A DNA stretch of 63,800 bases, from NCBI GenBank assembly GCA_014802625.1, contig JAAVBX010000003.1:141544-205343 (forward strand), given 5' to 3'. Below are positions 1 to 63,800 of the stretch, piece after piece (position 1 is the stretch's first letter; each line of letters opens with the position of its first letter). Under the pieces are notes generated by a model. The model did no database searches. It worked only from the letters and a program-made list of their open reading frames with translations, and was not told where the DNA came from. The stretch is from a bacterium. GTDB lineage: Bacteria > Bacteroidota > Bacteroidia > Bacteroidales > Muribaculaceae. A program made the translations under genes and the position numbers.

Positions 1-884
1 CCGGACTTTATATATTCGGGGAAAGCACAGATATTATGAGCCACAACCGGCACTCCGCAGCTCATAGCCTCAAGAGCCGCCAAACCGAGGCCTTCGGCAC
101 GAGAGGGAAAAACGAGCAGATTGATAGTCTGATAAAAGGAGGACATCCGCATCTTAGCCATTCGGTCGAATACATTGCAACAGTTACTATCAATCTCCAA
201 CATCCGACCTATATAATATGCGGCATCATTACCATAATTTATGACTTGAAAGGTAATTTTGCGGCTTGTGGCAATTTCTATTTCATGTTTATGTTCAATG
301 AGATAAATAAGAATATCAGCACCCTTTTCTGCTGTTAGTGCCGAAGCAAATCCAATCCTAAAATCCTTATGATATTTAATATCATAGGGAAATAATTCCG
401 TATCGACTCCTCCACTCGGAGAAACATGAATTTTGTGCTTCAGCCGGGGATAATCTTTTTTAAGTAGAGTTGAGAAATACTGAGAGGGAACAATATTTAT
501 AGACCTGTTGATAAATTTCTTCAGGAAAGTGGATGTGAAACGTGGAAGAATACCTTTGCCGACTAAATCATTCCCATGCCAATGAATTACAATAGTTGAC
601 CGTCTTATGAAGGGATTAAAAGCTATTGGCCAGGCATAAGGTAGATGATTGATATAGATAAAATCATAATTATCGCTTTTAGTAAGGCAGTAGAGCCAGA
701 AAAGAAGGTATTTGCTCAGTTTGTAAATGGGTGAAATCTTCTTTTGGTATTCAATTACGAGAGTTTCTACATTCAGGCCTGCTTCGAAAAGACACGTTGC
801 GATGTCTTTTATATATGTGGTGTAGTTAGGATAACAGTTGGAAGGATATCCGTTATTCACTATGAGGATTTTCTTATCTGACAT
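1..884 (-). CDS. Glycosyltransferase family 4 (GT4), C-terminus cut by window edge
   Basis: The reverse strand encodes an open frame starting with ATG at 884 (MSDKKILIVNNGYPSN...) and running off the left edge, about 294 residues. It looks like a retaining GT-B glycosyltransferase that adds a sugar from an NDP donor to a lipid-linked capsule intermediate at the inner face of the inner membrane. The N-terminal Rossmann strand (KILIVNNG) is seen, then an HWHG segment and a VPSQYFS segment. Near the edge is a GT4-type donor-binding stretch (FPSRAEGLGLAALEAMSCG), in which the two Glu residues fit the E-x7-E motif. The start overlaps the end of the upstream membrane-protein gene by 11 bp, so the two are probably co-translated. 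Donor and acceptor sugars cannot be told from the sequence. Confidence 0.9.
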   Translation of the reverse strand, partial: MSDKKILIVNNGYPSNCYPNYTTYIKDIATCLFEAGLNVETLVIEYQKKISPIYKLSKYLLFWLYCLTKSDNYDFIYINHLPYAWPIAFNPFIRRSTIVIHWHGNDLVGKGILPRFTSTFLKKFINRSINIVPSQYFSTLLKKDYPRLKHKIHVSPSGGVDTELFPYDIKYHKDFRIGFASALTAEKGADILIYLIEHKHEIEIATSRKITFQVINYGNDAAYYIGRMLEIDSNCCNVFDRMAKMRMSSFYQTINLLVFPSRAEGLGLAALEAMSCGVPVVAHNICAFPEYIKS

Positions 885-2196
885 TGTAGAGTAGAGTAAT
901 GATAATTAAGAATAAAAGATAGATATAAAATAAGCGGGTTTTATGGATTCCTTTAATCCCATAAAGTGATATGAGGATAAATGATGGAAAAAAAGTTATT
1001 GCAAAGCGCATATCCAATGCGACTCCGGATAGTATCACAAAGATGATTCCAAATAAAGAATACAGCACTAATGGATAAAACTTGTAATTAAGATTATGAA
1101 TGATTTTCCAGATCCCGATAAGGAAAAAAATATTTAGCATGCTTTTTAGTAAAATTCCGCCACTGAAAAGCATAGCATATTCTTCCAATCTGTAAAAATT
1201 AGGAAACGGCCCGAATATGGCAGCACACACTTGCACTATCGGCCCTATTATGCCTGAACCCATGACACTATTACGAGCCTGCGCTACTGCCATTATCATT
1301 TCTATGGAAATTCCGGTGAAAGATTCGAGAATAACATTAGCAAAAATAGGTGAACAGAATCCGCAGATTATCAAAAAACGCAGAATCCCTTTTTTATTAG
1401 AATCGGTAGTAATTGCGCATACACCCAGAGAAATCAATAGCATAAGGCATAATGCAGTCCGAAAGAAGAGAGTGGAGAGAATGAAGCAGAGACTGAGGAG
1501 AAAGCTTAAGGGTTCCTTCCTCAGCTTCCAGTTAAACATATGATAAAGAGATAAAATTATCAAAAAGCAGAATATTACTTCTTTAAGTCCGACAGACGAA
1601 GTAATATACAGGAATGGATTGAAACCATAGAGTCCGGCGCCAATGATTGAGTCCCTGATTGTGAAACCCAAAAGTATTGCAAGGCGATAAAGGAGATAGG
1701 ATGAGCAGATTAATAATGAGGAATTGAAGAGGATTATCAATATTCTTCCAAACTCTATGTCGCCTGCTAATTTATAAATATGATACAAAATATAAGGATA
1801 TCCTAAATCATCTATATCAATATGGTTGCTGGTTATAAGAAGAGTGAAACTTTTATCCAGCAGAGGTGTAACCATCCTGTCATAGGTATAGCTATCACCA
1901 GCTAAACCAAAGGGCTTGTGATAATACCCCAGGAAAAAGACTCGAGTTGTGATTGAAATTATAAGAGAGGAAAAAAAGATACAGAATAGTAACTGATTAA
2001 TATTTTTAATCCTTGTGCTTAGAGACAATCCGGCAATACATATAGAGCCACAGGCCAACTCAATTAACAGGAACGGCTCTTCGATACTTTCCTTGGCAAA
2101 AAAGAGACCGGAGAGCATAAATACTCCAAAGATAATGCAGAAGGAGAGAATTAATACTCGAAAAACCTGTTTATTATAATTATCTCGGCTTAACAT
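874..2196 (-). CDS. Polytopic membrane protein, candidate capsule polymerase (Wzy-like)
   Basis: A 440-residue, strongly hydrophobic protein with about ten or more predicted membrane segments starting near residue 12. A longer soluble loop follows the third or fourth segment (around GLAGDSYTYDRMVTPLLDKSF), and there is a conserved-looking VGLKEVIFCFL segment near the middle. The many segments, the long periplasmic-type loop and the position between glycosyltransferase and sugar-precursor genes fit an oligosaccharide repeat-unit polymerase. Such proteins diverge so much that a family name cannot be given by eye. Alternatives are a GT39/GT83-type membrane glycosyltransferase or an acyltransferase. 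Codon use is AT-rich, as elsewhere in the distal part of this locus. It overlaps the GT4 gene downstream by 11 bp. Confidence 0.7.
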   Translation of the reverse strand: MLSRDNYNKQVFRVLILSFCIIFGVFMLSGLFFAKESIEEPFLLIELACGSICIAGLSLSTRIKNINQLLFCIFFSSLIISITTRVFFLGYYHKPFGLAGDSYTYDRMVTPLLDKSFTLLITSNHIDIDDLGYPYILYHIYKLAGDIEFGRILIILFNSSLLICSSYLLYRLAILLGFTIRDSIIGAGLYGFNPFLYITSSVGLKEVIFCFLIILSLYHMFNWKLRKEPLSFLLSLCFILSTLFFRTALCLMLLISLGVCAITTDSNKKGILRFLIICGFCSPIFANVILESFTGISIEMIMAVAQARNSVMGSGIIGPIVQVCAAIFGPFPNFYRLEEYAMLFSGGILLKSMLNIFFLIGIWKIIHNLNYKFYPLVLYSLFGIIFVILSGVALDMRFAITFFPSFILISLYGIKGIHKTRLFYIYLLFLIIITLLYNVR

Positions 2197-2590
2197 TGCT
2201 AATTACCCTCGTGTCAGCAAGAATATTTCTCGATCTTTTCTTCATCATTAGTCTGTGCGAATCCTCGTTACAGAAATACCTGTCCAAACGCTTTTGGGAG
2301 AGCAATCGTGTAAAACCACGCTATTGCACCCGATTACTGCATTATATATGAAGTAGCATAAATTAATTGACCGTAGAGTGTCCTATAATGAAAAAGGAGT
2401 AATGATATGACTGCCAAGTCTGATTCAATATTTATGCCAATCAATGCTCTTACGGCATACATACATTCCAGCATATCTCTCTCGAAGAAATCATCGCAGA
2501 CAAGATTTTCACAGATTCCCCCTTTGGCAATATTTTGTGCTGAGATATATCGAGATTTTTTATTTTAAGTAAGATCTTTTGGTTATTTTA
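2197..2590. other. Gene-poor 394-bp gap in the capsule locus
   Basis: No intact gene lies here. The left half carries the acetyltransferase remnant. A second minus-strand open stretch without a start codon (about 2333-2563, reading ...NLVCDDFFERDMLECMYAVR...) overlaps it in another frame. I do not recognise that stretch; it may be the tail of another deleted gene. No promoter of the TAnnTTTG type was seen that would start a new unit. Confidence 0.6.
2248..2382 (-). pseudogene. Remnant of a left-handed beta-helix (hexapeptide) acetyltransferase
   Basis: On the minus strand an open stretch without a start codon reads ...YFIYNAVIGCNSVVLHDC, then SPKSVWTGISVTRIRTD and a stop at 2248. The pattern V-I-G-x-N-S-V-V followed by P-x-S-V-W-x-G-I/N-P is the last coil and C-terminal cap of hexapeptide O- or N-acetyltransferases, here with GIS where GNP or GIP is usual. 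Everything upstream of this coil is missing or out of frame, so it cannot be functional. It marks the former site of a capsule-modifying acetyltransferase between the dehydrogenase and the membrane protein. Confidence 0.6.
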
Positions 2591-3790
2591 TCATAACAGC
2601 TCCATTAAGTCTACAAATTTTGAGTAAGCGATATTCATACTATTAAAATTGGCATGATTGACCAATCTCACCACTAAATCATACCTATCCAATAATTCTT
2701 TTGATTTAGTCAATACTTGTAGGTGGTATTCTTCTGTCACCTTTCTAACGTCAATTAATGGATCATAACAATCTACTGTAAGATCTCCTTTCAAGTTTCT
2801 GAATATCTCAAGAGCTTTTGAGTTCCTACAATCTGCGGTGTCAGCTTTATAAGTGGCTCCGAGAAGCAAAATAGTCTTTGAACCCAATCCTTTTGCAATT
2901 TCTCTAATCTTGTCAGCGACCTTTTCTGTCGTGGTTTCATTAATGGTCCGTGCACATTGGATTAATGACAGTGAGGCGGATTTTTGGTTAGCTCTGTTCA
3001 ATAGATAATAGGTATCTATGCCAATACAATGCCCTCCCACTAATCCGGGATTCACTTTGCTGAAATTCCATTTGGAGGAAGCACATTCAGTTACTTCGTT
3101 TATATTGATTCCCTCTGCTCTGCAAAACTCTGAATATTCATTGGCCAAAGCTATGAGAACATCACGTTGCACATTTTCATACATCTTCGTAGCCTCAGCA
3201 ACCTTAATGGATGAAGCTTTAATAATCGGTGCAGTAATAATCGACGAATAAAGTTCATAAATTAATTCCAATGTCTTTTCATTAGATGCCGATATTATTT
3301 TGGAAATATTATCTAATGAATGTCTGTCGTCACCTACATTAATTCTTTCAGGTGAATATCCCACATAAAAATCTTCATTAACTTTCAGGTTGGACGAATT
3401 TTCCAACAACGGAACACAAAATTCTTCAGTAGCTCCCGGGAATACTGTAGACTCAAACACTACGGTACTGCCGTGCGCCAAGATTTCACCTAAAGATTTA
3501 CAGACTCTCTGTAAAGGATTCAAGTTCGGTGTTTTATCCTCATTAACTCCGGTGGGCACACAAACTATAAAAACATTGCACCCTGACAAATCTTTATAGG
3601 TATTCGTCAGGCTTGCGATACAGTCTCCATATTGTTGCTCTGAATTCTTTAATTCTTTAATTCGATTCTCATCTATATCCAGTCCGAAGGTTATAAATTT
3701 CTTTGAAAGCAAACTATAGAGAGGCCAGCCGACATATCCAAGTCCGATGACTCCTATCTTAATGTCTGAATTGATAATATTCGTGTCCAT
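2591..3790 (-). CDS. Nucleotide-sugar (UDP-HexNAc type) 6-dehydrogenase
   Basis: A 399-residue NAD-dependent dehydrogenase that oxidises C6 of a UDP-sugar to a uronic acid in two steps, in the cytoplasm. The N-terminal Rossmann motif GVIGLGYVGWPL is at residues 13-24. The catalytic cysteine is Cys255 in VGGHCIGIDTYYL, and the C-terminal UDP-binding domain carries LLLGATYKADTADCRNS. GGHCIGID is typical of the WecC/VipA/WbpA branch acting on UDP-N-acetylhexosamines, whereas plain UDP-glucose dehydrogenases have a G-G-x-C-x-P/F pattern, so a HexNAc uronate product is likely. It supplies an acidic sugar precursor to the capsule. A 161-bp gap separates it from the upstream Stealth gene, and the remnant acetyltransferase lies just downstream. 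Confidence 0.93.
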   Translation of the reverse strand: MDTNIINSDIKIGVIGLGYVGWPLYSLLSKKFITFGLDIDENRIKELKNSEQQYGDCIASLTNTYKDLSGCNVFIVCVPTGVNEDKTPNLNPLQRVCKSLGEILAHGSTVVFESTVFPGATEEFCVPLLENSSNLKVNEDFYVGYSPERINVGDDRHSLDNISKIISASNEKTLELIYELYSSIITAPIIKASSIKVAEATKMYENVQRDVLIALANEYSEFCRAEGININEVTECASSKWNFSKVNPGLVGGHCIGIDTYYLLNRANQKSASLSLIQCARTINETTTEKVADKIREIAKGLGSKTILLLGATYKADTADCRNSKALEIFRNLKGDLTVDCYDPLIDVRKVTEEYHLQVLTKSKELLDRYDLVVRLVNHANFNSMNIAYSKFVDLMELL

Positions 3791-3951
3791 TAATGAATTT
3801 TATTAGAGTTTATATTATTAGTATCATTATTGATGATAAGTAAGTTTACTTAATCTAAGTAAGAAGCACCGTAAGGCAAATGTCCTTTTGATTTTGAGAG
3901 GTCGCTTTATACTATCAAAATTCAAAAATCACTATTGTCTACTGCCTAAAA

Positions 3952-4968
3952 CTAACTTAGTTCAAAGGAGCATTTCTCAGGGAGTATTTTATTAAATGCC
4001 TCACATAGAATTGATTTTGAATACTCAAAATCTGATACATCACCATCATTTACACATATCAATGACTTCTTTTGTGTTGTTATGGTATCAATCGCCTCCA
4101 TCAAAAGATCATCATTCATACAAGGGTATGACACGGATGTTTTATAGGGATTTATTGGCTCAAACATTCCTTCAGCAAGTTGATAGTATCTCAATACTAA
4201 TTGGCTTACATTCCGGAAATTTCTGAACTTGCAATAGCATGTCTCATCAAGTGTATGGTAATCTAAAGCCCATACCTTCTTAAGTGTTGTTTTGAAGTAA
4301 GGATTAGGAAGATGGGGATTATGCAATCCGGTAAAAGAGGGATAGGGATATAAGGCAATTGTTCTAAGCAACAACTTTCCATAACGAGGATTAAACCAGC
4401 CCCATCTATTCTTTTTTATGACATCACTTTTATCGTAGAATCGGTTGACGAACCCAATATTATTGGCCATAATATAATCCCTATCCACACCTCTTGGTTG
4501 ACGTGCACTCAGGACAGCGATGTCCCGTACCTTATCATTAACAAAAAATCTTTTAGGTGAAATATGATTAATTATAAAAGTGTCATCATTGAAATACACG
4601 AATTTCTCAGACAGGGAATCTATACGATGAAGATTGAGTTCTATTGTACGGGAATTAAAAGTAGGTAAATACTTCTCGGGAATATAGTCAGAGTGTTTTA
4701 TAAACTTTAATTTTGGATGATTGATATTCAACCAATCAGGATAATGCCCACAAGTAATGAAGTATATATTATTAACCCATGGGGCGAAATTTTCGACTCC
4801 TCTGAACCAGTATCTTAAGGTTCCCCAGTCTCTAAACCTCACAGGTCGAGCGTCGCCTGATTCTAATTGGGCATATTTTCTTAAAGATTGCTGCCATTCG
4901 GGGTCAGAGTCGTCAACCCAAATGAGAACAAAATCTATTTTTTCCATCGGAGGATATTTCTTAACCAT
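3952..4968 (-). CDS. Stealth-family capsule sugar-1-phosphate transferase
   Basis: A 338-residue member of the Stealth family, enzymes related to eukaryotic GlcNAc-1-phosphotransferase that build phosphodiester-linked capsule polymers. CR1 is visible near the start (KIDFVLIWVDDSDPEWQ). CR2 covers about residues 40-135 (RFRDWGTLRYWFRGVENFAPWV ending EKFVYFNDDTFI, with the Asp pair). CR3 is around FTGLHNPHLPNPYFK, and CR4 is short near SVSYPCMNDD. The predicted product is hexose-1-phosphate coupled to a sugar hydroxyl in the growing repeat. The start overlaps the deacetylase gene upstream by 34 bp; Met8 (position 4947) is an alternative start with a shorter overlap. The gene is AT-rich compared with the housekeeping regions. 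Confidence 0.93.
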   Translation of the reverse strand: MVKKYPPMEKIDFVLIWVDDSDPEWQQSLRKYAQLESGDARPVRFRDWGTLRYWFRGVENFAPWVNNIYFITCGHYPDWLNINHPKLKFIKHSDYIPEKYLPTFNSRTIELNLHRIDSLSEKFVYFNDDTFIINHISPKRFFVNDKVRDIAVLSARQPRGVDRDYIMANNIGFVNRFYDKSDVIKKNRWGWFNPRYGKLLLRTIALYPYPSFTGLHNPHLPNPYFKTTLKKVWALDYHTLDETCYCKFRNFRNVSQLVLRYYQLAEGMFEPINPYKTSVSYPCMNDDLLMEAIDTITTQKKSLICVNDGDVSDFEYSKSILCEAFNKILPEKCSFELS

Positions 4969-5921
4969 TGTTTAAATCCGGACAATTCTGCATCAATTTC
5001 ATATATAGATGTATAGTGGCTTATTTTCATACGCGACAATGTGTACGGAGTTTCGTAAGGAACATATTCATTCATAACAGCAGCGGAAAATCCTGATGCA
5101 CCACATTCCTTGACGCATTCAATTGAAACATCTCGTTTATGACCATAAGGATATGCATATAAGCTACAATTGTATAATTTATTGATTTGAGCGCTACACT
5201 GCTGAAAATCATGCTTTAGCTTTTCTGCTTGAAGAAGAGAAAGAACATCGTGATTTATGGAGTGTCCACCTATTTTATGGCCCTTTCGCTTGATTTGCAT
5301 TATCTCATCTTGAGTCAATCCACGGAAACGTATGTTTTTGTATTCTTCACTTATATTTAGATTATCAAAAGGGCAAATCAACTCCAATTGCTCAATGATG
5401 GATGAGTAATTGTAATCATTTGTATGGATAGAATCAATTATGGCCTTGTATGCCTTCTGTCGAGAAGATTGAGAATTCAAATAATAGGATTGTCCTGCAA
5501 TTATGTACTCTCCGGATGATACGTACGCAATCCATCCCATAATTTTGTCATTCCATAACGGACCACTGTCTATATTAGATAACGGCAGGAAAAAATAGGC
5601 ATTATTACCGTATTTACTTAGAATCGTATCGGCTGTAAGGGCCGCGCGATAGCCATCATCAAAAGTAATTATTGCTGAGTTTGCTTTTCCTAACTGTGTT
5701 GTTACTTCCAATCGTTTATTGACAATGTCAATAAGACGTTCAAAATGTGATTTAGAGGAACATACGATTTGTTGCTCAAAGGAATAATTAATAAGATGGT
5801 CCGGTATGATATGGTGGAAAACGAGAATTCTCTGGCGGTTTCTATTTAAGCGATAAAACAACCATATTACACCCGAGAAATACGCGAGGATATATATTAT
5901 TAAAAACCTGCGAGAATACAT
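4935..5921 (-). CDS. Membrane-anchored polysaccharide deacetylase (NodB fold)
   Basis: A 328-residue carbohydrate esterase 4-type protein that removes N- or O-acetyl groups from a glycan, probably the capsule repeat. One N-terminal membrane segment (about residues 8-23, IIYILAYFSGVIWLFY) anchors it. The NodB core shows motif 1 TFDDGYRAAL (catalytic base Asp and a metal-binding Asp) near residue 90 and motif 2 GGHSINHDVL (H-x3-H metal pair). A later YAYPYGHKRDVS segment fits motif 3. The catalytic pattern looks complete. It sits between GT2 and Stealth genes in an overlapping minus-strand string. Regulation follows the capsule operon. Confidence 0.9.
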   Translation of the reverse strand: MYSRRFLIIYILAYFSGVIWLFYRLNRNRQRILVFHHIIPDHLINYSFEQQIVCSSKSHFERLIDIVNKRLEVTTQLGKANSAIITFDDGYRAALTADTILSKYGNNAYFFLPLSNIDSGPLWNDKIMGWIAYVSSGEYIIAGQSYYLNSQSSRQKAYKAIIDSIHTNDYNYSSIIEQLELICPFDNLNISEEYKNIRFRGLTQDEIMQIKRKGHKIGGHSINHDVLSLLQAEKLKHDFQQCSAQINKLYNCSLYAYPYGHKRDVSIECVKECGASGFSAAVMNEYVPYETPYTLSRMKISHYTSIYEIDAELSGFKQWLRNILRWKK

Positions 5922-5942
5922 AGATTAAATTAGCTTTTTAGT

Positions 5943-6956
5943 TCATCGACCATATATAAATCGATATATTTTACGAATGTAAAGAATCAGATTGCGCATG
6001 AAAACAAACTGACCGATTTTACCTTGCAAAGCAAATTTATAGGGAAGTCTCCAGTGGGGAGGTACCAGATGCTTGAGTTTTTCATAATCGAGTTGAGGAT
6101 ACATCGAGAGGAATTCCTGAAGATTGTCAGTATCGCAGTTGGCTAACCCAATTAGTTTTACTCTAAATCTCCTTTCATCTAACTCTTCATCACAGTCAAT
6201 ACCTTTTGATGAAAGAAAGTTGGCCACGAATTCCGTAGCCATCAATCTCTGGCGTGTATTTGATGTCGATTTATCATTAGTATACGACCCATAATTTTGT
6301 TTATTATAATGCACGAATGCACGATCTACCTTCGTGATTACAGCGGCATGATACAAAATCTGTATGGTTATGATTAAGTCCTCACCAACATTTATTTCTT
6401 CGATGGAGTGGATGTTATGTTTCTTGTAAATGCATCTCTTGACAAGCTTGTTCCATACATAGGCAAAGACCGATTGATATCCATAACTCCAATTCGCAAT
6501 GATGCTCTTTAACAATATTTCCTTGCTGTCAGAAAGAGGGCATTTACGATATTCATCACCTTTTTTATGGGATATAAAGAAGTCGGCCACCACTACGTCT
6601 GAATTGTGAGTAACGGCTGATTCATACATCACTTCAAGCATATCATGCTCAAAATAATCATCGCTATCCAAGTGAAGTATATATTCCCCACGGGCTGCCT
6701 CAAATCCCGTCTGTCGGGCGGTTGCAAGGCCACGGTTTTGGAGATGATTTATTATTATGATCTGGGAACGGAGCTGAGGGTAATACTCGATGCACGCAAA
6801 CAGCAATTCGATACTGCGGTCGTTTGTACAGTCATTTACGAAGATGAATTCTACTCCTTCTGTCATGGTTTGACTGAAAAGAGAGCGGGCGCATCTCTCT
6901 ATATACCGCTCGACTCCGTAGACGGGGATAATGACCGAAACTTTAATCTCTTCCAT
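5943..6956 (-). CDS. Glycosyltransferase family 2 (GT2)
   Basis: A 337-residue inverting GT-A glycosyltransferase. The N-terminus carries the typical VSVIIPVYGVERYIERCARSL strand. Then come FIFVNDCTND, NRGLATARQTGFEAARGEY and the metal/nucleotide-binding HLDSDDYFE (D-x-D) near residue 96. The C-terminal third has no membrane segment and ends with a basic tail, suggesting peripheral association with the inner membrane. It probably transfers a sugar to the undecaprenyl-linked repeat unit. Its start overlaps the end of the pyruvyl-transferase-like gene by 14 bp, so the two are probably translated together. Sugar specificity cannot be read from the sequence. Confidence 0.93.
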   Translation of the reverse strand: MEEIKVSVIIPVYGVERYIERCARSLFSQTMTEGVEFIFVNDCTNDRSIELLFACIEYYPQLRSQIIIINHLQNRGLATARQTGFEAARGEYILHLDSDDYFEHDMLEVMYESAVTHNSDVVVADFFISHKKGDEYRKCPLSDSKEILLKSIIANWSYGYQSVFAYVWNKLVKRCIYKKHNIHSIEEINVGEDLIITIQILYHAAVITKVDRAFVHYNKQNYGSYTNDKSTSNTRQRLMATEFVANFLSSKGIDCDEELDERRFRVKLIGLANCDTDNLQEFLSMYPQLDYEKLKHLVPPHWRLPYKFALQGKIGQFVFMRNLILYIRKIYRFIYGR

Positions 6957-7914
6957 AAGCTTTTACCTCGGGTAAATCGTGAAGCCAAGTCTCGGCAAAG
7001 GAGGATAGCTTGCCATAGGTATTGTCAATATACTCGACGGATTTATGGAGAAGCACTGCGAGAATCATTGTGTGAAGACGAGTGGTGACAATGCGGGAGA
7101 ATGGTTCGAGAAATTCATATCCTTTCCTTGTCAAAGAATCACGGATGAATCTGTTACCAAAAATTTGTATTGCATTATCAACGACTCTCAGGCGAATGCC
7201 CCGGCGACGCAAATCTCTTAAAATTCTCCTCACCCTCTTGAGGTTTCTTACCATTAGCTCAAACCTTTCAGATATTGGCCAATCGGATGTTACGTCAGCC
7301 TCTTGTAGGACTATGGGTGTATCTTGAGAGAGTTCTTTATCAGAACGGAGGAGAAAAAGAGTTTTCCCCTCTTCACGATTCCAATGAGGAGTCAACAGCC
7401 CGGGGGCAATGTAAAATGCCATGTCAGGTGCAAGATAGATATTATTGCGGTTGAAGCCGGCCGACAGAATATCGAAGCTTGCTCGATCGCGAGCGAAGAG
7501 ATGCAGGTCGGAGTGACGCGACATCAAGTCGGCATCCTTTTCAATTAAGCTCTTTTCCTGATAGCAGATTGACTGCGGGAGCATAACGATTCTATTCTCG
7601 GGATAGCGGGCAATGATTTCAAGTCGGATATCCTGAAGTCCCCGCCATAAATCTCCGAAATTGCCTCCTCCCATTAGTATGATAGTGACCTCTTTATCTA
7701 ATTTTGGGAAGGGAAAGTAGCCGGCACCGTAACACCCCATAAGTTCAAAGTCGTTTCCCCGGAGGAAATCCACCGCACCTTGCCATATCAGAATGTCGCC
7801 GATATTATCATAATATGGTGCATCGGCAATGATAACCCTCTCACCTAATAGAGGCTTGACCTGATCGGTTATAACCTGACGAAGCTCTGAAATTTTCTTC
7901 TCAAAACGCTCCAT
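6943..7914 (-). CDS. Polysaccharide pyruvyl transferase family protein (CsaB-like)
   Basis: A 323-residue protein with the hallmarks of the pyruvyl transferase family: an N-terminal GDILIWQGAVDFL segment after APYYDNIGD, a central MGGGNFGDLWRG, MLPQSICYQEK, ARDRASFD and a C-terminal TTRLHTMILAVLLHK. Family members add ketal pyruvate from phosphoenolpyruvate to a sugar, giving an acidic group; some relatives act as glycosyltransferases instead. The only Met that keeps the first strand is at 7914, which overlaps the radical SAM gene by 46 bp. Together with the dehydrogenase and the Stealth enzyme it points to an acidic capsule. Confidence 0.88.
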   Translation of the reverse strand: MERFEKKISELRQVITDQVKPLLGERVIIADAPYYDNIGDILIWQGAVDFLRGNDFELMGCYGAGYFPFPKLDKEVTIILMGGGNFGDLWRGLQDIRLEIIARYPENRIVMLPQSICYQEKSLIEKDADLMSRHSDLHLFARDRASFDILSAGFNRNNIYLAPDMAFYIAPGLLTPHWNREEGKTLFLLRSDKELSQDTPIVLQEADVTSDWPISERFELMVRNLKRVRRILRDLRRRGIRLRVVDNAIQIFGNRFIRDSLTRKGYEFLEPFSRIVTTRLHTMILAVLLHKSVEYIDNTYGKLSSFAETWLHDLPEVKAYGRD

Positions 7915-9008
7915 TTCCCATTTATGAGATAATAATTCAGACGTTTGACCAAATACATCAGATTCTTAAAACTATTCTTACGCAAAGCCCATTGTCGAGC
8001 CTCAGAAGATAGCGACTGATTATTCTCTGACAACTTCTGAGACAGAAACTCACACATATCCTCGCCAATCCAGTGGCGTCCATTGGCAGTAATGCGATCA
8101 CGCATTTCCAGATATGTAGGAGTAACAAGTTCGGGAATCATGCCGAGCGTGAGCCAAGAGTGGCCGTTATAGCAATGAGCCGTTTCACATTTACCTACCG
8201 GGCAGAAATCAATGGGAATCGAAGGATTGTCAAAAATTCTTATAGGTCTTAGTCGATAGCATTGTGAAAATGAACCGGTCTCCAAATTAATGCGTCCACC
8301 CCATAATCCATTATAACAAAACTCCTTACGAGGCTCTCCGAATATCCTCATCTTGAAATCAAACAGAGGGGAATCAAATTGTCCCCACACCTTAATATAT
8401 TCCTCTCGCGAGAGGGCGGAAAGAATTGGAATATCAGGCTTACTTCTATCTCGCGCCACCGTGATATGGCAAAGTGCTCCGAGGTTTTTGAGGCATACAT
8501 CCTTAATCTCGTCAATATATGGAATTGCGTCATCGGAGGGGGTCAGTTCAACCGTAAATGAAATGTCGCTACGCTCAATTATACGGATGTTGGCAAAATA
8601 TTTGTCAAGAAGTCCTTTCGACTTTAACTCCATAAAGTGGAACGAAATCTTGAGTATGAGATGCTTTTGCAACTCATACGGGATTTCTTCTGTCAGCTCC
8701 AAGATACGCTTAGTAGGCAAACCGTTTGTGACCAACATAACGTAATGACCCTCCTCAAGCAATTCACGAGTTAACTTCACAATATATGGAGCCAAGAGAG
8801 TTTCACCTCCCCCGCATAAATTCAGCAGGCAAGTTCCTCCCAGTCGTTCATATGAAAGAGCTTTACGGATATGAGAAAGACTATACTTCAGCGGCTTAAC
8901 CTCTGCTGACTTGAGGGGATGGTGAGTTATATAACAATACTTACATTGAAGATTGCATGTCGTCACCGGCACGAAAATGTCAAAAAATCGTTTAAGTCTA
9001 TTATTCAA
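7869..9008 (-). CDS. Radical SAM protein with SPASM-like C-terminal Cys cluster, in capsule operon
   Basis: A 379-residue radical SAM protein. Residues 18-25 hold the cluster-binding C-x3-C-x2-C (Cys18, Cys22, Cys25 in TTCNLQCKYC), followed by the SAM-binding GGGET near residues 66-70. After the partial TIM barrel, a cysteine-rich segment places Cys231, Cys250, Cys269, Cys274 and Cys279 in a pattern (C-x18-C-x18-C-x4-C-x4-C) like SPASM or twitch auxiliary-cluster domains. I cannot name the substrate. No small precursor peptide gene is visible beside it, so a sugar or lipid intermediate of the capsule is more likely than a peptide; epimerisation, deoxygenation or dehydrogenation would all fit. 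It lies between the flippase and the pyruvyl-transferase gene. Confidence 0.85.
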   Translation of the reverse strand: MNNRLKRFFDIFVPVTTCNLQCKYCYITHHPLKSAEVKPLKYSLSHIRKALSYERLGGTCLLNLCGGGETLLAPYIVKLTRELLEEGHYVMLVTNGLPTKRILELTEEIPYELQKHLILKISFHFMELKSKGLLDKYFANIRIIERSDISFTVELTPSDDAIPYIDEIKDVCLKNLGALCHITVARDRSKPDIPILSALSREEYIKVWGQFDSPLFDFKMRIFGEPRKEFCYNGLWGGRINLETGSFSQCYRLRPIRIFDNPSIPIDFCPVGKCETAHCYNGHSWLTLGMIPELVTPTYLEMRDRITANGRHWIGEDMCEFLSQKLSENNQSLSSEARQWALRKNSFKNLMYLVKRLNYYLINGKWSVLRRKFQSFVRL

Positions 9009-9048
9009 GGAACTAAAATTTTTGATCGGACCTGAATCTACCTGTTAC

Positions 9049-10584
9049 TCAAATTATTCTTTTAATCAGAGCTCGGCGGATGAATTTACGCTCTTTGGTA
9101 TTCATTCCGATTCCGACCTCCAGAACTATTACGACCAAGATACTACCGACAATGGTGATTACGGGATTGACGGTTTGCGTCAATTGCAAATTGTGGTATC
9201 CGAAATAGAGAAGAGCGCATACGCCAGCCAGCAATCCGGAGGGTAAAAAAACCGATTGTAGTATCCTATAAATGGAGATTTCGGGTATACTTGTCTTAAG
9301 CATCCGCAATCTGACGAACAGGGCGATGATCGCAAGTATGGCAATCGCGACAAAGACCGATTGCGGCGGCAACCCGGAGTGGAGAAGAATATAACCAATA
9401 GGAAGAGTAAGGAGTTGGATACCTCCGACAGCCATCTCATAAATCTTCACCCGACCTGTGGCTCTCACCCCGGCACCAATACAGTAGGTGAAACTTTCAA
9501 TCTGGGAGATTATCAGCACTAATTGAATGAAAACCGGAGCGTAAGAGGGATAGTCTCCGAGCCAGAATTTGAGTATAGGCCCGGTTGCCATCAACACAGG
9601 AAACGACAATATCAGGATGAGGTAAAAGGAAAATTTGCAGCCGTATATAATCAGGTGTTCGGTCTGTTTGAGATCGTTGACTGAAAAGGTTTTGGTTATC
9701 TGAGGATTGATAGCGGTGGTGAAATTCTGGACAAAGCTGTTGATGGCAGTGTTTACCTGAGAGGAAAGGGCATAGGCGGCATTTACCACCGGACCAAAGA
9801 AGAGATTCAGCAAAATGTTGCAACCCTGTTTTTTACCCACCCATGAGAGTGTGCCGATCGTGCTCCACGACATAAATCCGGCCATGGGTCGAAAGAGTTC
9901 TTTATCATATATCGATCGAAGAGACCGACATTCCGGAAAGCGGTGTCTGCAATAGATAAGAGTGAGTAAAACAAGAAGGGCAGCCGTAGCCAGATTAAGA
10001 AGCGCATAAGTCCTCAGTTTATTGGCAAGTATGATGGTCAAAGATAGCGCTACTACCAATTTCATCACGACCTCCAACACGCTCAGGATAGCGAATACTT
10101 CCATTCTTTCACGTGCTATGACAATGGCATTCAGCGGCGTACGGAGGATTAAAAATATAAAAGAGAGCAAAGCACATTGATACACCCAATTGGCAGCTGA
10201 CAGTTGATCCGAAGGAATCTTCATACAATGATTCAGAAACCAGAGACCGAGAGTTTCCGCCAACATCACGACTATCAAAGATAGTAAAATTTGGATGGTG
10301 ATTGCAGTGCGAAATACGCGGGAGGCTTCCTGTATGTCGTCCCTGCCAAGGGAAAAGGATAGGAACCGTACTGTGGACATCGACATCGCCCCGTTAAGGA
10401 AGGAGAGCATCACGATTATGCCGCCGACCACATTGTATATTCCATAATCAACCGCTCCAAGCTCTCTCAACACGATTCGGGAAGTATAGAGTGAAACACC
10501 CATCACCAGAAACATCCTGAAATAAAGCATCAGGGTGTTTCTGGCAATGCGTGAAGTAGAACTATTACTTCTCCGTTGAGGCAA
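9049..10584 (-). CDS. Oligosaccharide flippase (Wzx/MOP superfamily)
   Basis: A 511-residue integral membrane protein with about 14 hydrophobic segments, the usual size and layout of MOP-superfamily lipid-linked oligosaccharide flippases. The N-terminus has a short basic leader, then YFRMFLVMGVSLYTSRIVLRELGAVDYGIYNVVGG, where the L-G-x-x-D/E-Y-G-I-Y-N turn is typical of Bacteroidales Wzx proteins. It would move the undecaprenyl-diphosphate-linked repeat to the outer face of the inner membrane for polymerisation. It is the first large enzyme-type gene after the UpxY regulator, 40 bp upstream of the radical SAM gene. Confidence 0.93.
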   Translation of the reverse strand: MPQRRSNSSTSRIARNTLMLYFRMFLVMGVSLYTSRIVLRELGAVDYGIYNVVGGIIVMLSFLNGAMSMSTVRFLSFSLGRDDIQEASRVFRTAITIQILLSLIVVMLAETLGLWFLNHCMKIPSDQLSAANWVYQCALLSFIFLILRTPLNAIVIARERMEVFAILSVLEVVMKLVVALSLTIILANKLRTYALLNLATAALLVLLTLIYCRHRFPECRSLRSIYDKELFRPMAGFMSWSTIGTLSWVGKKQGCNILLNLFFGPVVNAAYALSSQVNTAINSFVQNFTTAINPQITKTFSVNDLKQTEHLIIYGCKFSFYLILILSFPVLMATGPILKFWLGDYPSYAPVFIQLVLIISQIESFTYCIGAGVRATGRVKIYEMAVGGIQLLTLPIGYILLHSGLPPQSVFVAIAILAIIALFVRLRMLKTSIPEISIYRILQSVFLPSGLLAGVCALLYFGYHNLQLTQTVNPVITIVGSILVVIVLEVGIGMNTKERKFIRRALIKRII

Positions 10585-10620
10585 TTAAGAGTGTGTGCGG
10601 TTTTAAAACTGAAGCCTCTA

Positions 10621-11223
10621 TCAGAAGATGACACCGGCCTTCAGACCGATGAAATTCAGACCACCCACGTTGCGATATACGTTATAGCCGTCGGGTGTGC
10701 AATTCAGTTTTGATTTAAAGAATACACCGATACGGATGAGGGTATGCTGTAAGGGGATATTACCTCCGGCTTCAATAGTCGGGGTGATTAGCAGGCCTGA
10801 TTTTTTAAGATCCTTCACTACCATACCGGCAGAGGAACTCCATGTTTTCGCGCTCAATGTGGTGTAAAAAACGGGAGAAAAACCTACAAGCCCGTAGAAA
10901 GAGCTGTTCCCGAAGGATAGCCGGCTCCACTCCAGCTGAACCGGTATGCCGGCCTCAAACATGTTACGAGTATTGGTGTATTTGTTGATTTTATTGGTGT
11001 AGTCCATCGCCACGGAGAGACCGCAATTGATGAAGAGGTCACGATGGATATTCTTTTTCCACACTCCCTCGATACCGAAATCCTTCGATGTCTGACTATT
11101 GGCGGCAGCATACGCTGAAACCTGTAGAGCATGATCAGGATTCTCGATTCCGGTAGTCTGCGCAAATGCCTTACCTCCGAGACTACCGAGGGCAACAATT
11201 AGTGTTAAGATAACGCGTTTCAT
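10621..11223 (-). CDS. Small secreted outer-membrane beta-barrel-like protein
   Basis: A 200-residue protein with a type I signal peptide (KRVILTLIVALGSLGGKAFAQ). The rest is made of alternating aromatic or hydrophobic strands ending in aromatic residues (RDLFINCGLSVAMDY, SSFYGLVGFSPVFY, HTLIRIGVFFKSKL) and closing with GLKAGVIF, a C-terminal Phe typical of outer-membrane barrels. No family is recognised with certainty. It sits 10 bp after UpxY and before the flippase, so it should be transcribed with the capsule genes. A role in capsule export or anchoring is possible but only inferred from position. Confidence 0.8.
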   Translation of the reverse strand: MKRVILTLIVALGSLGGKAFAQTTGIENPDHALQVSAYAAANSQTSKDFGIEGVWKKNIHRDLFINCGLSVAMDYTNKINKYTNTRNMFEAGIPVQLEWSRLSFGNSSFYGLVGFSPVFYTTLSAKTWSSSAGMVVKDLKKSGLLITPTIEAGGNIPLQHTLIRIGVFFKSKLNCTPDGYNVYRNVGGLNFIGLKAGVIF

Positions 11224-11233
11224 TACAGTTGAT

Positions 11234-11800
11234 TTAAAGTAATTCTACATTAATTTTTTCAATCTTTAGTCGGGCTACTCCACTGATTCCGACGGGGATG
11301 GCCAGCTCCAAGAATTTATCGTCACAGGTTAAAATTTCACCGGTCAAACCCATTAATGGGCCTCTGACAACGTGAACCTTATCATTAACCTTTAAAATCG
11401 AGGGATCAAAGGAGACAGGGTATTCCGATTGTCCCAATATGAATTTGAGACGCTCTATCTGGCAATCTGGAATTTGAGCGATTTTCCCGGTACCGGGGGG
11501 GGTAAAAGCCTTGATTATCAGAGAGTTATGAGTAATATTTGGAATCTCGGATGCGTCCGCCGATACGAAAATTACCATAGGAATGACTACAACTTCCACA
11601 AGTTTCTTTCTATCCGACCATTGACGTAACTGATATTGAACGGGGAGGAAATTCTCTATGCCGATACTGTCGAGATATGCCCTGACTTTCTTCTCACTCC
11701 TGGGTCTGGTATAGAGTGCTATCCAGAATTTCGGGTGCGCTTCGCGGTCGTCAGTCCCATTGACCGACGAGCCGAATCGACATTCTTGTGAGGTTAGCAT
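11234..11800 (-). CDS. UpxY-family capsule transcription antiterminator (NusG-like)
   Basis: A 188-residue NusG paralogue. The NGN domain starts at about residue 24 with FWIALYTRPRSEKKVRAYLDS, then NFLPVQYQLRQWSDRKKLVEV. A KOW-type segment (PLMGLTGEILTC) lies near residue 150. In Bacteroides, the first gene of each capsule operon encodes such a protein, which lets RNA polymerase read through the long untranslated leader of its own operon. Position and orientation fit: it is promoter-proximal to all the minus-strand capsule genes. No UpxZ inhibitor gene is seen next to it, which differs from the classical Bacteroides order. The 24-residue N-terminal extension is of uncertain value. Confidence 0.93.
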   Translation of the reverse strand: MLTSQECRFGSSVNGTDDREAHPKFWIALYTRPRSEKKVRAYLDSIGIENFLPVQYQLRQWSDRKKLVEVVVIPMVIFVSADASEIPNITHNSLIIKAFTPPGTGKIAQIPDCQIERLKFILGQSEYPVSFDPSILKVNDKVHVVRGPLMGLTGEILTCDDKFLELAIPVGISGVARLKIEKINVELL

Positions 11801-11841
11801 ACTTTAATAATCTCCTGAAAAAGAAGATAACGAATCAATTG

Positions 11842-11849
11842 CAAATATA
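11842..11849 (-). promoter_or_regulatory. Putative -7 element for the capsule operon
   Basis: Read on the minus strand this is TATATTTG, matching the Bacteroidales TAnnTTTG -7 consensus, 42 bp upstream of the upxY start. No good TTTG lies 19-21 bp further upstream, so the -33 half is weak. No invertible-promoter inverted repeats were recognised around it. Confidence 0.45.
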
Positions 11850-11888
11850 GTAAAATTTTTTCAATTGGGGATAATTAATAGCTGATAA

Positions 11889-12101
11889 AATGGAGGGTAG
11901 GTGCGAACCTGCTGCGGGGAAGTTACTTTAATGGAGGGTAGGTGCGAACCTACCGCGAGAGGATAATTTAATGGAGGGTAGGTGTAAACCTACCCCGTGC
12001 GGAAGTAGAGGTAACTTCCACACGCGATAGTCCCGCGTGCGCAGGGTCGCGGCAGAAGTTACTTAAGACGGCGTGGGGTGGGTTTGCACCCACCCTCCAT
12101 T
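11889..12101. repeat. Array of GNRA-capped hairpin repeats: three direct copies plus one inverted copy
   Basis: Three direct copies start at 11889, 11930 and 11970 (period 40-41 bp), each beginning AATGGAGGGTAGGTG. A fourth copy in reverse orientation occupies about 12076-12101. Each copy folds as a short stem closed by a four-base GNRA loop: GCGA, GCGA, GTAA, and GCAA in the inverted copy. The second copy pairs GGTAGGT with ACCTACC. The third pairs GGGTAGGT with ACCTACCC. The inverted copy pairs GGGTGGGT with ACCCACCC, so A-T pairs become G-C pairs on both sides. The first copy has a mismatched 3' arm (ACCTGCT). No gene lies within. It may be a REP-like dispersed family or part of a structured RNA. 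Confidence 0.8.
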
Positions 12102-12171
12102 AAAGGGAGAGGGGTGAGGCCGACAGACGGACTCACCCCTCAATCGCAATTATGCGATTATGGGATCGGGA

Positions 12172-14310
12172 TTATTTTGCGGAATCGGCGGCGGGTGCGT
12201 CAGCCTTGGGTGACTTCAGGTATTTGTCGAGGAACCGGAAGAATACACGCTGCCAGAGGATTGCGTTCTGGGGCTGGAGAACCCAGTGGTTTTCGTCGGG
12301 GAATACGAGCATTTCCGTCTCAAGACCGTGCATCTTTGCGGCGTTGAAGGCCATCATACCCTGAGACGCGAGGATACGGTAGTCGAGTTCGCCGACGGTG
12401 ATGAGGATAGGAGCGGTCCAGTTGTCGACAAATTTGTGGGGAGAAGTGGCGAATGTACGCTGTGCAGTGGCGTTATCCTTTTCCCAGGGAGCACCACCCA
12501 TGTCGAAGTCGGCAAACCACATTTCCTCAGTCTCAAGATACTGAGCCTCGATGTTGAAGATGCCTGCATGGGCAACGAGGGCGGCGAAGCGACCTTCATG
12601 ATGACCGGCGAGCCAATAAACGGAGAAGCCGCCGTAGCTGGCGCCGATGGCACCGACGCGCTTGGCGTCAACGTAGGGCTGAGCTGCAATATAATCGGTA
12701 GCCGCGAGATAGTCACGCATATTCTGACCGCCGTAGTCGCCGGAAATCTGACGGTTCCATTCCTCTCCGAAGCCGGGTACGCCGCGACGGTTGGGAGCGA
12801 TCACGACATAACCGTTGGCGGCCATGATGCGGAAATTCCAGCGGTAGCTCCAGAACTGGCTGACAGCCTGCTGGGGGCCACCCTGACAGTAGAGAATAGC
12901 GGGATATTGCTTGTTGGGGTCGAAATTGGCGGGGAGGATAACCCAGCAGGTCATCTCCTTACCGTCGGAAGTCGGCACCATACGCTTCTCTACCTTCACC
13001 TCAGCGAGCTGAGAGAGGATGTCCTTATTGATTTCAGTGATCTGCTTAACGTCGCCACCGGCTGCGGGCACCTCGACGAGGTCGTCGGGCTGCAGCATAT
13101 TGTGGCGAAGAGCGAGGAGATTGCCCTTGAAGGGGATAACGGCATGATAATCCCACATGCCGTCGGTGAGCTGCGTCACCTTAGCGTCGGCCACATTGAT
13201 GCGGAATACGGGTTCGGTGCCTTCGGAATAACCGGCGAACACGATCGACTTGCCGTCAGGCTCCCAGGCGAGTTCCTCGGGCCAGTATTTCCAGTCGGCA
13301 GTGAGGTCGCGCATCTCGAAAGACTTCATATCCATCACCATCAGGCGCTTCTTGTCGCTCTCATACTTGGCGGTGGCCATGGAGAGGAAAGCGAGCTGCG
13401 AGCCGTCGGGAGAATAAACGGGGTCTGTGTCATAACCGGGCATGCCTTCGGTGAGATTCTTCACCGTCTTGGCCTGCTCGATATCGTAGAGATAGAGGTT
13501 GGAATCGGTGGAGAAGGCATAATCCATCCCCTTAAGCTTGCGGCTTACATAAATGAGCTGCTTGCTGTCGGGAGAGAAAGCGAAAGATTCGGCACCGCCG
13601 AAGGGGCGCATCGGGCATTCGAAAGGTTCACCCTCCATGATGTCGACAAAGCCGGAGGCCTGCGAACCGTCGAAATCACCGAGGAAGGGGTGAGGGATTT
13701 CAGTGACCCACTCATCCCAGTGCTTATACATCAGATCATCTACCACACGGCCGGAAGTCTTCGGGAGACCCTCGAAGAGAGCCTCATTCTCATTGTAGGG
13801 CTTGATCGTGGAAGCTACCACTATCTTCTTGCCATCCGGGGAGAACTTAAAGCACTCCACGCCATTCTCCATCTCAGTGAGACACTTCTTGCCGGATCCA
13901 TCGGGATTCATGGCGTGAACCTGAGGCTTGCCGCTCTTGTCGTCCTTGGCGATGAAGGCGAGACGCTTGCCATCCTCGATCCATGCGAGATTACTCTCTG
14001 AGGAGGGGGTCTTGGTCAGACGCTTCATATCGCTGCCGTCGGGCTTCATCGTGTAGATTTCGGCGTTGGCCTTATTCTGCTCGATGCTCTCGTAAGAGAG
14101 GGTGAAAGCGATCAGCTCACCATCGGGGGAGGGGGTGATCTGGCTGATACGGCCGAACGCCTCAAGCACTTCCGGCGTCAGCATACCGTTCTCGATTTTC
14201 ACTTCGGGTTTCTCGATGATTTCCTCCGCGCTCTCCGCATTATTGGAAGAGCAGGCTCCGAGAAGAGCCGGAAGAACAGCGAGACCCACAGGAATCAAAA
14301 TCTTGTTCAT
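12172..14310 (-). CDS. Secreted S9-family serine peptidase (prolyl oligopeptidase / DPP type), lipoprotein
   Basis: A 712-residue peptidase of the prolyl oligopeptidase family. A lipoprotein signal peptide ends at LLGAC (Cys20), followed by an acidic stretch. Residues about 45-430 form a beta-propeller with repeated SPDG...IAF/LAF blades. The C-terminal alpha/beta hydrolase has the nucleophile in GASYGGFS, the acid probably in VGELDYRI and the His in DENHWVLQ, so the triad looks complete. It would release dipeptides or acyl-amino acids from oligopeptides in the periplasm or at the cell surface. It stands alone with 61 bp to the upstream YgiQ gene; structured DNA follows its stop codon. Confidence 0.94.
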   Translation of the reverse strand: MNKILIPVGLAVLPALLGACSSNNAESAEEIIEKPEVKIENGMLTPEVLEAFGRISQITPSPDGELIAFTLSYESIEQNKANAEIYTMKPDGSDMKRLTKTPSSESNLAWIEDGKRLAFIAKDDKSGKPQVHAMNPDGSGKKCLTEMENGVECFKFSPDGKKIVVASTIKPYNENEALFEGLPKTSGRVVDDLMYKHWDEWVTEIPHPFLGDFDGSQASGFVDIMEGEPFECPMRPFGGAESFAFSPDSKQLIYVSRKLKGMDYAFSTDSNLYLYDIEQAKTVKNLTEGMPGYDTDPVYSPDGSQLAFLSMATAKYESDKKRLMVMDMKSFEMRDLTADWKYWPEELAWEPDGKSIVFAGYSEGTEPVFRINVADAKVTQLTDGMWDYHAVIPFKGNLLALRHNMLQPDDLVEVPAAGGDVKQITEINKDILSQLAEVKVEKRMVPTSDGKEMTCWVILPANFDPNKQYPAILYCQGGPQQAVSQFWSYRWNFRIMAANGYVVIAPNRRGVPGFGEEWNRQISGDYGGQNMRDYLAATDYIAAQPYVDAKRVGAIGASYGGFSVYWLAGHHEGRFAALVAHAGIFNIEAQYLETEEMWFADFDMGGAPWEKDNATAQRTFATSPHKFVDNWTAPILITVGELDYRILASQGMMAFNAAKMHGLETEMLVFPDENHWVLQPQNAILWQRVFFRFLDKYLKSPKADAPAADSAK

Positions 14311-14371
14311 TGATGTTTTGAATTAAAAAGTGTTTTTTATGGTTTGATTCAGGGCTATGCTACAAAAGCGA

Positions 14372-16306
14372 TCAACGTTTTTTACCAGAGCCCTTGCCTC
14401 GGTTAACATTATCGGATCGGGAGGCCCTCGAACGCGGCGGAGAGAAATTAGGATTATAGCTTCTCGAAGGGCCGGAGGGGACACCTGAGGGGTAGAGAGC
14501 CTTCAGGAGATCTGGACGGTGTATACGCTTCAGGGCCTCGGTGATTTCGCGGCGTGCTTCAGGTTTATACCAGAAGAAGAATCTTCGTTGGGCCAATTTC
14601 TCACGTTCGGTGCGGGGAGTGAAGACCGGCTTGCCGGTATATGGATGAATCCCGGTGTAATAAATCTCGGTGGAGACCGTCATCGGGGTCGGAGTGAAAT
14701 CCTGCACCTGTTCAAGATGGAAATCGAGATTCTTTGTGATAGCGGCCAATTCGGCCATGTCAGATTCCCGGCATCCCGGATGAGAAGATATGAAATAGGG
14801 TATCAGCTGCTGGCGGAGACCCTCCCGCTCATTGATGCGGTCGAAGATATTCTTAAAATCCCGGAAGAGAGAGAAGGATGGTTTGCGCATGATGTCGAGC
14901 ACGGCATCGGAGGTATGCTCCGGCGCGACTTTAAGTCGGCCACTGACATGGCGGGAAATCAATTGGCGGATATATTCCCGGTTAGTCTCATCAGTGAGAC
15001 GATTTCCCGAGGGAGCCATGGCGAGATCATAGCGCACACCGCTGCCTACGAAAGCCTTTTTCACCTCCGGCATGGCATCTACCTCCTTATATATACCGAG
15101 CAGGGGACCATGGTCATTGTTGAGGTTAGGGCATGGTTTCGGATGAAGGCATGAGGGGCGGACGCAGCTGGCACACATCTCCTTATTCCGACCCGACATG
15201 GCGTACATATTCGCCGACGGGCCACCGAGGTCAGAGATATAACCCTTGAAATCATCCATCTCCGTCACCTTCTTCACCTCCCTCATGATTGACTCCTTGG
15301 AGCGGGACGCGATGAATTTTCCCTGATGGGCGGAAATCGTGCAGAAGGCACACCCGCCGAAACAACCACGGTGCATATTGACGGAATGGCGAATCATCTC
15401 ATATGCGGGGATAGACTTTCCCTTATAGCGGGGATGGGGATAACGGGTGTAGGGGAGATCGAACGAGGCATCAATCTCGGCTGACGTCATCTGCGGATAC
15501 ATGGGATTGATGCAGACCTGCCGACCCTTGGTCGGCTGCCACATCCGATGGCCGTGCATCCGGTTAGACTCAATCTCCACAAGCTTAAAATTAGATGCCT
15601 GGGCCGCCTTGCTGCGCGCGCACTCCTCAAAAGAGGCGAGAAGGATGTCGCCATCCCCGGGGGCCGGTGTGGCATCGGTAAGGAAGGCCGTCTGCGGCAC
15701 ATCAGTGATATCCCCGATTTTTTCGCCGGCATCGAGGCGGCGCGCGATCTCGACAATCGAACGTTCCCCCATACCATAGATAAGCATATCCATAGGAGCG
15801 TCGACCAGAATAGAGGGGCGGAGAGTGTCCTGCCAATAATCATAATGCGAGACGCGGCGGAGCGAGGCCTCGATACCGCCACCGATTACGGGCACATCGG
15901 GATAGAGCCGCTTGAGTATGGAGGAATAGACAATGGATGGATAATCGGGGCGCGCACCGTGGCGGCCACCCGGGGTGTAGGCATCGTCATGACGTAGGCG
16001 GCGATTGGCGGTATAATGATTCACCATGGAATCCATCGCGCCCGGGGAGACACCGAAGAAAAGGCGGGGAGCGCCGAGCTTTCGGAAATCTCGTAGGTCG
16101 TCGCGCCAGTTGGGTTGCGGAACGATGGCCACACGATAGCCATGCGACTGGAGGACGCGACCGATTACGGCCGCGCCGAAAGAGGGGTGATCCACATAGG
16201 CGTCGCCCGAGAAGAGGATAATATCGGGGCGATCCCAGCCGAGACGCTCCATTTCCTCCTTGGTCGTCGGGAGATAGAGGGATTTATCGTAGCGGGGATC
16301 CATCAT
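14372..16306 (-). CDS. YgiQ-family radical SAM protein (UPF0313)
   Basis: A 644-residue member of the YgiQ family of large radical SAM proteins with no settled function. An N-terminal cobalamin-binding-like domain (DIILFSGDAYVDHPSFGAAVIGR) precedes the radical SAM core, whose cluster motif is C-x3-C-x2-C in MHRGCFGGCAFCTIS. A further cysteine set (MCASCVRPSCLHPKPCPN) follows. The C-terminus is basic and Pro/Ser-rich, as usual in the family. The start codon overlaps the uvrB stop by 4 bp (ATGA), so it is translationally coupled to uvrB. A link to DNA repair is not implied by the family. Confidence 0.95.
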   Translation of the reverse strand: MMDPRYDKSLYLPTTKEEMERLGWDRPDIILFSGDAYVDHPSFGAAVIGRVLQSHGYRVAIVPQPNWRDDLRDFRKLGAPRLFFGVSPGAMDSMVNHYTANRRLRHDDAYTPGGRHGARPDYPSIVYSSILKRLYPDVPVIGGGIEASLRRVSHYDYWQDTLRPSILVDAPMDMLIYGMGERSIVEIARRLDAGEKIGDITDVPQTAFLTDATPAPGDGDILLASFEECARSKAAQASNFKLVEIESNRMHGHRMWQPTKGRQVCINPMYPQMTSAEIDASFDLPYTRYPHPRYKGKSIPAYEMIRHSVNMHRGCFGGCAFCTISAHQGKFIASRSKESIMREVKKVTEMDDFKGYISDLGGPSANMYAMSGRNKEMCASCVRPSCLHPKPCPNLNNDHGPLLGIYKEVDAMPEVKKAFVGSGVRYDLAMAPSGNRLTDETNREYIRQLISRHVSGRLKVAPEHTSDAVLDIMRKPSFSLFRDFKNIFDRINEREGLRQQLIPYFISSHPGCRESDMAELAAITKNLDFHLEQVQDFTPTPMTVSTEIYYTGIHPYTGKPVFTPRTEREKLAQRRFFFWYKPEARREITEALKRIHRPDLLKALYPSGVPSGPSRSYNPNFSPPRSRASRSDNVNRGKGSGKKR

Positions 16307-18432
16307 GCATTCTCCATATTTAATTTACCGTCAAGAAGCTCGCGTAGAGCGATAAGCTCGTCGCGGAGCTGGGCGGCCTCGATAAAGTCGGTGCGTTTGG
16401 CGGCGGCTACCATATCGCGGTTAACCTTCTCGATGCGGGTACGAATTTCGTCGGCAGACATATAGGCCGTCACCGGGTCAGCCACGAATCGCTGCGAGTC
16501 GGTGGCCTCCATATATGGGCGAGGCTGACGTTTCTGCGTGGCGTTCTTCGCGGCGGGGGATGGATTCTTCAGGCGCGGGGCTGAGATTGTGGGCGACATG
16601 GCGGCCGAAGTCCCCTTATTTCCATCCGGACCGGCGTAAATATCGATAAGATCAGTGCGACTCTTCTTCGTGATGGGGGTGGGAGTGATGCCATGCTCTT
16701 CATTATAGCGCATCTGTTTGGCGCGTCGACGTTCGGTCTCGTCGATGGTAAGCTGCATGGAATCGGTAATCTTATCGGCATACATTATCACCTTGCCATT
16801 GACATTACGGGCGGCGCGGCCGGCAGTCTGGGTCAGAGAGCGATGGTTGCGCAGGAAGCCCTCCTTGTCGGCGTCGAGAATAGCGACGAGACTGACCTGA
16901 GGAAGGTCGAGACCCTCACGGAGAAGGTTGACACCGATGAGCACATCATAGATTCCCTCGCGGAGATCCTCAAGGATACGGATACGGTCGAGAGTGTCGA
17001 CATCGGAATGGATATATGCGCACTTGACACCCCATTTCTGCAGATGGTCGTTGAGTTCCTCAGCCATACGCTTGGTGAGGGTCGTGACGAGGATACGCTC
17101 ATCGCGGTCGACACGCAGCTGAATCTCCTCCATAAGGTCGTCGATCTGATTCATCGTAGGCCGCACTTCGATTTCAGGGTCGAGCAGGCCGGTGGGGCGG
17201 ATCACCTGTTCGGTGACGATACCCTCCGACATCCGGAGCTCATAATCGCCCGGGGTGGCGCTGACGTAGAGCGTCTGATTCGTCAGGCGTTCGAATTCAT
17301 CGAACTTCAGGGGGCGATTGTCGATAGCGGCGGGGAGGCGGAACCCATACTCCACAAGATTCATCTTTCTGGAGAGGTCGCCGCCATACATTCCGCGGAT
17401 CTGCGGGAGAGTGACATGGCTCTCATCAATAATCGTCAGATAATCCTTGGGGAAATAATCGAGGAGACAGAAGGGACGTTCACCGGGGGCTCTCCCGTCA
17501 AAATAACGGGAATAATTCTCGATACCCGAGCAATGGCCCAATTCCTTAATCATCTCAAGGTCATAAGTGACGCGTTCGCGCAGGCGGTCGGCCTCAAGGA
17601 TTTTACCCTCATTACGGAAGAACTCGACCTGAGCGCCGAGATCGAGAGCGATCTGATCGACGGCCTTATCGGTGCGTTCCTTGGAGGTGACGAATATATT
17701 CGCCGGATAAATATTGAAACCCTCAAGATTAGAGATGACGAGTCCGGTCGTGGGGTCGATGGTCTGAATCTTCTCGATCTCGTCGCCCCAGAACATGACG
17801 CGGAGCTGAATTTCCTCAAACGAGAGCATGATGTCGACGGTGTCGCCCTTGACGCGGAACTCACCGCGCCGGAGTTCGACGGCGGTACGGCTATAGAGGG
17901 AATCCACAAGGCGACGCAGGAAAGCGTTGCGGCTGATTTTCTGACCGATGCTGATCTTGACTACGCTCTGGGTGAAATCCTCGGGATTGCCCATGCCATA
18001 GATGCAGCTGACGGAAGAGACGACGATGACGTCGCGACGGCCGGAGAGGAGAGCGGCGGTAGTGGCGAGACGAAGCTTATCAATCTGCTCATTGATCTGG
18101 AGATCCTTCTCGATATACTTATCGCTTGTCGGGATATAAGCCTCGGGCTGGTAATAGTCGTAATAGCTGACAAAATACTGTACGGAATTGTCAGGGAAGA
18201 AACTCTTCATCTCGCCGTAGAGCTGCGCGGCGAGAGTCTTATTGTGTGACAAAATAAGGGTCGGACGCTTCACCTGCTGAATTACATTAGCCATGGTGAA
18301 GGTCTTGCCGGAGCCGGTGACACCGAGCAGGGTCTGGTGAGGCGTGCCATGGCGGAGGCCTTCGACGATTTCGGCGATGGCTTCCGGCTGGTCGCCGGTG
18401 GGCATATACTCAGAAGTAAGATTGAAATCCAT
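16303..18432 (-). CDS. uvrB: UvrABC excinuclease subunit B
   Basis: A 709-residue UvrB, the DNA helicase-like subunit of nucleotide excision repair that receives damaged DNA from UvrA and recruits UvrC. Seen are Walker A LLGVTGSGKTFT, the beta-hairpin YYDYYQPEAYIPTSD, the DESH box IIDESHVTLPQ, ISATP-type VSATPGDYEL, the C-terminal helicase motifs (QTAGRAARN) and a terminal UVR domain. The frame is open upstream to 18519, but MDFNLTSEYMPTGDQPEAI is the family's natural N-terminus, so the start is ATG at 18432. A promoter ends only 8 bp before this ATG, which suggests an almost leaderless mRNA. It is followed by ygiQ with a 4-bp overlap. Confidence 0.98.
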   Translation of the reverse strand: MDFNLTSEYMPTGDQPEAIAEIVEGLRHGTPHQTLLGVTGSGKTFTMANVIQQVKRPTLILSHNKTLAAQLYGEMKSFFPDNSVQYFVSYYDYYQPEAYIPTSDKYIEKDLQINEQIDKLRLATTAALLSGRRDVIVVSSVSCIYGMGNPEDFTQSVVKISIGQKISRNAFLRRLVDSLYSRTAVELRRGEFRVKGDTVDIMLSFEEIQLRVMFWGDEIEKIQTIDPTTGLVISNLEGFNIYPANIFVTSKERTDKAVDQIALDLGAQVEFFRNEGKILEADRLRERVTYDLEMIKELGHCSGIENYSRYFDGRAPGERPFCLLDYFPKDYLTIIDESHVTLPQIRGMYGGDLSRKMNLVEYGFRLPAAIDNRPLKFDEFERLTNQTLYVSATPGDYELRMSEGIVTEQVIRPTGLLDPEIEVRPTMNQIDDLMEEIQLRVDRDERILVTTLTKRMAEELNDHLQKWGVKCAYIHSDVDTLDRIRILEDLREGIYDVLIGVNLLREGLDLPQVSLVAILDADKEGFLRNHRSLTQTAGRAARNVNGKVIMYADKITDSMQLTIDETERRRAKQMRYNEEHGITPTPITKKSRTDLIDIYAGPDGNKGTSAAMSPTISAPRLKNPSPAAKNATQKRQPRPYMEATDSQRFVADPVTAYMSADEIRTRIEKVNRDMVAAAKRTDFIEAAQLRDELIALRELLDGKLNMENA

Positions 18433-18439
18433 ATCTATG

Positions 18440-18471
18440 CAAAGGTAAGAAAAAAATTTATGATTGCCAAA
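18440..18471 (-). promoter_or_regulatory. Promoter of uvrB
   Basis: On the minus strand the -33 box TTTG (18471-18468), a 20-bp spacer and the -7 box TACCTTTG (18447-18440) match the Bacteroidales sigma-ABfr consensus in full. Transcription would start about 18433-18436, leaving only 1-4 bases before the ATG at 18432. Confidence 0.75.
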
Positions 18472-18549
18472 CGGCAAGGGTGCAGATGAGCGAAAATGGA
18501 AGTATGCTATAAAACACAAGAAGAATAACGCAAAATAAGTGCTTAAAAT

Positions 18550-18580
18550 TTTGCCAAACGGTTTTAAAGCACTATATTTG
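18550..18580 (+). promoter_or_regulatory. Promoter of serC-serA
   Basis: The -33 box TTTG (18550-18553), a 19-bp spacer and the -7 box TATATTTG (18573-18580) match the Bacteroidales consensus. This predicts a leader of about 80 bases before serC. It is divergent from the uvrB promoter, with about 80 bp between the two -33 boxes. Confidence 0.8.
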
Positions 18581-18590
18581 CCGCTGAAAA

Positions 18591-18620
18591 CCGGAGAGAC
18601 CCCTCAGCAGGGTCAACCGG
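18591..18620 (+). promoter_or_regulatory. Hairpin in the serC leader
   Basis: In the 5' untranslated region GACCC (18598-18602) pairs with GGGTC (18610-18614), flanked by CCGG on both sides (18591-18594 and 18617-18620), which can extend the stem across a small internal loop. No T-run follows, so it is not an obvious attenuator. It does not match a riboswitch class I know. Confidence 0.4.
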
Positions 18621-18667
18621 AAAAAGCAAAAAGACACAAAAACCTAAAATACTAACCCCTTCTAATC

Positions 18668-19738
18668 ATGAAGAAACACAATTTCTACGCCGGGCCCTCG
18701 ATCCTGAGCGAGTACACTATCAAGAACACTGCAGACGCAGTCCTGAACTTTGCCGACATGGGTCTCTCAATCCTTGAGATCTCGCACCGCAGCAAGCAGT
18801 TCCAGGCAGTAGTAGACGAGGCAGTGGCTCTGGTGAAGGAACTTCTCAATGTTCCGGAAGGCTACAGCGTGCTTTTCCTTGGCGGCGGCGCAAGCCTGCA
18901 GTTCGCCATGGCTCCCATGAACTTCCTCAACAAGAAGGCCGCCTATCTTGACACTGGCGTATGGGCCAACAAAGCCATCAAAGAGGCAAAACTCTTCGGA
19001 GAGGTAGAGGTCGTTGCATCATCGAAGGATAAAAACTACAACTATATCCCGAAGGACTACACAGTTCCGGCAGACGTTGACTACTTCCACTATACATCGA
19101 ACAACACAATCTACGGCACAGAGATCCGTAAGGATCCCGAGGTTCCCGTCCGCATGATCTGCGACATGAGCTCGGATATCTTCTCACGTCCCGTAGATGT
19201 AGCGAAATATGATCTTATCTACGCCGGCGCACAGAAGAACCTTGCTCCCTCAGGCGTGACTATCTGCATCGTGAAGGATGAGGCTCTTGGTCATGTAGAC
19301 CGTGTGATCCCCACTATGCTGAAGTATAAGACTCACGTCGACAAGGGTTCGATGTTCAATACTCCTCCGGTGCTTCCTATCTACGCAGCCCTTCAGACTC
19401 TGAAATATTACAAGAGCCTCGGAGGTGTGGCCGAGATCGAGAAGATGGACATCGCCAAGGCAGAAAAACTTTACGACGCAATCGACAACTCCAAGATGTT
19501 CGTGGCAACAGTGCCCAACAAGGAGGATCGTTCCATCATGAACGTATGCTTCGTGATGAAGCCCGAATACAAGGAGCTTGAGAAAGACTTCATCGACTTC
19601 GCTACAGAGCGTGGCATGATGGGTATCAAGGGCCACCGCGATGTAGGCGGCTTCCGCGCATCCCTCTACAACGCGCTTCCGATGGAGAGCGTAGAGGCTC
19701 TTATCGCCTGCATGAAGGAATTCGAGGCACTTCACTAA
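18668..19738 (+). CDS. serC: Phosphoserine aminotransferase
   Basis: A 356-residue class V PLP aminotransferase that converts 3-phosphohydroxypyruvate and glutamate to phosphoserine in serine biosynthesis; it can also act in pyridoxal phosphate synthesis. The N-terminus [17 protein letters not shown] is the family signature. Phosphate-binding residues appear in [14 protein letters not shown]. The PLP-binding lysine is in [17 protein letters not shown]. The C-terminus holds [15 protein letters not shown]. Length is normal. It has its own promoter and is followed after 30 bp by serA in one operon. Confidence 0.98.
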
Positions 19739-19768
19739 TTCCCACCCACATCTACAGAAGAAAGAAAA

Positions 19769-20686
19769 ATGAAGATACTCGTTTTTACAGAGAAGCCTTT
19801 CGCCCAGAATGCGGTCAAGGCTATCGAGAACACCGTCAACGCATCCGGCAACGAGCTTGAGCTCGTGGAGCGCGGTACCCGCGAAGACCTTCTTGAGGCA
19901 GTGAAGACAGCCAACGGTCTGATTGTACGTTCCGACGTAATCGATGCCGAGGTAATGGACCATGCCCCCGAACTGAAAGTGATCGTACGTGCAGGTGCAG
20001 GTTACGACAACATCGACCTCAAGGCAGCCACGGAGCACGGCATCTGCGTGATGAACACTCCGGGTCAGAACTCGAATGCTGTCGCAGAGCTCGTGTTCGG
20101 CATGATCGTGATGATGTGCCGCAACCAGTACAACGGTACTTCCGGCAGCGAGCTGAAGGGTAAATCTCTGGGTATCTACGCATTCGGTCAGGTGGGCCGT
20201 AATGTGGCCCGCATCGCCAAAGGCTTCGATATGAAGATAGAGGCTCTCGATAAGTTTGTGCCCGATGAGGTTATGGAGGCAGAGGGTGTAAAACCCGTGC
20301 ATGACGTGAAGGAACTCTTCTCGAACAACCATTTCGTGTCGCTGCATATCCCCGCCACTCCCGAGACCAAGAACTCTATCGGCTATGATCTCGTGATGCT
20401 GATGCCGAAGGGTGGCGTACTGATCAACACTGCCCGTAAGGAGGTGATTGATGAGGAGGGTCTGATGAAGGCACTCGAAGAGCGTCCCGACCTCCGCTAT
20501 GTATCCGATATCCGTCCGGCAGCCGCCGAGGAATTCGAGAAGAAGTTCGCGGCTCGCTGCTTCTTCACTCCGAAGAAGATGGGCGCGCAGACAGCCGAGG
20601 CCAACTACAACGCAGGCGTTGCTGCCGCAGAGCAGACAATCGCTTACCTGAAAGATGGCTGGAACAAGTTCCAGGTAAATAAGTAA
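19769..20686 (+). CDS. serA: D-3-phosphoglycerate dehydrogenase, short form without ACT domain
   Basis: A 305-residue NAD-dependent 2-hydroxyacid dehydrogenase for the first step of serine biosynthesis. It has RAGAGYDNIDLKAA, the NAD-binding GIYAFGQVGRNVARI and LHIPATPETKNSIGYDL. It is much shorter than the ACT-containing E. coli enzyme, so feedback inhibition by serine through ACT is not expected. Where classical enzymes have a catalytic His in a TPHIGGST-like segment, this one reads FFTPKKMGAQT, with Lys in its place. A similar change is known in the Bacteroides/Entamoeba branch. It is co-transcribed with serC and followed by a strong terminator. Confidence 0.96.
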   Translation: MKILVFTEKPFAQNAVKAIENTVNASGNELELVERGTREDLLEAVKTANGLIVRSDVIDAEVMDHAPELKVIVRAGAGYDNIDLKAATEHGICVMNTPGQNSNAVAELVFGMIVMMCRNQYNGTSGSELKGKSLGIYAFGQVGRNVARIAKGFDMKIEALDKFVPDEVMEAEGVKPVHDVKELFSNNHFVSLHIPATPETKNSIGYDLVMLMPKGGVLINTARKEVIDEEGLMKALEERPDLRYVSDIRPAAAEEFEKKFAARCFFTPKKMGAQTAEANYNAGVAAAEQTIAYLKDGWNKFQVNK

Positions 20687-20707
20687 TAATCCTTCCTTAA
20701 TATAGAG

Positions 20708-20742
20708 GTCCCGCAATTGCAGAAGCGATTGCGGGACTTTTT
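20708..20742 (+). terminator. Rho-independent terminator of serC-serA
   Basis: A 10-bp perfect stem, GTCCCGCAAT (20708-20717) with ATTGCGGGAC (20728-20737), is directly followed by five T's (20738-20742), 22 bp after the serA stop. Confidence 0.9.
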
Positions 20743-20756
20743 AATGAACCGGTCTA

Positions 20757-20788
20757 AGACTCCAACCCACAAGAAATGGGTGGGGTCT
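20757..20788 (-). terminator. Possible terminator of the AraC-type regulator gene
   Basis: Read on the minus strand, an imperfect stem pairs AGACCCCACCCA with TGGGTTGGAGTCT, 6 bp after the stop codon at 20795. There is no clear U-run, so termination may be weak. The convergent serA terminator lies just beyond it. Confidence 0.4.
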
Positions 20789-20794
20789 AATTCT

Positions 20795-22573
20795 TCAGGA
20801 TTGTGCAGATTGCTTTTCGAGGGCGAGTTTGTGGTAGATGGAGGGTTTGAGTCCTGTCTGACGGGAGAATACAGAGATGAAAGTCGATGCCGACCGATAG
20901 CCTACACTCTCACCGATAGCCTTGATGGTGAGATGGCCATAGTTGGCCGGATCCGATAGCATGTGCATGGCGCGCTTTACCCTATATTCGTTGAGCATAG
21001 CCCGGAAAGTGAGACCGAGCACATCGTTGACTACCTCCGATACATAACGTGCATTGGAACCGACCTCCGCCGCAAGACGCTCGATGCTGAAATCGGGCAG
21101 GCAGAAGAGATCGGTCTCCTCCATGACATATTTTATTTTTTGAGCCAGAGACTTTTTCAGACGTTCATTAAGGATAAGAGATCGGTTTTCGGTCAACGAG
21201 CGGGAAGAGGTATCCCCGGAATCAGTAGAGGAAACATCTCCCTCAGCGGGAGTCTGCTCCGGAGTTGTATCCGCCCCTGTAGGGGAGAGGAGTTCCTCCG
21301 CCTTCTTCTCGGCGACGGTGAGGCGATTCTCCAATGTCTCTATGGTCTGTCGGAAAGTTTCCTCCTCCGCCATTTGCTTGCGGTTGCGCTCATAAAGATT
21401 GTTCCAAGCCTGGGATAGTGCGTTTTTCTGTCGTAGCACGATGACGAGCAGGGCGGCGACGACAAGCAGAAGTATTGTCAGGCCCATGAGCCACCGCCAC
21501 TGGAGAGTTCGGATGGCGTTGAGCCCCTGAATGGTGGTGGCATTCGAATCCAGGGCATAGAGCATCTCGCTGGTGTGGAGTTTATCCCTCTCCTCACTAA
21601 GACGGACGGAATCGGCGAGTTCGACATATCTCCCCCGATACCATAAAGCCCTCCCTTTATCCCCTGCCGCCTCATAGATTCTTGCAAGATCACGCAGGGA
21701 CGCGATATGCTCATTCATATAACCCTCGTCGGCGGCCACGTCGGCCGCGAGGTGCATATATATAAGAGCTGAATCAAGTTGAGCGGTCTGTTCGAACGAG
21801 GAGGCGAGGCAGGAATAGACGGCTGCCGCGTAGATGGGTTCGAGTCCCATAGAATCGGCGATAGAGATGGCTCTTCTGAAGAGCCGGCGGGCAGCTCGGT
21901 GATTTCCTCCGGCGTGTTCGACGAGAGCCTTGGTCAGCTGCAGGTCATAGCGGTGGCGGAGGTCGGGCATATCGCCGAGGAGTTCAAAACGGCGCGAGAA
22001 GATGCGGGCTGAATCGACCATGCCACGCATCGAATAGGTGCCGGTCAGATTATTGAGCACCGATGCGCGAAGATCCTTCAGGCTGTCGGCGGGGAGAGAT
22101 TCGGTAGCTTCGAGAGCGCGACGGTAAAAATCGGTGGCGGTGACATAATCATAGTTCGAGGCGTAGATATTGCCGATGTCGCCCAGGGAACGGGCGTGGA
22201 GATCGCCCCATCCATTATTTTCCGATATGCGGCGTGCGCGGAGCAGAGACTCCATAGCCATCGAATAGGCCCCCTGCTCATACAGGTTGTTGCCATGAAT
22301 AAGGAAACAACGGGCGAACAGACGCTGAGCTTCCTCATCGGCCGATTCATCGTAGCGGGTGCGGAGAATAGTGAAAGCCTCATTGGCGCGATCATGGTCG
22401 CCGGCACGGAACGACTCCTCGCCAATTCTTGCCAGTGTCTCGGTAGAGAGCCGGTTGAGGGAATCGAAAGAGGATGGCGCGACCGATTCAGCCCAAGTCC
22501 CGGATGAAGATATCAGGGAAAGGGTCAACCCGGCAACGATGCCTGAAAGATATTTGGACAGAGAATATTTCAC
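20795..22573 (-). CDS. TPR-containing transmembrane AraC-type regulator
   Basis: About 592 residues. A signal or anchor segment (KYLSGIVAGLTLSLISS) leads into a periplasmic region of tetratricopeptide-like helices (about residues 30-330). A membrane helix follows (WLMGLTILLLVVAALLVIVL), then a cytoplasmic coiled coil (about 390-440) and a C-terminal AraC HTH domain (FSIERLAAEVGSNARYVSEV then SVGYRSASTFISVFSRQTG). It probably senses a periplasmic signal and controls nearby genes, most likely the divergent secreted-protein pair. The frame is open to an ATG at 22588, but the likely -7 box lies at 22578-22585. I therefore choose the GTG at 22573, which gives a normal signal-peptide start (MKYSLSKYLS). 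Confidence 0.85.
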   Translation of the reverse strand: MKYSLSKYLSGIVAGLTLSLISSSGTWAESVAPSSFDSLNRLSTETLARIGEESFRAGDHDRANEAFTILRTRYDESADEEAQRLFARCFLIHGNNLYEQGAYSMAMESLLRARRISENNGWGDLHARSLGDIGNIYASNYDYVTATDFYRRALEATESLPADSLKDLRASVLNNLTGTYSMRGMVDSARIFSRRFELLGDMPDLRHRYDLQLTKALVEHAGGNHRAARRLFRRAISIADSMGLEPIYAAAVYSCLASSFEQTAQLDSALIYMHLAADVAADEGYMNEHIASLRDLARIYEAAGDKGRALWYRGRYVELADSVRLSEERDKLHTSEMLYALDSNATTIQGLNAIRTLQWRWLMGLTILLLVVAALLVIVLRQKNALSQAWNNLYERNRKQMAEEETFRQTIETLENRLTVAEKKAEELLSPTGADTTPEQTPAEGDVSSTDSGDTSSRSLTENRSLILNERLKKSLAQKIKYVMEETDLFCLPDFSIERLAAEVGSNARYVSEVVNDVLGLTFRAMLNEYRVKRAMHMLSDPANYGHLTIKAIGESVGYRSASTFISVFSRQTGLKPSIYHKLALEKQSAQS

Positions 22574-22577
22574 AATA

Positions 22578-22609
22578 CAAATATACAAAAATAGGATGTG
22601 ACAGACAAC
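22578..22609 (-). promoter_or_regulatory. Promoter of the AraC-type regulator
   Basis: On the minus strand GTTG (22609-22606), a 20-bp spacer and TATATTTG (22585-22578) fit the Bacteroidales promoter. The predicted transcript starts at about 22571-22574, at the proposed GTG start codon. Confidence 0.55.
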
Positions 22610-22689
22610 CCCGCGCCCCGCGAATAGACAGTGCGGAGGAGGGCAGAGACTCCGATTTCGCGAAAATGAACTTCAAAATCAACGTAAAA

Positions 22690-22721
22690 CTTGATTATTG
22701 AGGGATAAATCTCTAAGTTTG
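22690..22721 (+). promoter_or_regulatory. Promoter of the secreted-protein pair
   Basis: TAAGTTTG (22714-22721) matches the -7 consensus. CTTG (22690-22693) with a 20-bp spacer is a weaker -33. The start codon is 36 bp downstream. Confidence 0.55.
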
Positions 22722-22756
22722 CGATTGGAAAAATACAACTAAAAAATAACACATCT

Positions 22757-24448
22757 ATGAAACAGATCCTTACCCTGTCACTCATCGGTGTCGCCGCAGC
22801 CGCCACAGCGGGTGTTGCTCCGGCACGGCTTCAGAGCCTTACGGTGGGAGAGATGAAAGAGAATGCCCGGCCCATCGCCCGGGTGGAGAATGCAGACCTC
22901 CACGACCTCCCTATGATAGAGGAGCTCCCGGAAGGGGTCACTGATGCCCTTTATGCCCGCGACTCATATTTCTTCGCGGTCGACGGCTGGGGGCAGATGT
23001 ATTCCAGCCGCGACTATGGCATGGCCACATATGTGGCCGTCAGCGACACCGAGGTCTATATCCGTGATCCCTTTGCAGGACGTCCTACGGGCACATGGCT
23101 CAAGGGTGAACGAGACGGCGACAAGGTCAGCGTCACTTTCCCTCAGAAGATGCTGGTGGAGACTTACCCCGATTGGGAGCAGGATCCCGAGGGGGATTTA
23201 GGAATCACCATCACGGACTACTACTACGCCTATAAATTTACCCTCAAGCAGGGGGAGGATAAGTCATCGTTTGAGATAGACAGCGAGAATCCCGTGATAA
23301 CCTTCACAATCTCCGACGGAGAACTCAAGCAGGAGGGGGACGCATTCATCGGCATGGTGGGTGAATACCGGATGTATGACAAAGACAATAACCCCTATAC
23401 CGGCTTCAACTGGATGGGATTTGCCGATGGTCAGCTCGAATACAGCAAGGTGACCGCAAAATATGAGGAGGCTCCCGCCGATCTGACTTTCGAGAAGTGG
23501 ATTCTCGACAATCAGGGAGATCTGACGTTCGTGGATATGGCTACTTCCGGAGAGGATGTCTATATCAAAGGTTTCATCCAGACCGAGTATAACGGCGAAC
23601 GCATTTTCCCTGCCATCAAGGGCACTCTGAAAGATGGCAAGCTCGTGTTCAACAGCACGCAGTATCTCGGCGTTGATCCCCGCTACGACCATGTGGCCTA
23701 CTTCATGCCCGGCACATATGAGGAGGGTGTACCCTCGGAGGATGAATGGGAAGTGGAGAATATCTATTATCCGGCTTCTTCGATAACCTTCGCCTATGAC
23801 GAGGCCAACAAGACGTTCACTTGTAGCGAAGGGGAGGCTTTGGTGATTTCGGCTCTGCCGGACCGCACATTCGTAATCCTTGCACTTGACGAGCCTGTGC
23901 TGAGATGGCAGGATATGTCGACACCCCTCGTGCCCTGCACTCCGACAGATCTGATGTATCAATACTGGGATGTGTACGAATTCGGCGCGGTAGGTTTCTC
24001 ACTTTCCTCCGAGTCCGAGGATGGCCGCCTGATGGATCTCTCAAATCTCTACTACACCCTCTATATCGACGGCGATGAATTCACATTCTATCCCGATGAA
24101 TATTGGGATCTCGAAGAGCCGATGACAGACGTGCCTTATGATTACTGGGACAGCGCGATCAACGCCTTCGGCGATGAGCATGAGGTGCTCCTCTACGTCC
24201 AGAATATCGAAACAATCGGTGTAAAGGCCAAATACGTCAATCTCGACGGGGAGGTGACAACTTCCGAAATGGCCACTCTTTCGGTCAGCGGGGTGAATGA
24301 AGTAGCCGCCGGCGAACCCGTGAAGACTGAATGGTATGACCTGCAGGGTCGACGCCTGACAGCTCCGGCCGAGGGACTTATGATCAGAAGAGATATCGAT
24401 GCCGAGGGTAATATAGTCGTAAGAAAAGTAATGACTTACAAGCGTTAA
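22757..24448 (+). CDS. Secreted protein of unknown function with T9SS-type C-terminal tail
   Basis: A 563-residue exported protein. The signal peptide is about residues 1-19 (KQILTLSLIGVAAAATAGVA). The body is acidic and rich in aromatic and Asp/Glu residues, with repeated beta-strand-like blocks; no enzyme motif was recognised. The last about 60 residues hold VNEVAAGEPVKTEWYDLQGRR followed by a GLMIRRD-x-EG-x-IVVRKV tail. This resembles the beta-sandwich C-terminal sorting tails of type IX secretion cargo and their relatives in gut Bacteroidales. The product is therefore likely on the cell surface or released. It forms an operon with the next gene (13-bp gap), opposite a membrane AraC-type regulator. 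Confidence 0.8.
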   Translation: MKQILTLSLIGVAAAATAGVAPARLQSLTVGEMKENARPIARVENADLHDLPMIEELPEGVTDALYARDSYFFAVDGWGQMYSSRDYGMATYVAVSDTEVYIRDPFAGRPTGTWLKGERDGDKVSVTFPQKMLVETYPDWEQDPEGDLGITITDYYYAYKFTLKQGEDKSSFEIDSENPVITFTISDGELKQEGDAFIGMVGEYRMYDKDNNPYTGFNWMGFADGQLEYSKVTAKYEEAPADLTFEKWILDNQGDLTFVDMATSGEDVYIKGFIQTEYNGERIFPAIKGTLKDGKLVFNSTQYLGVDPRYDHVAYFMPGTYEEGVPSEDEWEVENIYYPASSITFAYDEANKTFTCSEGEALVISALPDRTFVILALDEPVLRWQDMSTPLVPCTPTDLMYQYWDVYEFGAVGFSLSSESEDGRLMDLSNLYYTLYIDGDEFTFYPDEYWDLEEPMTDVPYDYWDSAINAFGDEHEVLLYVQNIETIGVKAKYVNLDGEVTTSEMATLSVSGVNEVAAGEPVKTEWYDLQGRRLTAPAEGLMIRRDIDAEGNIVVRKVMTYKR

Positions 24449-24461
24449 GTAAGTAAGAAGC

Positions 24462-26318
24462 ATGATTTCACGCAATAGATTGACAATAGTAATGGTGGCA
24501 TCCGCTCTCTCATTCGGGGGAGCGGGTGTCTTCGCTCAGACGGAGAGGGATATAAACTTCGCCGACGCCGCCTTGAGAAACTGGGGCACCGGGTTGATGG
24601 AGACGTATGACGTGGCAATCAGACTCGGGGGCAACGGTTTGGCCGATTGCAAGGTGGAGGCCATATCGATTCCGCTTCCGGAGGGAGATGGCCTCAAAGA
24701 TGTAAGCTTATGGATGAGCCGCAGCCTGACGCTTAACGGGAAAGAGAATGTGCCTGATGTGGCCTCCTACACCGTCACGCCGGCGGATGGCGTGGCCCGA
24801 ATTTCACTTCCGGAACCTGTGGAGATAGGGGAGGGCCTTTATGTAGGATGTAGCTTCAGCGTAACGGATCTTAATGATATGACAAAGGCTCCTCTGAGCG
24901 TTTCGACATCAGACACATCCGGAGCTTTCTGCATCCATACATCTCGCAAATACTCCAAATGGGATACTACCGGGCTCGGGCTTGCGCTTGACATGACGGT
25001 CACCATCGGGGGTGAATTTCATGATGCCGATATAGAATTGGCGGATTGTCAGGAGGGTAATGTTGTCGCGGGCCAATTATGGACCCCCGGCATCATGATA
25101 CGCAATTTGGGTCTCGAACCATGTCGGGCGTTAAGCTACCGGCTAAGTGTAGACGGAGGGGAGAGCCTGGAGGAAAGTGTTGTGCTGTCAGAGCCGATAA
25201 CGTCTTATTACGGCGATCCGATTGCAATCGCGCTCAATCCGGTTTCGGCGGCCGGCGACGGCAGTCACGAATGGAGTGTGGAGATTCTGACGGTCAACTC
25301 TATCCCGAACACACAGCATCATAACAGCGGGAACGGACAAGTCCATGTCTGGCCTTATGCTCCTGAGCGACTGCCGCTGATGGAGGAATATACGGGTACA
25401 TGGTGTGGCTGGTGTCCGCGTGGCGCCGTAGGTATGGCCAAGATGCAGGAGAAGTATGGGGAAAAGTTCGTGGGGATGGTTTACCATACTGACGCATCAA
25501 AGGATCCGATGGTCACGACGACCCCTGCCACGGAATATGCCGGTGCGCCATGGGGAGTGCTGGACAGAACTCTCGATGCCGATCCCTTCTACGGATTGAC
25601 CGAATACTGTCAATCATTCACCGAGGGTATCGAGACGGCATGGCTGATGCGTCGTGACACGCTGACTCCCGTAGAAATCTCCGGAACAGCAGAATGGAGC
25701 GATGAGGAGAAGAACGCTATCCGGATGACGGCAAAGGTCACCTCGGTCAGGGATTTCAAGGATGCGGATCTGAGAATCGGCTGGTTCGTAGTGGCCGACG
25801 GCTTGAAAGGGACGACTGCTGAATGGTTGCAATCAAATTACTATTCGGAAGATGAGCGGTATGCTTCGGGCGACCTCTCGGTACTGTATGACTCGCCGAG
25901 ATATATGGCGGGTATGGAATTCGATCATGTCCTAGTGTATACGCCTGACGCTTACGGCTCTGCCGGATCATTACCGTCATCGATGGAGATGCTTAAGGAA
26001 TATGGCAGCGCGATGGAAATCGCACTCGCCGATGCAGTCAATAAGGCCGGAGAAAGTCTTGTGCAGGATAAATCGCGACTCCACATAGTGTTGGCCGTAA
26101 TCGATGCCTCGACCAACAGTGTGCTGAACTGCTGCAACGTCGCAATCACTGATTCGGGTGCCGGTATCGGTGAGGTGGGAGAAGAAACGGTAGTGGCCGA
26201 AAGATACTATGACCTTCTGGGCCGCCCTGTTCAACCCGAGGAAGCTCAAGGGACTATCTGTATCCGCCTTATTGAATATGCCGACGGACATATCGAGTCG
26301 ACTCGCATAGTACGATAA
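24462..26318 (+). CDS. Omp28-like secreted protein with CxxC thioredoxin-like region and T9SS-type tail
   Basis: A 618-residue exported protein with a signal peptide ending near VFAQ (residue 26). Residues about 300-500 contain EEYTGTWCGWCPRGAVGMAKM, a thioredoxin-like C-G-W-C followed by KYGEKFVGMVYHTD, as in Omp28-type outer-membrane proteins of the Bacteroidales. The C-terminus has ERYYDLLGRPVQPEEAQGT and a TRIVR end like a sorting tail. The two cysteines could do redox chemistry or simply form a disulfide. It is co-transcribed with the secreted protein upstream, and both share tail and probable location. Confidence 0.82.
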   Translation: MISRNRLTIVMVASALSFGGAGVFAQTERDINFADAALRNWGTGLMETYDVAIRLGGNGLADCKVEAISIPLPEGDGLKDVSLWMSRSLTLNGKENVPDVASYTVTPADGVARISLPEPVEIGEGLYVGCSFSVTDLNDMTKAPLSVSTSDTSGAFCIHTSRKYSKWDTTGLGLALDMTVTIGGEFHDADIELADCQEGNVVAGQLWTPGIMIRNLGLEPCRALSYRLSVDGGESLEESVVLSEPITSYYGDPIAIALNPVSAAGDGSHEWSVEILTVNSIPNTQHHNSGNGQVHVWPYAPERLPLMEEYTGTWCGWCPRGAVGMAKMQEKYGEKFVGMVYHTDASKDPMVTTTPATEYAGAPWGVLDRTLDADPFYGLTEYCQSFTEGIETAWLMRRDTLTPVEISGTAEWSDEEKNAIRMTAKVTSVRDFKDADLRIGWFVVADGLKGTTAEWLQSNYYSEDERYASGDLSVLYDSPRYMAGMEFDHVLVYTPDAYGSAGSLPSSMEMLKEYGSAMEIALADAVNKAGESLVQDKSRLHIVLAVIDASTNSVLNCCNVAITDSGAGIGEVGEETVVAERYYDLLGRPVQPEEAQGTICIRLIEYADGHIESTRIVR

Positions 26319-26360
26319 TCTGCGACTCGCATAGTCTTATAATCATACAAGGAGAAAAAC

Positions 26361-26402
26361 ATACCACCGGACTGGTCGAGGCCAAGTCCGGTGGTATTGT
26401 TT
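26361..26402 (+). terminator. Terminator between the secreted pair and folE
   Basis: A 13-bp perfect stem pairs ATACCACCGGACT (26361-26373) with AGTCCGGTGGTAT (26385-26397), followed by TGTTTAT. It lies between convergent transcripts and may act in both directions. Confidence 0.75.
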
Positions 26403-26404
26403 AT

Positions 26405-26437
26405 CGTTAGAAATGCAATTTTCGTTAGAAATGCAAT
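26405..26437. repeat. 15-bp direct repeat
   Basis: CGTTAGAAATGCAAT occurs at 26405-26419 and again at 26423-26437, separated by three bases. It is a short local duplication next to the terminator and has no known role. Confidence 0.6.
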
Positions 26438-26452
26438 CAGAGGAGGGAGTCG

Positions 26453-27037
26453 TCAGATCTCGCAGAGTCTCATAAACTCCAGGCGTAGGCCGGGGTCATC
26501 GGCGAACTGACCGCAATAATCGAAAGTGACGGTGGAGGAATCCTGTTTCTCCACACCGCGCATTTTCATGCAGAGATGTTCGGCACGACAGCTGACAATC
26601 ACCCCCTTGTTGGGGAGAGCCTCATCGAGGAGACGGCACACCTGGGCGGTCAGACGTTCCTGCACCTGCAGTCGGCGTGCGAAAGTATCGACGATGCGGG
26701 CGAGTTTGGAGAGCCCGATCATCTTTCCGTCGGGGATATAACCGATGGAGACCTTTCCGAAGAAGGGGAGTATATGGTGTTCGCACATGCTGTAGAACTC
26801 GATGTCCTTGACGATGACCATCTGAGAGCCGTCGTGTTGGAAAATAGCCTTGCTCGCAATTTCAAGGGCATCCGTGCGGTAGCCCTGAGTGATGTCGAGC
26901 ATAGCTTTGGCTGCGCGCATCGGGGTCTTTACGAGCCCCTCTCTATCGGGATCTTCACCAATAAGGCGAAGAATCTCACGATAGTGCCATGCGATTTTCT
27001 CAGCCAGTTCCTGATCATGTGTCTCTTTTCTTGACAT
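26453..27037 (-). CDS. folE: GTP cyclohydrolase I
   Basis: A 194-residue cytoplasmic enzyme making 7,8-dihydroneopterin triphosphate from GTP, the first step of folate (and in some organisms queuosine) synthesis. It has the zinc and active-site motifs MCEHHILPFFGKVSIGYIP and SCRAEHLCMKMRGV, and the family signature GLSKLARIVDTFARRLQVQERLT. Length is normal. It is last in a minus-strand run tpiA, SPOR-protein gene, folE with a 49-bp gap upstream, an order familiar from Bacteroidales chromosomes. Confidence 0.97.
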   Translation of the reverse strand: MSRKETHDQELAEKIAWHYREILRLIGEDPDREGLVKTPMRAAKAMLDITQGYRTDALEIASKAIFQHDGSQMVIVKDIEFYSMCEHHILPFFGKVSIGYIPDGKMIGLSKLARIVDTFARRLQVQERLTAQVCRLLDEALPNKGVIVSCRAEHLCMKMRGVEKQDSSTVTFDYCGQFADDPGLRLEFMRLCEI

Positions 27038-27086
27038 ATCTGTTGGAGGTTTCGGAAAAACTTGAAAAACAGAAGATTCCGTAGTT

Positions 27087-27644
27087 TTATTTCATAACGA
27101 CAATCTGGCATTTCACCACTCTCATCTCATCGGCGAATGAGGGGAAGCTGCGGCGCAGCTCCACGAGGGCCTCGGATGCTTCGGAAGCGGAGCGGAAATT
27201 GCCGACGCGAGTGTACCAGTTAGGTGCGGAGGAGAAGGTGTAGACTTGACCGCGATACTTTGGGAACTTCGCGGTGATGGCGTTGCCGCGAGCGCGGGCA
27301 CGCGATTCGAGACTCGCCTGATTGCGTCCGTCGCTGAATACCTGGATACGGTAACCGGCCATTTTGTTAAGGCCCGGTTTCAGGGCTCGGGAAGCATTGG
27401 ATGCAGAAGAAGCCTTCTTATGGGAGGAGGGGGGAGTGAGAATCTTTTCCGTCAGGTCATCGTCAATTAGAATCTCGACATTGCCATCGGATGATTCCAC
27501 GATTTTTTGTATGACATTTACCCGAGTCTCGGATTCGCCGGCTTCGGGAGATGCGTCCTGCGCGCGGGCGGTGATGGCCGGCAACAGGAGTGAGATCATG
27601 AGAATCAACGTGGAGAGAAGAGTATGTTGGCGTCGGGTGGTCAT
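27087..27644 (-). CDS. Exported SPOR-domain protein
   Basis: A 185-residue protein with a signal peptide (TLILMISLLLPAITARAQ) and a C-terminal SPOR domain from about residue 105 (GYRIQVFSDGRNQASLESRARA ending MRVVKCQIVVMK). SPOR domains bind glycan strands of septal peptidoglycan stripped of stem peptides, so a periplasmic or outer-membrane-face role in division or wall maintenance is likely. The middle is low-complexity, rich in Ser, Lys and Ala. It lies between tpiA and folE on the same strand. Confidence 0.9.
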   Translation of the reverse strand: MTTRRQHTLLSTLILMISLLLPAITARAQDASPEAGESETRVNVIQKIVESSDGNVEILIDDDLTEKILTPPSSHKKASSASNASRALKPGLNKMAGYRIQVFSDGRNQASLESRARARGNAITAKFPKYRGQVYTFSSAPNWYTRVGNFRSASEASEALVELRRSFPSFADEMRVVKCQIVVMK

Positions 27645-27709
27645 AATGGATGAGACTGACGGGTTGTGAGAAAGGGAGAAAGGGGGTTAAAAGATTGAAA
27701 TCCCGCGAC

Positions 27710-27745
27710 TTTTACCGGTCATTCCGGATGAAATGACCGGTAAAA
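27710..27745. repeat. 14-bp perfect inverted repeat after tpiA
   Basis: TTTTACCGGTCATT (27710-27723) pairs perfectly with AATGACCGGTAAAA (27732-27745) across an 8-base loop. It is 29 bp past the tpiA stop. Neither strand has a T-run outside the stem, so it may stabilise a 3' end or partly terminate. Confidence 0.6.
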
Positions 27746-27774
27746 AGCCTGCAGGAAATATCATAGAGTATGGC

Positions 27775-28530
27775 TTAATTGAAAGCCTCGATGATGCCGA
27801 TGAAGTCCTCGGCTTTGAGAGCTGCGCCGCCGATAAGGCCGCCGTCAACGTCGGGCTTGGCGAAGAGCTCCTTGGCATTGGAGGGTTTGCAGCTGCCGCC
27901 GTAGAGAATCGATGTGTTGTCGGCGAGTTCCTTGCCATACTTGTCGGCGATTACCTTACGGATGTGAGCGTGCATATCCTGAGCCTGGTCGGCGGTAGCG
28001 GTTTTGCCGGTGCCGATAGCCCATACGGGTTCGTAGGCGATTACAATCTTAGCGAAGTCCTCGGGAGAGAGTTCGAAAAGAGCCTCTACCTGACCGGCCA
28101 CAACGTCATTGAAAGTGCCGTTCTCGCGCTCTTCGAGCACCTCGCCGACACAGAAGATGGGGGTGAGGCCGTTGGCGAGAGCCTGCTTTGTTTTAGCGAG
28201 GAGCTGCTCGTTGTTTTCGCCGAAGTACTGGCGACGCTCGCTGTGACCGAGGATGACATGTGAAGCGCCGGTGCTTTTCACCATAGCGGCGGAAACCTCG
28301 CCGGTGTAGGCACCCTTCTCATGTTCGGAGCAGTTTTCAGCGCCGAGGCCGATGAGATCCTGATCGATGACTGCGTTGACTGAAGTGAGATGAGTGAAGG
28401 GGACGCACACAACGACGTCGCAATTCTTCTCCTTGCCCTGCAGGAGGTTGTTGACCTGATCTGCGAGCTCCACGCCCTCGTCGAGGGTAGTGTTCATTTT
28501 CCAGTTGCCTGCAACAATGTTTTTTCTCAT
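27775..28530 (-). CDS. tpiA: Triosephosphate isomerase
   Basis: A 251-residue TIM-barrel enzyme that interconverts glyceraldehyde-3-phosphate and dihydroxyacetone phosphate. The catalytic residues are visible: Asn/Lys in VAGNWKMN, His in [15 protein letters not shown] and Glu in [15 protein letters not shown], with the phosphate-gripping loop after it. The C-terminus has the [12 protein letters not shown] and GGLIGGAAL motifs. Length is normal. It has a consensus promoter and a leader of about 70 bases holding an inverted repeat, and leads the run to the SPOR protein and folE. Confidence 0.98.
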
Positions 28531-28565
28531 AACTTAAGATATAAATTGTAGAGTTATCCAAGTAA

Positions 28566-28599
28566 GATAAGTAAGCGGACTTTCTAAAACTTACTTATC
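28566..28599 (-). promoter_or_regulatory. 10-bp inverted repeat in the tpiA leader
   Basis: GATAAGTAAG (28566-28575) and CTTACTTATC (28590-28599) form a perfect inverted repeat with a 14-base spacer, just downstream of the predicted start site. It could be a hairpin in the leader or an operator. Confidence 0.5.
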
Positions 28600-28605
28600 A
28601 ATTGG

Positions 28606-28637
28606 CAAAGTTAACCAAATTCTTTGACATCGGCAAA
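28606..28637 (-). promoter_or_regulatory. Promoter of tpiA
   Basis: On the minus strand TTTG (28637-28634), 20 bp, then TAACTTTG (28613-28606): a full match to the Bacteroidales consensus. Confidence 0.8.
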
Positions 28638-28677
28638 TAAATAGGGGAGAGTTTGCCGGTAACACCCCGGAAATTGA

Positions 28678-29934
28678 TTATGCGGGGGATGTGAGGTCGG
28701 CGGGAATCCGACTTGAGAGGATGGCGCTTCCGAAAATCATGACTCCTATGGCCACGAAAGCGATAGCCGAAGAGTGAAGGATATCGCCGAGCCCCACGAG
28801 AGGGGACACTACCGCACCGAAAATATAACCCACGAGTCCGAGAAGCGCGGAGGCACCTCCGGCATCCTGACGCCCTTCATTCATGGCCAGAGTATTGCTG
28901 ACGGTAAAAATCATGCCAAGACAGAAGAGTATAGGGAGCAGAGGGAGTTCGTAAGCCCAGAAACTATCTACGAACAACATCATAGCCGCTTCGACAAGCA
29001 CAAGAAACATCAGGGCGATGCCACCGACAAGGGCGGCCCGCTTCAGCACCTTGAATCTCAGGGCAATCATGGCTCCGGCGGCTACCAGCAACGCGTTGGC
29101 TCCCATAATACATCCGAAAACCACCTGCGAGAACCCGTAACGGGTCTGAATAATGAATGGAGCCGACGATATGTAGGCGAAGAGGAAGCCGAGGGCCGTC
29201 CCTTTCAGCAGCACATGGGTCATGAACCGGGAGTTGCGGGCGAGAGTCAGATAATTGCCGAAAGTGTCGAAGAGACTGCGCTTGGAACGCCGGCTCTCCG
29301 GAAGCGATTCCTTAAGTTTCGGAGAGAAGAGGAGGAGAATAATCCCGAAACCGGCGAGTGCCCAGAAGACACCCTTCCAGGTGAAACTATTGGATATAAA
29401 ACCACCGAGAACCGGGGCGGAAGCGGGGGCGATACCGTTGATAGCACCGATAATGGCCATAGTCTTGGCCAGCATCCTGCCGCCGTAGAAATCGGCGGGA
29501 ATCGTGCGGGCGAGAAAATAACCTCCGGAGGCGCCTACCCCCTGGAACAACCTGCACCAGAGGAAAAACTGTATGGTGGGGGAATAAATACTGGCGACGG
29601 CCGCGATTATGAAAAGAATGATCGTGGCTATCAAGACAGGTTTGCGTCCATACTTATCGCTGACGGGGCCGAGAATGATTTCTCCTACGCCGAGACCGAT
29701 CATGCCGGTGGTGAGTCCGAGTTGCACGGTGGAGACCGAGCAATGGAAAAAGCGGCACATGGAGGGTAGGGAGGGGAGATACATATCGTTGACGAAAGAG
29801 CCGAACGCGCTGAGCCCGGCCAGATAGATGACGAGGAAAGTAAAACTGACGCCGGCCGCGAGAGCGGCCTGACTTACGGGATGCCGCTTCCCCGAGGGGG
29901 AGGAAGCAGGGGTGGAATCATTTGTGTTTTTCAT
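28678..29934 (-). CDS. Multidrug efflux MFS transporter (Bcr/CflA type)
   Basis: A 418-residue major facilitator protein with 12 predicted membrane helices. The loop 2-3 signature GPVSDKYGRKPVLIAT lies near residue 85, and the Bcr/CflA-like stretch FVNDMYLPSLPSM follows the first helix. These transporters exchange protons for drugs or small metabolites across the inner membrane; the true substrate is unknown. The gene has no close partner on its strand and is divergent from the PUL regulator, with 138 bp between the two start codons. Confidence 0.92.
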   Translation of the reverse strand: MKNTNDSTPASSPSGKRHPVSQAALAAGVSFTFLVIYLAGLSAFGSFVNDMYLPSLPSMCRFFHCSVSTVQLGLTTGMIGLGVGEIILGPVSDKYGRKPVLIATIILFIIAAVASIYSPTIQFFLWCRLFQGVGASGGYFLARTIPADFYGGRMLAKTMAIIGAINGIAPASAPVLGGFISNSFTWKGVFWALAGFGIILLLFSPKLKESLPESRRSKRSLFDTFGNYLTLARNSRFMTHVLLKGTALGFLFAYISSAPFIIQTRYGFSQVVFGCIMGANALLVAAGAMIALRFKVLKRAALVGGIALMFLVLVEAAMMLFVDSFWAYELPLLPILFCLGMIFTVSNTLAMNEGRQDAGGASALLGLVGYIFGAVVSPLVGLGDILHSSAIAFVAIGVMIFGSAILSSRIPADLTSPA

Positions 29935-29995
29935 GTAATAAAAACAAACAAAGGTGTGCGAAAGATTGCAAAAGGTATAGAAAAAGCGCGCAAAT

Positions 29996-30027
29996 ATTGG
30001 TTATATCGCAATTATCAATTATCTTTG
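29996..30027 (+). promoter_or_regulatory. Promoter of the DUF6377 regulator gene
   Basis: TATCTTTG (30020-30027) matches the -7 consensus, with ATTG (29996-29999) 20 bp upstream as a three-of-four -33 box. The start codon is at 30073. Confidence 0.6.
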
Positions 30028-30072
30028 TCGGCAGAAACGATTCCTGAAAAACTTGACAGAAGAGAAACTACG

Positions 30073-31815
30073 ATGGACAACCTGCGGAAGATTTCCAATA
30101 GCCTACTTCTACTGATAATCCTGATCCTGTCGGCTCCGGAGACGGTAGCCGCCAAGGAATCCCTTCATCCCGGGGATTCCGAATATTATCTGCGTCGTCT
30201 TGACTCCCTGATTTCAAGGAAAGATGATTTCCAGACCGCGAGGGAGGAGCGGATCGCAATGATGAAGAGCAAATCGCGCGGCGACGTGACCCTCCATGAC
30301 CGGTATACGTCGGCCTCGGCCCTCGTGGATGAATATATGGCCTATAATGCCGATTCAGCCCTCAGATACGTCAACATAGCGCTCGGGCTTGCCGACGAGG
30401 CCGCCAACAAAGAATGGCAGATAAGCAGCCATATCAGGAAATCCGAGCTTCTTACCGGGACAGGATTGTTGAAGGAGGCGGAGCAAGAGATGGATATGAT
30501 CAAGCGCAGGGAGATTCCGGATGCCTATCTGCCGGCTTATTACGGACAGATGATATTCCTATACAGCCATCTCGGCAACTATACCGGTGGAAAGACGAAT
30601 GAATACTACGTGAAGGAGCGGGCCTATAAGGATTCCATCATGTCGGTCATCCAGCCGGGACATCCCGATTATCTATGGTATAAGGGGTGGGATATTCTCG
30701 GCTCCGACAAGAAAGACCCGGAGCTAATCCCCTCGCTGCTTGAAAAACTGAAAGATTCGCGCCTCGATTCCCGCGACGAGGCGCGCCAAAGCTACATGCT
30801 GGCCAAACTTTATGAATGGAATGGCGACCGGGAGAACTATAAAAAATATATGACTATGTCGGCTATCTGCGATGTCACGAGTGCGAACTCCGAGATAGCC
30901 TCCCTCGAAGAGCTGGCCAAGATTATGTTTGATTCCGGAAAGGGGGACATCGACCGCGCCTACTCCTATATCAACTACAGTCTTAACAAGGCCTTGATAT
31001 ATCCCAACAGAGTGAGGACCTTGGGCATGGTCGGAACGCAAGATGAGATCAACGCCGCCTATCAGGAGCGAGCCCGCGAGCAGGAACGGAGAATACGGAT
31101 GTTCCTTATCATCGTGGGGGTGCTGGCGGCAATCTCCATCGCCACGGTCGTCATCATCATCTTGCAGAACCGAAAGCTATCCCGCCAACGGGAAAGTCTC
31201 GACGAGGTCAACAAGGATCTCAATACACATCTGCGCCAACTGTCAGAGGCCAAATCGCAACTCGCCGGGGCCAACGACCAACTCGCCCGACTTAACGAAG
31301 ACCTCCATGCGAAGAATGAGGAACTCAAGGAGGCCAACTATGTGAAGGAGGAATATATCGGCTACATATTCACAATCTGCTCCAACTATATCGGAAAGCT
31401 TGAGAAATTCAGGAAGAACATCCACGTCAAGGCCGTGGCCAAGAAATTCAAGGAGATCGAGGCGGAGACGGAGGGATCGGACATCGTGAAGCAGGAGCTG
31501 AAGGATTTCTACAAATCATTCGACACGGTCTTCCTGCACATTTATCCCGACTTCATCAGCGACTTCAACTCCCTCCTCCAGCCCGACAAGCAGATAGTGC
31601 CGAAAGAGGAGGAGTTGCTCACCACGGAGCTGAGAATCTATGCCCTCGTCAGGCTCGGAATCACCGACAGTGTGAAGATTGCGGAATTCCTGCACTGCTC
31701 TCCGCAGACAGTCTACAACAACCGCTTCAAGGTGAGGAGCAAGGCCAATGTCCCGCGCGAGGAATTCGCCGAGACGGTCAGGAGACTGGGGAAATTTATG
31801 GACCGCCCCTCCTGA
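30073..31815 (+). CDS. DUF6377-type transmembrane regulator of the adjacent PUL
   Basis: About 580 residues from ATG 30073; the frame is open further upstream but lies across the promoter. A signal peptide (SLLLLIILILSAPETVAA) leads to a periplasmic TPR-like helical region (about residues 30-315). A membrane helix follows (FLIIVGVLAAISIATVVIIIL), then a coiled coil (about 360-410) and a C-terminal DUF6377 region (VKEEYIGYIFTICSNYIGKLEKF...). That region ends in a LuxR-like HTH (ITDSVKIAEFLHCSPQTVYNNRF). Proteins of this build sit beside susC genes and are thought to sense a periplasmic glycan and activate the locus. It lies 265 bp upstream of the susC-like gene on the same strand. Confidence 0.88.
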   Translation: MDNLRKISNSLLLLIILILSAPETVAAKESLHPGDSEYYLRRLDSLISRKDDFQTAREERIAMMKSKSRGDVTLHDRYTSASALVDEYMAYNADSALRYVNIALGLADEAANKEWQISSHIRKSELLTGTGLLKEAEQEMDMIKRREIPDAYLPAYYGQMIFLYSHLGNYTGGKTNEYYVKERAYKDSIMSVIQPGHPDYLWYKGWDILGSDKKDPELIPSLLEKLKDSRLDSRDEARQSYMLAKLYEWNGDRENYKKYMTMSAICDVTSANSEIASLEELAKIMFDSGKGDIDRAYSYINYSLNKALIYPNRVRTLGMVGTQDEINAAYQERAREQERRIRMFLIIVGVLAAISIATVVIIILQNRKLSRQRESLDEVNKDLNTHLRQLSEAKSQLAGANDQLARLNEDLHAKNEELKEANYVKEEYIGYIFTICSNYIGKLEKFRKNIHVKAVAKKFKEIEAETEGSDIVKQELKDFYKSFDTVFLHIYPDFISDFNSLLQPDKQIVPKEEELLTTELRIYALVRLGITDSVKIAEFLHCSPQTVYNNRFKVRSKANVPREEFAETVRRLGKFMDRPS

Positions 31816-31875
31816 AAACGGCTTCCGGAAGATTCCAAGAGGCGCAGGAAAGCTTACTTCAAACCCCTGTTTATA

Positions 31876-31912
31876 AAATGTCAAAACGTTGTTATTCAAT
31901 GTTTTGGCATTT
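31876..31912 (+). terminator. Probable terminator after the regulator gene
   Basis: AAATGTCAAAAC (31876-31887) pairs with GTTTTGGCATTT (31901-31912), eleven Watson-Crick pairs and one T-G. It is followed by a pyrimidine-rich TACTTTTATTTACCTTT stretch. It separates the regulator from the PUL operon. Confidence 0.55.
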
Positions 31913-31966
31913 ACTTTTATTTACCTTTACCCTTTACCTGCCGCTACACCCGCTGAAAACAATTAT

Positions 31967-31974
31967 TAACTTTG
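31967..31974 (+). promoter_or_regulatory. Putative -7 element of the PUL operon
   Basis: TAACTTTG matches the -7 consensus, 107 bp upstream of the susC-like ATG. No TTTG is found 19-21 bp upstream, which fits a promoter needing an activator such as the adjacent regulator. Confidence 0.5.
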
Positions 31975-32080
31975 CAGTGCGATTCCAAATAAAAAAGTTA
32001 AAGCGAAAGAGAAACAAGCGAAAGCCCAGTGCAGATCAAAATCTACAAACCTACCTAAATTATCCAAACTATAAACCTAC

Positions 32081-35050
32081 ATGAAAAGAAAACTCAATCT
32101 AATGCCATTGACACTGTTTCTGGTCATGGTATTGACGGGCGGACTATCAGCCTTCGCGGCGGATATCATCGCATCGGGAACGGTTGTCGACACAGAGTCT
32201 GAACCTCTGATCGGCGTATCGGTCGGAGTCAAAGGGGCCCCCGGCATGGGCACCTCGACAGACATCGACGGAAACTTCCGGATTACAGTGCCCGACGGAT
32301 CAATCCTGGTATTCTCCTATGTCGGTTGCGCCACGAAAGAGATGAAGGCGGCCCCCGGCATGGATGTCGTGCTTCAGGCGGACAGCTCCGACCTTGACGA
32401 AGTTGTAGTCATCGGTTATGGAGCGGTGAAACGTAAAGACCTCACGACGGCCGTCTCGACGGTAGGAGAGGAGGCGTTGGCCAACCGTCCCATCGTTTCA
32501 GCCGCCCAGGCTATCCAGGGTAAGGCTCCGGGTGTGGCAGTGCAGCAGCCCACGGGTGCTCCCGGCGGCGGCCTGACGGTCAGAGTGCGCGGTACGACCT
32601 CATTCAACGGCTCCAACGAGCCTCTATATGTGGTGGACGGTGTGCCGGTCGACAACGTCGACTTCCTCTCGCCGGGCGACATCGAGAACATGCAGATACT
32701 TAAGGATGCCTCCTCGGCAGCCATCTATGGCTCGCGCGGTGCGAACGGCGTCGTGATCATCACCACGAAGCATGGCCGCTCACAGGATGCCAAGATTACC
32801 CTCAATATCCAGGGTGGTTTCACTCATGTGGCAAAAAAGATGGAGGTGCTCAACGCTCAGCAGTATAAGGAACTCATGGATGAGATCGGTCTCGTGAAGT
32901 TGCCTGACGGCCTGACTGACCAGACCGACTGGTTTGACGAGACATACCGCACCGGTAACACACAGACCTATCAGCTGGCCGTATCGCAGAGCACGGACAA
33001 GATACAATATTATATATCGGGCGGCTACCAGCGTGACCGGGGTATCCTGAAGAGCTCATTCTTCCAGCGCTTCAACTTCCGCGCCAATGTGGAGGGCAAG
33101 CTCCGCTCATGGCTCACGGCGAAAGCCAATGTAGTCTACTCCGACTATTCATCTAACGGCGGTGGCGCCATGGGTACGGTCGGTAACCGAGGCGGTGTGA
33201 TTCTCGCCGTAATCAACACCCCGACGTATGCTCCGATCTGGGATCCCGAGAATCCCGACCGCTTCTACAACAACTTCTACGGTCTCAATATGCAGAGTCC
33301 GCTTGAGAACGAGGCGCGTCAGCAGTCGAACCGCAACCGCGAGAACCGACTCATCGCATCAGGCGAACTTCTCTTCAACATCTGGCGCGGATTGACGTTC
33401 ACCACCAAGTTCACTATGGACCGCCGCCACGGCTGGAACACCTCATTCCTTGATCCCGAACTGACGACATGGGGTCGCGAGCAGGGGGGCACCGCTTATG
33501 ACGGGCGCAGCAACAACACTGTTCTGACATGGGATAACATCGTCAACTACGACGTGACCTTCGGCAAGAACACCCTCGGCGTAATGGCCGCCACATCATG
33601 GACCGACTCCAACTACTCCAACAACTGGATCAACGGCCAATACTTCCGCAACGGCTCTATCCAGACGCTTAACGCAGCCAACAAGATCAGCTGGACCGGC
33701 ACAGGCTCCGGCGGCTCGACATGGGGCATCATGTCATACCTCGGCCGTGTCTCCTACAACTATGATTCACGTTATATCGTCAGCGCCAACTTCCGTTATG
33801 ACGGTTCATCGAAACTTCATCCCGACCATCGTTGGAAAGCCTTCCCCTCAGTATCTGCCGCATGGCGTATCTCACAGGAGAATTTCATGCGTGACGTCAA
33901 CTGGATCTACGATCTCAAGCTCCGCGCGGGCTGGGGTATGACCGGTAACCAGGATGGTGTAGGCGACTACGCATATCTCCAGCGCTACAACATCAACCGC
34001 ATCGCATGGTTCGAGGAGGGCAACGCCACTGCAGTGCCGACAATCTCGCAGGCCAACCTCCGCACCCGCGACCTCACTTGGGAGACCACGACGCAGACGG
34101 GTGTCGGCGTAGACTTCGCGGTGCTCAACAACCGTATCGAATTCAGCGCGGACTACTACTACAAAAAGACCTCCGACATGCTGATGTGGGTTTCGCTTCC
34201 CTCCGGTTCGGCAGCGGCAAGCTCCATCCAGCGTAACGAGGGAGAGATGACCAACAAGGGCTTCGAGTTCGGCATCACCTCGCGTAACTTCACAGGCGCC
34301 TTCGAATGGACGACGAACCTCAACATGTCGTTCAACCGCAACAAACTCACCAACCTTGAGCTTCAGAAGGTATATCTTGACGCAGTGACGAGCGAGACCG
34401 TCAACGAAGCGGTGGTGCGCAACGAACCCGGTCGCTCACTCGGCGGATTCTACGGCTACGTGGCCAACGGTGTGGATCCCGAGACAGGTATGATGATCTA
34501 CGAAGATCTCAACGGCGACGGCCGCATCTCCTCATCCGACCGCACATTCATCGGCGACCCGAACCCCGACTTCACATTCGGTATGACCAACACCTTCTCA
34601 TGGAAGGGTTTCAACCTCAGCATCTTCCTCCAGGGTTCATACGGCAACGACATCTTCAACGCCTCCAGAATGGAGACCGAGGGAATGTATGACGGCAAGA
34701 ACCAGACGACAGAAGTGCTCAACCGCTGGCAGATTCCCGGCCAGATCACCGATATGCCCAAGGCCGGCTGGAACATGCGCAACTCCACATACTTCGTAGA
34801 GGACGGCAGCTATCTGCGCATCAAAGATATCTCCCTCTCATACGACATCAGAGGAGAATGGATGAAAAAGATCGGTATCTCACGTATCCAGCCCTATTTC
34901 ACCGCCTCGAACCTCGTGACCTTCACGAAATACTCCGGCATGGACCCGGAGGTGAACCAGTGGGGCAGCAGCGGCGCCGTGCAGGGTATCGACTGGGGCA
35001 CATATCCCCACTGCAAGAGCTATGTATTCGGACTCAACATCGACTTTTAA
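32081..35050 (+). CDS. SusC/RagA-type TonB-dependent outer-membrane transporter
   Basis: A 989-residue glycan importer. After a signal peptide (about residues 1-25, ending SAFAA) comes a CarboxypepD_reg-like domain (IIASGTVVDTESEPLIGVSVGVKG), the TonB-box-type segment DEVVVIGYGAVKRKDLTTAVSTV, a plug domain (GGGLTVRVRGTTSFNGSNEPLYVVDGVPVD...) and a 22-strand barrel ending in GLNIDF, with a C-terminal Phe. With its SusD partner it would form the lidded complex that takes in oligosaccharides using TonB energy. The susD-like gene starts 16 bp downstream. Confidence 0.97.
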   Translation: MKRKLNLMPLTLFLVMVLTGGLSAFAADIIASGTVVDTESEPLIGVSVGVKGAPGMGTSTDIDGNFRITVPDGSILVFSYVGCATKEMKAAPGMDVVLQADSSDLDEVVVIGYGAVKRKDLTTAVSTVGEEALANRPIVSAAQAIQGKAPGVAVQQPTGAPGGGLTVRVRGTTSFNGSNEPLYVVDGVPVDNVDFLSPGDIENMQILKDASSAAIYGSRGANGVVIITTKHGRSQDAKITLNIQGGFTHVAKKMEVLNAQQYKELMDEIGLVKLPDGLTDQTDWFDETYRTGNTQTYQLAVSQSTDKIQYYISGGYQRDRGILKSSFFQRFNFRANVEGKLRSWLTAKANVVYSDYSSNGGGAMGTVGNRGGVILAVINTPTYAPIWDPENPDRFYNNFYGLNMQSPLENEARQQSNRNRENRLIASGELLFNIWRGLTFTTKFTMDRRHGWNTSFLDPELTTWGREQGGTAYDGRSNNTVLTWDNIVNYDVTFGKNTLGVMAATSWTDSNYSNNWINGQYFRNGSIQTLNAANKISWTGTGSGGSTWGIMSYLGRVSYNYDSRYIVSANFRYDGSSKLHPDHRWKAFPSVSAAWRISQENFMRDVNWIYDLKLRAGWGMTGNQDGVGDYAYLQRYNINRIAWFEEGNATAVPTISQANLRTRDLTWETTTQTGVGVDFAVLNNRIEFSADYYYKKTSDMLMWVSLPSGSAAASSIQRNEGEMTNKGFEFGITSRNFTGAFEWTTNLNMSFNRNKLTNLELQKVYLDAVTSETVNEAVVRNEPGRSLGGFYGYVANGVDPETGMMIYEDLNGDGRISSSDRTFIGDPNPDFTFGMTNTFSWKGFNLSIFLQGSYGNDIFNASRMETEGMYDGKNQTTEVLNRWQIPGQITDMPKAGWNMRNSTYFVEDGSYLRIKDISLSYDIRGEWMKKIGISRIQPYFTASNLVTFTKYSGMDPEVNQWGSSGAVQGIDWGTYPHCKSYVFGLNIDF

Positions 35051-35065
35051 ACAACAACAGACATT

Positions 35066-36598
35066 ATGAACTTCAGATATATATTGCCCGCACTACTCGG
35101 CTGCTCCTTAGGCCTCGCGTCATGCAGCCTAGACTACGAGCCGGTCAGCGACTATTCCGATGTGACCGAGGGTGAGATCGACAATGTGGAGGATGAGACC
35201 GTCTATCAGAACCGCGCCGACGCAGAGAGCGCGCTGACAGCACTCTACGAGGACTTCCGCAACAATCAGAACTATCTCCAGCTCGACTTCCTCCTGATCG
35301 GCGACGTACACAGCGACAACGCATATGCCGGCACGACGGGCTCCGAAGTGGTGGACCCCGCGACAAACGATCTCAACGGCACGACACTCTGCGTGAACCG
35401 CGACTGGAACTACTATATGCTTCAGGCTGCAAAATGCACGAAATTCATCATAGGCGTGGCCTCCGTCGGCGACAACAGCCTGAGCCAGGATGAGATCAAC
35501 ACGATGCGCGCGCAGGCCGAGGTGATGAGAGCCTTCATATGGTTCCGCATGGTAAGAATGTGGGGCAACATCCCCATCATCACGACCATCCCGAAGGATA
35601 TCACTTCCGAGAATATCCAGGAATCCTACGAGAGCTACTTCCCGGCTCAGAACACGGAAGCCGAGGCCTATGAATATATACTCAAGGATCTTGAGGATGC
35701 CTATAAGTATGCCCCGGACGGCAACGGCGACAAGACCCGCTTCAGCAAGGATGTGGCCCGCGCGCTTCTCGCCAAGGTCTATGCGGAGCGTCCGGTGCGC
35801 GACTATGCCAAGGTCATCAAATATGTGGATGAGCTGACGGCACGCGGCTATGCGCTTTGCCCCGAATACGGCGACCTCTTCAATATCGACGGAGCTGTAA
35901 AGGATGGCTTCACCGCAACTCCCCTCTACACAAACACGGTAGAGTCGATTCTGGAGGTACACTATCCCGTCGGCTCGGGTAACTGGGCATCCTGGATGTA
36001 TGGCCGCTGTCTCGAGGACTGGGACAACAGCTTCTCCTGGGCTAAATGGATCACTCCCTCCCGCGACCTGCTCTCGGCATTTGACAAAGAGGGTGATACG
36101 AAACGTAAGGAGCAGACCGTTGTATATTACGAATGCGCTTGGAGCAACTACTATCCCTCCGACAATTACGCCTTCATGTATAAAGTCCGCTCAGGCTACA
36201 GCAATATCTTCTTCCTCCGTTATGATGACGTGCTTCTCCTGAAAGCCGAGGCTCTTCTCAACGGCGACAACACAGACCTTGCAGGCGCGGCAGAAATCAT
36301 CGACCGCATCCGCACACGTGCCGGAGTGGCGAAGCTGACGTCGGCCGAGAAGGGAAGCAAGGAGAATCTGATGAAGGCATACATCAACGAGCGTCGTCTC
36401 GAGCTCGCCTGCGAGGGTGAGAGATGGTATGATCTCGTGCGCCTCGGCATACTTGAGGAGACGATGGCGGCTGCCCAGCGCAACGACCCCGGACGTCTGC
36501 CGATCGCGGTTCCCTATACGGTCAATTCCTATCTGCTGCCAATACCGCAGGATGTGCTTGACACGAACCCGAACGTAGTGCAGAACCCCGGATATTGA
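35066..36598 (+). CDS. SusD/RagB-type surface glycan-binding lipoprotein
   Basis: A 510-residue lipoprotein (signal peptide ending GLASC, Cys about 20) with the SusD fold: an N-terminal segment AESALTALYEDFRN, TPR-like helices through the middle and the C-terminal RagB/SusD region ERRLELACEGERWYDLVRLG followed by LLPIPQDVLDTNPNVVQNPGY, the family's ending. It closes over the SusC barrel as a hinged lid and binds the target oligosaccharide. The pair is immediately followed by a GH30, so the cargo should carry that enzyme's linkage. Confidence 0.97.
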   Translation: MNFRYILPALLGCSLGLASCSLDYEPVSDYSDVTEGEIDNVEDETVYQNRADAESALTALYEDFRNNQNYLQLDFLLIGDVHSDNAYAGTTGSEVVDPATNDLNGTTLCVNRDWNYYMLQAAKCTKFIIGVASVGDNSLSQDEINTMRAQAEVMRAFIWFRMVRMWGNIPIITTIPKDITSENIQESYESYFPAQNTEAEAYEYILKDLEDAYKYAPDGNGDKTRFSKDVARALLAKVYAERPVRDYAKVIKYVDELTARGYALCPEYGDLFNIDGAVKDGFTATPLYTNTVESILEVHYPVGSGNWASWMYGRCLEDWDNSFSWAKWITPSRDLLSAFDKEGDTKRKEQTVVYYECAWSNYYPSDNYAFMYKVRSGYSNIFFLRYDDVLLLKAEALLNGDNTDLAGAAEIIDRIRTRAGVAKLTSAEKGSKENLMKAYINERRLELACEGERWYDLVRLGILEETMAAAQRNDPGRLPIAVPYTVNSYLLPIPQDVLDTNPNVVQNPGY

Positions 36599-36624
36599 TC
36601 CCTGATAAATAATATCCAAACTTC

Positions 36625-38121
36625 ATGAAACCAACAAAAGTGACAATACTATCCCTGCTCGCCCTCAGCGCCATGATGATGTCATGCGGCGGCGAAGATC
36701 AAGAGACACCCACAACACCCGCACCCGCCGAGCCGGCTCAGCCGGCGGCGGGCGATGTGAGGGTAATTTCCACCACGGCCAACCGTGCGAAAGACCTGAC
36801 TGAATCCACCATCGCATTCAGCACTTCCGACAATATGTCGCCCTCCACGATCAAAATCAATCCCGGGGAGACATATCAGACAATCGACGGATTCGGAGCG
36901 GCAATCACCGGCTCTACGGCTGTCAATCTACTTAAGATGACTCCCGCCGACCGCACCAAATTCCTCAAGGAGACCTTCTCGCCGACCGACGGCTACGGCA
37001 TGAGCTATATCCGCGTGTGCATCGGATGCTCCGACTTCTCGCTGAGCGAATATACATGCTGCGACAAACCCGGCATCGAGAACTTCGGTCTGACAGTGGA
37101 GGAGACCGGCTATGTAATCCCCGTGTTGAAGGAGATACTCGCCATCAATCCCTCAATCAAGATACTCGCTTCCCCCTGGACGGCTCCCAAATGGATGAAG
37201 GTCGACAATCTGACTAACCGTCGTCCTTACGACTCCTGGACCGGGGGCCAGCTCAATCCCGACTATTATCAGGACTATGCCGAGTATTTCGTGAAATGGA
37301 TCAAGGCTTTCGAGAAGGAGGGTATCAAGATTTACGCGATGACTCCGCAGAATGAACCGCTCAACCGTGGCAACTCCGCCTCCATGTTCATGGGTTGGGA
37401 TGAGCAGCGCGACTTCGTGAAGACAGCTCTCGGACCGGCGTTCGAGAAGGCAGGTCTTGACACCAAGATCTATGCGTTTGACCATAACTACAACTACGAC
37501 AACATGGCCGACCAGAAGAGCTATCCCGTCAAGATCTACTCCGATCCCGAAGCGGCCCGCTATCTCGCAGGCGCGGCTTACCACAACTACGGTGGCAATG
37601 TCGAGGAACTCAATTCGGTGCATAAGGCCTGCCCGGATATGGAACTTGTATTCACCGAATCTACAGCGGGCGACTGGAATGACGGCGCAAATCTGCAGGC
37701 ACGTCTGATTGACGACATGGAGCAGATCACCCTCGGCACGGTGAATCGCTGGAGCCGTGGCGCAATCATCTGGAATCTCATGCTCGACTCCCACCGCGGA
37801 CCGAATCGTCCCGGCGGCTGCACGACCGGATTCGGAGCGGTCGACATCGATGATGACTTCAAGACCATCCGCCGCAACTCCTTCTACTACATCATGGCCC
37901 ACATGTCGGCTGTAGTGAAACCCGGCGCGGTCCGCATCGGTTCATCCGGCTACAATCCCGGCGGCCTGACATATTCGGCCTTCCGCAACCCCGACAACAG
38001 CTACGCTCTGGTATTGAGCAACAGAAAGTCGGAAGATGCCAAAGCCACTGTCGATGACGGCAGTCATCATTTCCCGGTCACCGTTCCGGCCAACGGAATC
38101 GTGTCACTGACATGGGAATGA
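36625..38121 (+). CDS. GH30 glycoside hydrolase, lipoprotein (beta-1,6-glucanase-like, GH30_3 type)
   Basis: A 498-residue lipoprotein (LSAMMMSC, then GGEDQE, compatible with surface export). The catalytic TIM barrel with side beta-domain starts at YQTIDGFGAAITGS. The acid/base Glu is in MTPQNEPLNRGNS and the nucleophile Glu in LVFTESTAGDW. The segments YIRVCIGCSDFSLSEYTCCD and WTAPKWMK are like those of Bacteroides GH30 subfamily 3 enzymes acting on beta-1,6-glucan, from memory of the family. Other GH30 activities (beta-glucosidase, beta-1,6-galactanase) remain possible. It is probably the surface endo-enzyme that produces oligosaccharides for the SusCD pair. Confidence 0.92.
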   Translation: MKPTKVTILSLLALSAMMMSCGGEDQETPTTPAPAEPAQPAAGDVRVISTTANRAKDLTESTIAFSTSDNMSPSTIKINPGETYQTIDGFGAAITGSTAVNLLKMTPADRTKFLKETFSPTDGYGMSYIRVCIGCSDFSLSEYTCCDKPGIENFGLTVEETGYVIPVLKEILAINPSIKILASPWTAPKWMKVDNLTNRRPYDSWTGGQLNPDYYQDYAEYFVKWIKAFEKEGIKIYAMTPQNEPLNRGNSASMFMGWDEQRDFVKTALGPAFEKAGLDTKIYAFDHNYNYDNMADQKSYPVKIYSDPEAARYLAGAAYHNYGGNVEELNSVHKACPDMELVFTESTAGDWNDGANLQARLIDDMEQITLGTVNRWSRGAIIWNLMLDSHRGPNRPGGCTTGFGAVDIDDDFKTIRRNSFYYIMAHMSAVVKPGAVRIGSSGYNPGGLTYSAFRNPDNSYALVLSNRKSEDAKATVDDGSHHFPVTVPANGIVSLTWE

Positions 38122-38160
38122 GCAAACTTCAATTAACCTTACTAATTCCAAACGAATCAA

Positions 38161-40185
38161 ATGAAAACCTATAAAGCATTGACCCTGATGTTTGCTTCGG
38201 CAGCGTTGCTCGTCGGTTGTGACGACGACAGCCTGTTGCCCGGCAACCCCATGATGACCGTCAACGGCGACCTCGGAACGGCCTGCTTCGGCGACAGCCT
38301 TGTTTTCTCGATCAAGGCCGAGGATGCGGAGGTGCCCCTCTCGACAATCCATGCTGAGCTATATTTCGGCGACGAGATGGTCAGCGAGCGCGTGATCCGC
38401 ACAAAGGTGAGCGGCGAGACCTACGAAGGGAAACTCTACGTCCCCTATTATGCCAATATCCCCGACGGGAGCGCCACTCTGCGTCTGACTCTCCAGAATA
38501 TCAATTTCACTACGATTGAGAAGGCCTACAGCGTCAACATCACCCATCCCGATTATCCCTCTCTCACATTCCGCGCCGAGACCGGCGAGGAATACACGAT
38601 GGAGAAGCAGGGACAATATGTCTACGAGATGACTCAGCGTTTCCCCGCCGAACTTCGCGGTGTGATCGTGGCTCCGGCGGTCGGCGCCAACGGCAACGAG
38701 ATTACTTTCGGCTACGAGAACAGCGAAATCAAGCCGTATGCCGAGGGTGTGATACCATTCTCCAATTCCGCCCCGGGGCGTTACACGGTCAGCTTCAACA
38801 CCTTCACGTTCGAGGGTTCGCCCTTCGTGACGCTCTCGCTCAACGATCAGAAACTTGAGGCAATGGGGGAGACTACATCCTTCATCGACATGAATCTCGC
38901 CAAGGGTGACAGAGTCGTACCCTCGGGCTTCCCCGAGTTCGGCGAATGGTGGATCAATCCCGACTATTTCACCAAGAACGAGGATGGCTCGCTGACGTTC
39001 AACGCGTATGACGGCAACTACCGCATCATCGCCGACACGAAGCTTCGCTATTTCCGTGTCTACAAAGTGCTCGGCGACAATCCCGCCACGCTGAACACTG
39101 ACGGCACAGGGGCAGTCTGGGTAATCGGTCAGGGCATCGGTCAGCCCTCGCTCTCCAACGAGGTAGGCTGGACTACGGAGAATGCCATATGTATGGCTCC
39201 GACAGGTGACAAGACCTATCAGCTGACGGTCGTAGGTGGAAAGACGATTGCTGTCGACAATATCAACTTCAAATTCTTCGGCCAGATGGGCTGGGGTGTC
39301 GAGCTTACCGGCGATGACCTCGTCTCGAAATCCAATCTCATCGGGGTGGGCAACGGATCCAACGGCCATGACAACGGCAACCTCTTCCTTGAGGATGGAG
39401 TCGTGCTTCAGGACAACGGTATCTATGTAATCACCCTTGACCTTACCCAGGGTATCAACGATGCTATAATGACTGTCGACTTCAAGGGTGAGCAGCAGTT
39501 TGAGGAGCGTCCGATCTACCTGAACGGTCAGAAGATGTCGACTTCCGATAACAATCTCTACTCCACAGTAATCGAGCTTGCGCAAAATTCAGAACTCAGC
39601 TTCAGAGAATTCTCCGCATTTGACGATCTCTACTTCGATCCCGACTATTTCCATTTCGATGAGGAGGCTTACTCCATCACCTTCCTTCCGGTCAAGGGCC
39701 ACTACAACGTAGTGCTCGACAAGCTGAACGGTACGCTGACGGCCAAGCGCGTCAACGCCGACGGTTCGGAGATGACACTTCAGTCTGACGGATCGGGTGC
39801 TCTCTGGCTGATGGGCTGGGGCGTAGGATCCCCGTCACTCTCAAGCCAGTTCGGTTGGGAACCCGGCAAAGCCTACTGTATGGCCGAGATACGTCCGAAG
39901 GTATATCAGTTCACCGGTAAAGCCGGTCCCGAGCAGGGTTCGGAAATCGGCGACCGTTTCCGCTTCGACTATCTATCGTTCAAGTTCTTCCATCAGGATG
40001 GCTGGGGAGGAGAATATCCCACATCCTCGCTGACCTTCACCAACAACGCGAAAGCGCTCATCAAGGATGCCGGCAACTTCGAACTGGCGGATGGCGTGCA
40101 GCTTGAGGAGGGAGCGACCTACGTAGTGACGATCGATCTCACCGCCGGCACCGACAAAGGCACATTCGATATGGTCAAGAAATAA
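38161..40185 (+). CDS. PUL surface glycan-binding lipoprotein (SusE-position) with duplicated C-terminal module
   Basis: A 674-residue lipoprotein (LLVGC followed by the acidic DDDS, a surface-export-type start). The N-terminal third is built of beta-sandwich-like domains. The rest holds two copies of one module (about residues 260-445 and 480-674). Paired landmarks are WWINPDYF/YFDPDYF, GTGAVWVIGQGIGQPSLSNEVGW/GSGALWLMGWGVGSPSLSSQFGW, FKFFGQMGWG/FKFFHQDGWG and YVITLDLTQG/YVVTIDLTAG. No catalytic motif is seen. It sits in the usual place of SusE/SusF-type binding proteins and should hold the polysaccharide at the surface through two similar sites. A terminator follows it. Confidence 0.85.
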   Translation: MKTYKALTLMFASAALLVGCDDDSLLPGNPMMTVNGDLGTACFGDSLVFSIKAEDAEVPLSTIHAELYFGDEMVSERVIRTKVSGETYEGKLYVPYYANIPDGSATLRLTLQNINFTTIEKAYSVNITHPDYPSLTFRAETGEEYTMEKQGQYVYEMTQRFPAELRGVIVAPAVGANGNEITFGYENSEIKPYAEGVIPFSNSAPGRYTVSFNTFTFEGSPFVTLSLNDQKLEAMGETTSFIDMNLAKGDRVVPSGFPEFGEWWINPDYFTKNEDGSLTFNAYDGNYRIIADTKLRYFRVYKVLGDNPATLNTDGTGAVWVIGQGIGQPSLSNEVGWTTENAICMAPTGDKTYQLTVVGGKTIAVDNINFKFFGQMGWGVELTGDDLVSKSNLIGVGNGSNGHDNGNLFLEDGVVLQDNGIYVITLDLTQGINDAIMTVDFKGEQQFEERPIYLNGQKMSTSDNNLYSTVIELAQNSELSFREFSAFDDLYFDPDYFHFDEEAYSITFLPVKGHYNVVLDKLNGTLTAKRVNADGSEMTLQSDGSGALWLMGWGVGSPSLSSQFGWEPGKAYCMAEIRPKVYQFTGKAGPEQGSEIGDRFRFDYLSFKFFHQDGWGGEYPTSSLTFTNNAKALIKDAGNFELADGVQLEEGATYVVTIDLTAGTDKGTFDMVKK

Positions 40186-40237
40186 TAATGGTAATAATAA
40201 GAATCAGGTATTAGGAATCTGAGGTTTTTCAGTAGGG

Positions 40238-40283
40238 AGCCGGTGTCTCACTGTCGTCTGGGCAGAGCGGGACACCGGCTTTT
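40238..40283 (+). terminator. Intra-PUL terminator or attenuator
   Basis: AGCCGGTGTC (40238-40247) pairs with GACACCGGCT (40271-40280), a 10-bp GC-rich stem extended by further pairs, followed by TTT. It lies between the binding-protein gene and the lyase-GH88 gene. No consensus promoter is seen in the 15 bp that remain before the next start. Confidence 0.75.
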
Positions 40284-40298
40284 ACACCTTAAAAATAT

Positions 40299-42638
40299 AT
40301 GAAGAGAAAACTGACCGTAAAGGCCGGACTCGCGGCCACCCTCTGTGCGGGGGCCACAGTATGGAACCCGGCACATCTTGATACTGTAAAGAATCAAAGT
40401 AAGCGTCCTTTCTATTCGGCGGCAATCTCCGCGCTGACATCAAGAGGGGACAGCCTGTTGGGACTCTCTCCCGTCTCCGTTCTCGATAAGGATATACTCC
40501 CCCCGGGAGGCGACCCACATGATTATATGAGTCAGGCCCGCTATTTCTGGCCTGATCCCGAGAAGGCTGACGGGCTTCCGTATATCAACCGCGACGGGGA
40601 GACAAATCCCGAAATTTATAGACTTGACAGGGATAGGCTCGGCGAGGCGGCAAGGCGTATCACCGATTTGGCAGTGGCGTGGTATCTGACGGGGGAGGAG
40701 AAATATGCCGACAAGGCCGTAGAGCAGATAAGGGTGTGGTTTCTTGATGAGCCGACCCGCATGAATCCGAATCTGGAATATGCACAGATGATACCGGGCC
40801 ATAACGGAGGGAAGGGTAGATGCTACGGTCTGCTCGACACCTACTCCTTTGTGGAGATGGTCAGCGCGCTTCCCCTTCTTGAATCCTCACAGGCTTTCAC
40901 CAAGGCTGATTCAGAGGGATTGAAGAGATGGTTCGGGAATCTCGTCGACTGGATGCTGACCTCCCCTCAGGGGGAGGAGGAGAGTCGGCAGGCCAACAAC
41001 CATTCAACGGCCTACGACGCGCAGCTCATAGCATTCGCTCTCTATTCCGGACGGGAGGATATAGCCCGCAAGATTGCCGGGGAGGTAGGGGAGAAACGAA
41101 TTTTCACCCAGATCGAACCCGACGGCAGCCAACCTCATGAACTATGGCGCACACTCTCATACGGCTATTCGCAATATAATCTGACTCATCTTCTCGATAT
41201 TCTTGAGATGGCGCGAATGAACAATCTTGATATGGGGAGCGAGGTGTCGCCGGATGGGAGGAGCGTGGAGAAGGCTCTCGATTATCTGGCGCGATATACC
41301 GGGCGCAGCGGAGAGGAATGGCCTTACAAGCAGATTTCCGGAATGGAGAGCAAGCAGCAGGAGACGCTCAAGGATCTCTACAGAATGCGTCTCCTCAATC
41401 CGGAACGCAAAGATTACGCCGACCTCTATCATCGTGAGCGACGGCTCGATTATGCCGATCCGTTCAATCTTGCCTACTATCATCCGAGAGGGAAAGATGA
41501 TGCCTTTGTAGAAGTCATCAGGCAGATGGAATATGCCCTCGCATGTGCGGAGGAGGCGGTGAAAGAGGAGTCGAATGTGGCCGGAGGAAAGGTGACCCCG
41601 CGTACACTTGATGCCGAGGGGAATCTCGTGATGGTGCATCCCCACGATTGGTGTTCCGGATTCTTCGCCGGGTCGTTATGGCAGATTTATGAATACACGG
41701 GTAGCCCCGAATGGAGGGATGCCGCTCTGGAATGGACCTGGAAAATTGAGCCTGCCATATGGCACAAGGGGACGCACGACCTTGGCTTCATGATTTACGA
41801 CAGTTTCGGCAAGGGATATGACTTGACCGGGGATGTGAAACTTCGCGAGGCAACCGAACAGGCGGCTAAAACGCTATCGACCCGTTACTCACCCAAAGTG
41901 GGCGCGATACGTTCATGGGACCACAATGCCGACAAGTGGAAATACCCTGTCATCATCGACAACATGATGAATCTGGAATTACTTTTCAGAGGCACGCAGT
42001 TGACCGGAGATTCCACTTTCAACGATATCGCCCGCCATCATGCCGACAAGACACTGGCGAATCATTTCCGACCGGACGGCACATCCTGGCATGTGGTGGA
42101 TTACGATCCGGAGACGGGAGAGGTGAGAATGAAATGCACGGCGCAGGGATATGCCGATGACTCATGGTGGAGCCGAGGTCAGGCATGGGGACTATATGGC
42201 TACGCCCAATGCTATGGTTACACCGGAGATAAGCGCTATCTCGATATGAGCCGTAAAATCGCTGACTTCATCATAGGGTTGCCCAATATGCCGGCCGATC
42301 AGGTGCCGTATTGGGATATGAAGATGCCGGAGGTGGAGAACGCCACACCATCGGAGGTAGTCGGCGACGTGCCTCGGGATGCCTCGGCAGCCGCCATCAT
42401 CGCCTCGGGTCTCTATCTCCTCAGCGAATATGAAGAGAATGAGGCGAAAGCCGCCGCTTACCGTCGCTATGCCGATGAGACTCTCAGGAATCTGACAGCT
42501 TCCTATCGTATACCGACCGGGGAGAAGAAGGGCTTCCTGCTTGATCACAGCACGGGCCACCATCCCGCCGGATCAGAGATCGATGTGCCGTTGAACTATG
42601 CGGATTATTACTACATAGAGGCGTTGATGCGCCAATAA
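40299..42638 (+). CDS. Bifunctional polysaccharide lyase (alginate-lyase fold, PL38-like) fused to GH88 unsaturated glucuronyl hydrolase
   Basis: A 779-residue exported protein with two enzymes. Residues about 55-400 match the alginate_lyase (alpha/alpha toroid) family as in PL38/PL5, with the Asn-Asn-His active-site motif at 233-235 (QANNHSTAYDAQ). Residues about 430-779 are a complete GH88 domain, with candidate catalytic Asp residues in GTHDLGFMIYDSFG and in YPVIIDNMMNLELL, plus DDSWWSRGQAWGLYGYA and the C-terminal DVPLNYADYYYIEAL. The lyase would cut a uronic-acid chain by beta-elimination; GH88 removes the resulting unsaturated uronic residue. An N-terminal signal segment suggests the periplasm. 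The exact lyase substrate (glucuronan, polymannuronate or other) is not certain. Confidence 0.88.
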   Translation: MKRKLTVKAGLAATLCAGATVWNPAHLDTVKNQSKRPFYSAAISALTSRGDSLLGLSPVSVLDKDILPPGGDPHDYMSQARYFWPDPEKADGLPYINRDGETNPEIYRLDRDRLGEAARRITDLAVAWYLTGEEKYADKAVEQIRVWFLDEPTRMNPNLEYAQMIPGHNGGKGRCYGLLDTYSFVEMVSALPLLESSQAFTKADSEGLKRWFGNLVDWMLTSPQGEEESRQANNHSTAYDAQLIAFALYSGREDIARKIAGEVGEKRIFTQIEPDGSQPHELWRTLSYGYSQYNLTHLLDILEMARMNNLDMGSEVSPDGRSVEKALDYLARYTGRSGEEWPYKQISGMESKQQETLKDLYRMRLLNPERKDYADLYHRERRLDYADPFNLAYYHPRGKDDAFVEVIRQMEYALACAEEAVKEESNVAGGKVTPRTLDAEGNLVMVHPHDWCSGFFAGSLWQIYEYTGSPEWRDAALEWTWKIEPAIWHKGTHDLGFMIYDSFGKGYDLTGDVKLREATEQAAKTLSTRYSPKVGAIRSWDHNADKWKYPVIIDNMMNLELLFRGTQLTGDSTFNDIARHHADKTLANHFRPDGTSWHVVDYDPETGEVRMKCTAQGYADDSWWSRGQAWGLYGYAQCYGYTGDKRYLDMSRKIADFIIGLPNMPADQVPYWDMKMPEVENATPSEVVGDVPRDASAAAIIASGLYLLSEYEENEAKAAAYRRYADETLRNLTASYRIPTGEKKGFLLDHSTGHHPAGSEIDVPLNYADYYYIEALMRQ

Positions 42639-42651
42639 AATCGACCGGATT

Positions 42652-45237
42652 ATGAGAAGTTTACTGATAGGAATGACAATTCTGACTCTCGGACTGAATG
42701 TGGGTGCCCGGGAGACATATACTGTCAATGACGGCTGGACATTCCGTTTCGCGGAGGATACCATCGCGGCGCGACGTGTGGCGGTGCCTCACAGTTGGAA
42801 CTCAGATGCCTATGTCACGCGCGATTATCGTCGCGGAGAGGGGGTATATGAGAGGATGCTGAATATTCCGGAGCGGTTGAGAAACAACCGGATTTACATC
42901 AAGCTCGATGGGGCCGCATCCAAATCAAGAGTTCTGGTAGACGGCAAGGAGACAGGCACACATGTCGGAGCATATTCGCCACATGTGGTCGACCTGACAC
43001 CCTATGTAGAGCCGGGAGGGACCCACCGACTGACCGTGTACGTTGACAATTCCGACCCTGCAGTTCCCCCTTATTCAGCGGATTTTACCTTTATGGGGGG
43101 TCTTTACCGCGATGTCTGGATTGTCGCGGTCGATGATGTGCATCTGTCACCGGAATCCGGACGCGCGGAGGGGGTGAAGGTAAAATCAGGGCTTTCGGCA
43201 TCGGGCGCCGGATTGCTGGCGGTGTCGGGCGACCTGATCAACGCATCGGATAAGAAAGGGAAAATCACAGTCAGTTCCGAAATTCTCGCTCCATCGGGAG
43301 AAGTGATGGCGAGCAGAAGCGCGACGGTGAATCTCAAACCGGAATCTGACGGCACGTTCCGGCTTGATTTCGGAAGCATAGAAGGGGTGGAGCCATGGTC
43401 GCCCGAAAGTCCGGTGTTGTATGAACTTGTGACAGAGGTGAGAGATGGCGGGAAAGTTCTGGACAGCACTCGCACGAGTGTCGGCTTTCGCTCCTTCGGA
43501 TTTGACGACGAGGGGCGTTTCCTTCTCAACGGCTCCCCCTATAAACTGCGGGGAATGTGTCGTCATCAGGATCAGCGTCCGATGGGGATAGCCCTCACCG
43601 ACGAGCAGCATCGTCGCGACATGAAACTGATAAAGGATATGGGAGCCAACTTTATCAGAATCAGCCATTATCCGCAGGATGACGCCGTGCTGGAGATGTG
43701 CGACCGTCTGGGTCTGATCGCCTGGGAGGAGATTCCGGTTATCGACTATGTGCCCGATACTCCCGGCTTCGATGAAAATGCCGAGACGATGGTGCGCGAG
43801 ATGATCAGGAGTCATTACAATCATCCCTCTGTGGCCATGTGGGGGTATATGAATGAAATCTTGCTACGCACGCCTGCGGATGAACGTGAGGCGACGAGGG
43901 AGCGCACCAAGCTATTGGCCGACAGGCTTGAAGAGGTGGTAAAAGAGGAGGATGCGTCGCGCATGAGCGCGATGGCGTTCCACGGGAGCGATGTCTACCA
44001 TGAGGCCGGAATGGGGGAGATTACCGATGTCAAAGGCTGGAACCTGTATCAGGGCTGGTATGGCGGGGATATGACGGAGTTTGAGAAGTTCCTCTCCCGT
44101 CAGCATGCCGAGCACCCTTCACACCGACTGATTGTCAGCGAATATGGCGCCGGGTCGGATCTCAGGCTCCATTCACTTAAGCCCGAGCCATTCGACTTCA
44201 GCATGGAGTATCAGCAGCAGTATCTTGAGCACTACCTGCCGGTGATAGAGGATTCAGCCTTCGTGGCCGGAGCGTCGCATTGGAATTTCATAGATTTCTC
44301 CTCGGCCAACCGTGCGGAATCGATGCCGCATATTAATAACAAAGGCCTTGTCACGAATGACCGCCGAAAGAAGGATGTCTACCACTATTATCAGGCAGCA
44401 TGGACACCGAGTGATAGGAAGAGCGTCGCTCACATCGCCTCGCGGGACTGGGCTGAGCGAACGGAAATCGTGGTCGCCGGCGATACTGTGATGCGTCCCG
44501 TGAAGATTTATACGAATCTCCCGGTCGTAACGCTTACGGTCAACGGCACCGCTTTGCCTGAAACGGCAGTAGCGAATTACACCGCTGTTTTCGATGTGCC
44601 GCTGAAAAAGGGGAGGAATGTTCTTGAGCTTCATTCATCCTCAGTGGCATCTGATGATACGCTCGATGCCATGACTATCGACGTTAATCTCATCCCTGTG
44701 CGTGGCGGGAAGATAGTGTTGGGAGAGGATGAGCTGGCGATCAATGTCGGATCAAACTGTTATTTCCGAAGCGAGGATAGCGGACTGACATGGCTGCCCG
44801 ATATGGAGTATGGGCCCGGTGGCGCTTACGGATATGTGGGAGGCAGAAGAAACGTCAGTCAGGATGAGATCGGACTCACGAATGACGGCCCGTTGTATCA
44901 GCGGAGTCTATCGGAATTAGAGGAATATCGGATTGATGTGGAGGATGGCGAATATGAATTGGAATTGGGATTTGCCGATCTGTCGGCTCCCTCGGCACTC
45001 TCGGCGTATATGCTCGGACACAATGCGGGCAAAGCCACATCCGCCTCAAGGATGGATATCGCGGTCAACGGTGTGACGGTCGAGGATGATTTCAGTCCGG
45101 CTCTGGAGAGCGGGGTTAAGAATATGGTGAAACGCCGCTATCTGACGAAAGCCGCCGACGGGGAGGGAATCACCGTCAGCTTCACCCCGGACGGGGGACT
45201 GACCCTGCTCAGCACGATAAAGATCCGACGGTTGTAG
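42652..45237 (+). CDS. GH2 glycoside hydrolase (beta-galactosidase/beta-glucuronidase family) with malectin-like C-terminus
   Basis: An 861-residue exported enzyme (signal peptide RSLLIGMTILTLGLNVGA). It has the GH2 sugar-binding domain (VAVPHSWNSDAYV...GVYERML), an immunoglobulin-like domain and the TIM barrel. Barrel motifs are GMCRHQDQRPMGIAL, the acid/base Glu in WGYMNEILL and the nucleophile Glu in LIVSEYGAGSD. The last about 170 residues (LAINVGSNCYFRSEDSGLTWLPD...) look like a malectin/CBM57-type carbohydrate-binding domain. It would remove terminal beta-linked sugars from imported oligosaccharides. Beta-galactosidase and beta-glucuronidase cannot be separated with confidence; the uronic-acid enzymes next to it favour the latter slightly. 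It starts 13 bp after the lyase-GH88 gene. Confidence 0.92.
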   Translation: MRSLLIGMTILTLGLNVGARETYTVNDGWTFRFAEDTIAARRVAVPHSWNSDAYVTRDYRRGEGVYERMLNIPERLRNNRIYIKLDGAASKSRVLVDGKETGTHVGAYSPHVVDLTPYVEPGGTHRLTVYVDNSDPAVPPYSADFTFMGGLYRDVWIVAVDDVHLSPESGRAEGVKVKSGLSASGAGLLAVSGDLINASDKKGKITVSSEILAPSGEVMASRSATVNLKPESDGTFRLDFGSIEGVEPWSPESPVLYELVTEVRDGGKVLDSTRTSVGFRSFGFDDEGRFLLNGSPYKLRGMCRHQDQRPMGIALTDEQHRRDMKLIKDMGANFIRISHYPQDDAVLEMCDRLGLIAWEEIPVIDYVPDTPGFDENAETMVREMIRSHYNHPSVAMWGYMNEILLRTPADEREATRERTKLLADRLEEVVKEEDASRMSAMAFHGSDVYHEAGMGEITDVKGWNLYQGWYGGDMTEFEKFLSRQHAEHPSHRLIVSEYGAGSDLRLHSLKPEPFDFSMEYQQQYLEHYLPVIEDSAFVAGASHWNFIDFSSANRAESMPHINNKGLVTNDRRKKDVYHYYQAAWTPSDRKSVAHIASRDWAERTEIVVAGDTVMRPVKIYTNLPVVTLTVNGTALPETAVANYTAVFDVPLKKGRNVLELHSSSVASDDTLDAMTIDVNLIPVRGGKIVLGEDELAINVGSNCYFRSEDSGLTWLPDMEYGPGGAYGYVGGRRNVSQDEIGLTNDGPLYQRSLSELEEYRIDVEDGEYELELGFADLSAPSALSAYMLGHNAGKATSASRMDIAVNGVTVEDDFSPALESGVKNMVKRRYLTKAADGEGITVSFTPDGGLTLLSTIKIRRL

Positions 45238-45276
45238 AGTATATTTTCAGTTAGGAATAAACCCCTGATAAACAGA

Positions 45277-45312
45277 GATTCGGAGATGATTCCCGGGAAT
45301 CATCTCCGAATC
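45277..45312. terminator. 36-bp perfect palindrome between convergent genes
   Basis: GATTCGGAGATGATTCCC (45277-45294) is followed directly by its exact reverse complement (45295-45312). It lies between the ends of the GH2 gene and the convergent outer-membrane protein gene. A bidirectional terminator is the simplest reading, although T-runs are poor on both sides. Confidence 0.7.
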
Positions 45313-45363
45313 GATTTATATAATCCGGGTCAAGCCCGGCGGACCGTTCTTCAAGCAAACACC

Positions 45364-46098
45364 TTAGAAATTGTAACCAAGAGTGAACTGGAAGAGGTTG
45401 TTTTTCATACTGTATGCACCGTTATTACTGTGCTTGATCTGGTTGACCATACCGAGGTCGCCGCTGATACCTGCATAGTAGTGCTTGAGGAAGTTGGCAC
45501 CGATGCTGATTCTCCATGCGCAATCCACGCGGTTGAAAGCGTTGACTTCGCCGGCTCCGGTATACTCGTTGTCATTATACATCGAGCCACTCTCATGGAA
45601 GCGATAAGCCTCGCCGGCATCATCAATACGGGTTTCGGAGGTCAGATAGTAATCATCCGAGAAACCGACCTTGAGAACGGGACCCGTGGCGACATTCAGA
45701 CCGAAATTCTTCGAGAAATCAAAGTGATAACCCAACATCACAGGGATTCTCATACCAAACGAACGAGTGGAGCGAGCTTTCCAATGCATATCCTGCATCA
45801 TATCGTCATTAATATTGAATTTCGTGGTGTTGTAGTAAAGCTCCAGACCCGGTTCGACGGTGAAGTTGGCTACGATAGGCTGATTGTAGATGATACCTGC
45901 GCTGATACCTGCGCCTGCGTCAAAGACGTTCTCCTTAGTATTGCCGAAACTCAAAGTTCCGGGAATAGAGGATTCAGCTGAAAGACGCACACCGACATAA
46001 GGTCTGTTTTCGGGATTGTCGAGAACGGGGTTGGCTGCCATTGCTGTGCCTGTGGCTCCTGCGGCGACTGCCATTGCGAGTAAAATAGTCTTTTTCAT
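45364..46098 (-). CDS. Outer-membrane beta-barrel protein (porin-like family)
   Basis: About 244 residues starting MKKTILLAMAVAAGATGTAMA, a standard signal peptide; an ATG three codons upstream (46107) is less likely. The mature part alternates barrel strands and turns (YVGVRLSAESSIPG, FDAGAGISAGIIYNQPIV, FTVEPGLELYYNTTKF, MRIPVMLGYHFDF) and ends NLFQFTLGYNF with a C-terminal Phe. This fits the small PF13568-type outer-membrane barrels common in Bacteroidetes. Function is unknown. It is convergent with the PUL and divergent from the HAD gene. Confidence 0.88.
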   Translation of the reverse strand: MKKTILLAMAVAAGATGTAMAANPVLDNPENRPYVGVRLSAESSIPGTLSFGNTKENVFDAGAGISAGIIYNQPIVANFTVEPGLELYYNTTKFNINDDMMQDMHWKARSTRSFGMRIPVMLGYHFDFSKNFGLNVATGPVLKVGFSDDYYLTSETRIDDAGEAYRFHESGSMYNDNEYTGAGEVNAFNRVDCAWRISIGANFLKHYYAGISGDLGMVNQIKHSNNGAYSMKNNLFQFTLGYNF

Positions 46099-46273
46099 AA
46101 GAATCAAATTTTATTAAGGAATTCGGTATAAATTGTGTTTTGGTTTTATAACATTCAGGATATAGCTACGGTTTGTTAAAATAGACTGATGAAATGTTTT
46201 CTTTTGTTAATGGTATTGAAAAGGGGGATAATAGTGACGGGAGGAGTATGGAGTGGAGAGGAATGAGGGCCTG

Positions 46274-46305
46274 TTTGGAAATCTTGGCGAATATTGTTAT
46301 ATTTG
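46274..46305 (+). promoter_or_regulatory. Promoter of the HAD/rarA run
   Basis: TTTG (46274-46277), a 20-bp spacer and TATATTTG (46298-46305) match the consensus in full. The leader is about 60 bases. Confidence 0.8.
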
Positions 46306-46371
46306 TAAGAGATATCGAATGCAACCATTCGTGCCGGATGGTGTTAAAATTAGATAAAGACTAAAAAGTAT

Positions 46372-47070
46372 ATGAGTAATAATAAGGTGGTAGAAAATAA
46401 TAAGGTAGAGAACGTGAACGCTGAAAGCGGACGCTGGGGTGTACTGTTTGATCTTGACGGTGTCCTCATTGACAGTGAACGAGAATATACCCGCATATGG
46501 GAGCGAATCAATAAGGAGTTTCCCACTGATGTGCCGAATCTGGCGGAGCGAATAAAGGGGACGACACTTGAGAATATACTCAAGACATACTATCCTGACG
46601 CAGAGATAAGGAAAAAGGTGGAGAAACGGTTGCTTGAGGAGGAGGGGAATATGGTTTACGATTACTGCCCCGGAGCACGCGAATTACTTGAGGATCTGAG
46701 GAGTAACGGAGTGCCCGTTGCGTTATTCACGAGCAGCAACGAAATCAAGATGGAACATCTCTATCATGACATACCCGGGATAAAGGGATATTTCGACGTC
46801 ATAATCACCGGCGACATGGTGAGCCGTTCCAAACCGGATCCGGAGGGCTATCTGCGCGCAGCCCGGGAACTGGGACTGATTGACGGTCGCTGGGTCGTGG
46901 TGGAGGATGCCTTGCAAGGGGTCAAGGCCGGCGAGGCAAGCGGCGGCAAGGTTCTTGGCGTGGCCGGGACGCTTCCGGCTGAGGTTCTCGCACCACATTG
47001 CACGCGTGTCGTGGCCTCACTCGAAGAGGTCGATGCCAATCTTCTCCATAAAATGATAAACAACAGCTAA
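46372..47070 (+). CDS. HAD-superfamily phosphatase (beta-phosphoglucomutase-like)
   Basis: A 232-residue cytoplasmic HAD hydrolase of subclass IA. Motif I is VLFDLDGVLIDSE (nucleophile Asp and acid/base Asp). Motif II is LFTSSNE, and motifs III/IV are RSKPDPEGYLRAA and VVVEDALQGVKAGEASGG. The helical cap after motif I is of the phosphoglucomutase/phosphatase type. The first about 20 residues (NNKVVENNKVENVNAESG) are a poorly conserved extension; no better internal Met exists before motif I. It heads a plus-strand run, 14 bp before rarA. Substrate unknown. Confidence 0.92.
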   Translation: MSNNKVVENNKVENVNAESGRWGVLFDLDGVLIDSEREYTRIWERINKEFPTDVPNLAERIKGTTLENILKTYYPDAEIRKKVEKRLLEEEGNMVYDYCPGARELLEDLRSNGVPVALFTSSNEIKMEHLYHDIPGIKGYFDVIITGDMVSRSKPDPEGYLRAARELGLIDGRWVVVEDALQGVKAGEASGGKVLGVAGTLPAEVLAPHCTRVVASLEEVDANLLHKMINNS

Positions 47071-47084
47071 AACATATAATTAAG

Positions 47085-48362
47085 GTGGGCGGCAACATAC
47101 CATTGGCAGAGCGGATGCGTCCGCAGACACTCGATAATTATATCGGACAGACCCATCTGGTCGGTCCCGGAGGAGTCGTGCGCAATATGATTGACACCGG
47201 GCGTATCAACTCCTTCATATTATGGGGTCCGCCGGGAGTCGGAAAGACCACTCTGGCGCGAATCATAGCCAACGTCACGGAGGCGGAATTTTATACGTTG
47301 AGTGCCGTGACGTCGGGAGTGAAGGATGTGAGGGAGATTATCGACCGCTGCGAGAAGGCCGGGAGGAGCATGTTCTCCAAGTCGCGTCCGATCCTCTTCA
47401 TAGATGAAATCCACCGCTTCAGCAAGTCGCAGCAGGATTCGCTTCTCGGGGCGGTGGAGAAGGGGGTGGTTACACTGATCGGAGCGACGACGGAGAATCC
47501 CTCTTTCGAGGTGATACGCCCGTTGCTTTCACGCGCTCAGGTCTATACCTTGAAGCCGCTTGACGAGGCGGATCTCCGCAGACTTCTTGATCTTACACTG
47601 GAGAAAGATCCGATTCTCAAGGAAAGGGATGTTAAGGTGGAGGAGACAGGGGCGCTATTCCGCTTCGCGGGTGGCGACGCACGCAAACTGCTGAATATAA
47701 TAGATCTGATAGAGCAATCGACTCCGGATGACAAGCCTGTAGTGATAGATGATGCGACGGTCATCGACCGGTTGCAGGAGAATCCGGCGGCCTACGACCG
47801 CAACGGCGAACTACATTACGACATCATCTCGGCGTTTATCAAATCGGTGCGCGGCAGCGATCCCGACGGCGCGCTCTATTGGTTGGCCCGAATGGTGGCC
47901 GGAGGTGAAGACCCGGCGTTCATCGCACGTCGGCTCGTGATACTCGCAGCCGAGGACATAGGTCTCGCCAACCCCAACGCACTTCTTTTGGCCAACGCCA
48001 CATTCGACGCATTGCAGAAAATCGGCTGGCCGGAGGGAAGGATTATACTGGCCGAATGCACGGTCTATCTCGCCACATCGCCCAAGAGCAATTCAGCCTA
48101 TATGGGGATAGCCAACGCGCTTGCTGAAGTCGGGGAGAGCGGGAATCTGCCGGTGCCGCTGCATCTTCGCAATGCGCCGACGCAACTCATGAAAGATATG
48201 GGATACGGTAAGGATTACAAATATTCCCATAATTATGCCAACAACTATTCCGACCAACTGTATCTGCCCGAGCAGATTGCAGGGAAACGCTTCTGGCACG
48301 CCGGCCAGAATCCCTCGGAGGCGAAGATGCAGCAGCGGATGGATGAAATAAGAAAGAAATGA
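47085..48362 (+). CDS. rarA: Replication-associated recombination protein A (RarA/MgsA AAA ATPase)
   Basis: A 425-residue AAA+ ATPase that acts at stalled replication forks. The start is GTG at 47085; PLAERMRPQTLDNYIGQTHLVG is the family's N-terminus and no in-frame ATG precedes it. It has Walker A LWGPPGVGKTTLARI, Walker B ILFIDEIHRFSKSQQD, sensor 1 GATTENPSFE and the C-terminal MgsA tetramerisation region (LLANATFDALQKIGWPEGRIILAECTVYLA). Length is normal. Its stop overlaps the next start by 4 bp (ATGA), implying translational coupling. Confidence 0.96.
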   Translation: MGGNIPLAERMRPQTLDNYIGQTHLVGPGGVVRNMIDTGRINSFILWGPPGVGKTTLARIIANVTEAEFYTLSAVTSGVKDVREIIDRCEKAGRSMFSKSRPILFIDEIHRFSKSQQDSLLGAVEKGVVTLIGATTENPSFEVIRPLLSRAQVYTLKPLDEADLRRLLDLTLEKDPILKERDVKVEETGALFRFAGGDARKLLNIIDLIEQSTPDDKPVVIDDATVIDRLQENPAAYDRNGELHYDIISAFIKSVRGSDPDGALYWLARMVAGGEDPAFIARRLVILAAEDIGLANPNALLLANATFDALQKIGWPEGRIILAECTVYLATSPKSNSAYMGIANALAEVGESGNLPVPLHLRNAPTQLMKDMGYGKDYKYSHNYANNYSDQLYLPEQIAGKRFWHAGQNPSEAKMQQRMDEIRKK

Positions 48363-49942
48363 TAGAGAAGACAGATCTCAGGCTGCGCCCGGACCAGGCC
48401 GCCGACCCGGCTGAAATACGACGCATGGCGGCGCGCGCGCTCGGATTAAAGACTGAGCGTATAAACGATGTGCGCGTCACGCGTCGTTCGATTGATGCCC
48501 GCAAGCGCGACATAGTGGTGAATCTGACTGTAGCGGTCGCGACCGGAGAGGACCTCACGGCAGTGCCTCCGCTCATTCCGGTTGAATTCAAGCCGGTCGG
48601 AGAGGAGGCTCCTCAGGTGGTCATCGTCGGAGCCGGCCCGGCGGGACTTTTCGCAGCCCTCAGGGCCCTTGAGCGGGGACTGCGTCCGGTGGTGCTTGAG
48701 CGTGGGCGCGATGTCGACAGCCGCCGTCTCGATATAGCGGCCATCAGCCGGGAGGGGAGAGTGGATCCGGAATCCAACTACTGTTTCGGCGAAGGTGGAG
48801 CGGGGACATTCTCCGACGGCAAACTCTTCACCCGCTCGAAAAAACGTGGCGACAACGATGCCGTCATGCAATTGCTCGTGCAGTTCGGCGCCAATCCCGC
48901 TATCCTGACCGAGGCTCATCCCCACATAGGGAGCGACCGATTGCCGGCCATAATCCGCAATATCCGCGAGAAAATCAGGGAATGCGGGGGCGAAGTGAGA
49001 TTCAACACCCGTGTCGACGGATTGATACTTGAGAAGAAACCTGACGGCGGCATAGAGGCAACGGGGGTGGAACTGGCAGATGGAACCGAGGTGAGAGGTG
49101 ATGTCATCCTGGCGATAGGCCACTCGGCCCGCGACACAATCAGAAGACTTTATGAGCAGGGAGTAGGCATGGAGGCCAAAGGCTTCGCCATGGGGGTGAG
49201 ACTTGAACATCCGGTGGAAACGATCGACCGCATTCAATATCATAATCCGGCAGGCAGAGGGGAATATCTTCCTGCGGCGGAGTATAGTTTCGTGACTCAG
49301 GCTGATGGCCGGGGAGTATATAGTTTCTGCATGTGCCCCGGCGGAGTGGTGGTTCCCGCCATGTCTGCACCCGGTCAGAGTGTGGTAAACGGCATGTCGT
49401 CATCGGCCCGCAACGGTCGTTGGAGCAATTCGGGAATGGTGGTGGAGTTGCGTCCCGGAGATTTTCCGGAGTATGAATCAGAGGGTGTATTCGAGTTGCT
49501 GCGTGCCCAGGAGGAGCTTGAGAAAAGCTTCTTCCGCGCGGCCGGTGGCACACTTCGCGCACCGGCCCAGCGGATGTATGATTTCGTCAACGGCAGAGCC
49601 TCGACCACATTGCCGCCATCCTCGTATCCCGCCGGACTGTTGCCGGAGCGGGTGGACAAACTGTTGCCTCCCGTCATTTCCAAAAGATTGCAGCAGGGAT
49701 TCCGTGATTTCGGGCGCAAGTCGAAGGGATTTCTTACCAACGAAGCTACCGTCATCGGACTTGAGAGCCGCACATCCTCACCCGTCCGGCTTCCGCGTGA
49801 CCGCGAGACACTGCGACACATAGAGATAGAGGGCCTTTATCCCGCAGGGGAGGGTGCCGGATATGCCGGAGGAATCATTTCGGCCGCTGTAGATGGCAGA
49901 AGATGTGCGGATGCAATTGCAGAATTGCGCGGAAATTCGTAA
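48359..49942 (+). CDS. FAD-dependent oxidoreductase (COG2509-type dehydrogenase)
   Basis: A 527-residue flavoprotein. An N-terminal about 90-residue domain (EIRRMAARALGLKTERINDVRVTRRSIDAR) precedes the dinucleotide-binding motif VVIVGAGPAGLFAALRALERG. The family signature SNYCFGEGGAGTFSDGKLFTR follows, and the C-terminus ends in GLYPAGEGAGYAGGIISAAVDG. Such proteins are widespread in Bacteroidetes and Firmicutes; the substrate is not known. It overlaps rarA by 4 bp. Its end carries the -7 box of the tsaB promoter. Confidence 0.92.
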   Translation: MIEKTDLRLRPDQAADPAEIRRMAARALGLKTERINDVRVTRRSIDARKRDIVVNLTVAVATGEDLTAVPPLIPVEFKPVGEEAPQVVIVGAGPAGLFAALRALERGLRPVVLERGRDVDSRRLDIAAISREGRVDPESNYCFGEGGAGTFSDGKLFTRSKKRGDNDAVMQLLVQFGANPAILTEAHPHIGSDRLPAIIRNIREKIRECGGEVRFNTRVDGLILEKKPDGGIEATGVELADGTEVRGDVILAIGHSARDTIRRLYEQGVGMEAKGFAMGVRLEHPVETIDRIQYHNPAGRGEYLPAAEYSFVTQADGRGVYSFCMCPGGVVVPAMSAPGQSVVNGMSSSARNGRWSNSGMVVELRPGDFPEYESEGVFELLRAQEELEKSFFRAAGGTLRAPAQRMYDFVNGRASTTLPPSSYPAGLLPERVDKLLPPVISKRLQQGFRDFGRKSKGFLTNEATVIGLESRTSSPVRLPRDRETLRHIEIEGLYPAGEGAGYAGGIISAAVDGRRCADAIAELRGNS

Positions 49943-49947
49943 CTTTG
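49916..49947 (+). promoter_or_regulatory. Promoter of tsaB, overlapping the end of the flavoprotein gene
   Basis: ATTG (49916-49919), a 20-bp spacer and TAACTTTG (49940-49947). The leader holds a possible hairpin pairing TCCGCAT (49959-49965) with ATGCGGA (50001-50007). Confidence 0.65.
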
Positions 49948-50028
49948 CCACTTAAAAATCCGCATGTTTCGCATGAAGAATAAACAACTTCGATGTCATG
50001 ATGCGGACTATAATAATTAAATAAGAAA

Positions 50029-50724
50029 ATGAGTGTAATCCTCAATATAGAGACGAGCGCGCGGATATGCTCGGTCGCGGTCAGCTGCGACGGAATGGTG
50101 GAGTTTCATATAGAATCGGAGGAACCGATGCAGCATGCCGCCCTCTTGGCGGGATACGTTGAGAGATGTCTCGAATTCCTTGCAAGGCGCGAGATGAAGT
50201 TTGACGCGGTGGCCGTCAGTTCGGGCCCGGGAAGCTACACCGGACTGCGTATCGGCATGTCGCTGGCGAAGGGGCTTTGCTTTGCGAAGGATGTTCCGCT
50301 TATCGCCGTCCCGACACTTGAGACCCTCGCTGTCAAGGCTATGTTTGCATTGCGCGAGCCTCAGGGAGATGAGATACTTGTCCCGATGATCGATGCCCGG
50401 CGTATGGAGGTCTACACGGCGGCCTACGACTTCGCGTTGAAGCCGCTGCTTGAGCCGAGTGCCCTTGTGCTGGATGGCGATTCATACCATGACTTGCCGA
50501 AGGGGAGGGAAGTGGTGTTTATCGGCGACGGAGTAGATAAAGCCCGTGAAGTCCTCAACGTGGAGGGGGCAAGATTCCTTTCATCCTCGATGCCGGTGGC
50601 CGTGGATATGGTGGCCCTCTCGGAACGAGCCTTCCGCAACGGCGACTTTCTTGACACGGCCTATGGTGTGCCCTTCTATCTTAAGGACTACAGAGCGACC
50701 GTGGCCCGCAACAAAGTGCTTTAA
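50029..50724 (+). CDS. tsaB: tRNA threonylcarbamoyladenosine biosynthesis protein TsaB
   Basis: A 231-residue ASKHA-fold protein, the non-catalytic partner that dimerises with TsaD in making t6A at position 37 of ANN-decoding tRNAs. It shows ILNIETSARICSVAVSCDG, then MQHAALLAGYVERCLEF and the SSGPGSYTGLRIGMSLAKGLCF signature. The middle has PMIDARRMEVYTAAYD. The length is normal for TsaB and short for TsaD. It leads a run with the DUF4290 gene and murA. Confidence 0.96.
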   Translation: MSVILNIETSARICSVAVSCDGMVEFHIESEEPMQHAALLAGYVERCLEFLARREMKFDAVAVSSGPGSYTGLRIGMSLAKGLCFAKDVPLIAVPTLETLAVKAMFALREPQGDEILVPMIDARRMEVYTAAYDFALKPLLEPSALVLDGDSYHDLPKGREVVFIGDGVDKAREVLNVEGARFLSSSMPVAVDMVALSERAFRNGDFLDTAYGVPFYLKDYRATVARNKVL

Positions 50725-50749
50725 CGCACACATATATACCATCAGACAA

Positions 50750-51406
50750 ATGACAGAAGACTTTCTCTTAGCCAAAGATAAATTCAAGTTTATTCCCTAT
50801 AATACCGGCATGCCCCAGCTGCCTCTGCCGGAGTATGGACGCAATATCCAGAATATGGTGGATTACTGCGTCGAAATCCCCGATCCGGAGGAGCGGACAA
50901 TATGCGCCCATGCGATAGTCGGGGTGATGCGGACGCTCTTCCCGCAGAATGTGGGGGAGAAGGGGGATATGAAGAAATTCTGGGACCATCTCAATATCAT
51001 GGCCCGGTTCGAACTCGACATAGAGTTTCCCTGCGAGGTAATAACGGCCGAAGAGGTGCATCCGCGTCCCGAGCGGCTGGAATACATGAAGGCGCCTATC
51101 CGCAACCGTCAGTATGGGCGGAATCTTGAGCAGATTATCAAGATTGTGGCTATGATGGAGGAGGGAGAGGAGCGCGACCGCCTGATCTCAATGGTGGCTC
51201 ATCAGATGAAGAAACTCCTGCTGACGCATAATCCCGACGGAGTGGATAACGGGCGGATACTGAAAGATCTTCACCGATACAGCGACGGGCGCATCGATCT
51301 GGATCCGGCCACCTACGTGCTTCATGATTTCCGTGATGTCACTCCGCAGCCGCAGGGGAAGAAGAAGCGTAATAATAAAAAGAATACGAAGTATAACAAA
51401 TTTTGA
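50750..51406 (+). CDS. DUF4290 family protein
   Basis: A 218-residue protein of unknown function conserved in the Bacteroidetes. The frame is open far upstream across tsaB, but MTEDFLLAKDKFKFIPYNTG at 50750 is the natural start, 25 bp after tsaB. It contains LPEYGRNIQNMVDYCVEI, then RTICAHAIVGVMRTLFP and RNRQYGRNLEQIIKIVAMMEEGEER, and ends in a strongly basic Lys/Asn tail (KKKRNNKKNTKYNKF), possibly for nucleic-acid contact. It precedes murA by 15 bp, an order also usual in relatives. No catalytic motif is visible. Confidence 0.93.
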   Translation: MTEDFLLAKDKFKFIPYNTGMPQLPLPEYGRNIQNMVDYCVEIPDPEERTICAHAIVGVMRTLFPQNVGEKGDMKKFWDHLNIMARFELDIEFPCEVITAEEVHPRPERLEYMKAPIRNRQYGRNLEQIIKIVAMMEEGEERDRLISMVAHQMKKLLLTHNPDGVDNGRILKDLHRYSDGRIDLDPATYVLHDFRDVTPQPQGKKKRNNKKNTKYNKF

Positions 51407-51421
51407 CTCTGGAATCGAGAT

Positions 51422-52735
51422 ATGGGAACATTTATAGTGGAGGGTGGCCATAAACTGAAGGGGAGAATCCGTCCGCAGGGAGCCAAGAACGAAGCCCTTG
51501 AGGTGATATGCGCCACATTGCTCACCCCCGAGAGGGTAAGAATAAGCAATCTGCCCGATATTCTCGACGTGCGCAATCTCATAAGTCTTCTCGCCGATTT
51601 GGGAGTCAAGGTGAAATTTGTCGACGACCACACCTGCGAGTTCCAGGCGGATGCGATAGATCTGAAGTATCTGGAGACTCCGGAGTACAGACGTCGAGCC
51701 TCTTCGCTCAGAGGCTCGGTGATGATTGTCGGACCGTTGCTGGCGCGTTTCGGACGCGCCGTTCTCCCGAAGCCGGGAGGGGATAAGATCGGACGCCGCC
51801 GGCTTGACACACATTTCCAGGGGATGATCACCTTAGGGGCGGAATTTGAATATGACTCGGAGGAGAGACTGTATCGCATCAGCGCCCCTGCGGGTCTCGG
51901 CGGCAGATACCTTCTTCTCGACGAGGCATCCGTCACCGGCACGGCTAATCTCGTGATGGCGGCGGCGTTGGCCAAGGGGGAGACGACAATCTACAATGCC
52001 GCCTGCGAACCATATGTGCAGCAACTTTGCCGGATGCTCAACCATATGGGTGCGGACATACAGGGAATCGGCTCCAACCTGCTGCATATCAAAGGAGTGG
52101 AGAAGCTGCATGGAGCGGAGCATACCTGCCTGCCGGATATGATCGAGGTCGGAAGTTTCATCGGCATGGCCGCTATGACAGGGAGCGACATCACACTTGA
52201 GAATGTCAGCGTGCAGGATCTCGGGATAATGCCCGAGATGTTCCGCCGACTTGGCGTCCACCTTGAGATAGAGGGTGACGATATCCGGGTGAACCAGGAG
52301 GAAATCTATGAGATAGAGACCTTTATCGACGGCAGCATCATGACATTCGCGGATGCCACATGGCCGGGATTATCCCCCGATCTTTTGAGTATTTTCCTCG
52401 TTGTGGCAACCCAAGCGAGGGGAAGTGTGTTGATACATCAGAAGATGTTTGAATCGCGACTCTTCTTTGTCGACAAACTGATCGATATGGGAGCGCGCAT
52501 CATTCTCTGCGACCCGCACAGAGCGGCAGTCATAGGCTCGGGGCGTTTCGGTGCGATGCACGGCACGACGATGGTATCGCCGGACATAAGGGCCGGCATA
52601 GCTCTGCTGATCGCCGCGCTCGGATCGAAGGGGACGAGCAGGATTATGAATATCGATCAGATCGACCGTGGCTACGAAGATATCGAGGCTCGCCTGAGGA
52701 GCCTCGGGGCGAGCATCATACGTGTCGAGGATTGA
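51422..52735 (+). CDS. murA: UDP-N-acetylglucosamine 1-carboxyvinyltransferase with Asp at the Cys115 position
   Basis: A 437-residue enolpyruvyl transferase that commits UDP-GlcNAc to peptidoglycan synthesis using phosphoenolpyruvate. The N-terminus VEGGHKLKGRIRPQGAKNEAL carries the PEP-binding Lys and Asn. The active-site loop reads LPKPGGDKIGRRRLDTHF, where Asp121 replaces the usual Cys (Cys115 in E. coli). The C-terminal catalytic Asp region and DIRAGIALLIAALGSKG are present. Asp at this site is known to make MurA insensitive to fosfomycin while keeping activity. It is transcribed with the DUF4290 gene and followed after 41 bp by rimM. Confidence 0.97.
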   Translation: MGTFIVEGGHKLKGRIRPQGAKNEALEVICATLLTPERVRISNLPDILDVRNLISLLADLGVKVKFVDDHTCEFQADAIDLKYLETPEYRRRASSLRGSVMIVGPLLARFGRAVLPKPGGDKIGRRRLDTHFQGMITLGAEFEYDSEERLYRISAPAGLGGRYLLLDEASVTGTANLVMAAALAKGETTIYNAACEPYVQQLCRMLNHMGADIQGIGSNLLHIKGVEKLHGAEHTCLPDMIEVGSFIGMAAMTGSDITLENVSVQDLGIMPEMFRRLGVHLEIEGDDIRVNQEEIYEIETFIDGSIMTFADATWPGLSPDLLSIFLVVATQARGSVLIHQKMFESRLFFVDKLIDMGARIILCDPHRAAVIGSGRFGAMHGTTMVSPDIRAGIALLIAALGSKGTSRIMNIDQIDRGYEDIEARLRSLGASIIRVED

Positions 52736-52776
52736 TTAAGAAGATAGAATAATAAAAGAAAGGAGCGTAAGCGAAG

Positions 52777-53346
52777 ATGATAGAGGAGAAGGATATAGTG
52801 CAGGCCGGGAAGTTTCTGAAACCTCACGGGTTGAAAGGTGAACTGAATGCGGTCTTGGACTACGACGCGGAGATTCTCGAAGAGGATTATCCGCTGATTG
52901 TGGATATGGATGGCATCTATGTGCCGTTCTATGCAGAGTCGGTGCGCCCGAAGGGTCATTTCTCCTCCCTTGTCAAGCTGGAGGGGATTGATTCGGTGGA
53001 AGATACGCGCAGATTCGTCAACAAGCAATTCTATCTCATGAGGCGCGATGTGGCGGAATTTCTGGATATGGAGGAGGATGAGCTGCGCACAGAGGAGGAG
53101 TTTGTCGGCTTCAAGGTCTTCGACCGTGAACTCGGATACCTCGGAAGAGTGGAGGAACTCGACACCTCGACCGATAATCTTCTGCTGCTTGTGCGCCCGG
53201 AAGGTGAGCAGGGCGCGGAAGATCCCGATCTCATCTATATTCCCTTCAATGCCGATCTGATAAGTGAGGTCATTGAGAAAGAGGATCCCCGGGATTCGGA
53301 ATTGCATCTCGATCTCCCCGAGGGTATTCTTGATCTTAATGCGTGA
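52777..53346 (+). CDS. rimM: Ribosome maturation factor RimM
   Basis: A 189-residue RimM, which binds S19 and helps mature the 30S head. The N-terminal beta-barrel begins IVQAGKFLKPHGLKGELNAVLDY, the typical G-x-L-x-K-x-H-G-L-K-G-E signature. The PRC-barrel part contains DELRTEEEFVGFKVFDRELGYLGRVEEL and the end YIPFNADLISEVIEKED. It is rather acidic but of normal length. It follows murA and precedes a small acidic protein gene by 20 bp. Confidence 0.95.
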   Translation: MIEEKDIVQAGKFLKPHGLKGELNAVLDYDAEILEEDYPLIVDMDGIYVPFYAESVRPKGHFSSLVKLEGIDSVEDTRRFVNKQFYLMRRDVAEFLDMEEDELRTEEEFVGFKVFDRELGYLGRVEELDTSTDNLLLLVRPEGEQGAEDPDLIYIPFNADLISEVIEKEDPRDSELHLDLPEGILDLNA

Positions 53347-53366
53347 AATAAATAACAATTGATACT

Positions 53367-53687
53367 ATGGATAATTTCGAATATGATGAAGACCTGGCGA
53401 TTGCGTATATACGCAAATTCGTGGGCGACAAGATAAGCGCGCAATACTCCGATGATGAGATAATCTATGTAATCGATATCATCTGGGATTATTACGAACG
53501 CAAAGGATACACCAAGCTGAATGCCGGCCTGACCGACAATGAGGCCCTCGACGAGGAGGAACTGGTGAAATACGTGAAGAAAGAACTCGCCAACGACCGC
53601 GAGATACTCATGGACCCCGCCGATGTAGGGGAGATAATAAAAGGAGAGCTCGCATATGAGGAGTCGCTGGAAGAGGATAATCAGTAA
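53367..53687 (+). CDS. Small acidic conserved-type hypothetical protein
   Basis: A 106-residue, very acidic, soluble protein (DNFEYDEDLAIAYIRKFVGDKI...YEESLEEDNQ) with predicted helices (DEIIYVIDIIWDYYERKGY). No family is recognised. Good codon use, a clear start 20 bp after rimM and a 32-bp overlap with the following OmpA-like gene support it as a real gene. The overlap suggests coupled translation. Confidence 0.75.
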   Translation: MDNFEYDEDLAIAYIRKFVGDKISAQYSDDEIIYVIDIIWDYYERKGYTKLNAGLTDNEALDEEELVKYVKKELANDREILMDPADVGEIIKGELAYEESLEEDNQ

Positions 53688-54312
53688 GCCGATCGGTCTG
53701 CTTGCCATATTGTTGGCATTGGCGGCCACCCCCGCAGATGCGCAGAAGACACTGCCGCTCGACGAGATGAGCTTCGCGGAGCTAATCAACTCAGTGGATC
53801 CGGGCAAACAGGCCGATATGGTGAGGACATTTCAGGAACGCGAGGCAAGCAACGTGCTCCTGAAGAACCGTACCCTTTCGGAAAGCAACGGTTGCACCGT
53901 CGACGCGGTCAGAAACCGTGAGGTACTTGTGGTCACGATACCTGCCGGACGCCTTTTCGGACCCAACCAGACAGAATTGAGAGAGGATGCCGGAAAATAT
54001 CTGGAGCCATTCAAACGTTATTTAAAGAATCCCGATATGTATCGTGTGCTTCTCGTCATGCACACCGACAACACCGGTTCGGAAACATATCGGGAGGAAA
54101 TCACGGTTGACAGGGCAGAAGCCGTCACCGAATGGTTTGAAAAGAGCGGAGCCGATGTCTCCTACCTATTCCCATTCGCCATGAGTGATGATATTCCCCT
54201 CGTGCCCAACGATTCATTCGAGAACCGCGACCGTAACCGCCGGCTTGAGATTTATCTCGTGCCGGGAGAAAAAATGATGGAGGAGGCCAAGAAGGGACGA
54301 ATCGCATTCTGA
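53656..54312 (+). CDS. OmpA-family exported protein
   Basis: A 218-residue protein with a basic start and hydrophobic signal segment (SKPIGLLAILLALAATPADA). The C-terminal about 120 residues form an OmpA-like peptidoglycan-binding domain: RLFGPNQTELREDAGKYLEPF, VLLVMHTDNTGSETYREEITVDRAEAV and a final NRDRNRRLEIYLVPG. In standard domains the middle motif is G-H-T-D, which here reads MHTDNTG. It probably binds the wall from the outer-membrane side. The start overlaps the preceding small gene by 32 bp. Confidence 0.88.
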   Translation: MRSRWKRIISKPIGLLAILLALAATPADAQKTLPLDEMSFAELINSVDPGKQADMVRTFQEREASNVLLKNRTLSESNGCTVDAVRNREVLVVTIPAGRLFGPNQTELREDAGKYLEPFKRYLKNPDMYRVLLVMHTDNTGSETYREEITVDRAEAVTEWFEKSGADVSYLFPFAMSDDIPLVPNDSFENRDRNRRLEIYLVPGEKMMEEAKKGRIAF

Positions 54313-54333
54313 CCCTCCATAACAGATGAAGAA

Positions 54334-55500
54334 ATGTCAGACAACACACCCAAGACACCCTATTACATAGTAGATGAAAGCCGCATCCGGCGCAATATGC
54401 GTCGCCTGAAAGAGGCCGAGGAGCGTGCCGGAATCAAGATAATCATGGCGTTCAAGGCCAACGCCTTGTGGAAGACATTCCCGATAATTGCGGAATATTT
54501 CACCGCCTCCACGGCTTCGTCGCTCAATGAGATGAAGCTGTCGCTCGATTTCCTCGGAAAGGATGTGCATGCCTATTGCCCGGTATATACGGAGGAGACC
54601 TTCCCGGAGTTTCTGAAGGGATGCACGCACATAACCTTCAACAGCGTGGCGCAATATGAGAAATTCCGTCCTCTGATTCAGGCATACAACGCCGAGCATG
54701 AATCGGAGGGACGGCGTGTGTCGGCCGGTCTGCGGGTCAATCCGCATTGCAGCGTTATCGAGACGGATATCTACAATCCCTGCCTGCCCGGAAGTCGTTT
54801 CGGTGTGGATGCGTCGGATTTAAAGTCGCTCCCCGAGGGTGTGGAGGGGCTTCATTTCCATGCGCTCTGCGAGTCGTCGAGCTATGAACTTGAGAAGGTG
54901 CTCGAATCACTCGAAGAGCAATTCGGCCCATATCTCGATCAAGTGAAATGGCTCAACATGGGGGGTGGGCATCTCATCACTCGCGAAGGATATGATCTCG
55001 ACCATTTCGTGGAAGTCGTAAAGAGGCTGAAGGAGCGTCACCCGGGGCTGGAGGTCATCATCGAGCCCGGGAGCGCGTTCACGTGGCAAACGGGTGACCT
55101 GAAGACAACGGTGCTCGATGTCGTGGAGAATGCCGGAATCAAGACCGCCATCATCGATGCGTCGTTCGCATGCCATATGCCCGACTGTCTTGAGATGCCA
55201 TATAAGCCGAAGATTGAGGAGGCACTGCCGGATGAGTCCCCTGTGGAGCAGCCCGAACACGTCTACCGTCTCGGGGGCAATTCCTGTCTGAGCGGAGATT
55301 ACGTCGGCGACTGGCGTTTCAGGGAGCCGCTCAAAGCGGGCGACGAACTGACATTGATGGATATGAACCATTACACGACAGTCAAGACCAATATGTTCAA
55401 TGGAATCCAGCATCCCTCGATGTGGCTTCGCCGCGAGGATGGCACTCTGGAGAAACTACGCGAATTCACCTACGAGGACTATCGCGACCGGATGGATTAA
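54334..55500 (+). CDS. nspC: Carboxynorspermidine/carboxyspermidine decarboxylase
   Basis: A 388-residue PLP enzyme of the alanine-racemase-fold decarboxylases that makes spermidine or norspermidine from the carboxy precursor. PYYIVDESRIRRNMRRL and the PLP lysine in IIMAFKANALWKTFP are at the N-terminus. GMHFHALCE-like GLHFHALCESSSYEL, EPGSAF and RLGGNSCLSGDYVGDW (the catalytic Cys region) follow. The partner carboxyspermidine dehydrogenase gene is not in this window. It follows the OmpA-like gene by 21 bp. Confidence 0.96.
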   Translation: MSDNTPKTPYYIVDESRIRRNMRRLKEAEERAGIKIIMAFKANALWKTFPIIAEYFTASTASSLNEMKLSLDFLGKDVHAYCPVYTEETFPEFLKGCTHITFNSVAQYEKFRPLIQAYNAEHESEGRRVSAGLRVNPHCSVIETDIYNPCLPGSRFGVDASDLKSLPEGVEGLHFHALCESSSYELEKVLESLEEQFGPYLDQVKWLNMGGGHLITREGYDLDHFVEVVKRLKERHPGLEVIIEPGSAFTWQTGDLKTTVLDVVENAGIKTAIIDASFACHMPDCLEMPYKPKIEEALPDESPVEQPEHVYRLGGNSCLSGDYVGDWRFREPLKAGDELTLMDMNHYTTVKTNMFNGIQHPSMWLRREDGTLEKLREFTYEDYRDRMD

Positions 55501-55522
55501 CCTGATTAAAATACTTATCATT

Positions 55523-56329
55523 ATGAAACTTAATACGATCTTACTTTCGGCCGCGCTGTGCGGCTCACTCTCCGCATTCGGTTGGGGGCAGAAAGGGCAT
55601 GATGTGACTGCGGCGATTGCTGAGCGTCATCTCACTCAGGCCACTCTCGACTCCATCAATTCAATCCTTGGCGGTAAATCAATCGTCTACTACGCCAACT
55701 GGCCCGACAACGCCTGCCACACGGATGAATATGCCTATACCAAGACATGGCATTACCGCAATATCGATCCCGACGAGACCTACGCATCCGCTCCCCGCAA
55801 TGAGGCCGGCGACGTAGTCTCGGCAATCGAGGAGCAGGTGGCCGTTCTCAGAAATCCCTCGGCATCTAAGGATGACAAATGGCTCGCCCTGGTGCTGACA
55901 GTCCACTTCCTCGGAGATATTCATCAGCCCCTGCATATGGGCCGTCTCTCCGACCGTGGGGGCAACAGTCACGAAATCAAGTATTTCGGAGGCAAGACGA
56001 ATCTTCACAGCACATGGGACAGCAAACTCGTGGAATCCGCCCACAAATGGGGATACACCGAGTGGGTAGATCAAATCGACCGTGCTGATGAGGCCGAGAC
56101 CGCACTCATACTCGACGGAGGCACTCCTCTTTCATGGGGAGAGGAGACATATGAGATTGCCAAAAAGGTGTATGACTCCACACCCGAGGGCACGAACGTA
56201 AGCTACGACTATATCGCCGACTGGTCACCGGTCATCGAGCAGCAGTTCCTTCGCGGCGGCCTGCGTCTGGCCGACCTTCTCAACGGAGCTTTCGATCCGG
56301 CCTATACCCAGCGCAACGGATTGAAATGA
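55523..56329 (+). CDS. Secreted S1/P1-family zinc nuclease
   Basis: A 268-residue exported nuclease. The signal peptide (KLNTILLSAALCGSLSAFG) probably ends just before Trp20, giving a mature N-terminus WGQKGHDVTAAIAERHL, as needed for the first zinc site. Other metal ligands lie in TKTWHYRNID, LTVHFLGDIHQPLHMG and GNSHEIKYFGGKTNLHSTWD. It would cut single-stranded DNA or RNA and dephosphorylate 3'-nucleotides outside the cytoplasm. The frame is open upstream into nspC, but this start is clear. Its stop overlaps the next gene by 4 bp. Confidence 0.95.
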   Translation: MKLNTILLSAALCGSLSAFGWGQKGHDVTAAIAERHLTQATLDSINSILGGKSIVYYANWPDNACHTDEYAYTKTWHYRNIDPDETYASAPRNEAGDVVSAIEEQVAVLRNPSASKDDKWLALVLTVHFLGDIHQPLHMGRLSDRGGNSHEIKYFGGKTNLHSTWDSKLVESAHKWGYTEWVDQIDRADEAETALILDGGTPLSWGEETYEIAKKVYDSTPEGTNVSYDYIADWSPVIEQQFLRGGLRLADLLNGAFDPAYTQRNGLK

Positions 56330-56805
56330 CACAGTTACCCCCGCTTAATCTCCCTCCCGTCGATCTCAAGATCAGGCGGGAGGGGAATCTTGTGAAGGTA
56401 TATGACCCGTTGAGGCGCAAATTCGTTAACCTCACGGCGGAGGAGTATGTGCGTCAGCACTTCACCGCATGGCTCATATCGGGTCTCGGTTATCCTGCGT
56501 CAGTGATGGCCAACGAGGTCGCGCTCGATCTCAACGGCACGTCTAAGCGATGCGACACGGTGGTGTTCGGTCACGACGGCCGGCCACTCATGATCATAGA
56601 GTATAAAGCACCCGGGGTAGCAGTCACCCAGGGGGTCTTCGACCAGATAGTGCGCTACAACATGCGCCTGAAGGCCCGTTATCTGGTGGTCTCCAACGGG
56701 ATGCGACATTACTGCTGCGTCAACGACTACGAACGCTCCTCCTATCATTTCATCCCCGTAATCCCGGTCTATTCCGAGATCAGCACCCCCTTTTCAGAAA
56801 ATTGA
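56326..56805 (+). CDS. Stand-alone HSDR_N-type (PD-(D/E)xK-like) protein
   Basis: A 159-residue protein matching the N-terminal nuclease-like domain of type I restriction subunits (HSDR_N, PF13588-type) with no helicase part. It has VRQHFTAWLISGLGYPASVMANEV, then the putative catalytic set KRCDTVVF...RPLMIIEYKAP (Asp and E-x-K), and QIVRYNMRLKARYLVVSNG. This short form is common beside housekeeping genes in Bacteroidetes; function unknown. It overlaps the nuclease gene by 4 bp and precedes the helicase gene by 42 bp. Confidence 0.9.
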   Translation: MTQLPPLNLPPVDLKIRREGNLVKVYDPLRRKFVNLTAEEYVRQHFTAWLISGLGYPASVMANEVALDLNGTSKRCDTVVFGHDGRPLMIIEYKAPGVAVTQGVFDQIVRYNMRLKARYLVVSNGMRHYCCVNDYERSSYHFIPVIPVYSEISTPFSEN

Positions 56806-56847
56806 TACTGGGGGGCACAATCCAAATCAAGCGATACACACACATAC

Positions 56848-59295
56848 ATGACACCGCAAGACTCACAAGCAAATACATTCGACCCGACTTTCAATTACCT
56901 TGACCTGCTCAACCCGCAGCAGCGTGATGCCGTAGTCTACAAAGATGGACCGGCACTCGTAATCGCCGGAGCCGGGTCGGGGAAGACACGAGTGCTGACT
57001 TACAAGATCATTGACCTCATACGCAACGGCTTCGAACCTTACCGCATACTCGCCCTGACTTTCACCAACAAAGCCGCCAACGAGATGAAGGAGCGTATCC
57101 GCGCCATAACGGGAGAGCGCATTGCAAGTCAGTTGTGGATGGGCACATTCCACTCGATTTTCCTGCGTATCCTGCGGCGTCATGCGGAGCTGCTGGGTTT
57201 CAAACCGGGCTTCACCATCTATGACACGACCGACTCACGGTCGCTCATCAAGATGATAATCAAAGATCTCGGACTCGACGATAAGATTTACAAACCCGCC
57301 TCGGTGCAATCCCATATATCAAATGCCAAGAACGCGCTGATTTCGGCTGAACAATATAACGCCGATCCCGACAATGCCGCGGCCGACAGGAAAGCGAAGC
57401 GCCCCATGATGGGGAGAATCTTCCAGCTCTATTCCGACCGTTGCCGCATAGCGGGGGCCATGGATTTCGACGATATCCTCTACTATATGAACGTGCTCCT
57501 GCGTGATAATCCCGACATACTGCGTCATTATCAGGATTTCTTCAGGTATATACTCGTCGACGAGTATCAGGACACGAACTTCGCGCAGCATCTTATAATA
57601 TCGAAGTTGGCCGGAGATCGGCAGAATCTTTGCGTGGTAGGGGATGACGCGCAAAGTATCTACTCCTTCCGAGGAGCGAATATCGCCAATATCCTCGGGA
57701 TGCAGAAACGCTTCCCGGGACTGAAGGTCTTCAAGCTTGAGCGTAACTACCGCTCCACGCAGAATATCATCAACGCGGCGGGCTCACTTATCGACAAGAA
57801 TACGCGTCAGATGAAGAAGAGCGTCTACAGCGAGAATGAGCCGGGTGAGCCGGTGCGCATACTCAGCACATATTCCGATATAGAGGAGGCCTACCTTGTG
57901 GCCAACATGATTTCACAAACGAAATATACGGCCCATGACTCCTATGACGAATATGCCATCCTTTATCGCACGAACTCGCAGAGCCGTGTGCTGGAGGAAT
58001 CGCTGAGAAAGCGCAACATCCCGTATCGTATCTACGGGGGACTCTCGTTCTACCAGCGCAAGGAGATCAAGGATGCCATCAGCTACTTCCGTCTGTCGGT
58101 CAATCCGGATGATGACGAGGCATTGCGCCGCGTCATAAATTATCCGGCGAGAGGAATCGGGGAGACCACTTTAAAGAAACTGCAGTCGGCGGCCAACGAA
58201 CATGCGGTGAGCCTCTGGAACGTCATCTGCGATCCCTATTCATTCCCGGCAGGGCTGAATGCGGGGACGCAGCGTAAACTGGAGGCGTTCCGACAGATGG
58301 TAGATGAATTTCTTCGCGATGTGGCCGAGGGGAAATCGGCCTATGAGGTGGGGCAATTGATCTACAACCGCTCGGGACTGCTCGCGACGCTGGCGCATGA
58401 CACCACACCCGAATCAATATCCAAGCAGGAGAACCTTCAGGAGCTTCTCTCCGGATTGAAGGATTTTGTGGTCACGCGCGAGGAATCGGGAGAGGAGGAT
58501 TTATCGATGGCGGCGTTTCTGAGCGAGGTGCAGCTTTCCACCGATCAGGATGAGCAGGAGGAGAGCGATGAAGCGAAAGTTACGCTGATGACCGTCCATG
58601 CCTCGAAGGGATTGGAGTTCAAGCATATATATATCGTCGGGGTGGAGGAGGAGCTATTCCCCGCCGCGATGAGCATGGATTCAATGGCTCAGGTGGAGGA
58701 GGAGAGGCGGCTTCTGTATGTGGCGATCACACGCGCCAAGAAGACGTGTGTCATGACATATGCCACATCCCGCTTCCGCAACGGACAGACAACATTGACG
58801 AGGCCGTCGAGGTTCCTCTCGGATATCGACACGCGCTATCTGAAGGTTCAGACCTCTTCCGATATCGGCAGCACATCATTTGTCGACCCCGGAGCTGCGT
58901 TCCGGAGCGGTTGGAATGCGGGAGGATCGCGCACGGCGCGAGAGGCGGATTTCGGCGGCAGGCCTGCATTCTCCACAGGAGGAAATCAGGCTGACTTCAC
59001 GCATTCCGGCGGATTCTCACGCGGGCGCGGGCAATCGCGCGGCACGATCGGCTACGGAGGGTCAGGCACAAAGAAGCGCATAGCCAATGCCGGAGGGGTG
59101 GCTGAATCCCGACAGGAAATCATGACAGCTCAGGGGCGACTGGCGGTCGGTATGCAGATACGCCATGAGCGTTTCGGTGTCGGCAAGGTCATGAGAATCG
59201 ATCATATGACCGACAACGATATGATAATCGCTGACTTCGGAGTGGTCGGAACCAAGAAACTTCTCTTGAGCTACGCCAAATTCACCATTCTCTGA
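56848..59295 (+). CDS. UvrD/PcrA-type superfamily 1 DNA helicase
   Basis: An 815-residue 3'-5' helicase. Motifs in order: Q motif LNPQQRDAVVYKDG, Walker A VIAGAGSGKTRVL, motif Ia LTFTNKAANEMKER, motif II YILVDEYQDTN, motif III VVGDDAQSIYSFRGA, motif IV LERNYRST, motif V LMTVHASKGLEFKHIYIVG and motif VI EERRLLYVAITRAK. The C-terminal tail (residues about 680-780) is Gly/Arg-rich, then comes a Tudor-like HERFGVGKVMRID patch found in PcrA/UvrD for RNA polymerase contact. It unwinds DNA in repair and at replication-transcription conflicts. Confidence 0.95.
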   Translation: MTPQDSQANTFDPTFNYLDLLNPQQRDAVVYKDGPALVIAGAGSGKTRVLTYKIIDLIRNGFEPYRILALTFTNKAANEMKERIRAITGERIASQLWMGTFHSIFLRILRRHAELLGFKPGFTIYDTTDSRSLIKMIIKDLGLDDKIYKPASVQSHISNAKNALISAEQYNADPDNAAADRKAKRPMMGRIFQLYSDRCRIAGAMDFDDILYYMNVLLRDNPDILRHYQDFFRYILVDEYQDTNFAQHLIISKLAGDRQNLCVVGDDAQSIYSFRGANIANILGMQKRFPGLKVFKLERNYRSTQNIINAAGSLIDKNTRQMKKSVYSENEPGEPVRILSTYSDIEEAYLVANMISQTKYTAHDSYDEYAILYRTNSQSRVLEESLRKRNIPYRIYGGLSFYQRKEIKDAISYFRLSVNPDDDEALRRVINYPARGIGETTLKKLQSAANEHAVSLWNVICDPYSFPAGLNAGTQRKLEAFRQMVDEFLRDVAEGKSAYEVGQLIYNRSGLLATLAHDTTPESISKQENLQELLSGLKDFVVTREESGEEDLSMAAFLSEVQLSTDQDEQEESDEAKVTLMTVHASKGLEFKHIYIVGVEEELFPAAMSMDSMAQVEEERRLLYVAITRAKKTCVMTYATSRFRNGQTTLTRPSRFLSDIDTRYLKVQTSSDIGSTSFVDPGAAFRSGWNAGGSRTAREADFGGRPAFSTGGNQADFTHSGGFSRGRGQSRGTIGYGGSGTKKRIANAGGVAESRQEIMTAQGRLAVGMQIRHERFGVGKVMRIDHMTDNDMIIADFGVVGTKKLLLSYAKFTIL

Positions 59296-59356
59296 ACAGG
59301 ACGACACGTGAAATAATCCCACGTCCTGAGCGGACCCGTTGGAATGAGTTTCTATT

Positions 59357-59387
59357 GTTGACCCTGTTGATAACGGATTTACCTTTA
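59357..59387 (+). promoter_or_regulatory. Possible promoter of the 59435 gene
   Basis: GTTG (59357-59360), a 19-bp spacer and TACCTTTA (59380-59387; one mismatch to TAnnTTTG). It is weaker than the other promoters in this window. Confidence 0.4.
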
Positions 59388-59434
59388 TTGGCCGAGTGGT
59401 ATATAAGTAGGTAAACCATTAAAGGATAGTCAAC

Positions 59435-60034
59435 ATGGAAAATATTGAAAACATCAACCTCAACAGCGACGCAGAGAACCGTAAATCCGCGAAGGAGATA
59501 TCGCAGCAGTTATTCAATGCCGCAAAGGAATCAGTCGCGGCTCACCTGATTGAAGCCGTGGAGAGAAGCGGCGGTATAGTGTCGCTGTCGGCCATGCAGG
59601 AGGTGGAGAGTAAAGATTGGGCGGTATGGGAATTTCTTAAGGATAACCGATATTGCTCGGTGCAGATGCTTCCTCAGGATTATTCATATACGGATGGATG
59701 CATCGTTGTGAGAATCAGGATTGACTTTTCGAATATCCGAATATTGGAGGATGAGGTCTATAAGTTGAAGGAGACGGTTAACGACATTAATATCTTCGCA
59801 AGTGGCGCGATGGTCTATGAGATGTCGCCGGTCGAGGATGAGGAATGGGAACTTCCCGGAGACTGGGTTGACTTAAAAATAGATGTCAAGATAGATCTGT
59901 CGATTCCATATTTTCAAACAGACTTGCAGCCAATGTTTGAGAAGGTATGGCAAACCATACCTCAATTGGAGAAGCAATACATGAAAGGACTTGAAAAATA
60001 TGGTCTCAAGCGCGGTAAGCGCGATGAAGAATAG
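59435..60034 (+). CDS. Hypothetical acidic protein at the edge of the restriction island
   Basis: A 199-residue soluble protein with many Glu and Asp residues and no recognised domain. The start MENIENINLNSDAENRKSA follows an AAAGGA-like ribosome site. A helical N-terminus (AKEISQQLFNAAKESVAAHLIEA) precedes alternating strands (CIVVRIRIDFSNIRILEDE) and a WVDLKIDVKIDLSIPY stretch. It ends KRGKRDEE with TAG. Directly after the TAG, in the same frame, a DUF1016-type sequence begins, so the gene may have been joined to foreign sequence or shortened. Confidence 0.7.
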   Translation: MENIENINLNSDAENRKSAKEISQQLFNAAKESVAAHLIEAVERSGGIVSLSAMQEVESKDWAVWEFLKDNRYCSVQMLPQDYSYTDGCIVVRIRIDFSNIRILEDEVYKLKETVNDINIFASGAMVYEMSPVEDEEWELPGDWVDLKIDVKIDLSIPYFQTDLQPMFEKVWQTIPQLEKQYMKGLEKYGLKRGKRDEE

Positions 60035-60199
60035 CTTAACGGGGAGGATCGTGCCAAATATGGTGCGTCGGTAATCAAGGAGCTATCCAAACGTTTGACT
60101 GCCGCATATGGTAAGGGGTTTACAAAAACTAATCTTTACGGTTATGTGAAGTTTTACGAACTGTTCCCTGAGATTTTCCACTCATTGAGTGGAAAATCT
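60035..60199 (+). pseudogene. Fragment of a DUF1016/YhcG-type N-terminal domain
   Basis: The frame after the TAG reads LNGEDRAKYGASVIKELSKR, then LTAAYGKGFTKTNLYGYVKFYELFPEIFHSLSGKS. This matches the family pattern E-x-x-R-A-x-Y-G-x-x-x-x-x-x-L-S-x-x-L-T-x-x-x-G-K-G-F-S/T-x-x-N-L of YhcG-type proteins (PDDEXK nucleases linked to mobile and defence loci). There is no start codon at its beginning. The domain's L-S-W-S-H segment and the C-terminal nuclease are absent, and the frame closes at 60319 after unrelated residues. Confidence 0.65.
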
Positions 60200-60264
60200 A
60201 ACACAACTCCTATTATGGGCGCATCACCGAGTGTAGCAATCAGCTTATTAATGTTCCATCATGG

Positions 60265-60293
60265 CAAAACTCCGACACGCTGTCGGAGTTTTG
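60265..60293 (+). terminator. Perfect hairpin, probable terminator
   Basis: CAAAACTCCGACA (60265-60277) pairs fully with TGTCGGAGTTTTG (60281-60293) around a 3-base loop. The T-run is inside the 3' arm, the form of a bidirectional terminator. Confidence 0.65.
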
Positions 60294-60522
60294 GAGAAGA
60301 TTCACGAAATCGCACATAGTACCGCTTCATATACCAAAGATTTGTAACCGACATACCCATCTTTGGATAGGCTACCTTCAAATCCCCGGAGAGCCGTTCT
60401 ATCAGAATGCTTCGGAGTCTTCTTCAACTTGTGATATTCCCTCGAAAATACATCTTCAAGTGAATGAAAGATTAATCTATACACTCTCTTAAAATAGAAA
60501 CTTATTCGATAAGAGTAGTGCC

Positions 60523-60554
60523 TTTGTGTATGTTGAAATTTTTCATTAAATTTG
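60523..60554 (+). promoter_or_regulatory. Promoter of the truncated XRE gene and type III R-M operon
   Basis: TTTG (60523-60526), a 20-bp spacer and TAAATTTG (60547-60554): a full match. It points into the XRE fragment and on to mod and res. Confidence 0.75.
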
Positions 60555-60596
60555 CATCTCATTCAAATTTGATATAATATAAGACAAGTGGTGTAA

Positions 60597-60689
60597 ACCA
60601 GTACTATTCAGCCTGATTTACCTACTCTCAATCGCATAGCAGAATTATTGGAGGTTGATATTAAAGATTTAATTCAAAGCACGAAATAA
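60597..60689 (+). pseudogene. C-terminal remnant of an XRE-family HTH regulator
   Basis: The frame reads TSTIQPDLPTLNRIAELLEV then DIKDLIQSTK and a stop at 60687-60689. P-x-L-x-T-L-x-R-I-A-E-x-L-x-V-D-x-K-D-L-I is the closing helix pair of small Cro/C1-type regulators that precede restriction-modification genes. The DNA-binding half and start codon are missing; a stop lies just upstream in frame. The end is 4 bp before the mod ATG, as in intact regulator-mod pairs. Confidence 0.7.
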
Positions 60690-60693
60690 TAGT

Positions 60694-62631
60694 ATGCCGT
60701 CACTCAACTGGATAGGTAAAGAGAAGATTACCACCCATCACGCAGAAGTACCTTTTCGCGTGTTGGAGCATCGCTATGGCTTCAATAGCAAATGCCCTGA
60801 CAGTACTGAGGCCAGCGGTACCGGCAATAAGATAATCCACGGTGATAATCTTGCAGCTCTCAAATCGCTCCTTCCTGAATATGAAGGACGCATTGATTGT
60901 ATTTATATAGATCCGCCGTATAACACCGGCAATGAGAAATGGCGTTACAATGACAATGTAAATGATCCTCATATTCTCCGTTGGCTCGGTGAGGTAGTCG
61001 GGGCTGAGGGTGAGGATTTCACGCGCCACGACAAATGGCTCTGCATGATGTATCCGCGTCTCGTACTTTTGCGTCAGTTGCTCTCCGACAAGGGCGCAAT
61101 CTTCATCTCGATAGACGATAATGAGGTGTCGCGTCTGCGTACGATTTGTGATGATATTTTCGGAACAAACTGCTTCAAGGGCGATGTAATCTGGCATAAG
61201 ACCTATTCACCCCGAAATGATTCCAAAGGTATCCCGACAGAAACAGACCATATCCTCGTTTACAGCAAGTCAAAGGATTGGCTACCGAAACGTTTGGAAC
61301 GTGACGAGAATATGGATGAAAGCTACAGGAATCCAGACAATGATTTCGCATTATGGACAAGTAGCGATGCCTTTGCACCAAGTGCTTCCTCTCATCAGGG
61401 AATGGTTTATGCCATTCAAAATCCGTTCACTGGGAAATTAATTTATCCAACAACAGGGCGTTGTTGGGCTATAGGTCAATCTGACTTATTTGAAATAATG
61501 TCCGGTTGGTGCGAATATGAACTTCGTGAAATAGATGACGCTGAAAAGCGTGCCGAGATATGTGGTGTCCCTGTTGAAACAGTCCGTCCGGGTGTAAAGG
61601 CGATAATGCTCAAAAACTCTCTCGATGAATCACGCGAAAAGGCTCAGAAAGTATTGGAAACCGGTCCGTGGCCGCGTTTCTATTTCACAAAGAACGGTCA
61701 GGGTGGTATACGTCGTAAAACATACCTTACAGCTGTTGAAGGCAAACTAATAACCACCTTTTGGGACTATACTGAGGTAGGTCACACCGATGCCGCCACA
61801 AAGGAGCTGAAAGCGATCTTTGGCGGCCGAAGTCCGTTTGAGACACCAAAGCCTTCTTCACTGATAGAGCGGATAGTGCAGGTTGCAACCGATGAAGACT
61901 CAATAGTATTGGATGCCTTTGCCGGAAGCGGTTCAACTGCTCATGCGGTGCTTTCTCAGAACCGTAAGGATAAGGGCAACCGCAAGTTTGTACTTGTCGA
62001 GCTGATGGACTATGCCGAGGATATAACCGCAGAGCGGGTGCGCCGTGTGATGGCAGGTTATCCTTATAAGGGAAAGGTAAAGGAGGAACTTTATCGTAAG
62101 CCGTTGACAGCAGCAACCCTCGCGAAAGTTCCGCAATTCTTAGCGGAGGCAAAGACTATCAGGGAGGCTAATGCTGACCGTTTCTCCAAGATTGCCAAAC
62201 CAACGGTGAAGGACAACGCGATAGTAGTCATCGGTGAACTTGATGTAGACGGCACAATGCCGGGTCTTGGGGGAGGTTTTGACTTCTATGAGTTGGGTGA
62301 AAAGCTATTTACAGATGAAGATACTCTCAACGAGAACGTGGGCGAAGCCAAAATCAGAGAGTATATCTATTACTCTGAGACACACCAGCATCTTTCACGG
62401 CCTCAAAGCCCGGATTATCCCTATCTGCTCGACTATAAGGACGGAACAGGATATTTCTTCTACTATAAGCCTAAAGAACTCACAACTCTCAGCCCCGACA
62501 CGCTGAACATAGTCCCCGTAAAGGCTGACCACTATGTGATTTACGCCGACATCTGCACCATCAGCCCTGAACAGTTGGCTAAGATGAACATTACTTTCAA
62601 AATGATTCCACGCGATATAAACCGATTCTAA
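60694..62631 (+). CDS. mod: Type III restriction-modification DNA methyltransferase (Mod)
   Basis: A 645-residue N6-adenine (or N4-cytosine) methyltransferase of the beta class, as motif IV comes first: IDPPYNTG with DPPY at residues 73-76, and the SAM-binding FAGSGSTAHA at about 409-418. Between them lies the target-recognition region (about 175-380), which sets the DNA site. The C-terminal part (about 480-645) is of the kind that contacts Res. It forms the modification and recognition subunit; the res gene starts 3 bp after its stop. The site cannot be predicted here. No simple repeat that would make it phase-variable was seen in the gene. Confidence 0.95.
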   Translation: MPSLNWIGKEKITTHHAEVPFRVLEHRYGFNSKCPDSTEASGTGNKIIHGDNLAALKSLLPEYEGRIDCIYIDPPYNTGNEKWRYNDNVNDPHILRWLGEVVGAEGEDFTRHDKWLCMMYPRLVLLRQLLSDKGAIFISIDDNEVSRLRTICDDIFGTNCFKGDVIWHKTYSPRNDSKGIPTETDHILVYSKSKDWLPKRLERDENMDESYRNPDNDFALWTSSDAFAPSASSHQGMVYAIQNPFTGKLIYPTTGRCWAIGQSDLFEIMSGWCEYELREIDDAEKRAEICGVPVETVRPGVKAIMLKNSLDESREKAQKVLETGPWPRFYFTKNGQGGIRRKTYLTAVEGKLITTFWDYTEVGHTDAATKELKAIFGGRSPFETPKPSSLIERIVQVATDEDSIVLDAFAGSGSTAHAVLSQNRKDKGNRKFVLVELMDYAEDITAERVRRVMAGYPYKGKVKEELYRKPLTAATLAKVPQFLAEAKTIREANADRFSKIAKPTVKDNAIVVIGELDVDGTMPGLGGGFDFYELGEKLFTDEDTLNENVGEAKIREYIYYSETHQHLSRPQSPDYPYLLDYKDGTGYFFYYKPKELTTLSPDTLNIVPVKADHYVIYADICTISPEQLAKMNITFKMIPRDINRF

Positions 62632-62634
62632 CAT

Positions 62635-63800
62635 ATGGAACTGAAAAATTATCAACATCAGACCCTTAGGGATCTGGACGACTATATCCACGTCCTTAAC
62701 GAGAGCAATTCGCTCACAGAAGCTTTCCGTCGGTATTGGGAGGAATGTCGTGGTGTGTCTTTTCAAAGAATAGACAGCCACTATTTGCGTCCATACTCAA
62801 ATACGGTAAGGAATGTGCCGCGTGTTACTTTGAAAGTACCCACCGCCGGCGGTAAAACATTCATCGCCTGCAATGCTATCGGAAGAATCTTCCAATCATT
62901 GCAAATTGGTGATTTCCCGAAAGTTGTGGCATGGTTTGTGCCGAGTGATACCATCCTGAAACAGACTCTCGAAAAATTGCAGAATCCTGCCCATCCTTAC
63001 CGCCACGCTATTGACTCACTCTTTAACCATAAAGTTATGGTTGTGGATAAGGACGCTGCCCTTCAGGGCAATGGATTGAAGCCGGAACAGTTGCAATCGC
63101 AACTCGTAATTCTCGTATTGAGTGCCCAGTCGTTTGTAGAGACGGTAAAGGCTAAGAAAGATGTATCGTCAGAGCAGAACAAACCGAAAGCATACCGCGA
63201 GAACGAGAATTTCTATGAGCAATCTAAGCATTACCCCCATCCCGAAAAACTTATTGCCGGAACTGACCCTACGGCATTGATTCAGGTAATAGCTCAGCAG
63301 AACCCGGTGGTGATTGTGGATGAAAGCCATAACTTCCGCACCAATCTGCGTGACGAAATGTTGGCAAACCTCAATCCGCGCTTCATCCTTGAACTGACAG
63401 CTACACCACGCGACAAAAGTAATATCGTGTCGTTTGTAGATGCAATGCAGTTGAAGAAGGAGAATATGGTGAAATTGCCTGTTATCGTGGAAAACCGTAA
63501 CTCTCCGCGAGATGTGCTCAGTGCAGCTATCAGAATGCGGAACAGTCTTGAAAAACTGGCTAAAGAGAATGAAACTAACGGAGGAAGGTATATCCGTCCG
63601 ATTGTCCTGTTTCAGGCTCAGCCGAAAACGGATGAGGACAATGTTACATTCGATAAGATTAAACAGCAGCTGATTGATGTCGGTATTCCCGAAAATCAAA
63701 TCAAGATAAAGACCGCGAATAAGGATGAGCTTAAAGGTATTGACCTTATGAGCCGCGACTGCGAAGTAAGGTATATCATTACTGTCAATGCTCTTAAAGA
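62635..63800 (+). CDS. res: Type III restriction endonuclease helicase subunit (Res), cut by window edge
   Basis: The first about 388 residues of a type III Res protein, a superfamily 2 translocase with a C-terminal nuclease that lies outside the window. It starts MELKNYQHQTLRDLDDYIH with a Q-motif-like NYQHQTL. Walker A is at residues 68-75 (VPTAGGKT), DESH at 229-232 (VVIVDESHNFR), and motif III LTATP follows near residue 258. It needs Mod for recognition and cuts DNA after ATP-driven contact of two unmodified head-to-head sites. Spacing to mod is 3 bp, so the two are co-translated. Confidence 0.95.
   Translation, partial: MELKNYQHQTLRDLDDYIHVLNESNSLTEAFRRYWEECRGVSFQRIDSHYLRPYSNTVRNVPRVTLKVPTAGGKTFIACNAIGRIFQSLQIGDFPKVVAWFVPSDTILKQTLEKLQNPAHPYRHAIDSLFNHKVMVVDKDAALQGNGLKPEQLQSQLVILVLSAQSFVETVKAKKDVSSEQNKPKAYRENENFYEQSKHYPHPEKLIAGTDPTALIQVIAQQNPVVIVDESHNFRTNLRDEMLANLNPRFILELTATPRDKSNIVSFVDAMQLKKENMVKLPVIVENRNSPRDVLSAAIRMRNSLEKLAKENETNGGRYIRPIVLFQAQPKTDEDNVTFDKIKQQLIDVGIPENQIKIKTANKDELKGIDLMSRDCEVRYIITVNALK

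What the first reader, a model, noticed from the sequence alone, without database searches (positions are those of the whole stretch)
40299..42638. Polysaccharide lyase fused to the hydrolase that consumes its product
An alginate-lyase-fold (PL38-like) domain with an intact N-N-H site is joined to a complete GH88 domain with both candidate catalytic Asp residues. Lyases of this kind leave an unsaturated uronic acid at the new end, and GH88 enzymes remove exactly that residue. The two steps are usually on separate proteins, so the fusion implies channelling of a uronic-acid polymer.
Basis: partly seen in the sequence, partly recalled or inferred. Interest (0 to 1): 0.7.

Follow-up and report, generated by a model that had tools for sequence, protein, structure and literature searches.

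The report
Two-step uronic-acid-removing fusion enzyme
A bacterium of the Bacteroides group makes one protein in which a sugar-chain-cutting lyase is joined directly to the enzyme that removes the odd sugar the cut leaves behind, and relatives have joined the same partners in other orders, which suggests that keeping these steps together matters.

Summary
ORF 40299-42638 is a PL38-type lyase (residues about 20-396) joined end to end, without a free linker, to a GH88 unsaturated-glucuronyl hydrolase (395-779). All but one of the compared catalytic-site residues are kept. 25 other gene calls share the architecture; they form one clade in Bacteroidales, next to the B. ovatus structure 3nfv.

First, the locus is a seven-gene PUL with a BT3312-type endo-1,6-beta-glucanase (GH30); the fusion looks periplasmic and is followed 13 bases later by a GH2 with the beta-glucuronidase N-x-K motif. 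I therefore favour removal of 4-substituted glucuronic acid from imported glucan oligosaccharides over attack on a uronic-acid polymer. Second, the same three partners (PL38, GH88, GH2) are rearranged elsewhere, mostly in Bacteroidota: adjacent genes, reversed GH88-PL38, GH88-GH2 and GH2-PL38. The PL38 tree rejects a single origin for these fusions; the GH88 tree is weaker. This supports consecutive action on one substrate. It does not show channelling, which I could not test. My literature searches showed no such fusion. Substrate and activity are unproven.

The parts
40299..42638 (+). PL38-GH88 fusion gene (779 aa)
40356..41486 (+). PL38 lyase domain, residues 20-396
40995..41003 (+). N233-N234-H235, equivalent to BoPL38 N241-N242-H243
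   Evidence: role of H243 from PMC13169297 (passages)
41148..41168 (+). R284 to Y290, equivalent to BoPL38 R292 and Y298; G289 replaces H297
   Evidence: role of Y298 from PMC13169297 (passages)
41481..42635 (+). GH88 domain, residues 395-779
41778..41780 (+). D494, equivalent to S. agalactiae UGL D115
   Evidence: read by eye from alignment; position of motif; mutant titles
41958..41960 (+). D554, equivalent to S. agalactiae UGL D175
   Evidence: read by eye from alignment; position of motif; mutant titles
42652..45237 (+). GH2 beta-glucuronidase-like enzyme (861 aa), 13 bases after the fusion, motif N-N-K at 562-564
   Evidence: Pfam GH2, best PDB 6d50/5uj6 863 bits, N-x-K motif, gap
36625..38121 (+). 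BT3312-type endo-1,6-beta-glucanase (GH30), lipoprotein-type N-terminus by eye
   Evidence: NF053856 806.5 bits over cut-off 700; 5ngk (BT3312) 5.8e-213; N-terminus
38161..40185 (+). likely surface glycan-binding lipoprotein (DUF5016/DUF5125/DUF5121)
   Evidence: N-terminus; role inferred from position
35066..36598 (+). SusD-like lipoprotein
32081..35050 (+). SusC-like TonB-dependent transporter
   Evidence: TIGR04056 930 bits
29881..31815 (+). SusR-family regulator
   Evidence: NF058541 494 bits over cut-off 480
45277..45312 (.). perfect 16-pair hairpin after the GH2 gene, likely end of the operon
   Evidence: terminator-like sites are no more numerous than in shuffles, 4 against a mean of 3.8; this one has 16 pairs

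Best explanation
The gene encodes a periplasmic bifunctional enzyme. The PL38 domain cuts, by beta-elimination, the bond to O4 of a glucuronic acid residue and leaves a 4,5-unsaturated glucuronyl end; the GH88 domain on the same chain then hydrolyses that end. Its substrate is most likely oligosaccharides from a glucuronic-acid-bearing 1,6-beta-glucan, cut at the cell surface by the GH30 lipoprotein and imported by SusC/SusD; the adjacent GH2 removes glucuronic acid whose O4 is free. Shown: domains, intact catalytic residues, gene order, recurrence of the fusion, repeated fusion of the same partners. Inferred: activities, location, substrate, order of steps. The two-step activity alone I put near 0.9; with this substrate class, near 0.5.
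For: Domains and residues. In 27 of 27 rows of the fusion clade Q163, N233, N234, H235, R284 and Y290 are kept, and Y82 and D99 in 26 of 27, the other being a gap. GH2 is nearest to 6d50/5uj6 and carries the GUS N-x-K motif, as do 52 of 54 GH2s from these loci, window and L031 included, after dropping short and low-scoring GH2 pieces (motif meaning recalled). GH30 scores over the equivalog cut-off for BT3312-type endo-1,6-beta-glucanase. 15 of 25 fusion loci (L031 left out as the same species; 10 have none, 6 of these near a contig end) have a motif-bearing GH2 within 6 kb on the same strand. Mannonate dehydratase and/or D-mannonate oxidoreductase, D-glucuronate catabolic genes, sit beside the module in L035, L036, B. 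oleiciplenus L037, L044 and Cesiribacter L063. The PL38 tree requires several origins for the fusions.
Against: No assay. PL38 members are reported on alginate, glucuronan, hyaluronan and chondroitin (PMC13027841 passages), so the family does not fix the uronate. The window's genome (69% complete) has no UxaC, UxuA or KduI match; UxuA and KduI are both absent in the same 5 of 14 carriers, so products may not be used there. This PUL has no beta-glucosidase gene, unlike the B. thetaiotaomicron 1,6-beta-glucan PUL. One cysteine of the BT3312 -2 subsite pair is Gly in the window GH30, so its specificity may be shifted. Only 4 loci (window, L031, L033, L073) show a complete BT3312-type gene with the fusion; L037 has the end of one at the edge of the fetched stretch. 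GH3 and GH5 enzymes in other fusion loci have no fixed specificity.
Confidence: 0.5

Rival explanations
1. It degrades a true uronic-acid polymer (glucuronan, or alginate-like poly-uronate) step by step, the lyase shortening the chain and GH88 taking each unsaturated end.
For: Four of the characterised PL38s are beta-1,4-glucuronan or alginate lyases (PMC13027841 passages); nearest structure 3nfv/3nnb is titled alginate lyase; GH88 and GUS could finish glucuronan oligomers.
Against: The depolymerase of the PUL is a BT3312-type endo-1,6-beta-glucanase; no other lyase among the PUL proteins scanned; uptake of an intact polymer is unlikely (inference); the GH2 N-x-K motif and linked uronate genes point to glucuronate, not alginate.
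Confidence: 0.22
2. The module targets a bacterial or plant exopolysaccharide or glycosaminoglycan with 4-linked glucuronic acid (xanthan-, gellan-, acetan- or hyaluronan-like); GH30 has drifted to another beta-1,6 or related linkage.
For: A PL38 acts on hyaluronan and chondroitin (PMC13027841) and an Akkermansia PL38 was assayed on GAGs with a GH105 (PMC11790493 figure legend); the nearest GH88 structure, 3wiw, is titled heparin-specific; no BT3312-type gene was found within 6 kb of the unfused modules; one active-site Cys is changed in the window GH30.
Against: Window GH30 stays above the BT3312 equivalog cut-off and, by my reading of the alignment (paper numbering minus 2), keeps the other active-site residues named in PMC5481569; no sulfatase among the PUL proteins scanned.
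Confidence: 0.2
3. The lyase half is catalytically dead or acts only as a binding module; the protein is just a GH88.
For: H297 of BoPL38 is Gly here. One stand-alone GH88 (L048) nests in the fusion clade.
Against: The other mapped residues are kept throughout the clade, and H297 is also Gly in 3nfv and in 26 of 38 rows outside the clade, 3nfv counted; the lyase domain is found in 25 other gene calls.
Confidence: 0.05

Closest known systems
BoPL38 (PL38, B. ovatus CP926; 8bdq, 9fht-9fi6) and BACOVA_01668 (3nfv/3nnb)
   Different: Single-enzyme chains; 3nfv lies beside the fusion clade in the PL38 tree, BoPL38 (as 9fi1) is on a long distant branch; BoPL38 lies in an alginate PUL (PMC11381880 passage)
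GH88 unsaturated glucuronyl hydrolases (3wiw; 1vd5 from Bacillus; S. agalactiae UGL)
   Same: Full-length domain, both catalytic Asp
   Different: Stand-alone in those structures; here joined to a lyase; 41% identity to 3wiw
1,6-beta-glucan PUL of B. thetaiotaomicron with BT3312 (PMC5481569: abstract, part of section 9, section 12)
   Same: SusC/SusD, BT3312-type enzyme, a lipoprotein in the likely place of the surface binding protein
   Different: That PUL has a periplasmic beta-glucosidase; here none, but PL38-GH88 and a GUS-type GH2 instead. L073 (G131) has a GH3 and the fusion together
Rha-GlcA lyases PL27/PL42 acting on gum arabic (PMC8377490, PMC13169297 passages)
   Same: Logic: a lyase removes a 4-O cap from glucuronic acid and leaves it unsaturated
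   Different: Different folds and families; single enzymes
P36 GH78-sulfatase, ulvan PUL of Formosa agariphila (PMC8511951 passages)
   Same: Fusion of enzymes acting in consecutive steps of a uronate-polymer pathway
   Different: Different families and chemistry

Membership tests
PL38 | Sequence and fold relation to characterised PL38 enzymes | tested here: met
PL38 | Catalytic residues of BoPL38 (Y298, H243; also N242, Q173, D108, R292) | tested here: met
   roles of Y298 and H243 from PMC13169297; others are mutated positions in PDB titles except R292, my own reading. H297 differs
PL38 | Beta-elimination on a 4-linked uronate | not testable with these tools
   needs assay
GH88 | Fold and sequence relation to UGLs | tested here: met
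GH88 | Two catalytic Asp | tested here: met
   D494, D554, by eye
GH88 | Hydrolysis of unsaturated glucuronyl ends | not testable with these tools
   needs assay
GH2 beta-glucuronidase | N-x-K motif (recalled) | tested here: met
   NNK at 562-564
GH2 beta-glucuronidase LacZ4 equivalog NF050095 | Curated score cut-off | tested here: not met
   428 bits against cut-off 950, though the best hit in that library. So 'GUS-like', not a member of that equivalog
BT3312-type endo-1,6-beta-glucanase | Equivalog NF053856 cut-off | tested here: met
   806.5 over 700
BT3312-type endo-1,6-beta-glucanase | C393-C396 pair at subsite -2 (a feature of BT3312; whether it defines the family is not known) | tested here: not met
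   second Cys is Gly in window, L031, L033; Cys in L073 and in the partial L037 gene

The most novel reading that the evidence does not exclude
PL38, GH88 and GUS-type GH2 form a mobile three-enzyme module for an undescribed class of glucuronylated glucans, and co-residence of the steps on one chain has arisen at least four times, six at face value, in different orders (PL38-GH88 once, GH88-PL38 once or twice, GH2-PL38 once or twice, GH88-GH2 once). What is selected would be proximity in the periplasm rather than a fixed tunnel, for instance to stop the unsaturated intermediate from leaking out or blocking the glucanase.
Probability: 0.35. Interest if true: 0.68.

Novelty: new variant of a known kind. 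Interest (0 to 1): 0.5.

Why it matters
The families are known, but my searches found no account of the fusion. Repeated joining of the same partners in different orders gives evidence, free of any assay, that these enzymes act consecutively on one glycan, and points to a glucuronic-acid-bearing 1,6-beta-glucan as a nutrient. It also offers natural constructs (fused in two orders, and unfused) to test directly whether enzyme proximity helps in the periplasm.

Tried and rejected
Alginate as substrate: considered because of the Pfam name and 3nfv title; disfavoured by the GUS-type GH2s and linked glucuronate genes, not excluded.

'The products are not eaten in BT3312-type loci' was tested and dropped as a rule: UxuA is absent in the window's genome, L031's and G131 but present in L033's genome.

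Single origin of all PL38/GH88 fusions: rejected on the PL38 tree (p-AU 1.7e-5). The GH88 tree is weaker: the three reversed fusions as one clade are not rejected there (p 0.374; nine divergent or GH2-fused rows were left out of that tree). GH2-PL38 as one clade is rejected only at p 0.012, and starred branches do not force two origins. These groups were named by architecture but tested after the trees were seen.

GH3 and GH5 in other fusion loci as proof of a glucan: dropped. The GH5's best PDB match is named putative beta-xylosidase, then CelC; the GH3 reaches no NCBIfam cut-off and its best PDB match is named only by family.

Channelling geometry: no coordinates on hand.

Literature: PL38 with GH88 gave 2 papers; passages of one were read and describe no such fusion, the other was seen in the listing only. 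One search (GH88 with fusion or multimodular terms) gave 9 papers, of which I read passages of two. Glucuronoglucan searches gave little: one review passage names glucuronoglucan. The BoPL38 2023 paper, the B. uniformis GUS paper and the Trichoderma glucuronan-lyase paper were not held. Recalled, from no call: the names BuGUS-2, BuGUS-3 and P. merdae GUS, the N-x-K motif, and my belief that the window's family is Muribaculaceae.

Full report

Catalytic sites. On an alignment with BoPL38 and 3nfv, window Y82, D99, Q163, N233, N234, H235, R284 and Y290 match BoPL38 Y91, D108, Q173, N241, N242, H243, R292 and Y298; BoPL38 H297 is G289 here, and Gly also in 3nfv. Y298 and H243 are the proton-abstracting residues of BoPL38 (PMC13169297, passages). 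In the fusion clade Q163, N233, N234, H235, R284 and Y290 are kept in 27 of 27 rows, Y82 and D99 in 26 of 27, the other a gap. In GH88, D494 and D554 align with S. agalactiae D115 and D175, read by eye and the PDB mutant titles. A regular-expression check over 67 GH88 proteins found both motifs in 63; L072, which is a fusion, and L139, L148 and L152 lack the first.

The locus. Gene order is SusR-family regulator, SusC, SusD, GH30, DUF5016/5125/5121 lipoprotein, PL38-GH88, GH2. Gaps from SusC to GH2 are 15, 26, 39, 113 and 13 bases. The GH30 scores 806.5 bits against a 700-bit cut-off for BT3312-type endo-1,6-beta-glucanase and matches 5ngk at 5.8e-213. [quoted passage not shown]). One difference: the second cysteine of its subsite -2 pair is Gly in window, L031 and L033, but Cys in L073 and in the partial gene at the edge of L037. 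By eye, N-termini of GH30, SusD and the DUF5016 protein look like lipoproteins, and the fusion and GH2 like ordinary secreted (periplasmic) proteins; L073's fusion has a lipobox-like Cys instead (no signal predictor was run).

The neighbour GH2. Its best PDB match is 6d50/5uj6 (863 bits; recalled as B. uniformis GUS). It has the N-x-K motif of beta-glucuronidases (recalled), as have 52 of 54 GH2 proteins from these loci, window and L031 included; L065 (broken frame) and L074 (distant) are the exceptions, and GH2 pieces under 380 aa or scoring 100 bits or less were dropped before the count. It falls below the NF050095 equivalog cut-off (428 against 950). A second GH2 type in other loci (L045) matches 6d7j, named beta-glucuronidase, at 1213 bits. 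The window's is the only GH2 found in its genome.

Distribution. Near-full-length PL38-GH88 matches were found in 11 of 198 genomes of the family (one, G056, has an internal stop), 5 of 393 of the order and 1 of 395 of the phylum, the window's own genome counted each time; the last two calls scored at most two candidates per genome, so these are lower bounds. The scan of GTDB contigs gave 33 loci with a relative of either half, among them fusions in Bacteroides oleiciplenus and in Bacteroides and Prevotellaceae MAGs. The 15 other genomes of the window's genus listed had no match, though a further genus member carries the fusion: L033's genome has the same UxuA place as G999. The distribution is patchy.

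Rearrangement of the same partners. My gene calls gave 26 PL38-GH88 (window and L031 included), 3 GH88-PL38, 4 GH88-GH2, 3 GH2-PL38, 31 single PL38 and 34 single GH88. The single sets include cut or broken fusions (L039, L044, L046, L049), and L146, L147, L148, L151 and L152 are GH88 fusions to other domains by Pfam or phmmer position. In 18 loci PL38 and GH88 are separate genes in one stretch: in 13 they lie within 100 bases of each other, and in 16 a GH2 lies within 6 kb. These loci were retrieved by similarity to PL38 or GH88, so the counts are not an unbiased sample; other single GH88 loci (L048, L050, L057, L058, L059, L062) have no PL38 within 6 kb.

Trees. In the PL38 tree (65 rows) all PL38-GH88 rows form one clade at 99 (L046 inside it is a broken copy of the fusion), next to 3nfv and Persicobacter; the reversed fusions fall in two places and GH2-PL38 in two. 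AU tests reject one clade for the three reversed fusions (p 8e-6), for all PL38/GH88 fusions in either order (p 1.7e-5) and for GH2-PL38 (p 0.012). On the GH88 side the PL38-GH88 clade (with L048) is not rejected (p 0.80), nor is a single clade of reversed fusions (p 0.37). GH88-GH2 is one clade. At face value this is six origins: one PL38-GH88, two GH88-PL38, two GH2-PL38, one GH88-GH2; at the least four, one per architecture.

Which uronate. Mannonate dehydratase (uxuA) and/or D-mannonate oxidoreductase, part of D-glucuronate catabolism, lie beside the fusion in L035, L036, L037 and L044 (cut by a contig end) and beside the unfused module in L063, with further hits in L138 and L154 (NCBIfam over cut-off for L037, and for L035, L044, L063 and L154). 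With the GUS-type GH2s this points to D-glucuronate. Against a simple nutritional story, the window's genome has no UxaC, UxuA or KduI match (genome 69% complete), and UxuA and KduI are present in the same 9 of 14 carriers and absent in the same 5. Among 14 genomes behind L031-L044 UxuA is present in 8. For the BT3312-type loci it is absent in the window, L031 and G131 and present in L033's genome.

How it most likely works. GH30 cuts a 1,6-beta-glucan at the surface; SusC/SusD import fragments; in the periplasm PL38 breaks the bond to O4 of a glucuronic acid, GH88 takes off the unsaturated residue, and GH2 takes glucuronic acid with a free O4. This parallels the logic of Rha-GlcA lyases on gum arabic (PMC8377490, passages). 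Glucuronoglucan is named in a Ganoderma review (PMC10094145, one passage), which is weak support. Shown here: anatomy, residues, context, recurrence. Inferred: activity, location, substrate.

Verdict. A real and well-conserved fusion of two known families, with an unusual record of repeated joining of the same partners in different orders. New variant of a known kind; channelling remains an untested idea.

Noticed in passing
L144, L145, L150: GH88-PL38 fusions with the domain order reversed, in two places of the PL38 tree.
   Followed up: yes
L135, L136, L137, L149; L056, L060, L061: GH88-GH2 fusions in Bacteroidota genomes; GH2-PL38 fusions in two Sphingobacterium and one Phycisphaerae MAG.
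   Followed up: partly
L147, L148, L151, L152, L146: GH88 joined to other domains: beta-helix lyase-like plus DUF4955, weak Alginate_lyase matches (two), DUF2264, alpha-L-fucosidase.
   Followed up: no
L069/L076, L066/L077, L068/L078: Three genomes of the window's family (G034, G076, G186) hold both a fused PL38-GH88 locus and a second, unfused PL38/GH2/GH88 locus; L076 also has two further GH88s and a chondroitinase-B-type protein.
   Followed up: partly
window 40239-40279: Inverted repeat (GCCGGTGTC ... GACACCGGC) followed by TTTT in the 113-base gap before the fusion gene; may be an internal terminator or attenuator. Read by eye; not listed by the scan, whose loop limit is 8.
   Followed up: no
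window 38161-40185: The DUF5016/DUF5125/DUF5121 lipoprotein has DUF5125 and DUF5121 twice (two stretches each), as if duplicated.
   Followed up: no
L048 9908-11194: A stand-alone GH88 that nests inside the fusion clade in the GH88 tree, a possible loss of the lyase half.
   Followed up: no
window 1-11800: By eye, a surface-polysaccharide gene cluster on the minus strand (nucleotide-sugar dehydrogenase-like and glycosyltransferase-like N-termini).
   Followed up: no
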